A DNA stretch of 38,217 nt from Paracoccaceae bacterium. GTDB taxonomy: Bacteria > Pseudomonadota > Alphaproteobacteria > Rhodobacterales > Rhodobacteraceae. The notes beneath the pieces are model-generated. The model saw only the letters and a list, made by a program, of their open reading frames with translations, was not told the DNA's origin and searched no databases. Both the position numbers and the translations under genes were made by a program. The number at the start of each line of letters is the position of its first letter. The stretch's first letter is position 1. The stretch covers positions 1 to 38,217 of the forward strand of contig JAIXPH010000043.1 of the NCBI GenBank assembly GCA_027486345.1, read 5' to 3'. This document shows, one piece after another, positions 1-38,217 of the stretch.

Positions 1-519
1 CATCACCCCGGTCGGCATGCCGAACTCGGCCAGCAGATCGCGCAGCGCCGTCGCGGCGGCGATGACCTCGGCGAAGGGAACCGTGGTGTCGGGATCGAGG
101 TCAAAGACCAGACGGTCGGGCCGGTCGGGGCGGTCACGGTGCACGCCCTCGATGTGGAACTCCACCACGCCCATCTGCACCGCTGCGACCAGACCTGCGG
201 CCTCGGTCAGATAGAGGGCGCGGTCCCCGTCCTGCGCGGCAAAGCTGCGGATCTGCGCGGGCCAGCCCGTGGCGGCATGGCGCTGGAAGAACCCCTCACC
301 CGCGACGCCTTCGGGGTGGCGAAGGAAGGCGAGGGGGCGATCGGCCAGTTCGGCCAGAATAGGCTCTGCCATGGCCTCATGATAGCGCGCGAGGTCCCGC
401 TTGCGGATACCGCAGTCGGGAAAGATCAGCCGGTCGGGATGCGAGATTGTCACCCCCGCGACCACCGCCGCCCCGTCCGGGACCGAGTCTGAAGGGGGGG
501 TCACCGAAGGACGGGGCAT
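1..519 (-). CDS. ligD: LigD polymerase (primase-like) domain protein, C-terminus beyond window
   Basis: The 173 visible residues match the polymerase domain of bacterial NHEJ LigD, which adds and fills nucleotides at double-strand breaks together with Ku. Visible landmarks are ISHPDRLIFPD at residues 25-35, RPLAFLRHPEGVAGEGFFQRH at 61-81 (family form usually FFQKH), VQMGVVEFH at 114-122, and DRPDRPDRLVFDLDPD at 129-144 with the metal-binding Asp pair D140/D142. The start at 519 has an AGGA about 9 nt upstream, and no ligase or nuclease domain precedes it. The protein is therefore either a stand-alone polymerase-domain LigD or a polymerase-first fusion; the window edge hides which. The reading frame is open to position 1 without a stop. 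No ku gene is in the window. The family call is firm; the full architecture is unknown. Confidence 0.88.
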   Translation of the reverse strand, partial: MPRPSVTPPSDSVPDGAAVVAGVTISHPDRLIFPDCGIRKRDLARYHEAMAEPILAELADRPLAFLRHPEGVAGEGFFQRHAATGWPAQIRSFAAQDGDRALYLTEAAGLVAAVQMGVVEFHIEGVHRDRPDRPDRLVFDLDPDTTVPFAEVIAAATALRDLLAEFGMPTGVM

Positions 520-568
520 GGCGGGGTGTTCCTGTCCGGTCCGGGCCGTAGACGGCCAAAAGGCGTGA

Positions 569-591
569 CGCGCCCCCGGACAGGGGGCGCG
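569..591 (-). terminator. GC-rich hairpin after the lipoprotein gene
   Basis: Nine-base arms CGCGCCCCC (569-577) and GGGGGCGCG (583-591) enclose a 5-nt loop. Read leftward, the hairpin lies 17 nt past the lipoprotein stop and is followed after a few bases by CCTTTTGG. It probably separates that gene from ligD. The T-tract is short and not immediately adjacent, so intrinsic termination is plausible but not certain. Confidence 0.5.
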
Positions 592-607
592 CCGGATGGT
601 CACGCGG

Positions 608-865
608 TCAGCACGGACCGACAAAGGTGGTGCCATTGGCGCGGCGATAGATGCACTGCCCCTGGCTGTTGCGCCCGATCAGCGATCCGGCGGCGGCCCC
701 GGCAATGCCGCCGATGACGGCCCCTTCCAGCCGGTTGTCATCGCCCGCGACGACCGACCCCAGCGCCGCTCCGGCGGCGGCACCGGCCAGCGTGTTCTGC
801 TGCGGCGTGGTCTGGCAGCCCGCGATCAATGCGGTCAGCGGCAGGATCAGCAGGAATGTCCTCAT
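608..865 (-). CDS. Small glycine-zipper lipoprotein
   Basis: This 85-residue protein has a classic lipoprotein signal: a hydrophobic stretch from residue 4 and lipobox LIAGC with the lipidated Cys at 17. A glycine-zipper segment follows (AGAAAGAALG, then AVIGGIAGAAAGSLIG), typical of small outer-membrane glycine-zipper lipoproteins of the YmgG/SlyB/17-kDa antigen type, and the tail ends with a short Cys-containing segment. I chose the ATG at 865 because GGAG lies 8 nt upstream; an in-frame ATG at 871 sits only 2 nt past the same GGAG, and a longer TTG-started frame to 967 has no signal-peptide logic. The role is probably envelope integrity or stress; the exact function is unknown. Its neighbours on both sides are stress-related genes. 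No EcfG-type promoter was found upstream. Confidence 0.8.
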   Translation of the reverse strand: MRTFLLILPLTALIAGCQTTPQQNTLAGAAAGAALGSVVAGDDNRLEGAVIGGIAGAAAGSLIGRNSQGQCIYRRANGTTFVGPC

Positions 866-1044
866 CGTCATCTCTCCCGTGGGGGACCCGTCAGGGTCTG
901 TTCCGTGGCCCGACCCAATCCGCGAGGGCGGGGTGCGGTTCCCTGGCGGTGCAACCGCAGCCCGCAAAAGCCGACGGCCACCGCAGGGGAGGCGGTGGCC
1001 GTCAACGGTCGGGGAACGGGCGGCTGCAGGGCCGATGCGACCCG

Positions 1045-1218
1045 TTACAGCGGCGGCCGTCCGCGCACCGCCCGCGCGATCATCGCGACGATGAACAGCA
1101 CGACGAACACCACGAACAGGAACTGCGCGATGCCGGCCGAAGCACCGGCGATCCCGCCAAAACCAAGGACGCCCGCGATCAGCGCGATGATGAGAAAGGC
1201 CAAAGCCCAGCCAAGCAT
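1045..1218 (-). CDS. DUF1328 (YtjA-type) small membrane protein
   Basis: This 57-residue protein begins [20 protein letters not shown] and has two hydrophobic segments (about residues 3-22 and 30-49), with a short basic C-terminus ending RAVRGRPPL. The length, the [15 protein letters not shown] start and the Gly-rich turn GFGGIAG are the DUF1328/YtjA signature. These are widespread small inner-membrane proteins, often induced by stress; the molecular function is unknown. The start at 1218 has a strong AAGGAG 6 nt upstream; upstream in-frame methionines to 1410 are not credible. An exact EcfG-type promoter lies 35 nt upstream of the start codon on the same strand, which suggests general-stress control. 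Confidence 0.9.
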
Positions 1219-1252
1219 GTCGATCTCCTTCAGGTCGGTTGACTTGCCTGCC

Positions 1253-1277
1253 AACGCCTCCGGGGGGCCGGGGTTCC
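1253..1277 (-). promoter_or_regulatory. EcfG-type general-stress promoter for the DUF1328 gene
   Basis: Reading leftward, GGAAC (1277-1273), a 16-nt spacer and CGTT (1256-1253) match the alphaproteobacterial EcfG consensus GGAAC-N16/17-CGTT exactly. The -10 element ends about 35 nt before the DUF1328 start codon, a normal leader length. The match is read directly from the sequence; use by EcfG is inferred. Confidence 0.75.
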
Positions 1278-1346
1278 GTTCACCGCAGGGGCGGAGGTCC
1301 GGCGCGGCAGGCGCAGCCGTCATCCGCCGATACACGCACAGGATGC

Positions 1347-1371
1347 GGAACAAGCCCGGAACGCCTGCGTT
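1347..1371 (+). promoter_or_regulatory. EcfG-type general-stress promoter for the small-peptide/ndi/holin/DUF3618 operon
   Basis: GGAAC (1347-1351), a 16-nt spacer and CGTT (1368-1371) form an exact EcfG consensus. It lies 37 nt upstream of the 22-codon gene at 1409 and is back-to-back with the element driving DUF1328, so one 190-bp region would serve two divergent stress transcripts. Confidence 0.75.
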
Positions 1372-1408
1372 GGCCCGGCATATCCCGCAGGCACAAGGAC
1401 ACATCGGC

Positions 1409-1477
1409 ATGTACAGCCTTTTCTACATCATCGGTGTCGTCGTCGTGGCGCTGCTGGTCATCAACCTGATCGCATGA
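1409..1477 (+). CDS. 22-residue single-span membrane peptide
   Basis: This tiny open frame encodes [11 protein letters not shown] followed by more Val/Leu/Ile and ends NLIA, essentially one transmembrane helix. Support comes from an AAGGA 10 nt upstream of the ATG, an EcfG-type promoter 37 nt upstream, and a stop codon embedded just before the AGGAGGA ribosome site of the next gene, which indicates an operon. Very short hydrophobic proteins of this sort occur in alphaproteobacterial stress loci but are often left unannotated. It could act as a membrane-inserted regulator or partner of the following Ndi/holin-family proteins; that is inference. The alternative is a leader peptide whose translation sets expression of the downstream gene. 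Confidence 0.6.
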
Positions 1478-1489
1478 GGAGGAACCAGG

Positions 1490-2095
1490 ATGTCCCATGA
1501 AAACCAGACCACCACGACCGAAGACCTGAGCCAGAGCGTCCGCAGCGCGGCCGAAGGGCTAAAGGAAACCGGCGCCCAGGCGGTGGCGGGGGCGAAATCC
1601 GTCATGGGCTCGGCGCTGACCGACCTGAAGGCCGGGGCCAGTGCCAAGGCCGACGAGATGCGCGGCTCCATCGCCGAGGAAGGCCAGCGCATGGCCTCGA
1701 CGCTGCGCGACGCGGCCGAGCAGGGCACTGGCGGCGTTCAGGCGCGGGTGCTGGAAACCATGGCCAGCGGTGTCGAGGCAGTGTCCGACCAGATCGCCAC
1801 GCGGGATGTGTCGGGCCTGATGCATGACGTGACCGCCTTTGCGCGGCGCAATCCGGCGGTGTTCGTGGCCGGGGCGGCGGTGGCCGGTCTGATGCTGGCG
1901 CGTCTGGCCGCACAGGCGGGACGGGCCGAGGACGGCCGCAGCAGCACCGCAACCCATGACCGGCGCGCCACGCAGGCGGGCGACATGGGCGCAGGCTTTG
2001 GCCCCCGTGACAGGGCGGATGATCTGGGCAGCGAATTCGGCAAGGGCATGGGCGCGTCCGGCGGCGCTGGCCCCACGATGAGGGGCGCGCTGTGA
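1490..2095 (+). CDS. Ndi/ElaB-YqjD-like membrane-anchored stress protein
   Basis: The 201-residue protein starts with a polar Ala/Glu/Lys-rich region (1-110) predicted to be long amphipathic helix, has a single transmembrane segment near residues 121-140 (NPAVFVAGAAVAGLMLARLA), and a disordered Gly/Arg/Asp-rich tail. This layout (helical soluble part, then RRNP and a Gly-rich membrane anchor) resembles rhizobial nutrient-deprivation-induced proteins and the E. coli ElaB/YqjD ribosome-tethering family. It is followed at once by a YqjE-type and a DUF3618 protein, the same grouping as yqjCDE-like loci. A strong AGGAGG precedes the ATG. Function beyond stress-linked membrane association is not established from the sequence. 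Confidence 0.7.
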   Translation: MSHENQTTTTEDLSQSVRSAAEGLKETGAQAVAGAKSVMGSALTDLKAGASAKADEMRGSIAEEGQRMASTLRDAAEQGTGGVQARVLETMASGVEAVSDQIATRDVSGLMHDVTAFARRNPAVFVAGAAVAGLMLARLAAQAGRAEDGRSSTATHDRRATQAGDMGAGFGPRDRADDLGSEFGKGMGASGGAGPTMRGAL

Positions 2096-2096
2096 G

Positions 2097-2525
2097 ATGA
2101 TCGACCCTTTCCCCCCGCAGGAGCCCGCATCCGACACACGCAGCACGGGTGCGTTGATCCACTCCGCCTTCCAGCATGTGAATGGCCTGATCCGGGGCGA
2201 AATCGCGCTCGCCCGGGCCGAGGTCGAGCAGAGCCTGCGCACGGCGGCGGCGGGAGTGGGGATGCTGGCCATCGCCTTGGCGCTGGTGCTGGTGGCGCTG
2301 AACGTGCTGGCGGCTGCCATCGTCGCCGGTCTGGCCGAGGCCGGTCTGCATCCGGGATGGGCGGCGATGATCGTCGGCGCCTTCTTCCTGATCGCGGCGG
2401 GGGTGCTGGTCCTGATCGGCAAGAAGTCCCTCGACCCCGGCACCCTCGCCCCCACACGCACGGCGCGCAATCTCAGGCGCGATGTTGAAACGGTAAAGGA
2501 AGCGACCAATGACACTCGTGGATAA
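2097..2525 (+). CDS. Phage-holin-superfamily (YqjE-type) membrane protein
   Basis: This 142-residue protein has an amphipathic N-terminal helix containing HVNGLIRGEIALARAEVEQ, then two strong transmembrane segments (about residues 53-80 and 88-106) and a basic tail. This is the Phage_holin_3_6/YqjE (PF07332) arrangement. Despite the family name these chromosomal proteins are not lytic; they are co-transcribed with ElaB/YqjD-type proteins in stress operons. The start lies 1 nt after the stop of the preceding gene, and the end overlaps the DUF3618 gene by 17 nt, so all three should be translated from one message. Confidence 0.85.
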   Translation: MIDPFPPQEPASDTRSTGALIHSAFQHVNGLIRGEIALARAEVEQSLRTAAAGVGMLAIALALVLVALNVLAAAIVAGLAEAGLHPGWAAMIVGAFFLIAAGVLVLIGKKSLDPGTLAPTRTARNLRRDVETVKEATNDTRG

Positions 2526-3321
2526 TCATGACCGTCCCGACCAGATCGAGGCCGATCTGGAAAAGAACCGCAACGGCCTGGCCTCGGCGCTGGACGAACT
2601 GACCAACCGCGCCTCGGTCGATTACGTCGCGCGTGAGGCGCTTGGCCTGATCAAGGTCAACACCGCCGAGGCGACGCGCTCGCTGGACCGCATGATGCGG
2701 GCCAATCCGATGGCCTTCGCGCTGGTGGGCGCGGGCGTCGCCTGGATGGTGCTGGGCGGCAAGGACAAGGACAAGACCGCCGCAGATCCGAACCCGGAGT
2801 GGCATGGCCATCTGGCCAGCCTGCGCGATCAGGCCCGCGACACGCTGCTCCGGCTGGAGGAGGAGGCGCGGTCTGGCATGGACAGCCTGAAATCCGGGAT
2901 TCAGGATCAGATGGGGCAGGTCCGCGACTATGCCGCCGAACGGGCGCAGGTGATCGAAACCTTCGCCACCGACCTGAAGGATGCCATCGCCGCAGGTCTG
3001 GACGATCTGGCCGAGGGCACGCGGGAGCGCGTGATGCAGGCCCGGCAAGAGAGCTATGCCGCGCTGCTGCGGGCCGAACATATGGTCAAGGACGGGGCGC
3101 GGGACGCGGTGGCGATGGTGGATGACCATCCGATCGCCACGGGCGCGGTCGCCTTGGCCATCGGCGCGGTGGCGGGCATGGCCTTCCTGCGCGCGGGCGA
3201 GGCGGATCGCCGCAACCAGCCCGGCTGGTGGGCCGAAAAGGCGGACGGCCCGCAGCGCCGGACGGGCGGTGTCTCGACCGGCGGCGCGGACCGCCATGCA
3301 GGGCGCCCCCCGATGGTGTGA
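2509..3321 (+). CDS. DUF3618 domain-containing membrane protein
   Basis: This protein has 270 residues. Residues 10-60 carry the DUF3618 pattern (RPDQIEADLEKNRNGLASAL, then LDELTNRAS and VDYVAREALG), which in the family begins IExDIerTRaeLaxTLdeL. A hydrophobic span follows at about 70-85 (NPMAFALVGAGVAWMVLGG), then a long helical, charged region (95-210) likely to form a coiled coil or apolipoprotein-like amphipathic bundle, and a second hydrophobic span near 213-227 (HPIATGAVALAIGAVAGMAF). An AAGGAAG precedes the ATG. It is the last gene of the putative EcfG-controlled operon and ends just before a bidirectional terminator. Its role is probably membrane or envelope stress protection; the mechanism is unknown. 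Confidence 0.85.
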   Translation: MTLVDNHDRPDQIEADLEKNRNGLASALDELTNRASVDYVAREALGLIKVNTAEATRSLDRMMRANPMAFALVGAGVAWMVLGGKDKDKTAADPNPEWHGHLASLRDQARDTLLRLEEEARSGMDSLKSGIQDQMGQVRDYAAERAQVIETFATDLKDAIAAGLDDLAEGTRERVMQARQESYAALLRAEHMVKDGARDAVAMVDDHPIATGAVALAIGAVAGMAFLRAGEADRRNQPGWWAEKADGPQRRTGGVSTGGADRHAGRPPMV

Positions 3322-3342
3322 CGCGTCGTCCCTGTGGGATCG

Positions 3343-3383
3343 AAAAAGGGCTGGAGGGGATTTCCCCCTCCAGCCCGGTCTTT
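3343..3383. terminator. Bidirectional intrinsic terminator
   Basis: Perfect 12-bp arms gggctggagggg (3348-3359) and cccctccagccc (3365-3376) are flanked by an A-tract at 3343-3347 and GGTCTTT at 3377-3383. It sits between the convergent DUF3618 and csbD genes and would stop transcription from both sides. Confidence 0.8.
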
Positions 3384-3403
3384 CTCGGACGCTTGGTCGG
3401 GTG

Positions 3404-3601
3404 TCACATCCCCTGCGACCAGTCGTCCACCTCACGCTCGGCCTCTTCGCGGGCCAGACCGTAACGGCGCTGGATCGCCCCCACCATCTCGTCGCGGCGA
3501 CCGGCGATCTGAGTCCACTCGTCATCGGTGATCTCGCCCCATTTGGTGCGGGCGGTTCCCATCATCTGTTTCCAGCTTCCGGCAATCTGATCCCAGTTCA
3601 T
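3404..3601 (-). CDS. CsbD-family general stress protein
   Basis: The 65-residue protein MNWDQIAGSWKQMMGTARTK continues with WGEITDDEW, a GRRDEMVGAIQ segment and RYGLAREEAEREVDDW. This is the full-length CsbD pattern (NWDQIxGxWKQxxGxxKxxWGxLTDDd). CsbD proteins are small, soluble and helical, strongly induced by general stress response sigma factors, with no known enzymatic role. The start at 3601 has AAAAGGAGA 6 nt upstream. An exact EcfG-type promoter lies 31 nt upstream of the ATG, which agrees with known stress control of this family. Confidence 0.93.
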   Translation of the reverse strand: MNWDQIAGSWKQMMGTARTKWGEITDDEWTQIAGRRDEMVGAIQRRYGLAREEAEREVDDWSQGM

Positions 3602-3631
3602 TCCTGTCTCCTTTTGCGGTTGATGCCAGTC

Positions 3632-3656
3632 AACGCCGCAGGGCAGGGGCCGTTCC
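3632..3656 (-). promoter_or_regulatory. EcfG-type general-stress promoter for csbD
   Basis: Reading leftward, GGAAC (3656-3652), 16 nt and CGTT (3635-3632) match the EcfG consensus exactly. The -10 ends 31 nt before the csbD start codon. Confidence 0.78.
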
Positions 3657-3722
3657 AAAGGCCGCGGCAGGGCGGCGGAATGTGGCACAGCGCGGCGGCG
3701 CGGAATGGAGATGGGGCGGCGC

Positions 3723-3748
3723 GGAACTGGTGGCCGGTGGCGCTGGTT
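3723..3748 (+). promoter_or_regulatory. Possible EcfG-type promoter for the AI-2E transporter gene
   Basis: GGAAC (3723-3727), a 17-nt spacer and GGTT (3745-3748) match the EcfG consensus except for the weakly conserved first base of the -10. It lies 67 nt before the transporter start at 3816. Candidate only; position and neighbours make it plausible. Confidence 0.4.
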
Positions 3749-3815
3749 TCCTGCCGTTGCCCACCCGCCATCCGTCCCGTCCCCCCATCTGTCCTGTCCT
3801 CCGCGAAAGGCCGCC

Positions 3816-4982
3816 ATGTCCGCCGAACCGACGCCCGCCGCGCCCCGCATCCCGCCTCCTGCCCCGCCGGACTCCCCGCTGCGCCCCTATATGCCGCTGG
3901 CGGTCGTGTTCCTTGCCCTTGTGGCGCTGATGGTCGTCATGGAGCAGGCCGAAAGCATCTTGTCGCCCATCGTCTTGGGCATGGTCACCGGCATCGTGCT
4001 GTCGCCCCTGTCCGAGCTTTGGGAGCGTTGGGGATTTCCCCCGGCCGCCGGGGCCTTGGCCAGTCTGGTGCTGACGCTGGTGGCGGCGGCGCTGCTGATC
4101 CTTCTGGTGCAGCCGGTGGCGGCGCGTCTGGTGGCGCAGGCACCCAAGGTGCTGGCCGACATGCAGGACACGGTGGACAGCGTCTCGACCCGCCTGCGCA
4201 GCCTGCGGACCGCCTCCGAAGTGGTGGCCGAGGCGCTGGGGGGCGAACCGACGCCCTCGCCCGCCCCGGCCAACGAGGGTCTGCCCAGTGTCACCGATGC
4301 CATCCTGCTGGCCCCCGCTGTCGTGGCGCAGGCTACCGTCTTTGCCGGGGTGCTGTTCTTTTTCCTGATGTCCCGCCACGAGCTTTACGCCGGGATCGGC
4401 CAGCTTTTGCCGGGGACCGAGACGGTGCAGATCGTCGCCCGCCTGCGCCGGGCCGAACGCCATGTCGCGCGCTATTTCCTGACGGTGTCGCTGGTCAACA
4501 TCGGGCTTGGCCTTGGCACGGCGGCGGCGCTGCGGCTGATGGGCCTGCCCGATGCGGAGCTCTGGGGCGTGGTGGCGATGCTGTTCAATTTCATCGTCTA
4601 TCTCGGCCCGGTGATCGTGGTGCTGTGCCTGACCGTGGCCGGTGTGGCGGCCTTTGACGGCGCGCTGTCGCTGGCCCCCGCCGCCGCCTTCCTTGCGCTG
4701 AACTTCATCGAGGGCCAGTTCATCACCCCGACCTTTGTCGGGCGGCAGATGCAATTGAACCCGCTGGTGGTCTTTGTCGCGCTCGTGGTGGGCATGTGGC
4801 TTTGGGGCGCGGTGGGGGGAATCGTGGCCCTTCCCATCGCCGTCTGGGCCCGCGTCATGCGCGACGACCGGGAATTGTCCCTCGCGCGGCTGCCCGACAA
4901 TGCCATCGCCGCCGTGATCCACGAGGAGGCCGGCTCGAAGTCTGGTCCAACCTCTGGCCCGACCTCCGGTCCGCCCGCCTGA
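3816..4982 (+). CDS. AI-2E family transporter (TqsA/PerM-like permease)
   Basis: This 388-residue integral membrane protein has a Pro-rich cytoplasmic N-terminus (1-25) and transmembrane segments near 28-46, 48-66 and 75-100. A soluble extramembrane region (about 105-165) contains PKVLADMQDTVDSVSTRLR, and a block of C-terminal spans follows. The family motifs are LNFIEGQFITPTFVGRQMQL and LNPLVVFVALVVGMWLWGAV near residues 290-335, and the overall length is typical. Members export small molecules (AI-2 has been proposed) or act in ion exchange, so the true substrate is unknown. I chose the MSAEP start at 3816 with AAAGG 6 nt upstream; the longer frame to 3705 is unlikely. The C-terminus carries a small SGPTSGP repeat. 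Confidence 0.88.
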   Translation: MSAEPTPAAPRIPPPAPPDSPLRPYMPLAVVFLALVALMVVMEQAESILSPIVLGMVTGIVLSPLSELWERWGFPPAAGALASLVLTLVAAALLILLVQPVAARLVAQAPKVLADMQDTVDSVSTRLRSLRTASEVVAEALGGEPTPSPAPANEGLPSVTDAILLAPAVVAQATVFAGVLFFFLMSRHELYAGIGQLLPGTETVQIVARLRRAERHVARYFLTVSLVNIGLGLGTAAALRLMGLPDAELWGVVAMLFNFIVYLGPVIVVLCLTVAGVAAFDGALSLAPAAAFLALNFIEGQFITPTFVGRQMQLNPLVVFVALVVGMWLWGAVGGIVALPIAVWARVMRDDRELSLARLPDNAIAAVIHEEAGSKSGPTSGPTSGPPA

Positions 4983-4998
4983 CCGCGCCCTGACCAAG

Positions 4999-5017
4999 GG
5001 ATGGGTGCGCCCCATCC
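4999..5017 (+). terminator. Hairpin downstream of the AI-2E transporter gene
   Basis: Seven-base arms GGATGGG (4999-5005) and CCCATCC (5011-5017) with a 5-nt loop start 17 nt after the stop codon. There is no clear T-run. The rest of the 239-bp gap to the next gene holds only further short GC hairpins (5058-5070, 5173-5186). Confidence 0.4.
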
Positions 5018-5221
5018 GGCCCAAGGCGGCTTTCCCAACCTCCCGTCCGGCTGCGACCCGCCTTTGGCGGTTCGGCCAGATTGGCCGCGCGACGCGTGCT
5101 TGTTACACCCATGGGGCGAAACGCGGCAAAGGTCCGCAACCAACCCTCACAAGCATCGGCGTGGAGGATGACCCCGGTTTTCCGGGTCTGGCCCCGCCTT
5201 GCCCGAATCCGGGACGCGACC

Positions 5222-7069
5222 ATGACCATCACGTATAATGACCAGATTTCCCTTTATACCAGTGGGCAGACCGCCCCGGCCTCCAACGCCTGGTTGGTGT
5301 CGGATTGGGCAGCGGGCCAGACCTCCAACATGAACTGGGAGGCCGACAATGTCCGCCGCACCGCGACCGGCGCGGTCGAACTGGTGCTGGACAGATCCGC
5401 GCCCGGGGCCTCGCGCCCCTATGCGGGTGGGGAAATCCAGTCCGATGCAAGTGCGACGACCGGCACCTTCGCCTGGCATGCCAAGGCCCCGGTGATGCGG
5501 CCGGGCGCGGTCTTCGGCCTGTTCACCTATCGCGCCGATTGGCAGAACCAGCCCTGGGTCGAGTTCGATTTCGAATTCGTCGGCGCGGACACCACCAAGG
5601 TGCAACTGAACATCCACATGGAGAACGCGGCTGGCCAGCATGTCTCGTTGGCGGAAAAGAAGGGTGCGCCGATCATCGTCGATCTTGGCTTCGATGCGGC
5701 GCAGGGGGTGCATGACTACAAGGTGGTGATTGCCGCGCAGGGGGCCACCTTCCTTGTCGATGGCAAGGTGGTGGGGGTCTATGGCCCGGCCGACATGCCG
5801 CAGGGCGTTTGGCAGCTTGGCCCGATGAAAAGCTATGTCGATCTGTGGTGCGCGCAGGGTCTGGACGCTTGGGCGGGCACTTGGGCAGGTGGCCCCACGC
5901 CGCTGGTGGCCCGGCTGGACGGGGTCGAGGTGCGGGCGGGCGACCTGACCGCCGCCGCCCCGGCCGTGGCACCAGTCCCCGCCGGGGCGGATGATTTCGC
6001 CAACCTGCTGATCGGCACGGCGGGCGCGGACCTGATCGATGGCAAGGGCGGCCATGACACGCTGCAAGGCGGCGCGGGCCATGACAGCCTGCGCGGCGGG
6101 GCCGGGGATGACCACATCGGCCTCGACAGCGGCAATGACCTGATCGACGGCGGCACTGGCAGCGACTGGCTGGACATCGGAGCGATGGCGGCGACGGTCG
6201 ATCTGGCGCTGACCGGCGGGCAGGGGACGGGCTATGGCAGCGACACGATCACCGGGATCGAGAATGTCGCGGGCGGCGCAGGCGCGGACCGCATCCTCGG
6301 CGACGACGGCGCGAACCGGCTGATCGGCAATGACGGGGCCGACACGCTGACCGGGCGCGGCGGCGCGGATGTGATCGACGGCGGTCTGGGCGATGACGTC
6401 CTGACCGGTGGTCTGGGCAACGATGCCTTGACCGGCGGGGCCGGAGCGGACCTGCTGCGGCTGGATGGCGGCGACGATGTGGTGGAGGGCGGCGACGGGG
6501 TGGACACGCTGTTCTACACCGGCACGGCATCCCTGGTGGTGAACCTGTCGCTGACCGGCGCGCAGGCCACCGGCACGGGCACCGACATCCTGCGCGGGAT
6601 CGAGAATGTGACCGGCGATGCGGGGGCGGATCGGCTGACAGGCTCGGCGCTGGCCAATGTCCTGAGCGGCGGGGGCGGGGCGGATACGCTCAACGGTGGG
6701 GCGGGGGCCGACAGCCTGCTGGGCGGGACCGGACGCGATGTGATGTCGGGCGGTGCCGACAGGGACCGGGATGTCTTTGTGTTCAACAGCATCGCCGACA
6801 GCGCGGTCGGGTCGCCGCGGGATGTGGTGCAGTCTTTCCTCTCGGGCATAGACGACATCGACCTGCGCGGGATCGACGCCAATGGCGGCATGGCGGGGGA
6901 CCAGTCCTTTGCCTTTGCCGGATCGACTGCCGCGGCCCATGCGGTCTGGGTCACGGCGGCGGGTGCCGACCTGATCCTGAGCGGCGATGTGACGGGCGAC
7001 GCGCGGGCGGATTTCCAGATCGGGCTGACCGGCGTGGCGGCCCTGATCGCGGCGGATCTGCTGCTGTGA
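5222..7069 (+). CDS. Secreted GH16 glycanase with RTX repeats and serralysin-type C-terminus
   Basis: This protein has 615 residues. The N-terminal 240 residues form a GH16 beta-jelly-roll. The signature VEFDFEFVG at 113-121 gives the retaining catalytic triad E114 (nucleophile), D116 and E118 (acid/base); PGAVFGLFTYRADWQNQPW precedes it as in bacterial licheninase/ExsH-ExoK glycanases. A linker (241-258) leads to Ca-binding RTX nonapeptides at about 262-312, 350-430 and 468-512 (for example GGAGHDSL, GGLGNDAL, GGAGADSLL), and residues 515-615 resemble the serralysin C-terminal domain that carries the type I secretion signal. There is no Sec signal peptide, consistent with ABC-type (type I) export. 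ExsH of Sinorhizobium, which trims succinoglycan, has the same design, so cutting of the cell's own or a competitor's exopolysaccharide is likely; the substrate is not proven. No exporter genes are nearby. Confidence 0.88.
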   Translation: MTITYNDQISLYTSGQTAPASNAWLVSDWAAGQTSNMNWEADNVRRTATGAVELVLDRSAPGASRPYAGGEIQSDASATTGTFAWHAKAPVMRPGAVFGLFTYRADWQNQPWVEFDFEFVGADTTKVQLNIHMENAAGQHVSLAEKKGAPIIVDLGFDAAQGVHDYKVVIAAQGATFLVDGKVVGVYGPADMPQGVWQLGPMKSYVDLWCAQGLDAWAGTWAGGPTPLVARLDGVEVRAGDLTAAAPAVAPVPAGADDFANLLIGTAGADLIDGKGGHDTLQGGAGHDSLRGGAGDDHIGLDSGNDLIDGGTGSDWLDIGAMAATVDLALTGGQGTGYGSDTITGIENVAGGAGADRILGDDGANRLIGNDGADTLTGRGGADVIDGGLGDDVLTGGLGNDALTGGAGADLLRLDGGDDVVEGGDGVDTLFYTGTASLVVNLSLTGAQATGTGTDILRGIENVTGDAGADRLTGSALANVLSGGGGADTLNGGAGADSLLGGTGRDVMSGGADRDRDVFVFNSIADSAVGSPRDVVQSFLSGIDDIDLRGIDANGGMAGDQSFAFAGSTAAAHAVWVTAAGADLILSGDVTGDARADFQIGLTGVAALIAADLLL

Positions 7070-7076
7070 TCCCGCG

Positions 7077-7094
7077 CGCCCTCAGCGCAGGGCG
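7077..7094. terminator. Small hairpin between convergent glycanase and mprF genes
   Basis: Arms CGCCCT (7077-7082) and AGGGCG (7089-7094) bracket a 6-nt loop across the 12-nt gap and the mprF stop. It is short and lacks a T-tract; it may be a weak shared terminator. Confidence 0.3.
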
Positions 7095-8992
7095 GCGACG
7101 CGGCGAGCGCCCCGGCGCAGTGGGTCTGTCGCCGTCGGGGCGGCGGGGCGGTGTACTGCCCAGACCACCATCATCCCGGCCAGCGCCAGACGCACCGGCC
7201 CGCGCGCCGCGATGTAGCGCCGTTCCCAGCGTGGGGCGAAGGCCTGCTTGAACTGCACCAGACCCTCGCTCCGGCGCAGCGCGTGCCGCACCAGCGGGGC
7301 CAAGAGCGGCGGCAGGCCCAAATCGCGCAGCGGCACGGCGGCCAGTGACAGGCGGTCCACGCCCTCGCGCCGCGCTGCGTCGAGCGCCGCCACGATCAGC
7401 GCATAAAGCGTGCCGTCGGGCATAGGCTCCGTGGCGCGGATCAGGTCCAGCACCCATTCGCGGCGGCTGGCATGAAAGCTGATGAAGGCAACCAGACGCC
7501 CCGCGCCATCCCGTGCGGTCAAGACGCGCTGGCCCGCCACATAATCGCTGTCCCAACGGCCCATGGACCAGCCGCGTTCCTGCCCCTGCCGCGCGGCCCA
7601 AAGCCTTGCCACCTCGGCCATTTCCGGCAGCGGCAGGCGGTCGGGTTCGGTCACCGCCACCCCTGCCTGTGCCGCATGTCGCAACTTGCGGCGCAGACCG
7701 GCGCGGGCGGGTCCGGTCAGGGTGAAGGTCTGGGGGTTCAGCACGGCCTCGCGCGCGATGGGGCGCACGGTCAGGCCCCGGCGACGCAGCGCGGCGGCGG
7801 TGGCGGGGCCGGTCTTGTAGAACAGCGGCCCCCGCCCCTCGCCCCGGCAGAGATCCAGCGCGGCCCCGGTCAGGCCATGGCGGCACGCCGCCCCCACCGG
7901 ATCACCGACAAAGGCGCGCGCGCCCGGCAGCGCGGCGGACAACCACAGCGCCCCGCCCGGATCGGACAGAAGGGTCAGGGTGCCTTGGCGGGCCAATTGC
8001 ACCTCAGCCCGGTCGACGCTGGCCAGCCGATTGGGGCAGGGGGCGACGGGGGCCAGCACCGGCAGGCGCGGTGCGGGCAAGAGACGCCGCCCGATCAGCG
8101 CCCAGACCGCGCCGACCGCCGCGGGCAGGGCATAGGCCACCAGCCGAAAGGCGAGGATGCCCGCCACCAGACCGGATTGATCCACATCGGGCAATGAGGA
8201 CAGCACCGCCGCCTCGAACGGGCCGGTGCCTGCCGGGCTGCCCGAGGCCAGCCCCACCCCCAGCGCCATGACAAAGACCGGCATCGCATGCAGGAAGGCC
8301 GGAGTCGCGGCGGCGGGCAGCAGCATCCAGAAGGCCAGTCCGAGGCAGAGGATGTCCATCCCCACCCAGACCACCAGCCGCAGCACGGTGAAGACCGGCG
8401 GTTTCGCCACGCCCATGACACTGCGCCACGGCAGCAGCGCCAGCGCCACGCCAAGGACAGAACAGAGGACCAGCCCCACCCGCGCCTCTTCGCGCAGGGG
8501 ATGGATGGGGTGAAGGGCGATCAGCGCCAGCAGCAACATCCCTAACCCGGCAAAGAAGAACAGCGTGATGGCGGCGGAGATGGCAAAGGATTGCGCCGTG
8601 GTCAGATCGGGCAGCAACCGCCGCCGCACGATGGCCCCGACCACTGGCCCGAATCCCAGCGTCTGCGACACCGCCGCCGCCGCCATCGCCGCACCCCGGC
8701 CATGGGCGGGGTCGATCCGGTAGCCCAAGTGCTGCACTATGGCGCGTTCCTGTCCCGCCACGCACAGGAACGCCGCCCCCGTCGCCAGCAGCGCCACCAG
8801 CCATTGCGTCGGAGTCAGGGCGGTGAGGCTGTCCCACAGATCGGCAGGTTTCAGCCCGGTCAGATGACCGCGGCTGAGCCACAGGCAAAGGACCAGAACG
8901 CCCAGCGTGAGCATGGTACGCAGGACCCTGCGCCAAAGCGGCAGCGTCCCAGCTGCGGGCAGATCGTGGGGAAGCGCGTGCGACAGGGTCAC
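7082..8992 (-). CDS. mprF: MprF-like lysyl-phosphatidylglycerol synthase/flippase (short form)
   Basis: This protein has 636 residues. The N-terminal half (about 20-310) has multiple transmembrane helices with the flippase-domain motifs LGYRIDP, AAAVSQTLGFGPVVGAIVRRR and GLASGSPAGTGPFEAAVLSSL. The C-terminal half (about 340-620) is the DUF2156/LysPG synthase GNAT-like domain: FYKTGPATAAALRRRG, a RKLRHAAQAGV segment, WVLDLIRATEPMPDGTLYAL, and QFKQAFAPRWERRYIA. MprF transfers an aminoacyl group from tRNA to phosphatidylglycerol and flips the product, lowering negative surface charge and raising resistance to cationic peptides and acid. It is shorter than Staphylococcus MprF (about 840) because of fewer N-terminal helices. 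The GTG start at 8992 has its GGAG too close to be ideal; an ATG at 8914 is the alternative. Amino-acid specificity (Lys, Ala or other) cannot be read here. Confidence 0.85.
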   Translation of the reverse strand: MTLSHALPHDLPAAGTLPLWRRVLRTMLTLGVLVLCLWLSRGHLTGLKPADLWDSLTALTPTQWLVALLATGAAFLCVAGQERAIVQHLGYRIDPAHGRGAAMAAAAVSQTLGFGPVVGAIVRRRLLPDLTTAQSFAISAAITLFFFAGLGMLLLALIALHPIHPLREEARVGLVLCSVLGVALALLPWRSVMGVAKPPVFTVLRLVVWVGMDILCLGLAFWMLLPAAATPAFLHAMPVFVMALGVGLASGSPAGTGPFEAAVLSSLPDVDQSGLVAGILAFRLVAYALPAAVGAVWALIGRRLLPAPRLPVLAPVAPCPNRLASVDRAEVQLARQGTLTLLSDPGGALWLSAALPGARAFVGDPVGAACRHGLTGAALDLCRGEGRGPLFYKTGPATAAALRRRGLTVRPIAREAVLNPQTFTLTGPARAGLRRKLRHAAQAGVAVTEPDRLPLPEMAEVARLWAARQGQERGWSMGRWDSDYVAGQRVLTARDGAGRLVAFISFHASRREWVLDLIRATEPMPDGTLYALIVAALDAARREGVDRLSLAAVPLRDLGLPPLLAPLVRHALRRSEGLVQFKQAFAPRWERRYIAARGPVRLALAGMMVVWAVHRPAAPTATDPLRRGARRVAALR

Positions 8993-9095
8993 TCTCCGCG
9001 TTAATGTGCTCTGCGATACGACCCCAAAAGTCCCAAGATTAGATGAACGATGCCAATGGCACGCCGGGACCGACTTTTGGTGAGAGGGCCGGGCG

Positions 9096-9323
9096 TCACC
9101 CCCGGCGGCGGAACCGGGCGCGCATTTCCCGCATCCGCATGAAAACGCTGAGAAAGGCGAAGATCACGGCCACGAACAGCAGCCCGTCCATCGGCAGGCC
9201 GCTGCCGGGATGGAAGGGGTTGGCCCCAGTGATCTGCCAGGCCAGCACGCCTCCGAACAGAAACGCAAGCAGGAACCGGCGGATCATCCGGCAGGTCAGG
9301 CAGGTGGCGGCATAGAGCTTCAC
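9096..9323 (-). CDS. Small two-span membrane protein coupled to motB
   Basis: This 75-residue protein has an N-terminal CLTC motif (residues 8-11), a hydrophobic segment at about 16-31 (FLLAFLFGGVLAW), a second near 46-61 (GLLFVAVIFAFLSVFM), and a strongly basic tail ending RARFRRRG. The GTG start overlaps the motB stop as GTGA and has AGGAG 8 nt upstream, so it is translationally coupled to motB. I do not recognise the family. The linkage suggests an accessory role for the MotAB-type complex, but a simple operon passenger is possible. A GC hairpin (9088-9106) spans its stop codon. The 103 bp between this gene and mprF also hold a long inverted repeat (CCAAAAGTC 9024-9032, GACTTTTGG 9072-9080). 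Confidence 0.65.
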   Translation of the reverse strand: MKLYAATCLTCRMIRRFLLAFLFGGVLAWQITGANPFHPGSGLPMDGLLFVAVIFAFLSVFMRMREMRARFRRRG

Positions 9324-10657
9324 GGCGATTCTCCTTCGTCGAATTCGATTTCAATTTCGATCCGCCGGTTCCTGGCCCGGCCTTCCTCGGTGTCGTTTGA
9401 GGCGATCGGCTCGGTGTCGCCCTTGCTGGTCGCCACCAGTTCCGCCGAGGGCAGAACCCCGCTGGCCGTGATCTCACGCACCACGCTGGCGGCACGGGCC
9501 GCGCCGAGTTCCCAGTTGTCGCGGTATTGCCCCCCCGACAGGGGCACATTGTCGGTGTGACCTGTGACCACCACCCGCTTGGCCTTTTTCGACACCTGCA
9601 CCAGCTTTTGCATGATCCCCTGCGCCTCAGCGGTCATGTCGGCAGAGCCAGAGATGAAGGCCCCGCCCGCACCGACGGTCACCACCACTGCGCCGTCGCG
9701 CTGCTCGACAGAGACCTGCCCGTCGGCCATTTCCTCTTGCAGGATCATGCCCATTTTCAGCGCTGCCATCTTGGCGCGGACGATGCCGGTGCCCGTGGCC
9801 CCGCCGCCCGCATCGCCAGCCGTGGCCGTGCCTTCGGCGGCCTGTCCAGCGGCGGCCTGTCCAGCGGCGGTCTGTTCTGTGGCGGTTTGGTCTGAGGCTG
9901 CTCGTGGTGCGGCGGCGGTCTCTGTTCCGGCAGTTTGGGCCGCTTGGTCGGCCGCTTCGGCCTTCGCCTGTTCGGCCTTGGCCTTGCCTGCCGCGTCGGC
10001 CGCGGCCCCGATGGCGGCGGCGATCTTTTCAGCCTCGGCCTTTCCGGTGCCCTTGGGCAGGCGCACGACGACCTTGCCCGCTTCGCTTTCCACGGTCAGT
10101 TCGCCAGCGGCGACGGCGTCGGCCATGGCCTTGGCCAGCGCCTTGGCGGCCTCATCCACGCCGTTCTGCGCGCTTGAGGCGGCACCGTCCTGAGACGTGG
10201 CCGATTTGCCATCCGGCGTCGCCCCGCCAGAGGCCCCGCCGCCCGGTTTGTCCACACCTTCGGCCTTGCCGCTGTCGGGAACGTCAGGGTCGCCCGATTG
10301 GGGCGTTGTGGCGGGTGGGTCGTTGGTCTGTTCGCCCGATTGCGGGCCGAAATGCAGATCGAGGATCGACGTCCCCCCCTTGTCGGCGTCATTGGGGTCA
10401 AGCGGCACCTGCCCGAAGGTCTGGCGCATCACGCTGGCAAAGGCGTTGAACTTCGGCACATCGGTTTCCGCCGCCATCAGCATGATGACAAAGAACGCCA
10501 TCAAGAGCACGGACATGTCGGCGAAGGTGATAATCCACGGCGGGGGGCAATGCCCGCCGCCGTGATCGTCGTGCCCGCCGCCGCCATGCCCACCGCCATG
10601 GCCATGATCGTGGTCGTGGTGATCGCCCTTGCCAGCCTTGGCCGGTGCCTTGCTCAT
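9320..10657 (-). CDS. motB: MotB-like stator protein with His-rich N-terminus and OmpA domain
   Basis: This protein has 445 residues. Residues 12-36 form an extraordinary His/Gly/Asp run (for example HHDHDHGHGGGHGGGGHDDH). The MotB plug/transmembrane motif PPPWIITFADMSVLLMAFFV follows at about 38-57 and includes the proton- or sodium-binding Asp at 47. A long Ala/Glu/Gln-rich linker spans about 105-300, then the OmpA/peptidoglycan-binding domain: VVVTGHTDN at 362-370, NWELGAARAASVVREI at 381-396 and ARNRRIEIEIEF at 428-439. MotB with MotA forms the ion-driven stator that powers flagellar rotation, anchored to peptidoglycan. Typical MotB is about 300 residues; the excess is linker and His tail. 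It follows motA by 22 nt with a GAGGA ribosome site. Flagellar genes are absent nearby, so a PomAB/accessory stator or a non-flagellar motor is possible. Confidence 0.85.
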   Translation of the reverse strand: MSKAPAKAGKGDHHDHDHGHGGGHGGGGHDDHGGGHCPPPWIITFADMSVLLMAFFVIMLMAAETDVPKFNAFASVMRQTFGQVPLDPNDADKGGTSILDLHFGPQSGEQTNDPPATTPQSGDPDVPDSGKAEGVDKPGGGASGGATPDGKSATSQDGAASSAQNGVDEAAKALAKAMADAVAAGELTVESEAGKVVVRLPKGTGKAEAEKIAAAIGAAADAAGKAKAEQAKAEAADQAAQTAGTETAAAPRAASDQTATEQTAAGQAAAGQAAEGTATAGDAGGGATGTGIVRAKMAALKMGMILQEEMADGQVSVEQRDGAVVVTVGAGGAFISGSADMTAEAQGIMQKLVQVSKKAKRVVVTGHTDNVPLSGGQYRDNWELGAARAASVVREITASGVLPSAELVATSKGDTEPIASNDTEEGRARNRRIEIEIEFDEGESP

Positions 10658-10679
10658 TCACGTATCCTCGCGGAGGGCC

Positions 10680-11444
10680 TTAGGCCGCCGCTTGCATCTT
10701 CTCACGCTCGGCCGCCGGAACGCGGGCAAGCAGTTTGTCCAGAATGTTGCGCGGCGCTTCGGTGCGGGCGATGCCGCGCAAGCCTTCGATCGCGGCCTCG
10801 CAATACGCCACCTCGCGCGCGGTGTTGTTCTTCAGCTTGGTCGCCATCGGGCCGAACATCACGTTGGCGGCGATGGCGCCATACATCGTGCCCACCAGCG
10901 CCGTCGCCATGCCCTTGCCCACCGATGAGGGGTCTTCCATGTTGCCCATCATCTCGACCAGACCGATCAGCGTGCCGATCATACCGTAGGCGGGGCCGAG
11001 TTCGACCCAGGCCTTGACCACATCCTGCTTGGCCTGATGGCGGGCCTTCATCGCGGCGATTTCGTCCTGCAATTGCGAGGCAAGTTTGTATTCATCCGCG
11101 CCGTCGATCAGCATCTGCAAGCCGCGTTGGACGAATTTCTGCGGCATCTCGCGGCCTTCCAGCGCCATCAGCCCATCCTTGCGCGCGGTGGCGGCAAGGC
11201 CGGACATCAACTCGGCCAGCGGGGCGATGTCATAGTCGTGTTTCTTGAACGCCGTGCCCATCGCCTTGAAGGAGGCCAGAAACACTGGCATCGGCGCGGT
11301 ATACATCACCGCGAAAAAGCCGCCGACGAACACGATGGTAAAGCCATGCATCGACACGAAGGGCATGATGTGGCCCCCGGTCAGCATGGTGCCGACCACG
11401 GCGGCGATGCCGCCGAAAAAGCCGATTGTCGTTGCCAGATCCAT
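10680..11444 (-). CDS. motA: MotA/PomA-like stator protein
   Basis: This 254-residue membrane protein is of the MotA/TolQ/ExbB proton-channel superfamily. PomA-type hallmarks are the cytoplasmic loop GLMALEGREMPQKFVQRGLQ with the conserved Arg and the acidic DGADE that interact with the rotor, and the paired C-terminal helices GPAYGMIGTLIGLVEMMGNM and GMATALVGTMYGAIAANVMF. The N-terminus is a membrane segment (TTIGFFGGIAAVVGTMLTGG). The ATG at 11444 is preferred over GTG at 11447 because AGGAG lies 8 nt upstream of the ATG. It forms an operon with motB and the small CxxC protein, and is divergent from the lysR at 11629. The coupling ion (H+ or Na+) is not decided by the sequence. Confidence 0.88.
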   Translation of the reverse strand: MDLATTIGFFGGIAAVVGTMLTGGHIMPFVSMHGFTIVFVGGFFAVMYTAPMPVFLASFKAMGTAFKKHDYDIAPLAELMSGLAATARKDGLMALEGREMPQKFVQRGLQMLIDGADEYKLASQLQDEIAAMKARHQAKQDVVKAWVELGPAYGMIGTLIGLVEMMGNMEDPSSVGKGMATALVGTMYGAIAANVMFGPMATKLKNNTAREVAYCEAAIEGLRGIARTEAPRNILDKLLARVPAAEREKMQAAA

Positions 11445-11558
11445 CACGCGCGCTCCTATGCCCGGGGGACGCAGCGCAAGCGCCGTGCCAAAGCATGAAA
11501 CGGGTGAGATTTTCGGCGTGTTAGCCCGGGCCGAATTGGCCCTCCTGTCGCCCGCGCG

Positions 11559-11579
11559 AAGATTTATCTTTCAAACCGC
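11559..11579. promoter_or_regulatory. Candidate LysR-binding motif upstream of the lysR gene
   Basis: AAGAT-TT-ATCTT is a perfect 5-bp inverted repeat (11559-11570) followed by TCAAACCGC. A closely similar arrangement occurs at 12536-12556 before the catabolic operon. Repetition upstream of both regulator and target suggests a binding site for the LysR protein encoded at 11629; this is inferred. Confidence 0.45.
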
Positions 11580-11628
11580 AGGCCGGGTGATAGCTGTCAG
11601 CGGCCTGGCCCCCCCCGAAAGCCCCAAG

Positions 11629-12528
11629 ATGACCGCGAAATCCCGTTTGCCGCCGCTCAACGCCCTGCGCGTGTTTCATGCCGTCGTCCGTCACCGGTCG
11701 CTGCGCGAGGCGGCGGAAGAGCTTTATGTCACCCCGCAGGCGGTGGGCCAGCAGATCAAGTTGCTGGAGGATGCGCTCGGCATCGTGCTGATGGAACGCG
11801 AGGGGCGCGGCATCCGCCTGACGGAAAAGGCGATCACGCTGTCGCATTACGTGGCGGCAGGCTTTGCCGAGTTCGAGGAAGGTCTGCGCCGCGTCACCGG
11901 CCCGCGCGACCGGGACCGCATCAACCTGAACGTCAGCCCCTATTTCGGCACGCGTTTCCTGATGCCGCGCTTGGCCGATTTCCGCCAAGCCGTGCCAGAG
12001 GCAGAGATCGGCCTGACCACGATGATCGATCTTGTGGACCTTGAGCGGGACCAGATCGACCTTGCCGTGCAATGGGGCTATGGCGACCGGCGCGATGTGG
12101 AAAGCGCCTTGCTGCTGCGCGACCCCAAGGTGATCTGTTGCCGCCCGGATATGGCGGCGCGGATCACTGGCCCGCAGGATTTGCTGGCGTTTCCCTTGCT
12201 GCAACCCGCCCGGTCGCGGCGGTTGTGGCCGGATATCCTGTCCTATCTCGGTCTTCCGGTGTCCGAGCTGGACCGCAGCCTGACCTTTGACGATTCCGCC
12301 ACCATGCGCCGCGCCGCGCAACAGGGTCTGGGCGTCGGGTTGGTGTCAATGCTGGACGCGCAAGAGGACATCGCCGCTGGCAGTTTGGTCGCGCCCTTGG
12401 GGGTGGAGGCGTTGTCGGGGATGCCAGAGGGGTCGGTTCCGGGCTTCTATCTGATCACCACCAAATCGCGGTTGCGGGCAAAACATGTCGCCGCCCTGCA
12501 CCGCTGGCTGTTGGCGCAACGCTGGTAG
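11629..12528 (+). CDS. GcvA-type LysR transcriptional regulator
   Basis: This 299-residue protein begins MTAKSRLPPLNALRVFHAVV, the start typical of the GcvA subfamily, with a winged helix-turn-helix at about 20-65 (SLREAAEELYVTPQAVGQQI, then KLLEDALG) and a periplasmic-binding-like effector domain from about 95. The effector domain includes DLERDQIDLAVQWGYGD and ends SRLRAKHVAALHRWLLAQRW. LysR proteins bind a small coinducer, usually a pathway intermediate, and activate an adjacent operon. Here the downstream ThDP-hyuAB-aminotransferase-SDR-DAO operon starts 124 nt later on the same strand, so the effector is probably a substrate or intermediate of that pathway. The start at 11629 is the only one giving a standard N-terminus; longer frames to 11245 run into motA on the other strand. 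Confidence 0.85.
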   Translation: MTAKSRLPPLNALRVFHAVVRHRSLREAAEELYVTPQAVGQQIKLLEDALGIVLMEREGRGIRLTEKAITLSHYVAAGFAEFEEGLRRVTGPRDRDRINLNVSPYFGTRFLMPRLADFRQAVPEAEIGLTTMIDLVDLERDQIDLAVQWGYGDRRDVESALLLRDPKVICCRPDMAARITGPQDLLAFPLLQPARSRRLWPDILSYLGLPVSELDRSLTFDDSATMRRAAQQGLGVGLVSMLDAQEDIAAGSLVAPLGVEALSGMPEGSVPGFYLITTKSRLRAKHVAALHRWLLAQRW

Positions 12529-12535
12529 CGTCAGA

Positions 12536-12556
12536 AAAGAAAATCTTTCCAAACGC
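12536..12556. promoter_or_regulatory. Candidate LysR-binding motif before the ThDP-hyuAB operon
   Basis: AAAGA-AAA-TCTTT (12536-12548) followed by CCAAACGC resembles the motif at 11559-11579 (AAGA-N-TCTT then CAAAC). A further half-like ATCTTTGTTTTCC lies at about 12562. The position, about 100 nt upstream of the operon's first start codon, fits an activator site. Confidence 0.45.
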
Positions 12557-12652
12557 GTGGCGATCTTTGTTTTCCGCCATCGCTTGGGGGATCACTATGC
12601 AAGCAACACGCCCCGCCTTTTGCAGCAGGGGCCAAAAGACGGGGATGGGTGC

Positions 12653-14320
12653 ATGCTCAGGAATGGCGGTCAGGTCTTGGTCGAAAGCCTTGTGGCGCTT
12701 GGCGCGACAAAGGCCTTCGGGGTGCCGGGGGAAAGCTATCTGGCGGTGCTGGATGCGCTGCACGACACCGAAGGCAAGCTTGATTTCATCAACTGCCGGA
12801 ACGAAGGGGGTGCCGCCTTCATGGCCGCCGCATGGGGCAAGCTGACCGGCAGTCCGGGCATCTGCCTCGTGACGCGCGGGCCGGGGGTAACCAATGCCGC
12901 CATCGGCATCCATACCGCGATGCAGGATTCCGCGCCGATGATGGTCTTTGTCGGCCAAGTTGGCACCGACATGATCGGGCGCGAAGCGTTTCAGGAAATC
13001 GACTACCGCGCCGTCTTTGGCACGATGGCGAAATGGGCGGTGCAGATTGATGCGCTGGACCGGATGCCGGAAATCCTTGGCCGCGCTTGGGTGACGGCCA
13101 CCACCGGGCGGCCCGGTCCCGTGGTCGTGGCTTTGCCCGAGGATATGCTGACCAGCCTGACCGAAGCCGCGCCCTTGCAAGGCCCCACTCGCATTGCTGA
13201 GGCCGCCCCCGATGCGGCGACGCTGGCCGACGCCTTGTCGCTGCTCTCCACCGCCGAACGCCCGTTGATCCTGATGGGCGGCTGCAACTGGACGGGGGCG
13301 GGGCGGGCCGCGCTGCAAGCCTTCGCCGAGGCCAGCGACATCCCCGTGGTTGCGGCCTTCCGTTATCAGGATCAGTTCGACAACTTCTCTCCGGTCTATG
13401 CCGGTGAGGCCGGGGTGGGCATGCCCGCCAACGTCAAACGCCTGATCGCGCAGGCCGATGTGATCCTTGCCGTCAATGTGCGCTTTGGTGAGATGACGAC
13501 TGATGGTTACACACTGCTGTCGGTCCCTGTGGCGCGGCAAAAGCTGATCCATGTGCATGGGTCGGACCGTGAGATCGGCAAAATCTACCAGCCCACCCTT
13601 GGCATCCATGCCGGCCCGAACGCCTTTGCCGCCGCCTTGTCGCCGGTCACGGGCGGATGGTCTGCATGGCGCGCGCAGGCACGGGCGGAGTGGGAGGCGA
13701 GCTTTGATTTGCCCCCCCAACCCTCGCCCGTCGATATGGGTATCGTCACCGCTCATCTGCGCGATGTCTTGCCCGAGGATGCCATTCTGACCAATGGCGC
13801 GGGGAATTTCACTGTCTGGCCGAACAAGTTCTATAAATTCGGGGCCAAGGCGCGGCTTCTGGCACCGCAATCGGGCGCAATGGGTTATGGCCTGCCCGCC
13901 GCGATTGCCGCCAAGATTGCCCATCCTGACCGCCGGGTAGTCTGCTTTGCCGGGGATGGCGATTTCCAGATGAACTGTCAGGAACTGGCCACCGCGCTGC
14001 AATATGGCGCGCAACCCATCGTGCTGATCCTGAACAACGGCATTTACGGCACCATCCGCGCCCATCAAGAGCGCGAATACCCCACCCGCGTGTCGGGCAC
14101 CGCGATGGTCAACCCCGACTTCGCGGCCCTCGCCCGTGCCTACGGCTTTCATGCCGAGCGCGTCGAACGGACCGAGGATTTCGCCGCCGCCTTTGACCGC
14201 GCCTTGGCGTCGGACAGAGGCGCGGTCCTTGACCTTGATATCTCGCCCGAGGCGCTGACCCCGCGCATGACCCTGAGTCAAATCCGCGCTGCAGCCTTGG
14301 CCAAGCAGGTGAAGCCATGA
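12653..14320 (+). CDS. Thiamine-diphosphate-dependent enzyme (acetolactate-synthase-like)
   Basis: This 555-residue protein has the three-domain ThDP fold. The N-terminal PYR domain has GVPGESYLAVLDAL (23-36) and RNEGGAAFMA with catalytic E51, the glutamate that activates ThDP. The middle domain spans about 190-320. The C-terminal PP domain carries the cofactor motif GDG at 434-436 with NN at 461-462 (GDG-x24-NN), then GIYGTIRAHQEREYP. The family decarboxylates or ligates 2-keto acids (acetolactate synthase, benzoylformate decarboxylase, sulfopyruvate or oxalyl-CoA decarboxylases). The operon holds an aminotransferase that could supply the keto acid. It is the first gene after the LysR regulator and overlaps hyuA by 4 nt (ATGA). 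I chose the ATG at 12653 because upstream residues lack family similarity. Exact reaction unknown. Confidence 0.85.
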   Translation: MLRNGGQVLVESLVALGATKAFGVPGESYLAVLDALHDTEGKLDFINCRNEGGAAFMAAAWGKLTGSPGICLVTRGPGVTNAAIGIHTAMQDSAPMMVFVGQVGTDMIGREAFQEIDYRAVFGTMAKWAVQIDALDRMPEILGRAWVTATTGRPGPVVVALPEDMLTSLTEAAPLQGPTRIAEAAPDAATLADALSLLSTAERPLILMGGCNWTGAGRAALQAFAEASDIPVVAAFRYQDQFDNFSPVYAGEAGVGMPANVKRLIAQADVILAVNVRFGEMTTDGYTLLSVPVARQKLIHVHGSDREIGKIYQPTLGIHAGPNAFAAALSPVTGGWSAWRAQARAEWEASFDLPPQPSPVDMGIVTAHLRDVLPEDAILTNGAGNFTVWPNKFYKFGAKARLLAPQSGAMGYGLPAAIAAKIAHPDRRVVCFAGDGDFQMNCQELATALQYGAQPIVLILNNGIYGTIRAHQEREYPTRVSGTAMVNPDFAALARAYGFHAERVERTEDFAAAFDRALASDRGAVLDLDISPEALTPRMTLSQIRAAALAKQVKP

Positions 14321-16398
14321 CCATCCGACTGGGGGCAGACATCGGCGGCACCTTCACCGACATCGTGCTGGACTGTCGGGGCAAGATGACCTCCACCAAG
14401 GTGCTGACCAATTACGCCGCCCCCGAACAGGCCATTCTGGACGGGATGGATCAGGTGCTGGCCGAGGCCGGGATTGGCTATGGTGATTTGGAGATCGTGA
14501 TCCACGGCACCACCCTTGCCACCAATGCGCTGATCGAACGGCGTGGGGCCAAGGTGGCCTTTGTCACCACCGAAGGCTTCCGCGACGTGATCGAGATGCG
14601 GACCGAAAGCCGCTTTGACCAATATGATCTGAACCTGACCCTGCCCACGCCCTTGGTCCCGCGAGAGGACCGCTTTCCCGTCAAGGGCCGCATCGGCGCG
14701 CAGGGCCAGGAACTTGCACCGCTGGATGAGGCGGGTTTGCAGGCGCTGGCGGAACGGATAGCGGCGGGCGGTTATGGTGCGGTGGCGATCGGGTTCATCC
14801 ATTCCTACCTGAACCCCGCCCATGAACGCCGCGCGCGGGAAATCATCGCGGCGGTCTGCGATCTGCCGGTGTCGATTTCGTCCGACGTCTCGCCCCAAAT
14901 GCGCGAGTTTGAACGCTTCAACACCGTCTGCGCGAATGCTTACGTCCGCCCGCAGATGGCCAGCTATCTGGACCGTTTGCAGGTGCGCCTGACGGAGCGC
15001 GGCGCGGGCTGCCCGGTGTTCATGATCCATTCGGGTGGCGGTCTGGTCTCGGTTCAGACGGCGGCGGAATTCCCGGTGCGGCTGGTGGAATCCGGCCCCG
15101 CCGGGGGGGCCATCTTCGCCGCCGATGTGGCGCAGCGTTTTGGGCTGGGCCGGGTCGTCAGCTATGACATGGGAGGCACCACCGCCAAGATCTGCCTGAT
15201 CGAGGATTTCTCTCCCAAAACCGCCCGCAGCTTTGAGGTGGCGCGGACGACCCGCTTTGCCAAAGGCTCTGGCATGCCGATCTCGATCCCGGTGATCGAG
15301 ATGATCGAGATTGGCGCAGGCGGTGGCTCTCTCGCCCATGTCGATGCGATGGGGCGGATTCAGACCGGGCCGGAAAGCGCGGGGTCCGAACCCGGACCGG
15401 CCTGTTACCAGCGCGGCGGGATGCGGCCTGCGATCACCGATGCCGATCTGGTCTTGGGCAAGCTGGACCCCGACAACTTCGCCGGTGGGGCGATCAAGCT
15501 TTCCATGGACTTGGCCGAGGCCGCGATTGACCAGGATGTGGGTGCGCCCTTGTCCTTGGGGATTGAAGCCGCCGCCTTTGGCATCGCCGAGGTGGTGGAT
15601 GAGAACATGGCCAACGCCGCCCGCGTCCATGCCGTGGAAAGCGGCAAGAACATCGCCGACAACATGATGGTGGCCTTTGGCGGGGCCGCCCCCCTGCACG
15701 CCGCGCGGCTGTGTGAGAAACTGGGCATCGACCGCTGCCTGATCCCGCAAGGCGCGGGGGTGGGGTCGGCCATCGGGTTCCTGAAAGCGCCGTTTGGCTA
15801 TGAATCGCTGGCCTCGCGGATCATCCCGCTTTCCGCCTTTGACCCGGCAGCATTCAACGCGCTGATTGCCGATTTGAAGGCGACGGCGGAGCGTTTTGTC
15901 CGCCAAGGCACCGCTGGCGCGATCCAAAGTGAGATCACCGCCTTCATGCGCTATCGCGGGCAAGGGTGGGAGATTCCGGTGCCCTTGCCGGATCATCCCT
16001 TTGACGCGGGCGATGCCGACCTGATCCGGGGGCAATTCCTTGACGCCTATGCCCGCTTCTTTGGTCGCGCGATTGACGGGCTGTCGGGGTTGGAGATTGA
16101 GGTGGTCACTCTGTCCGTCAAATCCGCCGATGAGCGCCCCGCTCCGGAACGGGTCGCGCTTACAATGGGCAGCCGTGCGGTGCAAGTGACGGAATGGCGC
16201 GACGTCTTCGATCCCTCCTCTGCCCGGATGCTGCAAACCGGGATTGTCGCGCGGGACTCGCTGGCGTCGGGCGACAGGCTCTCTGGCCCCGTCGTGATCG
16301 TGGAACGCGAAACCTCAACCGTCGTGACTGCGCCCTTTGATGTGGTAGTGCAGGCGGATGGGTCGCTGTTGATGCTTCGGAAGGGGTCGTCGAAATGA
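14317..16398 (+). CDS. hyuA: HyuA-type hydantoinase/oxoprolinase A subunit
   Basis: This 693-residue protein is normal length for HyuA. The N-terminal Hydant_A_N domain opens with the ATP-binding phosphate-1 motif ADIGGTFTDIVL (6-17), followed by the IHGTTLATNALIERRGAKVAFVTT block. The central domain has SGPAGGAIFAADVA and YDMGGTTAKICLIED, and a later HNMxxAxRxHxxExGxN-like stretch reads ENMANAARVHAVESGKN. These are hallmarks of the ATP-dependent ring-opening subunit that acts with HyuB on hydantoins, 5-oxoproline, N-methylhydantoin or caprolactam; a related scaffold is used by acetone and acetophenone carboxylases. It overlaps the ThDP gene and hyuB by 4 nt each, implying coupled translation. 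The family is firm; the substrate is unknown. Confidence 0.92.
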   Translation: MTIRLGADIGGTFTDIVLDCRGKMTSTKVLTNYAAPEQAILDGMDQVLAEAGIGYGDLEIVIHGTTLATNALIERRGAKVAFVTTEGFRDVIEMRTESRFDQYDLNLTLPTPLVPREDRFPVKGRIGAQGQELAPLDEAGLQALAERIAAGGYGAVAIGFIHSYLNPAHERRAREIIAAVCDLPVSISSDVSPQMREFERFNTVCANAYVRPQMASYLDRLQVRLTERGAGCPVFMIHSGGGLVSVQTAAEFPVRLVESGPAGGAIFAADVAQRFGLGRVVSYDMGGTTAKICLIEDFSPKTARSFEVARTTRFAKGSGMPISIPVIEMIEIGAGGGSLAHVDAMGRIQTGPESAGSEPGPACYQRGGMRPAITDADLVLGKLDPDNFAGGAIKLSMDLAEAAIDQDVGAPLSLGIEAAAFGIAEVVDENMANAARVHAVESGKNIADNMMVAFGGAAPLHAARLCEKLGIDRCLIPQGAGVGSAIGFLKAPFGYESLASRIIPLSAFDPAAFNALIADLKATAERFVRQGTAGAIQSEITAFMRYRGQGWEIPVPLPDHPFDAGDADLIRGQFLDAYARFFGRAIDGLSGLEIEVVTLSVKSADERPAPERVALTMGSRAVQVTEWRDVFDPSSARMLQTGIVARDSLASGDRLSGPVVIVERETSTVVTAPFDVVVQADGSLLMLRKGSSK

Positions 16399-18014
16399 CC
16401 GCACAGGACCAGACCCGTGAGATTCACATGCAGGTCATGTGGAACCGCCTGATTTCCGTGGTGGAAGAACAGGCGATGACCCTGCTGCGCACCGCCTTTT
16501 CCACATCGGTGCGTGAAGCGGGCGATCTGTCGGCGGGTGTGTTTGACCCGCAGGGCCGGATGCTGGCCCAGGCCGTCACCGGCACCCCCGGCCATGTGAA
16601 CACGATGGCCGAGGCGGTGCTCCATTTCATCACCGAGATTGGCCGGGAAAACATGTTCCCCGGCGATACCTATGTGACCAATGATCCGTGGAAGGGCACG
16701 GGACATTTGCACGACATCACGATGGTGTCGCCCAGTTTCAAGGGCGATGTTCTGGTGGGGTTCTTTGCCTGCACCGCCCATGTCGTCGATGTCGGCGGGC
16801 GCGGCTTTGGTGCGGATGCGAAGTCGGTCTATGAAGAGGGCATCCAACTTCCGATCATGAAATTCGCCGAACGAGGCACGGTCAATGCCACGCTGGTGGC
16901 CTTGCTTCGGTCCAACGTGCGCGAACCGGATCAGGTGGTGGGGGATTTCTACTCTCTCGCCGCGTGCAACGATGTGGGCCACCGCCGCCTGATCGCGATG
17001 ATGGAGGAGATTGGTCTTTCGACCCTCGACGATCTGGCCGAGTTCATCTTTTCCCGCACCCGCAAGGCGACGCTGGACCGGATCGCCGCCCTGCCGCGCG
17101 GGACATGGACCAACCGCATGGTGACGGATGGCTATGACAAACCCGTCACGCTGGTCGCCACGGTGGAAACCCGCGATGACACGGTGAATGTCGATTTCGG
17201 CGGCACGGATGGCGTCAGCCGCTGGGGCATCAATGTGCCGATCATCTACACCAAGGCCTATGCCTGCTATGCGCTGAAATGCGTGGTGGCCCCGGATATC
17301 CCGAACAACTGGGCCTCGTTGGAACCCTTCACCATCTCCAGTCCCGAAAACATCCTGAACGCCCCCCGGCCCGCGCCGGTGGCTTTGCGCCATGTCTTTG
17401 GCCATATGGTCCCCGATCTTGTGCTGGGCGCTTTGGCCCAAGCCCTGCCGGGACGCATCCTCGCCGAAGGGGCGGCGGCCTTGTGGAACATCCACATGTC
17501 GGTGCGCCCGGTGAAGGGGGGCGCGGGACGGCGGGCGGAGATTTTGATGTTCAACTCGGGTGGCATGGGCGCACGGCCCGCGCAAGATGGCCTTGCCGCC
17601 ACAGCCTTTCCGTCGGGCGTGATGACCATGCCGATTGAAGCGACCGAGCAGACCGGCCCCGTGGTGATCTGGCGCAAGGAGTTGCGGCCTGACTCCGGCG
17701 GCGATGGGCAGTATCGCGGCGGTTTGGGGCAGATCATTGAGATTGAACCTGCGCAGGGCCATGAGTTCGACTTTTCCGCCATGTTCGACCGCACCCGCAT
17801 CGCGCCTCGCGGGCGGGATGGCGGGCAGGACGGGGCCAAAGGGTCGGCGATGCTGGATGATGGCACCGAATTGAATCCCAAGGGTTGGCAGCATGTGCCC
17901 GCCGGTCGACGCTTGGTCCTGCACCTGCCGGGGGGCGGCGGCTTCGGCGATCCGGCGCAGCGCGATCCGGCGGCGCGGGCGGCAGATGTGGCGAAGGGCT
18001 ATGTGACCAAATGA
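16395..18014 (+). CDS. hyuB: HyuB-type hydantoinase/oxoprolinase B subunit
   Basis: This 539-residue protein has the HyuB features REAGDLSAGVFDPQGRMLAQ, GTPGHVNTM, PGDTYVTNDPWKGTGHLHD and FACTAHVVDVGGRG in the N-terminal half, with GTDGVSRWGINVP mid-protein. Near the C-terminus are RPDSGGDGQYRGGLGQ and the terminal LPGGGGFGDPAQRDP motif. HyuB carries part of the active site and forms a heteromer with HyuA for ATP-driven hydrolysis of cyclic amides. It starts within the hyuA stop (ATGA) and its own stop overlaps the aminotransferase start in the same way, so the locus is a continuous translational unit. Confidence 0.92.
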   Translation: MTAQDQTREIHMQVMWNRLISVVEEQAMTLLRTAFSTSVREAGDLSAGVFDPQGRMLAQAVTGTPGHVNTMAEAVLHFITEIGRENMFPGDTYVTNDPWKGTGHLHDITMVSPSFKGDVLVGFFACTAHVVDVGGRGFGADAKSVYEEGIQLPIMKFAERGTVNATLVALLRSNVREPDQVVGDFYSLAACNDVGHRRLIAMMEEIGLSTLDDLAEFIFSRTRKATLDRIAALPRGTWTNRMVTDGYDKPVTLVATVETRDDTVNVDFGGTDGVSRWGINVPIIYTKAYACYALKCVVAPDIPNNWASLEPFTISSPENILNAPRPAPVALRHVFGHMVPDLVLGALAQALPGRILAEGAAALWNIHMSVRPVKGGAGRRAEILMFNSGGMGARPAQDGLAATAFPSGVMTMPIEATEQTGPVVIWRKELRPDSGGDGQYRGGLGQIIEIEPAQGHEFDFSAMFDRTRIAPRGRDGGQDGAKGSAMLDDGTELNPKGWQHVPAGRRLVLHLPGGGGFGDPAQRDPAARAADVAKGYVTK

Positions 18015-19219
18015 GCTATGTCGCAGACCGCTTATCGTCCGTTAAACCCTCTGCCTCCATGGCCGCATCCATGGCGGCCAAGGCGCTGCGGGCCACGGGC
18101 GTCGATGTCATCGACCTTGGGCTGGGGGAGCCCGATTTCCCCACGCCCCCGCATATCGCCCAAGCCGCCCATGCGGCTGCGGTGAGGGGGGAGACGCTGT
18201 ACACCGCCGCCGCCGGAACCCCCGCCCTGCGCGCCGCCGTAGCCGAGAAGTTCCGGCGCGAGAATGGCTTGGACTATGGCCCGGATGACATCGTGGTGGC
18301 CAACGGGGCCAAGCAGATCATCTTCAACGCGCTGATGGCCACGCTGAATGACGGCGATCAGGCGATCATCCCGGCCCCCTATTTTGTCAGCTACCCGGAA
18401 ATGGTCAAACTTCTGGGCGGCGTTCCCGTCATGCCGGTCTGCGCCGCCGAGGATGGGTTCCGCCTGACGCCCGACGCCCTGCGCGCCGCGATCACGCCGC
18501 GCACGAAATGGCTGTTCCTGAACATGCCGGGCAATCCGTCAGGGGCTGCCTATTCCCGCGCCGATTTGCAGGCATTGAGGGCGGTCCTCGCGGATCATCC
18601 GCAGGTGCTGATCCTGTCGGATGAGATTTATGAGCATATCCTGTTTGACGGGCGGCAGTTCGTCAGCTTTGCCGCCGCCTGCCCGGATCTGCGTGAGCGG
18701 ACCTTGACCGTCAACGGTGTGGCCAAGGCCTATGCGATGACAGGCTGGCGGGTGGGCTATGCGGCGGGGCCTGCGCCGCTGCTGCGGGCGATGAACACGG
18801 TGCAAAGCCAATCCGTCACCTCTGTCGCAGCCCCGATGCAGGCGGCGGCGCTGGCGGCACTGACCGGGCCACAAGACTGCATCCCGCAGTTTCGCGCGGC
18901 GTTCCAGCGGCGGCGCGATCTGGTGGTGGCGGGGATTGCGGGCATCCCCGGCCTGACCCTGCCGCCGCCCGAAGGTGCGTTTTACGCCTATATCGGCTGC
19001 GCCGGTCTGATCGGCAAACGCACGCCAAAGGGCGATCTCCTGACCGATGATACCGCCGTCGCACAGTATCTGCTGCACGAAGGCCATGTCGCCTCGGTCC
19101 CCGGCGCGGCCTATGGCCTGTCGCCGTTCTTTCGCATTTCCACTGCAACTTCTGACGCCCTGCTGGTCGAGGCCATCGCTCGCATCAGCCGCGCCGTCGC
19201 CGCCCTATCGGAGGCGTGA
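18011..19219 (+). CDS. Class I/II PLP-dependent aminotransferase
   Basis: This 402-residue protein is a fold-type I aminotransferase of the aspartate aminotransferase I-gamma group. Visible landmarks are GLGEPDFPTP (37-46), ANGAKQIIFNAL for cofactor binding (98-109), PAPYFVSYPE (121-130) and NMPGNPSG with N175. SDEIYE carries D204, and NGVAKAYAMTGWRVGY contains the Schiff-base lysine K239. An FFRIST segment near the end supplies the carboxylate-binding Arg. It moves an amino group to or from a keto acid such as pyruvate or oxaloacetate. In this operon it would deaminate the amino acid released by ring opening, giving a keto acid for the ThDP enzyme, or the reverse. The start at 18011 overlaps hyuB by 4 nt. 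Confidence 0.9.
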   Translation: MSYVADRLSSVKPSASMAASMAAKALRATGVDVIDLGLGEPDFPTPPHIAQAAHAAAVRGETLYTAAAGTPALRAAVAEKFRRENGLDYGPDDIVVANGAKQIIFNALMATLNDGDQAIIPAPYFVSYPEMVKLLGGVPVMPVCAAEDGFRLTPDALRAAITPRTKWLFLNMPGNPSGAAYSRADLQALRAVLADHPQVLILSDEIYEHILFDGRQFVSFAAACPDLRERTLTVNGVAKAYAMTGWRVGYAAGPAPLLRAMNTVQSQSVTSVAAPMQAAALAALTGPQDCIPQFRAAFQRRRDLVVAGIAGIPGLTLPPPEGAFYAYIGCAGLIGKRTPKGDLLTDDTAVAQYLLHEGHVASVPGAAYGLSPFFRISTATSDALLVEAIARISRAVAALSEA

Positions 19220-20037
19220 TGACCAAACCTTATGACACGATCCTGTTGACCGGGGCCGCTGGCCGTCTTGGCACCCAGTTGCGCCGGGGCCTTGCGCCGC
19301 TCTGCAACCGTCTGCGGCTGGCGGATCGGGTGGCGATCACCGACCTTGCCCCCAATGAAGAGGCGTTGACTTTTGACCTTGCCGATGAGGCGGCGGTGAT
19401 GGCTGCGGCCAAGGACGTGCAGGCCATCGTCCACTTCGGCGGTGCGCCCTTGGAACGCCCGTGGGAAGAGGTGCTGAACGCCAATATCCGGGGCAGCTAT
19501 CACATCTACGAGGCCGCCCGCAAAAACGGCGTCCGCCGCGTGGTCTATGCCAGTTCCGTGCATGCCATCGGCTATCACCGGCTGGAGGATCAGATCGACG
19601 CCAACGCTCCGCACCGCCCCGATGGCCTTTACGGTCTGTCGAAATGCTTTGTCGAGGATCTGGGCCGTCTTTACTGGGACAAGTTCGGGATCGAGACGGC
19701 CGCGCTGCGCATCTTCTCTTCCTTCCCCGAACCGGCGGACCGGCGGATGCTGTGGTCTTGGCTGTCGTTTGACGATTGCAACCGGCTGGTCAGCGCCGCG
19801 CTGACCGCGCCGCGCGTGGGGTTCACGGTGTCGTTTGGCATGTCCGACAACCGCGTGAAACCCGTGGACAACCGCCTTGCCGCGCATCTGGGCTATGTCC
19901 CGCAGGACAACACCGAACCCTTCCGCGCCGGGGTGGAGGCCAAGACCCCGACCCCAGACCCCAAAGCCCCCGCGGCGCAGCACTTGGGCGGTTGGTTCGT
20001 CGATCTGGGCCACCCGGATGATGAGGTGACGGCATGA
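19219..20037 (+). CDS. NAD(P)-dependent extended SDR, uronate-dehydrogenase-like
   Basis: This 272-residue Rossmann protein has the nucleotide motif TGAAGRLG (11-18), a short-chain-dehydrogenase active site ASSVHAIGYHR with catalytic Ser-113 region, and Y138/K142 in LYGLSKC. The segment RIFSSFPEPADRRMLWSWLS and the later SFDDCNRLV strongly resemble uronate dehydrogenases (SCFPEPxDRRMLxTWLS, YDD). Those oxidise C1 of a uronic acid to an aldarolactone with NAD+. In this context the enzyme could oxidise a hemiacetal, lactol or alcohol intermediate rather than a sugar acid. I chose the ATG at 19219 over GTG at 19216: GGAGG lies 4 nt from the ATG. It overlaps the aminotransferase by 1 nt and the oxidase by 4 nt. 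Confidence 0.82.
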   Translation: MTKPYDTILLTGAAGRLGTQLRRGLAPLCNRLRLADRVAITDLAPNEEALTFDLADEAAVMAAAKDVQAIVHFGGAPLERPWEEVLNANIRGSYHIYEAARKNGVRRVVYASSVHAIGYHRLEDQIDANAPHRPDGLYGLSKCFVEDLGRLYWDKFGIETAALRIFSSFPEPADRRMLWSWLSFDDCNRLVSAALTAPRVGFTVSFGMSDNRVKPVDNRLAAHLGYVPQDNTEPFRAGVEAKTPTPDPKAPAAQHLGGWFVDLGHPDDEVTA

Positions 20038-21242
20038 AAGCGTCTTACGATGTGGTGATCGTCGGCGGGGCCGTCATCGGATCGGCGGTCGCCTATTTCC
20101 TGATGGCGAATCCGGATTTCAACGGCTCGGTTCTGGTGGTCGAACGCGACCCGACCTATCGCCACGCCTCGACCTCGCTGTCGGCCGCGTCGATCCGGAC
20201 GCAGTTTTCCAACCCGATCAACGTCAAGATCAGCCAATTCGGCACGCGCTTCATTCAGGACTTCGCCCAGACCATGCAGGTGGCGGGTGAGGCCGCGCCC
20301 GATCTGAACTTCCACTCCGGCGGCTATCTGTTTCTGGCGGGGACAGAGGCACAGGAACAGACCCTGCGCGAAAACCATGCCGTGCAGGTGGCCTGTGGCG
20401 CGGATGTGGTGCTGTGGGATCAGGCAGCACTGCATCGCGCCTTCCCGCATCTGAACGTCGATGACATCCGTCTTGCCAGCTATGGTCAATCGGGCGAGGG
20501 GTGGTTTTCCAACACTGGCCTGATGAACGGCTTTCGCGCCAAGGCGCGGGCGTTGGGGGCAGAGGTCGTGACCGATGAGGTGGTGGCCATCGGGCGCAGT
20601 GGCAACGCGGTGCATTCGGTCACGCTGAAATCCGGCGCGGTGATTGCGGCGGGCACCATCGTCAACGCCTCGGGTCCGCGTGCGGCGCTGACCGCGCGGA
20701 TGGCGGGTCTGGATGTGCCGGTGGAGCCGCGAAAGCGTACGCTTTTCGTCTTTGACTGCGCCCAAACGCCCGAAGGCAGCGCCACGGTCAACGGCGGCCG
20801 TCTGCCGCTGATGATCGACCCGTCCGGCGTGTTCTGCCGGCCAGAGGGGCGCTATTTCCTGTCCGGGGCGGTGCCCGTGGAGGACCCCGCAGTGGATTGG
20901 GACGATTTCGAACCCCGCTGGGCGGAGTTCGAGGATCAGATCTGGCCGATGCTGGCGGCACGTTCGCCGCAGTTCGAGGCGATCAAGGTCGTCAACCAAT
21001 GGGCCGGGCATTACGATTTCAACACTCTGGACCACAATCTGATCGTCGGGCGGCATCCGGAGGTGACGAATTTCGTCTTTGCCAACGGCTTTTCGGGGCA
21101 TGGGTTGCAACAGGGCCCCGCCGCCGGGCGCGGGGTGTCGGAACTCATCACCTACGGCGGCTACCGCACGCTGGACCTGACCGAAGTGGGATATGAGCGG
21201 ATCATCGAGAACCGGCCCTTCCTTGAAAAGGCCGTGATCTGA
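20034..21242 (+). CDS. DAO-family FAD-dependent oxidoreductase
   Basis: This 402-residue protein is of the DadA/sarcosine oxidase beta/FOXRED1 type. The FAD Rossmann motif is VVIVGGAVIGSAVAYFL (7-23) followed by VVERD. RHASTSLSAASIRTQFSNP is the DAO-like region, AGTIVNASGPRA the second FAD contact, and C-terminal NFVFANGFSGHGLQQGPAAG is the conserved flavin-covering segment. Members oxidise the C-N bond of amino or N-methyl amino acids to an imine. Together with HyuA/HyuB this recalls creatinine/N-methylhydantoin breakdown, where sarcosine is oxidised, but ThDP and SDR enzymes are not part of that route. It is the last gene of the operon, convergent with sbcC across 19 nt. Confidence 0.87.
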   Translation: MKASYDVVIVGGAVIGSAVAYFLMANPDFNGSVLVVERDPTYRHASTSLSAASIRTQFSNPINVKISQFGTRFIQDFAQTMQVAGEAAPDLNFHSGGYLFLAGTEAQEQTLRENHAVQVACGADVVLWDQAALHRAFPHLNVDDIRLASYGQSGEGWFSNTGLMNGFRAKARALGAEVVTDEVVAIGRSGNAVHSVTLKSGAVIAAGTIVNASGPRAALTARMAGLDVPVEPRKRTLFVFDCAQTPEGSATVNGGRLPLMIDPSGVFCRPEGRYFLSGAVPVEDPAVDWDDFEPRWAEFEDQIWPMLAARSPQFEAIKVVNQWAGHYDFNTLDHNLIVGRHPEVTNFVFANGFSGHGLQQGPAAGRGVSELITYGGYRTLDLTEVGYERIIENRPFLEKAVI

Positions 21243-21261
21243 GGGGGGGTGCGGCCAAGGG

Positions 21262-24200
21262 TCATTGCACCTTCAGCCGCACCTCACTCGCGCCGCCGCC
21301 GATCTTGCGGACTTCGATCTGCACCGGGATGCGGTCTTTCATTGCCTGCACATGGCTGATGACGCCGATCATCCGCCCCTGTGCCTGCAACCGCTCCAGC
21401 GCGTCGATGGCAAGGTCGAGGCTGTCGGAATCGAGCGACCCGAAGCCTTCGTCGATGAACAGTGTGCCCGCCAAGGCCCCTTGCGTCCCCATCCCCGACA
21501 ACGCCAAGGCCAGCGCCAGCGACACGAGGAAACGCTCCCCCCCTGACAGCAGACGCGCCGGGCGGCGGTCCCCGGCCATGTCCAGATCGATCACCTGCAA
21601 GGCAAGGTCAGAGGCCGCGACGTCCAGTTGATAGCGCGGTTTCAGGTCGTTCAGATGCAGGTTGGCCCGTTCCACCAGCATCGCCAACGTCACCGCCTGC
21701 GCGATCTGGGCAAAGCGGTCGCCGCTGGCCGATCCCACGGCATCGTTCACCGCCTGCCATGTCTCAGCCGTCTGCCGGGCGGTGGTGATCTCGGCCTCCA
21801 ACCCCGCGAGGGCCAGACCGGCCTGACGGTCGGCGTCCAGTCTCTCGGCGATCCGCCCCTGTTCCTCGGCGCGGGTAGTGGCGGCGGTCTCCAGTGCCGT
21901 TTGCTGGGCAGACAAAGCATCGGGTGACAGCGCGGGCAGGGGGATGGCGTCCAGCGCGTCGAGTTCGGCCTGCCGTTCGCGCAGGGCCCCCAAGGCCTCG
22001 GCCTGTTCGGTTGCGGCTTGTGTCACCCTTTGGCGGCGCGCGGTGACCTCTGCGTCAGGTGCTGCGTGCAGGTCCAGCACGCGCGCCAGCGGCAGGGCGG
22101 CGGCCGCGCAGGCCGTGGCCAGCGCCGTGTCCGCACGCGACAGACGGTCTGCGGCGAGGAGCACGGCCCCTGCCGCCTCTGCCGCGCCGCCCGAGAGTTC
22201 GGCATGCAGCGCGCGGGCGTCGCCTTCGGCTTTCTGGGCCTGTTCCAGCGCGGTCTGCGCGGTCTTGCGCGCCTCATTGTGGCGGGTGCGGTGGGTGGCG
22301 GTATCCTCACCGCCCAAGAGCGCCCCGCGTTCGGCGGTCAGGGTGGATAGATCGGTCTGGCGACGGGTCAGGGTGGTTTCCGCCTCTGCCATGGCGCGGT
22401 GGGCGGCGCTGGCCGCTTCCTCGGCTGTCGCCAGTTGCGGTGACAATTCGGCCAAGGCGGCGCGATCCCGGGCCAGACGGTCGGTCAGGTCTTGCAGCCG
22501 GGTCACGTGCTGGCGCAGGCGATCCAAGGCGTCGGTGCCATCTGCACCGTAAGCGTAGGGTTGGTCGGCAAACGCCGCCATCAGGGGCCGGAGCCGGTCA
22601 TCAATCCGGGTCATCTCCAGCGTTGCGGCGGGGATGGATTGGTCCAGCGCGGCAATGGCGTTTTCGGTGGCCCGGATCGTCTCGGCCTTTTGGCGTTGCG
22701 CCGTCTCTGCCGCCGCGATTTCGGCGCGGGCGGTGTCGATGGTTTGCTGGGCAGCAAGATGCTGGCGGTCCAGATCGGCCAGCCGGGCCTGTGCCGCCGT
22801 TGCCGCCTGCCGCAAGGTCGCCACGCTGTTGGCCAAATCCTCCAGCGCCGCCACGGGGCCGCGCGGATCGTCGGGCACCGCGCCGATCCCGTGGTCCGAA
22901 AGCGCCGTCCGGGCTTTCGCGAAAGCCGTTTCCGCCTGCGTGACCGCCACGGAAAGTTGCGGTGCGCGGGCGGTTTCCGCCGCGATCACCGCTGTCGCCT
23001 GGGTTTGGCGGGCCCGTGCGGTCAGCCCCGCCTGATGCGCGCGGTCCCGCTCGGCCTCCGCTGCCGTCAACCGGGCGCAGAGATCGGCGGCGAGGGCGGC
23101 GATCTGGCCATCCGCCATCAGGGGATGATCGGTCGCGTGACACACAGGGCAGGGTTGGCCTGCCACGAGGTGGCGGCGCAGATGGTCCGCCTCTGCCGAT
23201 GCGGCGGCGAGTGCGGCTTCGGTCGGGCGGCGCAGGGCGTCGATCAGGCGCTCCGCCCCTGTCCTTGCGCGGTCGGCGGTCTCCGCGTCGCCGGTCGCGT
23301 CGGCCAGCGCCTTGCCGGCGTCGGCCTGCCGCTGCTGGCTCTCGGCCAAGGCGGTGTCGGCGGCCTGCACCATGCCCTGCGCTTGCCGCAAGGCCTGCAG
23401 GTCGATGGCGGCCTGCGCCAAGGTTTGCAGCCGCGCGCCGGGGTTTTCGGCCTGCAACGCATCGCGTTCGGGGGCGAGGGCCGCCTGAGTGTTCCGCGCA
23501 AGGTCGATCTGGTCAGAGGCAGCCGTGATCCGTCGGGCCAAACCGTCCCGCGCCGCGCGATCTTCGGCGATGGCCAAGCGCAGCGCGTCACGCCGGGCGG
23601 TGTCCGCCGCAACCTGCCCGCACAGGGCGATGCGGCGGTCCAGGCGTTCCTCGATCAGGGTCCAATCGGCCAACAGGGTGGCATGGCCCGGCGTGGCCTC
23701 CAGCGCGCCAAGATGCCCGGCGACGGAGTGTTCCAGCGCGGTGCGGGTCGCGGTCAGATCGCCCAAGCGCCCTGCCGCCTGATCCCGAAGCCCGGCGAGA
23801 CGGCTCATCGCATCCGCCGCCTTTGCCACCTCGGTCGTCGCGGTGGCGATCATGGCGTCCAGTTCGGTGGCGCGGCTCCACTCCTCGGCGAAGGATTTGA
23901 AGCGGTCCTCGGCCTCGTCCCGCATCGCCGTTGCCGATTGCACCGCCACAGCCGCCGCGGTCAGGACAGCGGTCTGGGCCGCCGCCTTGGCCGCCAGATC
24001 GTCGCGCTGCGCCGTGGCCGCCGCCAAGGCGGCGCGGGCCTCGGCCCCTTCGCGCACCTCGCCCCGCAACACCCGCGCGGCGTCCCATTCGGCCAGCCAA
24101 TCGCGCAGGGGGGTCAGATCAGCTACGGCTTGCGTCGCCGCATCGGACCGCGCGGCGGCGGTCGCCCTGCGCGCCTGCGCCTCGGTCCGCGCGCGCCACG

Positions 24201-24990
24201 CGGCCAGATCGGCCAGAACGCCAGCCGCCACGAGATCATCCGCCGCCTGGGCCGCGCGCAGTTCCACCACGCGGTCGGCCAATTCTGCCCGCTGGTCAGG
24301 CGTCAGCAGACGATGTTCGGCGCGGCGGGCCTCCAGCGTTTCCAGCGCCTGCCGCGCGAGCGCGCTGCGGTCAAAGACCCGGCGCGAGATGTCGCGGTAG
24401 ATCCCGGTCCCCGTCACCTTTTCCAGAATGGCCGCGCGATCGGCGGTCTTGGCCGACAGGAAGGCGTCGAAATCCCCCTGTGCCAGCAGCACGGTCCGGC
24501 GGAATTCGTCATAGGTCAGGCCGGTCAGCGCGACGATGCGGCTGTTCACCGATGTGGCCTGCGTGTCCAGCACCTGCCCATCGGACAGGCGGCGCAGGCT
24601 GCGGTCGGCGGATTGCAGGCGTCCGTCGATCTTGCCCCGCGCGCGGCGGGCGGACCATGCGGCCTCATAGGCCTGTCCATCGGTGCCGATGAAGGCAACC
24701 TCGGCATAGCCCTCCGCCGCGCCCCGCCGTAGGGCCATGCGGGGGTCGTTGGATTTCAGCTCTTGGCCGTCGGCTTCATCCACGCTTTCGCGGGTGCCAT
24801 CGCCCGACAGGCGCGGGCAGTTGCCGTAGAGCGCCAGACACATGGCATCCAGAAGGCTGGATTTCCCGGCCCCGGTTTCCCCCGTGATGGCGAACAGTCC
24901 GGCGGTGGCGAGGGGCGCTTGGTCCAGCCGGAGTTCAAAAGGCTGGGCCAGACTGGCGATGTTCTTGCCGCGGATGGACAGGATTTGCAT
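21262..24990 (-). CDS. sbcC: SbcC, ATPase subunit of the SbcCD nuclease
   Basis: This 1242-residue SMC/Rad50-like protein has an N-terminal Walker A GETGAGKSS (37-45) and the N-lobe Q-loop-like segment LLAQGDFDAFL (168-178). Very long Ala/Glu/Arg-rich coiled coils (about 200-590 and 630-1120) flank a zinc hook QPCPVC at 612-617. The C-terminal ABC signature LLSGGERF lies near 1147, and Walker B plus D-loop LFIDEGFGSLD near 1177. SbcCD cleaves hairpins and protein-blocked DNA ends, processing replication intermediates. All catalytic motifs are present. It lies 3 nt after the sbcD stop in the usual order sbcD-sbcC. Confidence 0.96.
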   Translation of the reverse strand: MQILSIRGKNIASLAQPFELRLDQAPLATAGLFAITGETGAGKSSLLDAMCLALYGNCPRLSGDGTRESVDEADGQELKSNDPRMALRRGAAEGYAEVAFIGTDGQAYEAAWSARRARGKIDGRLQSADRSLRRLSDGQVLDTQATSVNSRIVALTGLTYDEFRRTVLLAQGDFDAFLSAKTADRAAILEKVTGTGIYRDISRRVFDRSALARQALETLEARRAEHRLLTPDQRAELADRVVELRAAQAADDLVAAGVLADLAAWRARTEAQARRATAAARSDAATQAVADLTPLRDWLAEWDAARVLRGEVREGAEARAALAAATAQRDDLAAKAAAQTAVLTAAAVAVQSATAMRDEAEDRFKSFAEEWSRATELDAMIATATTEVAKAADAMSRLAGLRDQAAGRLGDLTATRTALEHSVAGHLGALEATPGHATLLADWTLIEERLDRRIALCGQVAADTARRDALRLAIAEDRAARDGLARRITAASDQIDLARNTQAALAPERDALQAENPGARLQTLAQAAIDLQALRQAQGMVQAADTALAESQQRQADAGKALADATGDAETADRARTGAERLIDALRRPTEAALAAASAEADHLRRHLVAGQPCPVCHATDHPLMADGQIAALAADLCARLTAAEAERDRAHQAGLTARARQTQATAVIAAETARAPQLSVAVTQAETAFAKARTALSDHGIGAVPDDPRGPVAALEDLANSVATLRQAATAAQARLADLDRQHLAAQQTIDTARAEIAAAETAQRQKAETIRATENAIAALDQSIPAATLEMTRIDDRLRPLMAAFADQPYAYGADGTDALDRLRQHVTRLQDLTDRLARDRAALAELSPQLATAEEAASAAHRAMAEAETTLTRRQTDLSTLTAERGALLGGEDTATHRTRHNEARKTAQTALEQAQKAEGDARALHAELSGGAAEAAGAVLLAADRLSRADTALATACAAAALPLARVLDLHAAPDAEVTARRQRVTQAATEQAEALGALRERQAELDALDAIPLPALSPDALSAQQTALETAATTRAEEQGRIAERLDADRQAGLALAGLEAEITTARQTAETWQAVNDAVGSASGDRFAQIAQAVTLAMLVERANLHLNDLKPRYQLDVAASDLALQVIDLDMAGDRRPARLLSGGERFLVSLALALALSGMGTQGALAGTLFIDEGFGSLDSDSLDLAIDALERLQAQGRMIGVISHVQAMKDRIPVQIEVRKIGGGASEVRLKVQ

Positions 24991-24993
24991 GGT

Positions 24994-26208
24994 TCAGACC
25001 CCGTCCATCGCGTCACGGAAGGCGGCGAGGTGGCGATCTTCGGGCACGGTGCCGTGTTTTTTGTGGTAGGCGGCAAGGAACAGATCCTCGGGCCGCGTAT
25101 CGCGCAGGGACCGGACGGGGGCGGGGGCCGCCGCCTTGGTTTCCGGGCGATGGATGCGGATGCCCGCCGGGCGGACAGGGGCGGCGCGCAAGACCGCCTC
25201 GGCCCGCGCCATGATGACGGCGGGGGCATCCTCGGCCAGAAGTTCAACATAGACGAGCGGGCGCAGCGCCGGGTCATCGCAGGCGGGAAGGGCGGCGAGC
25301 GCGGCTTCCAACTCGGCCAGCGTCGCCACGCCACTGGCGGGCAGGCGCAGGACGGGGGCAGGCCACGGGATGTCGTGGTGGCGGTGGGTGATGCTGCGCC
25401 CCGTCACCTCAAGGATTGTCACGCCGTGGCGGTAGCGGATTTCGGATGCCGACAAGGGAAAGGCGCTGCCCGAATAGCGCACGCGCCCACCATCGAGGTT
25501 CTGCGGCCCGTGCAGATGGCCAAGGGCGACGTAATCCAGACGCGGGGGATAGATGTCGGGCGGCACGCCTTCGGTCCCGCCGATGAAGAGCCGCCGTTCC
25601 GCGCCCTCACTCTCCAGCCCGCCCGCGCAATGCAGGTGGCCCATGGCGATGATCGGCACATCCCCGGCAACCTCTGCCGCCGCCGCCGTCAGCTCGGCAT
25701 GAAAGCGGCGGGCGGCGTCGATCACGGTCAGGCCATCCTGCGCCTCGGAAAAGCGCAGGCCGGTCAGGTCCGCCGCGCGCAAGAAGGGGATGGCCAGCAC
25801 ATACAGCGCCACCGCGCCATCCGGGCCCCGGATCGGGATCAGGTGGGTGCCAAGGTCCACCGCATCGCCCTGCCGCGCGACGGTGCCCACGACATGGATG
25901 TCAAAGCCCTGGAACAGATCGGCGGGGGCCTCCAGCCGCAGGGCAGGGTCATGGTTGCCGCCCGAGATCACGATCACCAGACCCGGACGCCGCCGCTTGA
26001 AGTCGGCCAAGGCGCGATAAAGCAGCCGCTGGCTTTCGCCCGAGGGATTGCTGCTGTCGAACACATCCCCCGCGACCAGCAAGAGGTCGATCGACTCGGT
26101 CACGATCACATCCGCCAGACGCGACAGGAACAGCACATGCTCCGCCTCCCGCGACCAGCCGTTCAAGGTCTGGCCGATGTGCCAATCCGCCGTGTGCAAT
26201 GCCCGCAT
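24994..26208 (-). CDS. sbcD: SbcD, nuclease subunit of SbcCD
   Basis: This 404-residue Mre11-type phosphoesterase has the metal-binding motifs ADWHIG (D8, H10), AGDVFD (D48) and GGNHDP (N85, H86, D87). MGHLHC and the later ALGHLHG supply the remaining histidines. SbcD provides the Mn-dependent exonuclease and endonuclease activity, while SbcC supplies ATP-driven conformational control. The start at 26208 has AAGGA 5 nt upstream. It is divergent from the glycosyltransferase gene at 26382; the 173-bp gap shows no striking promoter motif. Confidence 0.95.
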   Translation of the reverse strand: MRALHTADWHIGQTLNGWSREAEHVLFLSRLADVIVTESIDLLLVAGDVFDSSNPSGESQRLLYRALADFKRRRPGLVIVISGGNHDPALRLEAPADLFQGFDIHVVGTVARQGDAVDLGTHLIPIRGPDGAVALYVLAIPFLRAADLTGLRFSEAQDGLTVIDAARRFHAELTAAAAEVAGDVPIIAMGHLHCAGGLESEGAERRLFIGGTEGVPPDIYPPRLDYVALGHLHGPQNLDGGRVRYSGSAFPLSASEIRYRHGVTILEVTGRSITHRHHDIPWPAPVLRLPASGVATLAELEAALAALPACDDPALRPLVYVELLAEDAPAVIMARAEAVLRAAPVRPAGIRIHRPETKAAAPAPVRSLRDTRPEDLFLAAYHKKHGTVPEDRHLAAFRDAMDGV

Positions 26209-26381
26209 GGTGATCCTTGGCCTTCTTCGGCGGTGTCGCCGGGTGAATGGCCACTGTTTCGACGCCGCGCCGGGGCGTCAAGGTGGGGCCGATCCACCCT
26301 GTTCCGCTGCGGCGCGCCGGGCTACAGTCGGGCCGCGCCGCGCCGATGCGCCCGCCGATTGCCGATCTGCAAGGACGACCG

Positions 26382-28205
26382 ATGACCGAGACGCCCAAGC
26401 CCAGCCTTCCCACGCCCGCTCTGCCGGGGGCGGACCCGTCCATGCCCCGTCCGCTGTGGCACCGGCTGGCCTTCCACAAGAGCGGCAAGCCGCGCGGTTG
26501 GCTGCGCAAGATCATCCTGAAGGACAAGCAGGGCACGCCCCGCCCCCTTGCTCGGCGCATCCTGTTCAAGGGCAATGGCAAGGTGCGTCCGATCTTTGCC
26601 CATTGGTATGCGCCCTTTGACGGCAACCCGGTCAACGCCCATGTCCAGAACTATGCCGACTTCCTGCGCGGGGTGATCGCGTCTGGCCGTCTGGCACAGG
26701 CGCAAACGGTGCGGATCGTCACCACGCCGCATACCGAATATGTGGGGGCCGCCATCGCCCGCGCGCTGCGGGGCACGCGGTTGCAGGTAACATGCGCCAC
26801 GCAGATGCCCGCGCAGTTTGACCACGACCTTTACATCGTCGTCTGCCCACAAATGTTCGCCACGCTGCCGCCGCCGGAAAAGGCGATCCTGATGCAGATG
26901 GAGCAGGTGCGCGCCTCGAAATGGGTGACGCCCGCCTATCTGGCGCGGCTGCGCGACAGTCTGGCGGTGCTGGATTACGCGATGGACAACATCGCCGCGC
27001 TGATGGAACAGGCGATCCCGCAAAAGCAGTTGTACTTCGTGCCGATGCGCCCTTTTGCCCGCCCTGATGCCGGGGCCAGGCGCGACATTGACCTGCTGTT
27101 CTACGGCGCCATCGCATCGGAACGGCGGCAGCGCTACCTTGCCGCGCTGCGCGCGCGTTTCCCCCTGACCACAGTGGCCGAAGTCTTCGGCGACCAGATG
27201 CGCGCCACCCTGGACCGCGCCAAGGTGGTGGTGAACATCCATTTCTATGAGGACGCCCTGCTGGAGACGACCCGGATCTCCGAGGCGCTGACCCATGGCG
27301 CGCGGGTGGTGTCGGAAACCGCCGCCGACCAGCATGACAACGCCGCCTTTGACGCCTTGGTCGAATTCGTGCCGCGCGATGATGTGGATGGGTTTGTCGC
27401 CCGCGTCGGGCAGGTGCTGGCCGATTGGCGCGAACCCCTGCGCCTGCCAGAGGCAGAGGATCTCGGGGGGATGACCTTCCACATCCTGCGCGCCTTGCAT
27501 GGGATCGGCGTGCTGTCCGAATCCGAATTCCACGCCGCCACCGCCGACATGACCCTGCCGTCCAACCGGCTGATCCTCGCCCTGCCCGAACAACTCGCCC
27601 GCTACCGCGCGGCCGAGGCGAACCGTCTGCCCGGCGCGGTGCCCTTCCATGGCTTGCGCCAGATCGACGGCTGGAAAGGCTGCGCCGCCAGCTACAAATT
27701 CCTTGCCACAAAGGCGCTGGCCCAAGGCCCGGTGCCCCTGACGATCTATGAGGATGACGCCGTCTTTGACGCCGATGCCGTGGCCCGTCTGGCGGTGATC
27801 GAGGACTATCTGGCCGCCCGGCCTGACGGGTGGGACGTCTTCTCGGGCCTCTTGTCCGACCTGTCCCCCGCCGCCCGGATTTCCCGCATCGACTCGGTTG
27901 GCGAAGAAGAATTCCTGCATCTGGACAGTGTGATCGGCATGGTCTTCGGCATCTACAACCGCCCCGCGCTGAAGCTCTTGTCCGAATTCACGGTGAAGGG
28001 CGAAAGCGTCACGCGCCACGCTATCGACCGCTACCTTGAGGCGCTCAAACCCCATTGCATCGCAACCCTGCGCCCCCTTGTGGGCCACAATGCCGAGGTG
28101 CACTCCTCGCTCTGGTCCACCAGCAATGCCTATACCTCGAAGATGATCGACGACAGCCTGATCCGCCTGCAAGCGCTGCGCGATGGCTTTGTGACCAAGG
28201 CCTAG
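26382..28205 (+). CDS. Two-domain glycosyltransferase (GT4/CgeB-like module plus GT25 domain)
   Basis: This protein has 607 residues. Residues 22-75 are a short basic module LWHRLAFHKSGKPRGWLRK, then KDKQGTP and RRILFKGNGKVRPIFAHWYAP. Residues 85-380 resemble CgeB/GT4-like transferases: FDHDLYIVVCPQMFATLPPP, MQMEQVRASKWV, DIDLLFYGAIASERRQRYL, and ETTRISEALTHGARVVSE. From about 415 a GT25 (LPS glycosyltransferase) domain follows, with GWKGCAASYKFL and the metal-binding EDD at 457-459 in TIYEDDAVFD. It is probably a cell-surface polysaccharide or glycoprotein glycosyltransferase. The basic module and first transferase domain recur in the partial protein at 36530, about 70% alike by eye. The start has AAGGA 8 nt upstream. 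Donor and acceptor are unknown. Confidence 0.78.
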   Translation: MTETPKPSLPTPALPGADPSMPRPLWHRLAFHKSGKPRGWLRKIILKDKQGTPRPLARRILFKGNGKVRPIFAHWYAPFDGNPVNAHVQNYADFLRGVIASGRLAQAQTVRIVTTPHTEYVGAAIARALRGTRLQVTCATQMPAQFDHDLYIVVCPQMFATLPPPEKAILMQMEQVRASKWVTPAYLARLRDSLAVLDYAMDNIAALMEQAIPQKQLYFVPMRPFARPDAGARRDIDLLFYGAIASERRQRYLAALRARFPLTTVAEVFGDQMRATLDRAKVVVNIHFYEDALLETTRISEALTHGARVVSETAADQHDNAAFDALVEFVPRDDVDGFVARVGQVLADWREPLRLPEAEDLGGMTFHILRALHGIGVLSESEFHAATADMTLPSNRLILALPEQLARYRAAEANRLPGAVPFHGLRQIDGWKGCAASYKFLATKALAQGPVPLTIYEDDAVFDADAVARLAVIEDYLAARPDGWDVFSGLLSDLSPAARISRIDSVGEEEFLHLDSVIGMVFGIYNRPALKLLSEFTVKGESVTRHAIDRYLEALKPHCIATLRPLVGHNAEVHSSLWSTSNAYTSKMIDDSLIRLQALRDGFVTKA

Positions 28206-28344
28206 CCTGCCGCGCAAACCCGATGCCGAAAACGCATGATACGCGTTTGGAATGACGCATGTTACAAAGGCGTCACAGCCCCCGTTGCCGCACAGCGGCC
28301 GCGGGCGTAGCTGTCGGGGCACAAAGCAGCGGGGCATGTGGGCC

Positions 28345-29271
28345 ATGGAACTGGACTGGATCGAGGATTTCCTGGCGCTGGCCGACCTTGGCGTGTTTTC
28401 CAAGGCGGCGATGCGCCGCAACGTCACGCAACCCGCCTTTACCCGCCGCATCCGCAAGCTGGAATATGCCGTGGGCGCGGTGCTGTTCGACCGCTCGGTC
28501 CACCCGGTCGTGCTGACCCCGGCGGGAGAGGATTTCCGCCCCACCGCGCTGGAAATGGTCCGCATGCTGGCATCCGCCCGGTCGCGGCTGCGCAGCCAGA
28601 CGGCGGCGGGCGAGATGGTGACCATTGCCTCTCTGCAAGCGCTGGCGATTTCCTTTTTGCCGCCGCTGATCAGCGCGATCTACGCCGCCCGCACCCCGCC
28701 TGCGATCAAGGTGATGGCCGATGACATGGCGGGTTGCCTTGAGGCGCTGTTGACCGGCTCCGCCGACATCCTGCTGACCTATTCACATCCTGACATCATC
28801 ACCTCGCAGATCGTCGATACCTTCGCCGCCTTGTCGGTGGCCGAGGATCGGATGGTCGCGGTCAGCGGGGCCGGGGCGGACGGCACACCGCTTTATGAAC
28901 TGGATGACCCGCGCATCCCTTACCTGCGCTATTCGGACGAAAGCTTTCTGGGCAAGCTGACCGCGCGGATCTTGTCGGATCACGAAGACCTCGCCCGTCG
29001 CTTGGACCCGAAGTATCAGAATTCCATGGCCGATGGCCTGAAGGCCGCCGCCCGCGCCGGCTTGGGTGTGGCGTGGTTGCCCTTGCAGGTGGCCGGGGAT
29101 GATCTGGACCAAGGCCGCCTTGTCCGGATTTCCGCCCCCGATCAGGAGGCAGAGATCGAAATCGCCATGTTCCGCGATCCGGTGGAAAAGTCCCGACCCG
29201 TGGAAAAACTGTGGTCCGACATCCGCCGCCGGATCGACGGCCTGAAACCTGCCGCCGTCGCGGCGGGCTGA
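28345..29271 (+). CDS. LysR-family transcriptional regulator
   Basis: This 308-residue protein opens MELDWIEDFLALADLGVFSK, the standard LysR start, with the helix-turn-helix at about 16-40 (AAMRRNVTQPAFTRRIRKLE) and the effector-binding domain from about 90. I preferred the ATG at 28345 over 28336 (MWAMELDW) because the family begins MELDWL; neither has a strong ribosome site. The glutamate dehydrogenase gene starts 103 nt downstream on the same strand, so the regulator may control it. The 139-bp leader upstream contains AAACGC/GCGTTT inverted arms (28230-28248) and two ACGCATG copies (28232 and 28255), a possible autoregulatory site. Confidence 0.85.
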   Translation: MELDWIEDFLALADLGVFSKAAMRRNVTQPAFTRRIRKLEYAVGAVLFDRSVHPVVLTPAGEDFRPTALEMVRMLASARSRLRSQTAAGEMVTIASLQALAISFLPPLISAIYAARTPPAIKVMADDMAGCLEALLTGSADILLTYSHPDIITSQIVDTFAALSVAEDRMVAVSGAGADGTPLYELDDPRIPYLRYSDESFLGKLTARILSDHEDLARRLDPKYQNSMADGLKAAARAGLGVAWLPLQVAGDDLDQGRLVRISAPDQEAEIEIAMFRDPVEKSRPVEKLWSDIRRRIDGLKPAAVAAG

Positions 29272-29294
29272 GTTTAACCGAAACGACGCAAGTT

Positions 29295-29312
29295 CCGTTC
29301 AGACTGGAACGG
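29295..29312. promoter_or_regulatory. Interrupted palindrome upstream of glutamate dehydrogenase
   Basis: CCGTTC (29295-29300), 6 nt, GAACGG (29307-29312) is a perfect inverted repeat located 62 nt before the gdh start, between the lysR stop and gdh. It could bind the adjacent LysR protein or another dimeric regulator. The embedded GGAAC lacks a CGTT at the right distance, so it is not an EcfG promoter. Confidence 0.4.
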
Positions 29313-29373
29313 GCACCGCCCTTTTGGGGCGATTGATACCACATGCGCATCCGCGCCAAGGGAGGATTGACCC

Positions 29374-30804
29374 ATGCTGACCACCACCGAACCCAGTTTC
29401 CGCGAATCCGTCGATCTGATGTTCCACCGCGCGGTGAAGCACATGGACCTGTCGCCGGGGCTGGCCGAAAAGATCCGCGTCTGCAACTCCACCTACACCG
29501 TCCGCTTCGGTGTCCGCCTGCGCGGCAAAATGGAGACCTTCACCGGATACCGCTCCGTCCATTCCGAACATATGGAACCGGTGAAAGGCGGCATCCGCTA
29601 TGCCCTGTCGGTGCATCAGGATGAGGTGGAGGCGCTGGCTGCCTTGATGACCTATAAATGCGCCTTGGTGGAAACGCCCTTTGGCGGATCGAAGGGCGGT
29701 CTCTGCATCGACCCGCGCCAATGGGATGAGCATGAGCTGGAACAGATCACCCGCCGCTTTGCCTATGAGCTGATCAAGCGCGACCTGATCCACCCGGCCC
29801 AGAACGTTCCCGCCCCCGACATGGGGACAGGGGAACGTGAAATGGCATGGATCGCCGACCAATACGCGCGGATGAATACAACCGACATCAATGCCAAGGC
29901 CTGCGTGACCGGCAAACCACCGCATGCGGGCGGGATTCAGGGCCGGGTGGAGGCGACGGGGCGCGGTGTGCAATTCGCCCTGCGCGAATTCTTCCGCCAC
30001 CCCGAGGATGTGGCGCTGGCCCATCTGTCCGGCGGGCTTGAGGGCAAGCGCGTGATCGTCCAAGGCCTTGGCAATGTGGGCTATCACGCCGCGAAGTTCC
30101 TGAGCGAAGAGGACGGCGCGATCATCACCGCCATCATCGAACGCGACGGAGCGCTGGTCAGTGACACCGGCCTGTCGGTCGAGGATGTGAAGCGCCACCT
30201 CGCCACCACCGGCGGGCTTGCGGGCTATCCGGGGGCAACCTACTCCCCCGACGGCGCCGCCGCCTTGGAACTGCCCTGTGACATCCTGATCCCCGCCGCG
30301 CTGGAGGGCGTGATCAACCTGCACAACGCCGCCCGCATCCAAGCCCCGCTGATCCTTGAGGCCGCGAATGGCCCCATCACCTTTGGCGCCGACGAAATCC
30401 TGCGCCAAAAGGGCACGGTCATCATCCCCGACATGTATGCCAACGCAGGCGGGGTGACGGTCAGCTATTTCGAATGGGTCAAGAACCTGTCCCACATCCG
30501 CTTTGGCCGCATGCAGCGCCGGGCCGAAGAATCCCGCTCGCGCCTTCTGGTCGAAGAGTTGGAGCGGTTGTCCGCCGACCAACACCTCGGATGGACGCTG
30601 TCGCCCGATTTCAAGGAGAAATTCCTGACCGGATCGGATGAGCTGGCGCTGGTGCGGTCAGGTCTGGATGACACGATGCGCACCGCCTACCAGTCGATGC
30701 GCGAGATCTGGCACGGCCGCAAGGATGTCGAAGACCTGCGCGTCGCCGCCTATATCGTCGCCATTGACCGGGTGGCCAAGACCTATCGCAGCAAGGGTCT
30801 GTAA
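29374..30804 (+). CDS. gdhA: Glu/Leu/Phe/Val dehydrogenase (glutamate dehydrogenase)
   Basis: This 476-residue protein catalyses reversible oxidative deamination of glutamate (or related amino acids) to 2-oxoglutarate and ammonia. Landmarks are the substrate loop VKGGIRY (70-76), catalytic-site TPFGGSKGGLCIDP with K107, PAPDMGTGEREMAW (146-159), the Rossmann motif VQGLGNVGYHAA (229-240) and YANAGGVTVSYFEW. The length is in the range of GdhA/GudB-type enzymes. A GGGAGG lies 8 nt upstream. It links nitrogen release by the nearby aminotransferase and oxidase pathways to central metabolism, although that functional link is only inferred. It is preceded by a LysR gene. Confidence 0.9.
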   Translation: MLTTTEPSFRESVDLMFHRAVKHMDLSPGLAEKIRVCNSTYTVRFGVRLRGKMETFTGYRSVHSEHMEPVKGGIRYALSVHQDEVEALAALMTYKCALVETPFGGSKGGLCIDPRQWDEHELEQITRRFAYELIKRDLIHPAQNVPAPDMGTGEREMAWIADQYARMNTTDINAKACVTGKPPHAGGIQGRVEATGRGVQFALREFFRHPEDVALAHLSGGLEGKRVIVQGLGNVGYHAAKFLSEEDGAIITAIIERDGALVSDTGLSVEDVKRHLATTGGLAGYPGATYSPDGAAALELPCDILIPAALEGVINLHNAARIQAPLILEAANGPITFGADEILRQKGTVIIPDMYANAGGVTVSYFEWVKNLSHIRFGRMQRRAEESRSRLLVEELERLSADQHLGWTLSPDFKEKFLTGSDELALVRSGLDDTMRTAYQSMREIWHGRKDVEDLRVAAYIVAIDRVAKTYRSKGL

Positions 30805-30839
30805 AGGCATCGCGCAGGTCTTCTCTGTCCAGATATCCT

Positions 30840-30862
30840 GCGGGGGGGTGTTAAACCCCCGC
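30840..30862. terminator. Hairpin between gdh and the toxin gene
   Basis: GCGGGGG (30840-30846) pairs with CCCCCGC (30856-30862) across a 9-nt loop containing TTAAA. It lies between convergent gdh and the toxin gene and may end both transcripts; no strong T-run follows on either side. Confidence 0.45.
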
Positions 30863-30872
30863 TGCTGACGGA

Positions 30873-31205
30873 TCAGGCGTCAGGACCCTTCAGGTCATCC
30901 AACCTCAGTCCTGACGCCGCAAACTGCTGATTGACGTCCATTCGCCCGTCAAAGATGAACAAGACATGGATGATTTCGTCCGTCAGCGTATAGTAGATAT
31001 TGTGGCGCTGCCGGAAAACGGCACGACGAATGCCGCGCGCTTCGTGCCAGACATGGCCGATGAGCGGATTGTCTCGAAGCGTGCAGCGGATGAACTGATC
31101 AAGCGCGTCCTGATAGCCGTGGGCAAAATCCTCTGAATACTGACGATCCTGTTCCCAGATGGACCACAGGCAATCGTCAGCAGTTCTGGCAAGAAAGACC
31201 TTCAC
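30873..31205 (-). CDS. RelE/ParE-family toxin of a type II toxin-antitoxin system
   Basis: This 110-residue protein has the RelE/ParE plasmid-stabilisation pattern: an N-terminal strand, a helical region WSIWEQDRQYSEDFAHGYQD, a PLIGHVWHEARGIRRAVFRQ core, and the strand pair HNIYYTLTDEIIHVLFIFDGR where RelE-type catalytic or contact residues normally sit. Such toxins cleave mRNA on ribosomes (RelE) or poison gyrase (ParE); which applies cannot be told by eye. The GTG start overlaps the antitoxin stop by 4 nt. It is the second gene of an antitoxin-first operon, the common order. Confidence 0.83.
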   Translation of the reverse strand: MKVFLARTADDCLWSIWEQDRQYSEDFAHGYQDALDQFIRCTLRDNPLIGHVWHEARGIRRAVFRQRHNIYYTLTDEIIHVLFIFDGRMDVNQQFAASGLRLDDLKGPDA

Positions 31206-31471
31206 GACTCCGCGCTGCGCCTCCGAAAGCGGGCAATCCGGTCTTCAAACGCCGCTTCAGTCATCTCGGTAACGCGCCCTGCGGCGACATCCGCAAGGCC
31301 CGCCGCAATTCCGCGTTCTATCCGCAGCGCGACCAACTCGTCCCAGTCCGCGACGGACACCGTCACGGCAACCGGGCGGTCTTTCTTGGTCAGCAACACG
31401 GGTTCGCGCTGGACCATGTCCATGAACCGACCAAACTCTTTGCTCGCAACTGTCGCAGACAGGGTTTTCAT
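31202..31471 (-). CDS. Phd/YefM-family antitoxin
   Basis: This 89-residue protein begins MKTLSATVASKEFGRFMDMV and continues QREPVLLTKKDRPVAVTVSVADW, the Phd/YefM DNA-binding N-terminus. The C-terminal half (about 45-89) is the charged, flexible toxin-binding tail. It neutralises the toxin and, alone or in complex, represses its own promoter. AGGAG lies 8 nt upstream of the ATG at 31471. Two palindromes and a promoter lie just upstream, as expected for autoregulation. The pair sits between gdh and a sugar operon, a common place for mobile toxin-antitoxin modules. Confidence 0.87.
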   Translation of the reverse strand: MKTLSATVASKEFGRFMDMVQREPVLLTKKDRPVAVTVSVADWDELVALRIERGIAAGLADVAAGRVTEMTEAAFEDRIARFRRRSAES

Positions 31472-31488
31472 CAGCGTGTCTCCTTGAT

Positions 31489-31551
31489 GGATTTTCCCCA
31501 AGATACGGAAAATCCGGATTTGAGGATAGCTCAGGCCTGACCGTTTGGCAA
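31489..31551 (-). promoter_or_regulatory. Promoter and operator of the toxin-antitoxin operon
   Basis: Reading leftward, TTGCCA (31551-31546), 17 nt and TATCCT (31528-31523) form a sigma-70-like promoter. Immediately downstream are the perfect 12-bp palindrome AAATCCGGATTT (31510-31521) and the inverted pair GGATTTTCC/GGAAAATCC (31489-31497 and 31507-31515), which share bases. Placed between -10 and the antitoxin start, they are likely autorepression sites. Confidence 0.6.
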
Positions 31552-31557
31552 AGCCTG

Positions 31558-31604
31558 TTGACAGACTCACCCCCACCCATTACCCCATCATGTAAACGTT
31601 TACA
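31558..31604 (+). promoter_or_regulatory. Promoter and LacI-type operator of the sugar operon
   Basis: TTGACA (31558-31563), 17 nt and TACCCC (31581-31586) give a plausible promoter with a weak -10. TGTAAACGTTTACA (31591-31604) is a perfect 14-bp palindrome with the central CG typical of LacI/GalR-family operators, and would cover the transcription start. The LacI-family gene at the far end of the operon is the obvious ligand. Confidence 0.75.
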
Positions 31605-31631
31605 CAATCCCCCACAAAAGGACCGCCGCGC

Positions 31632-32465
31632 ATGAAATCCGCTCGTATGAACCGCCTGTTTGGCGTTTCGGGGAATTGTTTTGATGTGGCGATCGACCAC
31701 GGGATGTTCAACGAAAAGACCTTCCTCGGCGGGATCGAGGATATGCATAAGGCGATCAGGATCGTCGCCGATGCCAAGCCCGATGCGATCCAGCTTCCCC
31801 CCGGCACCGCGCCGATCCTGCAAGCGATCCCCGGCAAGGACCGCCCCGCGCTCGTCCTGCGCACCGACATCGCCAATGTCTATGGCACCCCCTTGCCGCG
31901 CGTGCTGTTTTCCGAGGTGATCAATCGCCCGGTGGAGCAAGCGATGGCGCTGGATGCGGCTTGTGTGGTGGTCAACCTGCTGATGCTGCCCGACCAGCCC
32001 GAGGTGTATCGTGCCTGTATTCGCAACGTGAACGCGCTGAAGCGGGAATGTGACATCATGGGGATGCCCCTGATGGTCGAACCCCTTGTGATGCAGGACA
32101 ATTCCAAGGGCGGCTATATGGTCGATGGCAATATTGACCTGATCCTGCCCTTGGTCCGCCAAGCGGTGGAGTTGGGGGCCGATATCATCAAGGCCGATCC
32201 TTGTGACAATGTCCGAGAATACCACCGCATCATCGAAATCGCCCAAGGCATCCCGGTTCTGGTGCGCGGCGGCGGCAAGGTGAGTGACGAGGAAATCCTG
32301 ACCCGCACCGCCGAATTGATGCAGCAGGGCGCGCGCGGCATCGTTTATGGCCGCAACGTGATTCACAACCCCAACCCCGGCGGCATCACGCGCGCGCTAA
32401 TGGCCGTGGTGCATGACGGGGCCCGCCCGGATGCCGCGATGCGTTTCCTGAAGGACGCCGTCTGA
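31632..32465 (+). CDS. Class I aldolase, DhnA/LacD/DeoC-like
   Basis: This 277-residue TIM-barrel aldolase has the strand-1 motif DVAIDHGMF (18-26) and the Schiff-base segment GADIIKADP with K187. VLVRGGGKVSDEE and GARGIVYGRNV form the phosphate-binding loops typical of DhnA-type class I fructose-bisphosphate aldolases and LsrF/YihT relatives. It should split a ketose phosphate into a three-carbon phosphate and an aldehyde. With the kinase and isomerase downstream, the likely substrate is a ketose 1-phosphate made in the same operon. AAAAGGA lies 9 nt upstream, and a LacI operator 27 nt upstream. It overlaps the next gene by 1 nt. Confidence 0.85.
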   Translation: MKSARMNRLFGVSGNCFDVAIDHGMFNEKTFLGGIEDMHKAIRIVADAKPDAIQLPPGTAPILQAIPGKDRPALVLRTDIANVYGTPLPRVLFSEVINRPVEQAMALDAACVVVNLLMLPDQPEVYRACIRNVNALKRECDIMGMPLMVEPLVMQDNSKGGYMVDGNIDLILPLVRQAVELGADIIKADPCDNVREYHRIIEIAQGIPVLVRGGGKVSDEEILTRTAELMQQGARGIVYGRNVIHNPNPGGITRALMAVVHDGARPDAAMRFLKDAV

Positions 32466-33619
32466 TGACCCGCGTGATCCGCTTCGGCATCATCGGCTGC
32501 GGCTTGATGGGCCGTGAACTCGCCAGTGCCGCCGCGCGTTGGCTGCACCTGACCGACGCCAAGGCCCGGCCAGAGATTGTGGCGGTCTGCGATACCAACG
32601 AAAGCCTGATGGACTGGTTTTCCACCCACCTGCCGTCTGTGCGCCAAAAGACCACCGATTACCGCGAATTGCTGGCCAACCCCGATGTGGACGCCGTCTA
32701 TTGCGCGGTGCCGCATGTGCTGCATGCAGAGCTTTACCCCGCGATCCTTGCCGCCGGGAAACACCTGTTCGGCGAAAAGCCCTTTGGCATGGATGCCGCG
32801 CAAAGCGCGACCATCGCCGGCGCGATCAAGGCGCGACCTGATCTTCTGGTGCGCTGTTCGTCCGAGATGCCGTTTTACCCCGGCGCGCAGAAGGTGGTGG
32901 ACTTCATACGCAAGGGCCATGTCGGCCCGGTTCTGGAGGTTGAGGCGGCCTTCCTGCATTCATCCGACATCAACCCCGACAAGCCGATCAACTGGAAGCG
33001 CATGGTGGGCGTGAACGGCGACTATGGCTGCATGGGCGATCTGGGGATGCATGTGCTGCATGTGCCTTTGCGCCTTGGCTGGCGGCCAGAGTCTGTGACG
33101 GCCAGCCTTGTGAAGCGTGTGACCACGCGGCCTGACGGCAAAGGCAACCGTGTGCCCTGTGAGACGTGGGACAACGCCACGATCACCGGCACCGTGCGCG
33201 ATCCGGCAGGGGATTTCCCGCTGGTGCTGAAGACATGGCGCATCGCACCCGGAGAGGCGAATACCTGGTCAATCAAGGTCTTGGGCATGAACGGCTCGGC
33301 CTTTTTCACCACCAAATCGCCGCGTCAATGGCAGTTCATGCGCTATGAACCCGGCGGCACCCAATGCTGGCAGACCGAGGATCTGGGTTTTGCCGGTCTA
33401 TTCCCCACCATCACCGGCGGGATTTTCGAATTCGGCTTCACCGATGCGATTCAGCAGATGTGGGCGGCTTTCGTCGATGAACTGGCAGGCGGCGATGCCA
33501 AAGGGTTCCCCTGTGCCACCCCGTCCGAGGCCGCGGATCACCATGCCGTGCTGACAGCGGCCTTGCAGGCGGGCATCACCAACAGCACCGTCGCGGTGCA
33601 ATATCAGGGGCAAGCATGA
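32465..33619 (+). CDS. Gfo/Idh/MocA-family NAD(P)-dependent dehydrogenase
   Basis: This 384-residue protein has the N-terminal Rossmann motif FGIIGCGLMG (7-16) and the family signature EKPFG at 104-108, whose Lys takes part in catalysis. The C-terminal alpha/beta substrate domain contains GDYGCMGDLGMHVLHVPLRL with its DxGxH motif. Members oxidise sugars, inositols or sugar derivatives, or reduce keto-sugars. In an operon with isomerase, kinase and aldolase it could feed the pathway by oxidising or epimerising the incoming sugar, or process the aldehyde product. The substrate cannot be named. The start overlaps the aldolase stop (TGATG) and the end overlaps the next gene by 4 nt. Confidence 0.87.
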   Translation: MTRVIRFGIIGCGLMGRELASAAARWLHLTDAKARPEIVAVCDTNESLMDWFSTHLPSVRQKTTDYRELLANPDVDAVYCAVPHVLHAELYPAILAAGKHLFGEKPFGMDAAQSATIAGAIKARPDLLVRCSSEMPFYPGAQKVVDFIRKGHVGPVLEVEAAFLHSSDINPDKPINWKRMVGVNGDYGCMGDLGMHVLHVPLRLGWRPESVTASLVKRVTTRPDGKGNRVPCETWDNATITGTVRDPAGDFPLVLKTWRIAPGEANTWSIKVLGMNGSAFFTTKSPRQWQFMRYEPGGTQCWQTEDLGFAGLFPTITGGIFEFGFTDAIQQMWAAFVDELAGGDAKGFPCATPSEAADHHAVLTAALQAGITNSTVAVQYQGQA

Positions 33620-34269
33620 AACGGTCAGAGATCAACACGGCCCTGCGCGCGGCCAAGGCCATGCTGGCCGAGTATCGCTGGCTTTTGCCTGATTGGGCGG
33701 AGTGGTCCGTGGCCGACCACAAGGCCAATCCTGACCTCTCGGCGCATTTGCGGCAACGGCAGCTCGGCTGGGATGTGACCGACTTTGGCCTTGAGGATTT
33801 TGCCGCCAAGGGGCTGACTTTGTTCTGTGCGCGGAACGGTGTGCAGGGCGATCCGGCGACATTGCCCTATGCCGAAAAACTGCTGTTCGTGGCCGAAGGG
33901 CAGGTGACGCCCTATCACGCCCACAGGATGAAACTGGAAGATATCATCGTGCGCGGCGGCGGAAACCTGATGGTCGCCTTTACCCGTGATGGCAGTTTCG
34001 GCGATGCGCCCGTGCTGGTTGATGGCCGTGTGGTGGCCGATCCTTACGGTGATCCGATCCGCCTACGTCCCGGTCAGGGCATCACCATCCCGCGCGGGAT
34101 GCAGCATTCCTTCTGGGGCGAGCCGGGGCAGGGCGCGGTCTTTGTGGCCGAGATCAGCCAGTGCAACGATGACCTGACGGACAATTACTTCCTCGACCCC
34201 ATCGGCCGTTTCGCGACGGTGGTGGAGGATGAACCCAAGCTCCACCCGCTGTGGAACGAAGTCGCCTGA
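33616..34269 (+). CDS. Cupin-type D-lyxose/D-mannose ketol-isomerase family protein
   Basis: This 217-residue protein starts MKRSEINTALRAAKAMLAEY, characteristic of the D-lyxose isomerase family (EcSI-like), and has the cupin metal ligands H101, H103 and E108 in YHAHRMKLEDI and H164 in RGMQHSFWGE. The family interconverts aldoses and 2-ketoses with Mn. It would supply the ketose for the PfkB kinase encoded next. Actual specificity (lyxose/xylulose, mannose/fructose, or a modified sugar) is not resolved. It overlaps the dehydrogenase gene by 4 nt and the kinase by 1 nt. Confidence 0.85.
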   Translation: MKRSEINTALRAAKAMLAEYRWLLPDWAEWSVADHKANPDLSAHLRQRQLGWDVTDFGLEDFAAKGLTLFCARNGVQGDPATLPYAEKLLFVAEGQVTPYHAHRMKLEDIIVRGGGNLMVAFTRDGSFGDAPVLVDGRVVADPYGDPIRLRPGQGITIPRGMQHSFWGEPGQGAVFVAEISQCNDDLTDNYFLDPIGRFATVVEDEPKLHPLWNEVA

Positions 34270-35261
34270 TGCGATCCGGGGGGATCATCTGCGCCGGGAA
34301 TTGGATCGTGGATATCGTCCACGCCATCGACCGCTGGCCTGCAAAAAGCGATCTTGTGCATATCCTGCATGAGGCTGAGGGCGTGGGCGGCGGTGCCGCG
34401 AATGTGGTGATCGACCTTGCCGCCTTGCAAACCGGATTGCCGCTGCATGCGGTGGGGCTGATCGGGCGGGACCGCCATGCCGATACGGTGCGCGCGGCCT
34501 GTCTTGCCGCAGGAGTGACAGCGCATCTGGCCGAAGCCGATGCCACCACTGCGCATACCCATGTGATGACGGTGCCGGGGGAGAGCAGAACGTTTTTCTA
34601 CCACGGGGGCACCAATGACCTGTTCGGGCCGGATCATGTGCCGATGGATACACTCGCCCAAACGGGCGCGCGGATTTTCTACCTTGGCTATCTGAACCTG
34701 CTCGCCCGTCTGGACCGGATCGGCCCGGATGGTCGGACCGGGGCGGCGGACCTCCTCTCCGCCGCCCGTGCGTCTGGCTTGGTCACCTGTGTGGACCTTG
34801 TGTCGAACGATGGCCCCGCCTTTCGCGCCACGGTGCAGGCGACGCTGCCCGAGATCGACCACCTGTTCCTGAATGAGGTGGAGGCTGCCCGCGCCACCGG
34901 TCTGCCCATCGCAGGGCCGGGCGATGTGGCGGGCCTGACCGCCGCCGCGCGGGCGCTCTTGGCGGGCGGGGTGCGGCGGTCGGTGGTGATCCATTCCGCC
35001 GAACTGGGCCTTTGGGTGGGTGAGGACGTGGTGCTGTCCCGCCCCGCGCCTGTCCCGCCCGAACGGATCATCAGCCCGGTGGGCGCGGGGGATGCCTTCT
35101 GCGCGGGGGTGATCTTTGGCCTGCACGAAGGCTGGCCGGTGGCGCAGGCGCTGGACCTCGGGCACCGCTCGGCGGCGGCGTCGCTCTCCACCGCCACCGC
35201 GACCGGGTGCGTGCCTCCCTTGGCCGCGCTGATGCCGGACCACCCGCCGCTCAGGCCTTAG
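34269..35261 (+). CDS. PfkB-family sugar kinase
   Basis: This 330-residue ribokinase-fold protein has the N-terminal substrate motif GVGGGAANVVIDLAAL (38-53), LIGRDRHAD and the C-terminal ATP/anion-hole motif PVGAGDAFCAGV with catalytic base D275. It should phosphorylate a ketose produced by the preceding isomerase; PfkB kinases often act on C1 or C6 hydroxyls, giving a substrate for the aldolase. The start at 34269 overlaps the isomerase stop (TGATG); the longer frame from 34251 is unlikely. It is convergent with, and overlaps by 11 nt, the LacI-family gene. Confidence 0.9.
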   Translation: MRSGGIICAGNWIVDIVHAIDRWPAKSDLVHILHEAEGVGGGAANVVIDLAALQTGLPLHAVGLIGRDRHADTVRAACLAAGVTAHLAEADATTAHTHVMTVPGESRTFFYHGGTNDLFGPDHVPMDTLAQTGARIFYLGYLNLLARLDRIGPDGRTGAADLLSAARASGLVTCVDLVSNDGPAFRATVQATLPEIDHLFLNEVEAARATGLPIAGPGDVAGLTAAARALLAGGVRRSVVIHSAELGLWVGEDVVLSRPAPVPPERIISPVGAGDAFCAGVIFGLHEGWPVAQALDLGHRSAAASLSTATATGCVPPLAALMPDHPPLRP

Positions 35262-36255
35262 GCGCGGCGGTCGTTCCCCGTGCGACCAGCGCCAAGGCCG
35301 TCACCTCTGGCGCGGCCACGGGCGGCTCGGTCCCGGCGATGCGCGCCAGCAGAACGGCCACCGCATGGCGCGCAATCGCGCGGTAAGGATGCGCGACGGT
35401 GGTCAGTTGCGGCATGACATAGCGCGCGGCGGGCAGGTCATCGAACCCCGTCACCGACACATCTCCCGGCACGGCCAACCCCCGCATCGCGCAGGCATGG
35501 ATCGCGCCGATGGCGGCAATATCGGTTGTGCCAAGAATGGCGGTCGGCCTGTGGCCTGCGTCCAGCATCGCCAGCACCAGATCGCGGCAGGCCTCAAAGC
35601 TGTGAACCGGGCCGATGCGGACATCGACAGGCTCCACCCCCGCCGCCGCCAAAGCATCCCGTGCCCCTGCAAGTCGTTCCTGAATCGGTGCCGAATGGCC
35701 CGGCGCACCGACAATGGCGATGCGGCGATGACCCAAGGCCAGAACGTGTTCCGCTGCAATCCGCAGACCCATCGCGTGATCGGCCTTGACCACATCTGCG
35801 CCCAGACCGGGCAAAGCGCGGTCAATTCCCACCACCGGAACGCCAGCCGCCAGCAGCCGGGCAAAGGCGCGGCTGTCGGCGGTCACGCTGACGGCCAGCA
35901 TCCCATCCACCCGCTGTGCCAGCAGGGCGGCAACATACTCCTCTTCCCGCGCGGGGTCTTCGTCGGTTGAGCAGATCAGCGCCCGATACCCCCGCGCCGA
36001 CAGCGCCTGTTCCACCTCATGCGCGAGGATGCCGAAGAAATGCAAATCCAGCGCAGGCAGCAACAGCCCGATCATCCGGCTTTCGGCGGTCCGCATCAGC
36101 CGCGCGCCCGCATTGGGGCGGTAGCCGCTTTCGGCAATCGCGGCCTCGACCCGGGCGCGGGTGGCGGCGGCGACATAGCCCGACCCGTTGATCACCCGTG
36201 ACACCGTGGCGATCGAAGCCCCGGCCCGTTCGGCGATATCCTTGATCCCGGCCAT
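35251..36255 (-). CDS. LacI-family transcriptional repressor
   Basis: This 334-residue protein has the N-terminal LacI helix-turn-helix IKDIAERAGASIATVSRVIN (4-23) and hinge helix near 45-60. The effector core has IGLLLPALDLHFFGIL, VDGMLAV, VVGIDRALP, LGHRRIAIVG and VSVTGFDDLPAARYVMPQLT, all standard. It should bind a sugar or sugar phosphate and control the operon at 31632-35261, whose promoter holds a perfect 14-bp LacI-type palindrome. The start at 36255 matches the family N-terminus; a longer frame to 36348 is rejected. The regulator lies at the downstream, convergent end of the operon, so read-through or antisense effects are possible. Confidence 0.93.
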   Translation of the reverse strand: MAGIKDIAERAGASIATVSRVINGSGYVAAATRARVEAAIAESGYRPNAGARLMRTAESRMIGLLLPALDLHFFGILAHEVEQALSARGYRALICSTDEDPAREEEYVAALLAQRVDGMLAVSVTADSRAFARLLAAGVPVVGIDRALPGLGADVVKADHAMGLRIAAEHVLALGHRRIAIVGAPGHSAPIQERLAGARDALAAAGVEPVDVRIGPVHSFEACRDLVLAMLDAGHRPTAILGTTDIAAIGAIHACAMRGLAVPGDVSVTGFDDLPAARYVMPQLTTVAHPYRAIARHAVAVLLARIAGTEPPVAAPEVTALALVARGTTAAPKA

Positions 36256-36529
36256 GCGCCCATCCCAAGCGGTTTTCCCCTGTCTGCGCCAAGGGTCGCG
36301 GTCTGTAAAGCCTGCGCCGGGGGCCGCACCAACGCGATCGGATGTCAAATAATATCATAATGGTAAAAAAATTGCTCCATCAGGTGCGAATGGATTGATC
36401 TTTCGAGCGGAACGAGACATTGAGGATCAAAGTTTATCAAAGCTGCACAACTTACAGTTTCAATTGCGCCAGCCTTGCCGTGTGGTAAGTCACAGGCTGT
36501 GCATTCAAGCGTGACAGGGTAATTTCAGA
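36256..36529. other. AT-rich divergent intergenic region
   Basis: This 274-bp gap separates the LacI gene and the methyltransferase-glycosyltransferase gene. The part from about 36340 to 36460 is clearly AT-richer than its surroundings. It holds two direct ATCAAAG copies 10 bp apart (36426 and 36436), a TTGATC/GATCAA inverted pair (36395 and 36425), and a weak EcfG-like GGAAC-N17-AGTT (36409-36434, plus strand). No gene is seen. Promoters for both flanking genes should lie here. Confidence 0.6.
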
Positions 36530-38217
36530 ATGGATTTTACGGGCGAACGGTACATTCCCGGTCTTGGTGGCAGCATCGCGCTGGAACATGAACACCGCTA
36601 CCGCTTTTGTCTGGATCTGGTGCAGGGGCGCCGCGTGCTGGACATCGCCTGTGGCGAAGGCTTTGGGTCCGCGATGATGGCCGAGCGGGCCGAACGGGTC
36701 TGGGGCGTCGATATCGACCGCCATGCCGTCGCCCATGCCAGCGCCAGCTACAAGCGGGACAACCTGCGCTATCTGGTGGGCTCTTGTGCGGGCATCCCGC
36801 TGCCGGATGCCTCGGTCGATGTGGTCGTCAGCTTTGAGACCATCGAACATCACGACGAACATGACGCCATGATGGATGAAATCCGCCGGGTGTTGCGACC
36901 GGGTGGGGTGCTGGTGATCTCCAGCCCCGACAAGCGCACCTATTCGGACGAGCGTGCCTTCCGCAACGAATTCCACGTCAAGGAACTCTATGCCGAGGAA
37001 TTTGCGGCCCTGCTGAAAAGCCGCTTTCCGCATGTGACCATGTTCGGCCAGCGCATCGTCTATGGCTCTGCCCTGTTGTTGCAGGACGGGCCGGGAGAGA
37101 TCCGGTCTTTTGGCATCGACAGCACCGAACCTGTCGCCGGTCTGCCCGCCCCATTGTTCAATCTGGCCATCGCGTCGGACGATCCGTCATGGGCGGCGTT
37201 GGTGCGCGGGGGACTGCTGGAAGAGACGGTCTATCGCAGCGAGGCGATCATCGAGCGCACGATGGCGGGAGAGCGTCAGGCCGATGCACTGCGCCTGCAG
37301 ATCGACGAAGCCGCAAAATGGCACAGGGACGAAGGCGACGCCCTGCGCCAAAAGCTTTCAGCCATGACGCGGGAACGGACGGCGCTTTCCGGCCAGCTTG
37401 CCGCGCTGCGCGAGCAGACCGCCCTGCGCATCCGCGATCTTGAGACCGAGGTGGACAACCTGCGCCGGTCTTACTACGGCAGCACCTTCCTGCGCCGCCT
37501 GGCCTTCCATCGCCGGGGCAAGCCGCGCGGATGGCTGCGCAAGCTGTTGCTGGCCGACAAGCAGGGCACCCCGCGCAAAGCGACCCGCCGCATCCTGTTC
37601 AAGAAGAACGGCCGCGTGCGCCCGATCTTCGCGCCGTGGTATGCGCCCTATCTGGCGGCGACCCAACCAGCCACCGCAGACGCGCCGCGGGTGGATTACG
37701 TCGATTTCCTGCGCCAGCGCATCGCCACCGGTGATCTGGCCTTGGCGCAAACGGTCCATATCGTCACCACCCAACACACCGAATTCGTGGGTGAGGCTTT
37801 TGCCGCCGCCCTGTCCAAGACGCGGCTTACCGTGACGCGCGGGACAGAGATGCCTGCCAGTTTCGACCATGATCTCTACATCATCGTGGCCCCGCAGATG
37901 TTCGCCACGCTGCCACCGCCGGGCAAGCTGATCGTGGTGCAGATGGAACAGGTCCGCGCTTCGCGCTGGGTGGATGAGGCCTATATGGCGCGGATGCATG
38001 CCAGTCTGGCCGTGCTGGATTACTCACGCGACAACATCGCCGCGCTGACCGAACGCGGATTGCCCTTCAAGCAGATGTATTTCGTGCCGATCCGGCCCCT
38101 GCGCCGCGCCGCGCCGCAAAACACCGAGCGTGACATCGACGTGCTGTTCTACGGGGCCATCGCCTCCGAGCGGCGGGGGCGCTACATCACCGCCCTGCGC
38201 GAGAGGCTGAACCTGCG
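36530..38217 (+). CDS. Methyltransferase-coiled coil-glycosyltransferase fusion, C-terminus beyond window
   Basis: The first 562 codons are visible without a stop. Residues 1-185 are a class I SAM-dependent methyltransferase: GERYIPG, motif I VLDIACGEGFGS (36-47), VDID (60-63), FETIEHH (102-108) and RVLRPGGVLVISSP. Residues 225-315 are charged and heptad-like, probably a coiled coil. From about 320 the protein repeats the module of the gene at 26382: LRRLAFHRRGKPRGWLRK, DKQGTP and RRILFKKNGRVRPIFAPWYAP, then FDHDLYIIVAPQMFATLPPP, QMEQVRASRWV and DIDVLFYGAIASERRGRYI. It is likely a polysaccharide or glycan chain-modifying enzyme that couples methylation and glycosyl transfer. An AGGG lies 10 nt upstream of the ATG. 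The remaining C-terminus, possibly another transferase domain, is outside the window. Confidence 0.82.
   Translation, partial: MDFTGERYIPGLGGSIALEHEHRYRFCLDLVQGRRVLDIACGEGFGSAMMAERAERVWGVDIDRHAVAHASASYKRDNLRYLVGSCAGIPLPDASVDVVVSFETIEHHDEHDAMMDEIRRVLRPGGVLVISSPDKRTYSDERAFRNEFHVKELYAEEFAALLKSRFPHVTMFGQRIVYGSALLLQDGPGEIRSFGIDSTEPVAGLPAPLFNLAIASDDPSWAALVRGGLLEETVYRSEAIIERTMAGERQADALRLQIDEAAKWHRDEGDALRQKLSAMTRERTALSGQLAALREQTALRIRDLETEVDNLRRSYYGSTFLRRLAFHRRGKPRGWLRKLLLADKQGTPRKATRRILFKKNGRVRPIFAPWYAPYLAATQPATADAPRVDYVDFLRQRIATGDLALAQTVHIVTTQHTEFVGEAFAAALSKTRLTVTRGTEMPASFDHDLYIIVAPQMFATLPPPGKLIVVQMEQVRASRWVDEAYMARMHASLAVLDYSRDNIAALTERGLPFKQMYFVPIRPLRRAAPQNTERDIDVLFYGAIASERRGRYITALRERLNL

What the first reader, a model, noticed from the sequence alone, without database searches (positions are those of the whole stretch)
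12653..21242. Six-gene ThDP-HyuA-HyuB-aminotransferase-SDR-FAD oxidase operon with dedicated LysR regulator: a probable undescribed catabolic pathway
All five junctions overlap by 1-4 nt, so the six enzymes form one translational unit. HyuA/HyuB open cyclic amides with ATP (hydantoins, 5-oxoproline, N-methylhydantoin, caprolactam), aminotransferase and DAO oxidase remove amines, the ThDP enzyme acts on a 2-keto acid, and the SDR resembles uronate dehydrogenase. Creatinine and caprolactam routes share some parts, but I know of no route with this complete set. Working model: ring opening gives an amino or N-alkyl amino acid, then deamination, then keto-acid decarboxylation or ligation and oxidation of the product.
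Basis: partly seen in the sequence, partly recalled or inferred. Interest (0 to 1): 0.72.

Follow-up and report, generated by a model that had tools for sequence, protein, structure and literature searches.

The report
Conserved lactam-forming amino-acid degradation operon
A six-enzyme gene string found in many soil and sea bacteria looks like an undescribed way to break down ring-shaped amino acids, by turning the ring into a lactam and opening it with ATP; which amino acid it eats is not known.

Summary
The six genes are real, at the stated coordinates; all five junctions can be 4-nt overlaps. LysR lies 124 nt upstream. The set is not local: the same six-gene order occurs in Paracoccus, Roseovarius, Roseobacter, Shinella, Pseudochrobactrum and Rhizobium, and a permuted form in Rhizobium, Pararhizobium and Pseudomonas; a same-genus genome lacks it. 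Companions in part of the clusters: two classical SDRs, an ALDH, a GlcD/YdiJ-type D-2-hydroxyacid dehydrogenase, ETF genes, amino-acid ABC transporters, a GarL-like aldolase with GarR. Ten literature searches found no pathway with this set. I favour a lactam route: the DAO enzyme oxidises a cyclic imino acid; the uronate-dehydrogenase-like SDR oxidises the cyclic hemiaminal (an isostere of a uronate) to a lactam; HyuAB opens it with ATP to a 2-amino-dicarboxylate; the aminotransferase makes the 2-oxo acid; the ThDP enzyme decarboxylates it. Substrate unknown: 5-hydroxypipecolate-like or 4-hydroxyproline-like fits best. Conservation is shown; every enzymatic step is inferred. A control weakened the flavoenzyme argument: an unrelated DAO protein has the same top structural hit.

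The parts
11629..12528 (+). LysR regulator, GcvA-like
   Evidence: Pfam HTH_1 + LysR_substrate; GcvA model 214.8 of cut-off 288; relatives (about 51-61%, 69% in L179) sit in related clusters, mostly downstream of DAO
12653..14320 (+). ThDP-dependent enzyme, PRK08199 subfamily; proposed 2-oxo acid decarboxylase
   Evidence: NF006052 776.8 bits, over cut-off 539; below the cut-offs of the acetolactate synthase models listed; E51, F113, Q114, K127, R277 invariant in 17 sequences
14317..16398 (+). HyuA, ATP-binding subunit of proposed lactamase
   Evidence: Pfam; best PDB hit N-methylhydantoinase 7hk5, E 3.3e-108, then 5-oxoprolinase 6yra
16395..18014 (+). HyuB, hydrolytic subunit
   Evidence: Pfam Hydantoinase_B 486.5 bits
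18011..19219 (+). class I aminotransferase, aspartate-aminotransferase-like; proposed 2-amino-dicarboxylate transaminase
   Evidence: PRK06107 527.2 of cut-off 617; best PDB hits aspartate aminotransferases 6f35 and 6f77
19216..20037 (+). uronate-dehydrogenase-like SDR; proposed cyclic-hemiaminal dehydrogenase (lactam-forming)
   Evidence: 47-49% identical to solved uronate dehydrogenases; separate branch and altered substrate-site residues
20034..21242 (+). FAD-dependent DAO-family oxidoreductase; proposed cyclic imino acid dehydrogenase
   Evidence: Pfam DAO; model's top three Foldseek rows are entries of two archaeal L-proline dehydrogenases, but controls are mixed

Best explanation
The operon is the core of an undescribed pathway for a cyclic imino acid (proline or pipecolate type, probably hydroxylated), working through a lactam. 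Steps: (1) the DAO flavoenzyme oxidises the ring C-N bond away from the carboxylate; (2) the product, as its cyclic hemiaminal (5-hydroxyproline or 6-hydroxypipecolate type), is oxidised by the uronate-dehydrogenase-like SDR to the lactam (5-oxoproline or 6-oxopipecolate type); (3) HyuAB opens the lactam with ATP to a 2-amino-dicarboxylate; (4) the aminotransferase gives the 2-oxo-dicarboxylate; (5) the ThDP enzyme decarboxylates it to a semialdehyde, which an ALDH and, for a hydroxylated substrate, a D-2-hydroxyacid dehydrogenase finish. Shown: genes, families, conservation, companions. Inferred: every reaction and its order.
For: Family set and operon. Gene set conserved in Rhodobacterales, Rhizobiales, Pseudomonas and Paraburkholderia. 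A uronate and 6-hydroxypipecolate have the same layout (ring heteroatom flanked by C-OH and C-COOH); in 38 of 38 UDH-type rows Tyr136, Lys140, Ser165 and Arg174 (A. tumefaciens numbering) are kept, while Ser75 is lost in 28 of 32 cluster rows and Asn112 in 26 of 32, against 0 of 6 rows taken as true uronate dehydrogenases (rows L055 and L137 are one gene); those 6 form a separate clade (96/91). 6-oxopipecolate is proposed to form by oxidation of 6-hydroxypipecolate by an unidentified aldehyde dehydrogenase in humans (PMC11670438, passages). A HyuAB-type pair that opens a lactam with ATP is known: caprolactamase (PMC6061476, passages). DAO model: first three rows are L-proline dehydrogenase entries. 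ThDP relatives share loci with P6C dehydrogenase (L045, L084, L123) and, in L084, with 2-aminoadipate transaminase and HglS, all over cut-off; the L084 ThDP is 75% identical to that of a Hyu cluster. ALDH, GlcD-like or YdiJ (over cut-off in L044) and ETF genes in part of the clusters fit a D-2-hydroxyacid end. RidA in some clusters fits an imine.
Against: No activity of these enzymes or their orthologues was found in the papers seen. The DAO top hit is not specific: one of two control DAO proteins also has 1y56_B first, and with the family profile dimethylglycine dehydrogenase ranks above the Aeropyrum enzyme. Asn112 is kept in 6 of 32 cluster rows. The roles of Ser75, Asn112 and Arg174 are recalled, not read. 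Usual imino acid routes use an ALDH on the open aldehyde and need neither lactam nor ATP, so the reason for a detour is unexplained. The co-travelling SDR pair, AroE-like protein and GarR have no assigned step. Intact HyuAB is beside the SDR in 13 of 26 family stretches fetched (decayed pieces in two more). The window's genome has no close copy of the companion ALDH, GlcD-like oxidase or aldolase. L084 has HglS for 2-oxoadipate, so its ThDP would be redundant there.
Confidence: 0.37

Rival explanations
1. One reading: HyuAB is the entry enzyme for an external cyclic amide (hydantoin, N-methylhydantoin from creatinine, lactam or 5-oxoproline); the released amino acid is deaminated and decarboxylated.
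For: Best PDB hit of HyuA is an N-methylhydantoinase; the DAO enzyme matches sarcosine oxidase models weakly.
Against: Far below the caprolactamase cut-offs; no carbamoylase, carbamoylsarcosine amidase or creatininase is part of the operon; it gives the uronate-dehydrogenase-like SDR no role, although that SDR is in every one of the five complete plasmid loci.
Confidence: 0.15
2. Degradation of an amino- or imino-uronate (or other sugar-like amino acid): the SDR acts on the sugar-type hemiacetal, and GarL/GarR-type enzymes finish a 2-keto-3-deoxy-hexarate.
For: SDR is 47-49% identical to uronate dehydrogenases; in L038 a GarL-like aldolase (below its cut-off) and a GarR over one cut-off (TIGR01505, 397.3 of 340.75; below two others), with relatives in six more clusters; a DAO-aldolase-UDH trio in L138.
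Against: Those genes were not seen in most clusters (flanks are limited) nor in the window; Ser75 and Asn112 of uronate dehydrogenase are mostly replaced; the linked transporters are annotated as amino-acid type.
Confidence: 0.15
3. Degradation of an N-methyl (betaine-derived) cyclic amino acid: HyuAB opens an N-methyl-lactam and the DAO enzyme is an N-demethylase.
For: HyuA close to N-methylhydantoinase; DAO profile also matches dimethylglycine dehydrogenase and sarcosine oxidase; in Planktomarina L088 HyuAB lie near a GcvT-domain protein; MocDE-type oxygenase genes beside the Rhizobium cluster L044.
Against: MocD and MocE at 40% identity or more only in L044 among 134 sequences scanned; no demethylase in the operon; no UDH-type SDR was found in the Planktomarina loci.
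Confidence: 0.13
4. The six genes are a functional mixture: HyuAB-DAO-SDR-aminotransferase serve one pathway and ThDP another general one.
For: ThDP relatives occur without HyuAB in most of the 80 loci returned; 52 of 295 family genomes have ThDP at 64% or more, 18 have the SDR at 60% or more, 15 both; the one same-genus genome in the sample has ThDP at 82% but no SDR match.
Against: Tight overlaps conserved in other genera.
Confidence: 0.15

Closest known systems
Caprolactam degradation, CapAB of Pseudomonas jessenii (PMC6061476, passages)
   Same: two-subunit ATP-dependent lactamase of the HyuA/HyuB families followed by an aminotransferase
   Different: its aminotransferase is a class-II omega type; no ThDP or uronate-dehydrogenase-like step in the passages seen; HyuA/HyuB here score far below the CapA/CapB cut-offs
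Bacterial lysine/pipecolate pathway through P6C, 2-aminoadipate and 2-oxoadipate (NCBIfam P6C dehydrogenase, aminoadipate transaminase, HglS)
   Same: proposed intermediates; ThDP relatives are encoded in such clusters
   Different: here SDR + HyuAB would replace P6C dehydrogenase, and a class I transaminase and a ThDP enzyme would replace the known ones; the window's genome has no P6C dehydrogenase over cut-off
Uronate dehydrogenase (3rft/3rfv, 3ay3, 6mfh)
   Same: fold and catalytic Tyr/Lys; TM 0.90-0.92
   Different: separate branch; Ser75 and Asn112 mostly replaced
Creatinine route through N-methylhydantoin (recalled)
   Same: HyuAB-type ATP hydrolase and a sarcosine-oxidase-superfamily enzyme
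   Different: no carbamoylsarcosine amidase; the ThDP enzyme, aminotransferase and SDR have no place in it

Membership tests
Caprolactamase CapA/CapB | score over NCBIfam NF050156 / NF050157 cut-off (1000 / 1000) | tested here: not met
   459.1 and 164.5 bits
Caprolactamase CapA/CapB | hydrolyses caprolactam with ATP | not testable with these tools
   needs enzyme assay
ATP-dependent hydantoinase/oxoprolinase superfamily | Hydant_A_N, Hydantoinase_A and Hydantoinase_B domains over gathering cut-off | tested here: met
Uronate dehydrogenase | fold and catalytic Tyr136/Lys140 | tested here: met
Uronate dehydrogenase | substrate-site Ser75 and Asn112 (roles recalled) and place in the clade of 3rft and 3ay3 | tested here: not met
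   window has Pro and Val; outside the six-row clade, support 96/91
Acetolactate synthase | score over an acetolactate synthase equivalog cut-off | tested here: not met
   best 361.9 of 538.35; none of those among the 25 rows shown is met (56 families matched, 25 shown)
PRK08199 ThDP subfamily | score over NF006052 cut-off 539 | tested here: met
   776.8 bits; the model is named only 'thiamine pyrophosphate protein'
Glyoxylate carboligase | lacks the ThDP-activating glutamate (recalled) | tested here: not met
   Glu51 invariant in 17 sequences
Aspartate transaminase PRK06107 | score over cut-off 617 | tested here: not met
   527.2 bits
L-proline/cyclic imino acid dehydrogenase of DAO fold | closest structural relatives are proline dehydrogenases | tested here: inconclusive
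   rows 1-3 in Foldseek, but one of two control DAO proteins also has 1y56_B first (the other ranks it sixth) and the profile search puts dimethylglycine dehydrogenase second
GcvA regulator | score over NF008352 cut-off 288 | tested here: not met
   214.8 bits

The most novel reading that the evidence does not exclude
A widespread catabolic route for hydroxylated cyclic imino acids in which a re-purposed uronate dehydrogenase oxidises the ring hemiaminal directly to a lactam, an ATP-dependent lactamase opens it, and a ThDP decarboxylase plus D-2-hydroxyacid dehydrogenase convert the product to 2-oxoglutarate (from 5-hydroxypipecolate) or oxaloacetate (from 4-hydroxyproline). It would bypass the semialdehyde dehydrogenase step of known proline, hydroxyproline and lysine pathways.
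Probability: 0.25. Interest if true: 0.7.

Novelty: new variant of a known kind. Interest (0 to 1): 0.5.

Why it matters
If right, it adds a lactam branch to imino acid breakdown, gives a function to the PRK08199 ThDP subfamily (whose model carries none) and to proteins now annotated only as hydantoinase/oxoprolinase family or NAD(P)-dependent oxidoreductase in rhizobial and Rhodobacterales plasmids, and points to a plant- or algae-derived amino acid used by root and marine bacteria. It also offers candidate enzymes for 6-oxopipecolate and related lactams.

Tried and rejected
Rejected: hydantoin, creatinine and caprolactam entry (no matching further enzymes in the operon). Rejected: ThDP as acetolactate synthase or glyoxylate carboligase. 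Considered and left open: unsubstituted pipecolate or lysine (does not need the D-2-hydroxyacid dehydrogenase); 4-hydroxyproline (D-malate end; YdiJ of E. coli and Pantoea is strict for D-2-hydroxyglutarate, but some other D2HGDHs take D-malate, PMC9504171, passages); amino-uronate; N-methyl substrate. A putA beside the SDR pair in the window's genome first looked like a link to proline; of 134 sequences scanned only L189 and L089 hold a putA at 45% identity or more, so I give it little weight.

Methods that failed: my first gene caller lost genes and was replaced (onward). The identity table picked a wrong window ORF (and wrong or no partners for L097 and L045), so only its L044, L084, L090, L093 and L123 values are used. 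The pdb_via library was not available. Ten literature searches found no description of the cluster; the library lacks most subscription papers. HyuA relatives are far wider than the operon (82 of 385 class genomes at E up to 1e-150; seven Hydant_A_N matches in the window's own genome); I did not open the neighbourhoods of the matches.
Full report
Six genes on the + strand (12653-21242) code for a ThDP enzyme, HyuA, HyuB, a class I aminotransferase, a uronate-dehydrogenase-like SDR and a DAO-family flavoenzyme. All five junctions are 4-nt overlaps, the fourth only if the SDR starts at GTG 19216; with ATG 19219 it is 1 nt. A LysR gene (11629-12528) ends 124 nt before the first. Upstream lie motA/motB-type genes on the other strand; downstream, also on the other strand, a 1242-aa ORF that looks like SbcC (by eye, not searched) and a metallophosphatase-domain ORF. 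So the operon is bounded.

It is conserved beyond close strains. Of these 80, 11 have HyuA and HyuB after ThDP in the window's order (L046, L047, L051, L052, L053, L054, L056, L057, L060, L065, L069), one more is cut by the contig end after HyuA (L048), and three carry the set in another order (L055, whose HyuA is seen in L137; L090; L093). Four of the 80 have all six in order (L052, L054, L057, L065). Of eight plasmid regions first opened, four have all six in order (L038, L040, L041, L042); L044 has the set permuted, L039 has it split into two blocks (one search shows the second), and L043 and L045 have only ThDP of the six. Of seven more regions opened, L130 has all six in order, L126, L128 and L131 the permuted set, L127 and L129 lack aminotransferase and ThDP in the annotation (PLSDB's gene table is incomplete), and L132 is the second block of L039.

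In the window's family (295 genomes searched) the SDR occurs at 60% identity or more in 18 genomes. I fetched 26 stretches: 17 from 16 of these 18 genomes (not the window's own, nor G273, a partial match), five with SDR at 50-56%, and four (L195-L198, 47-52%) meant as comparison. In the 26: DAO 17 (three reference types counted), ThDP 15, HyuA 13, HyuB 13, aminotransferase 9, LysR 8, the SDR pair 7; the four comparison stretches have none of these, so in the other 22 the counts are the same. L173 is a short contig cut after the SDR. The gaps between ThDP and the SDR in L181 and L187 hold decayed pieces of HyuA and HyuB, in L181 also of the aminotransferase: the set is being lost in some lineages. 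The only same-genus genome in the sample (G104) has ThDP at 82% but no SDR match at E up to 1e-55.

Companions. One of two neighbouring classical SDRs (SDR_b) was found at 55% identity or more in 28 of 134 sequences scanned, 26 distinct places (L134 and L135 overlap L051 and L060). In the family sample SDR_b occurs in 9 of 295 genomes, and all 9 are among the 18 with the operon-type SDR (hypergeometric 1.2e-12, not corrected for kinship). In seven of the nine it is on the same contig, within about 7 kb of an operon gene; in the other two, one of them the window's genome, it is on another contig. In the window's genome the pair (83% and 62% identical to that of P. seriniphilus) lies just upstream of a putA gene. 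Other companions at 50% identity or more, of the same 134 sequences: ALDH in 7 (the L038 copy is related to 2,5-dioxovalerate dehydrogenase but below its cut-off), a GlcD-like oxidase in 9, ETF in 3. A YdiJ-type protein is in 4 Rhizobium-type loci (L044, L126, L128, L131); the L044 copy is over the D-2-hydroxyglutarate dehydrogenase cut-off (1450.5 of 1350). A GarL-like aldolase with a GarR-like reductase is in 7 clusters (L038, L046/L133, L051/L134, L060/L135, L055/L137, L136, L179), and a partial aldolase stands at the contig start in L173. Aap- or Liv-type transporters are near several clusters. The window's genome has no close copy of the ALDH (39-40% at best), GlcD-like oxidase (41%) or aldolase (43%), so which of its enzymes would finish the pathway is not known.

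What the SDR may do. Its closest solved relatives are uronate dehydrogenases (model mean pLDDT 89). I aligned 32 cluster rows (31 different genes; L055 and L137 are one) with six taken as uronate dehydrogenases: 3rft, 3ay3 and four whose neighbours look like uronate genes by my reading of ORF starts. Tyr136, Lys140, Ser165 and Arg174 are kept in 38 of 38. Ser75 is kept in 6 of 6 against 4 of 32, Asn112 in 6 of 6 against 6 of 32 (25 Val, 1 Ile). The six form a clade (96/91; L138 is a long branch). That Arg174 binds the carboxylate and Asn112 and Ser75 sugar hydroxyls is recalled from the structure paper, which is not held. A hexuronate and 6-hydroxypipecolate share the same ring layout: heteroatom between C-OH and C-COOH. 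An SDR that keeps the carboxylate site and drops hydroxyl contacts would suit a hemiaminal of a cyclic imino acid and would give a lactam. Oxidation of 6-hydroxypipecolate to 6-oxopipecolate by an unidentified aldehyde dehydrogenase has been proposed in humans (PMC11670438, passages).

The lactam would explain HyuAB. The P. jessenii caprolactamase, a pair of the same families, opened caprolactam with ATP and had no detectable 5-oxoproline activity (PMC6061476, passages). The product here would be a 2-amino-dicarboxylate, matching an aspartate-aminotransferase-like enzyme.

The DAO enzyme. Its predicted structure (mean pLDDT 83) has three entries of two archaeal L-proline dehydrogenases first, then sarcosine oxidase subunits. 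As controls I searched two other DAO proteins by sequence: one ranks 1y56_B sixth, the other first. The profile of the operon's DAO family has 1y56_B first, dimethylglycine dehydrogenases next, then the Aeropyrum proline dehydrogenase. So proline-type oxidation is in keeping with the data but weakly supported; N-methyl oxidation is not excluded.

The ThDP enzyme. It belongs to PRK08199. Relatives at about 53-55% identity to the window share loci with P6C dehydrogenase (over cut-off) and a saccharopine-dehydrogenase-type protein in L045, L084 and L123, and in L084 also with 2-aminoadipate transaminase and HglS (both over cut-off). The L084 ThDP is 75% and 71% identical to the ThDP of the Pseudomonas Hyu clusters L090 and L093 and groups with them (SH-aLRT 97). 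This links the family to 2-oxoadipate-type acids, though HglS would already handle 2-oxoadipate in L084. In most of the 80 loci ThDP stands without HyuAB, so its role may be wider than this operon.

Substrate (inference). With 5-hydroxypipecolate the chain would end 5-hydroxy-2-oxoadipate, D-2-hydroxyglutarate semialdehyde, D-2-hydroxyglutarate, 2-oxoglutarate, which uses ALDH, YdiJ and ETF. With 4-hydroxyproline it would end 4-hydroxy-2-oxoglutarate, D-malic semialdehyde, D-malate, oxaloacetate, or be split by the aldolase to pyruvate and glyoxylate. E. coli and Pantoea YdiJ are strict for D-2-hydroxyglutarate while some other D2HGDHs accept D-malate (PMC9504171, passages). The aldolase clusters suit a 4-hydroxy substrate. 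I cannot choose; the clusters may even differ in substrate.

Literature. Ten full-text searches did not find this cluster described. One lead, an RpoN-linked hydantoinase operon in Paraburkholderia phymatum (PMC5979394, passages), names no such gene set in what I saw.

Verdict: a real, conserved operon of known enzyme families that I could not find described. Conservation is shown; chemistry is inferred.

Noticed in passing
window 31647-36255: Sugar-catabolic block: DeoC/LacD-type aldolase, GFO/IDH/MocA oxidoreductase, D-lyxose isomerase family protein, PfkB kinase and a LacI regulator on the other strand; looks like a separate sugar pathway.
   Followed up: no
window 5168-7066: Protein with a glycosyl hydrolase 16 domain followed by RTX calcium-binding repeats, perhaps a secreted glycanase.
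   Followed up: no
window 28336-30801: A second LysR gene directly before a glutamate/leucine-type dehydrogenase gene.
   Followed up: no
L160:9292-14331 (window's genome, contig C49): The SDR pair that elsewhere travels with the operon lies here just upstream of a putA gene, on another contig than the window.
   Followed up: partly
L181:8205-10017 and L187:7471-9540: Decayed remnants of HyuA and HyuB (in L181 also of the aminotransferase) between ThDP and SDR genes that are still open.
   Followed up: partly
L088, L089, L094 (Planktomarina): HyuA near relatives of a GcvT-domain protein and a large FAD-type ORF, with no uronate-dehydrogenase-like SDR found; HyuB seen in L088 and L089 (GcvT domain tested in L088 only). 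Perhaps a different HyuAB pathway tied to folate or N-methyl groups.
   Followed up: no
L084:2896-16940 (Pseudomonas benzenivorans): Lysine-type cluster with P6C dehydrogenase, aminoadipate transaminase, HglS and a PRK08199-like ThDP gene that starts 86 nt after HglS by my gene caller; I know of no ThDP enzyme of this kind in lysine breakdown (recalled).
   Followed up: partly
L183:9713-18130: An operon-type SDR stands beside a peptide-type ABC transporter and two ORFs that look like histidine-ammonia-lyase relatives (by eye).
   Followed up: no
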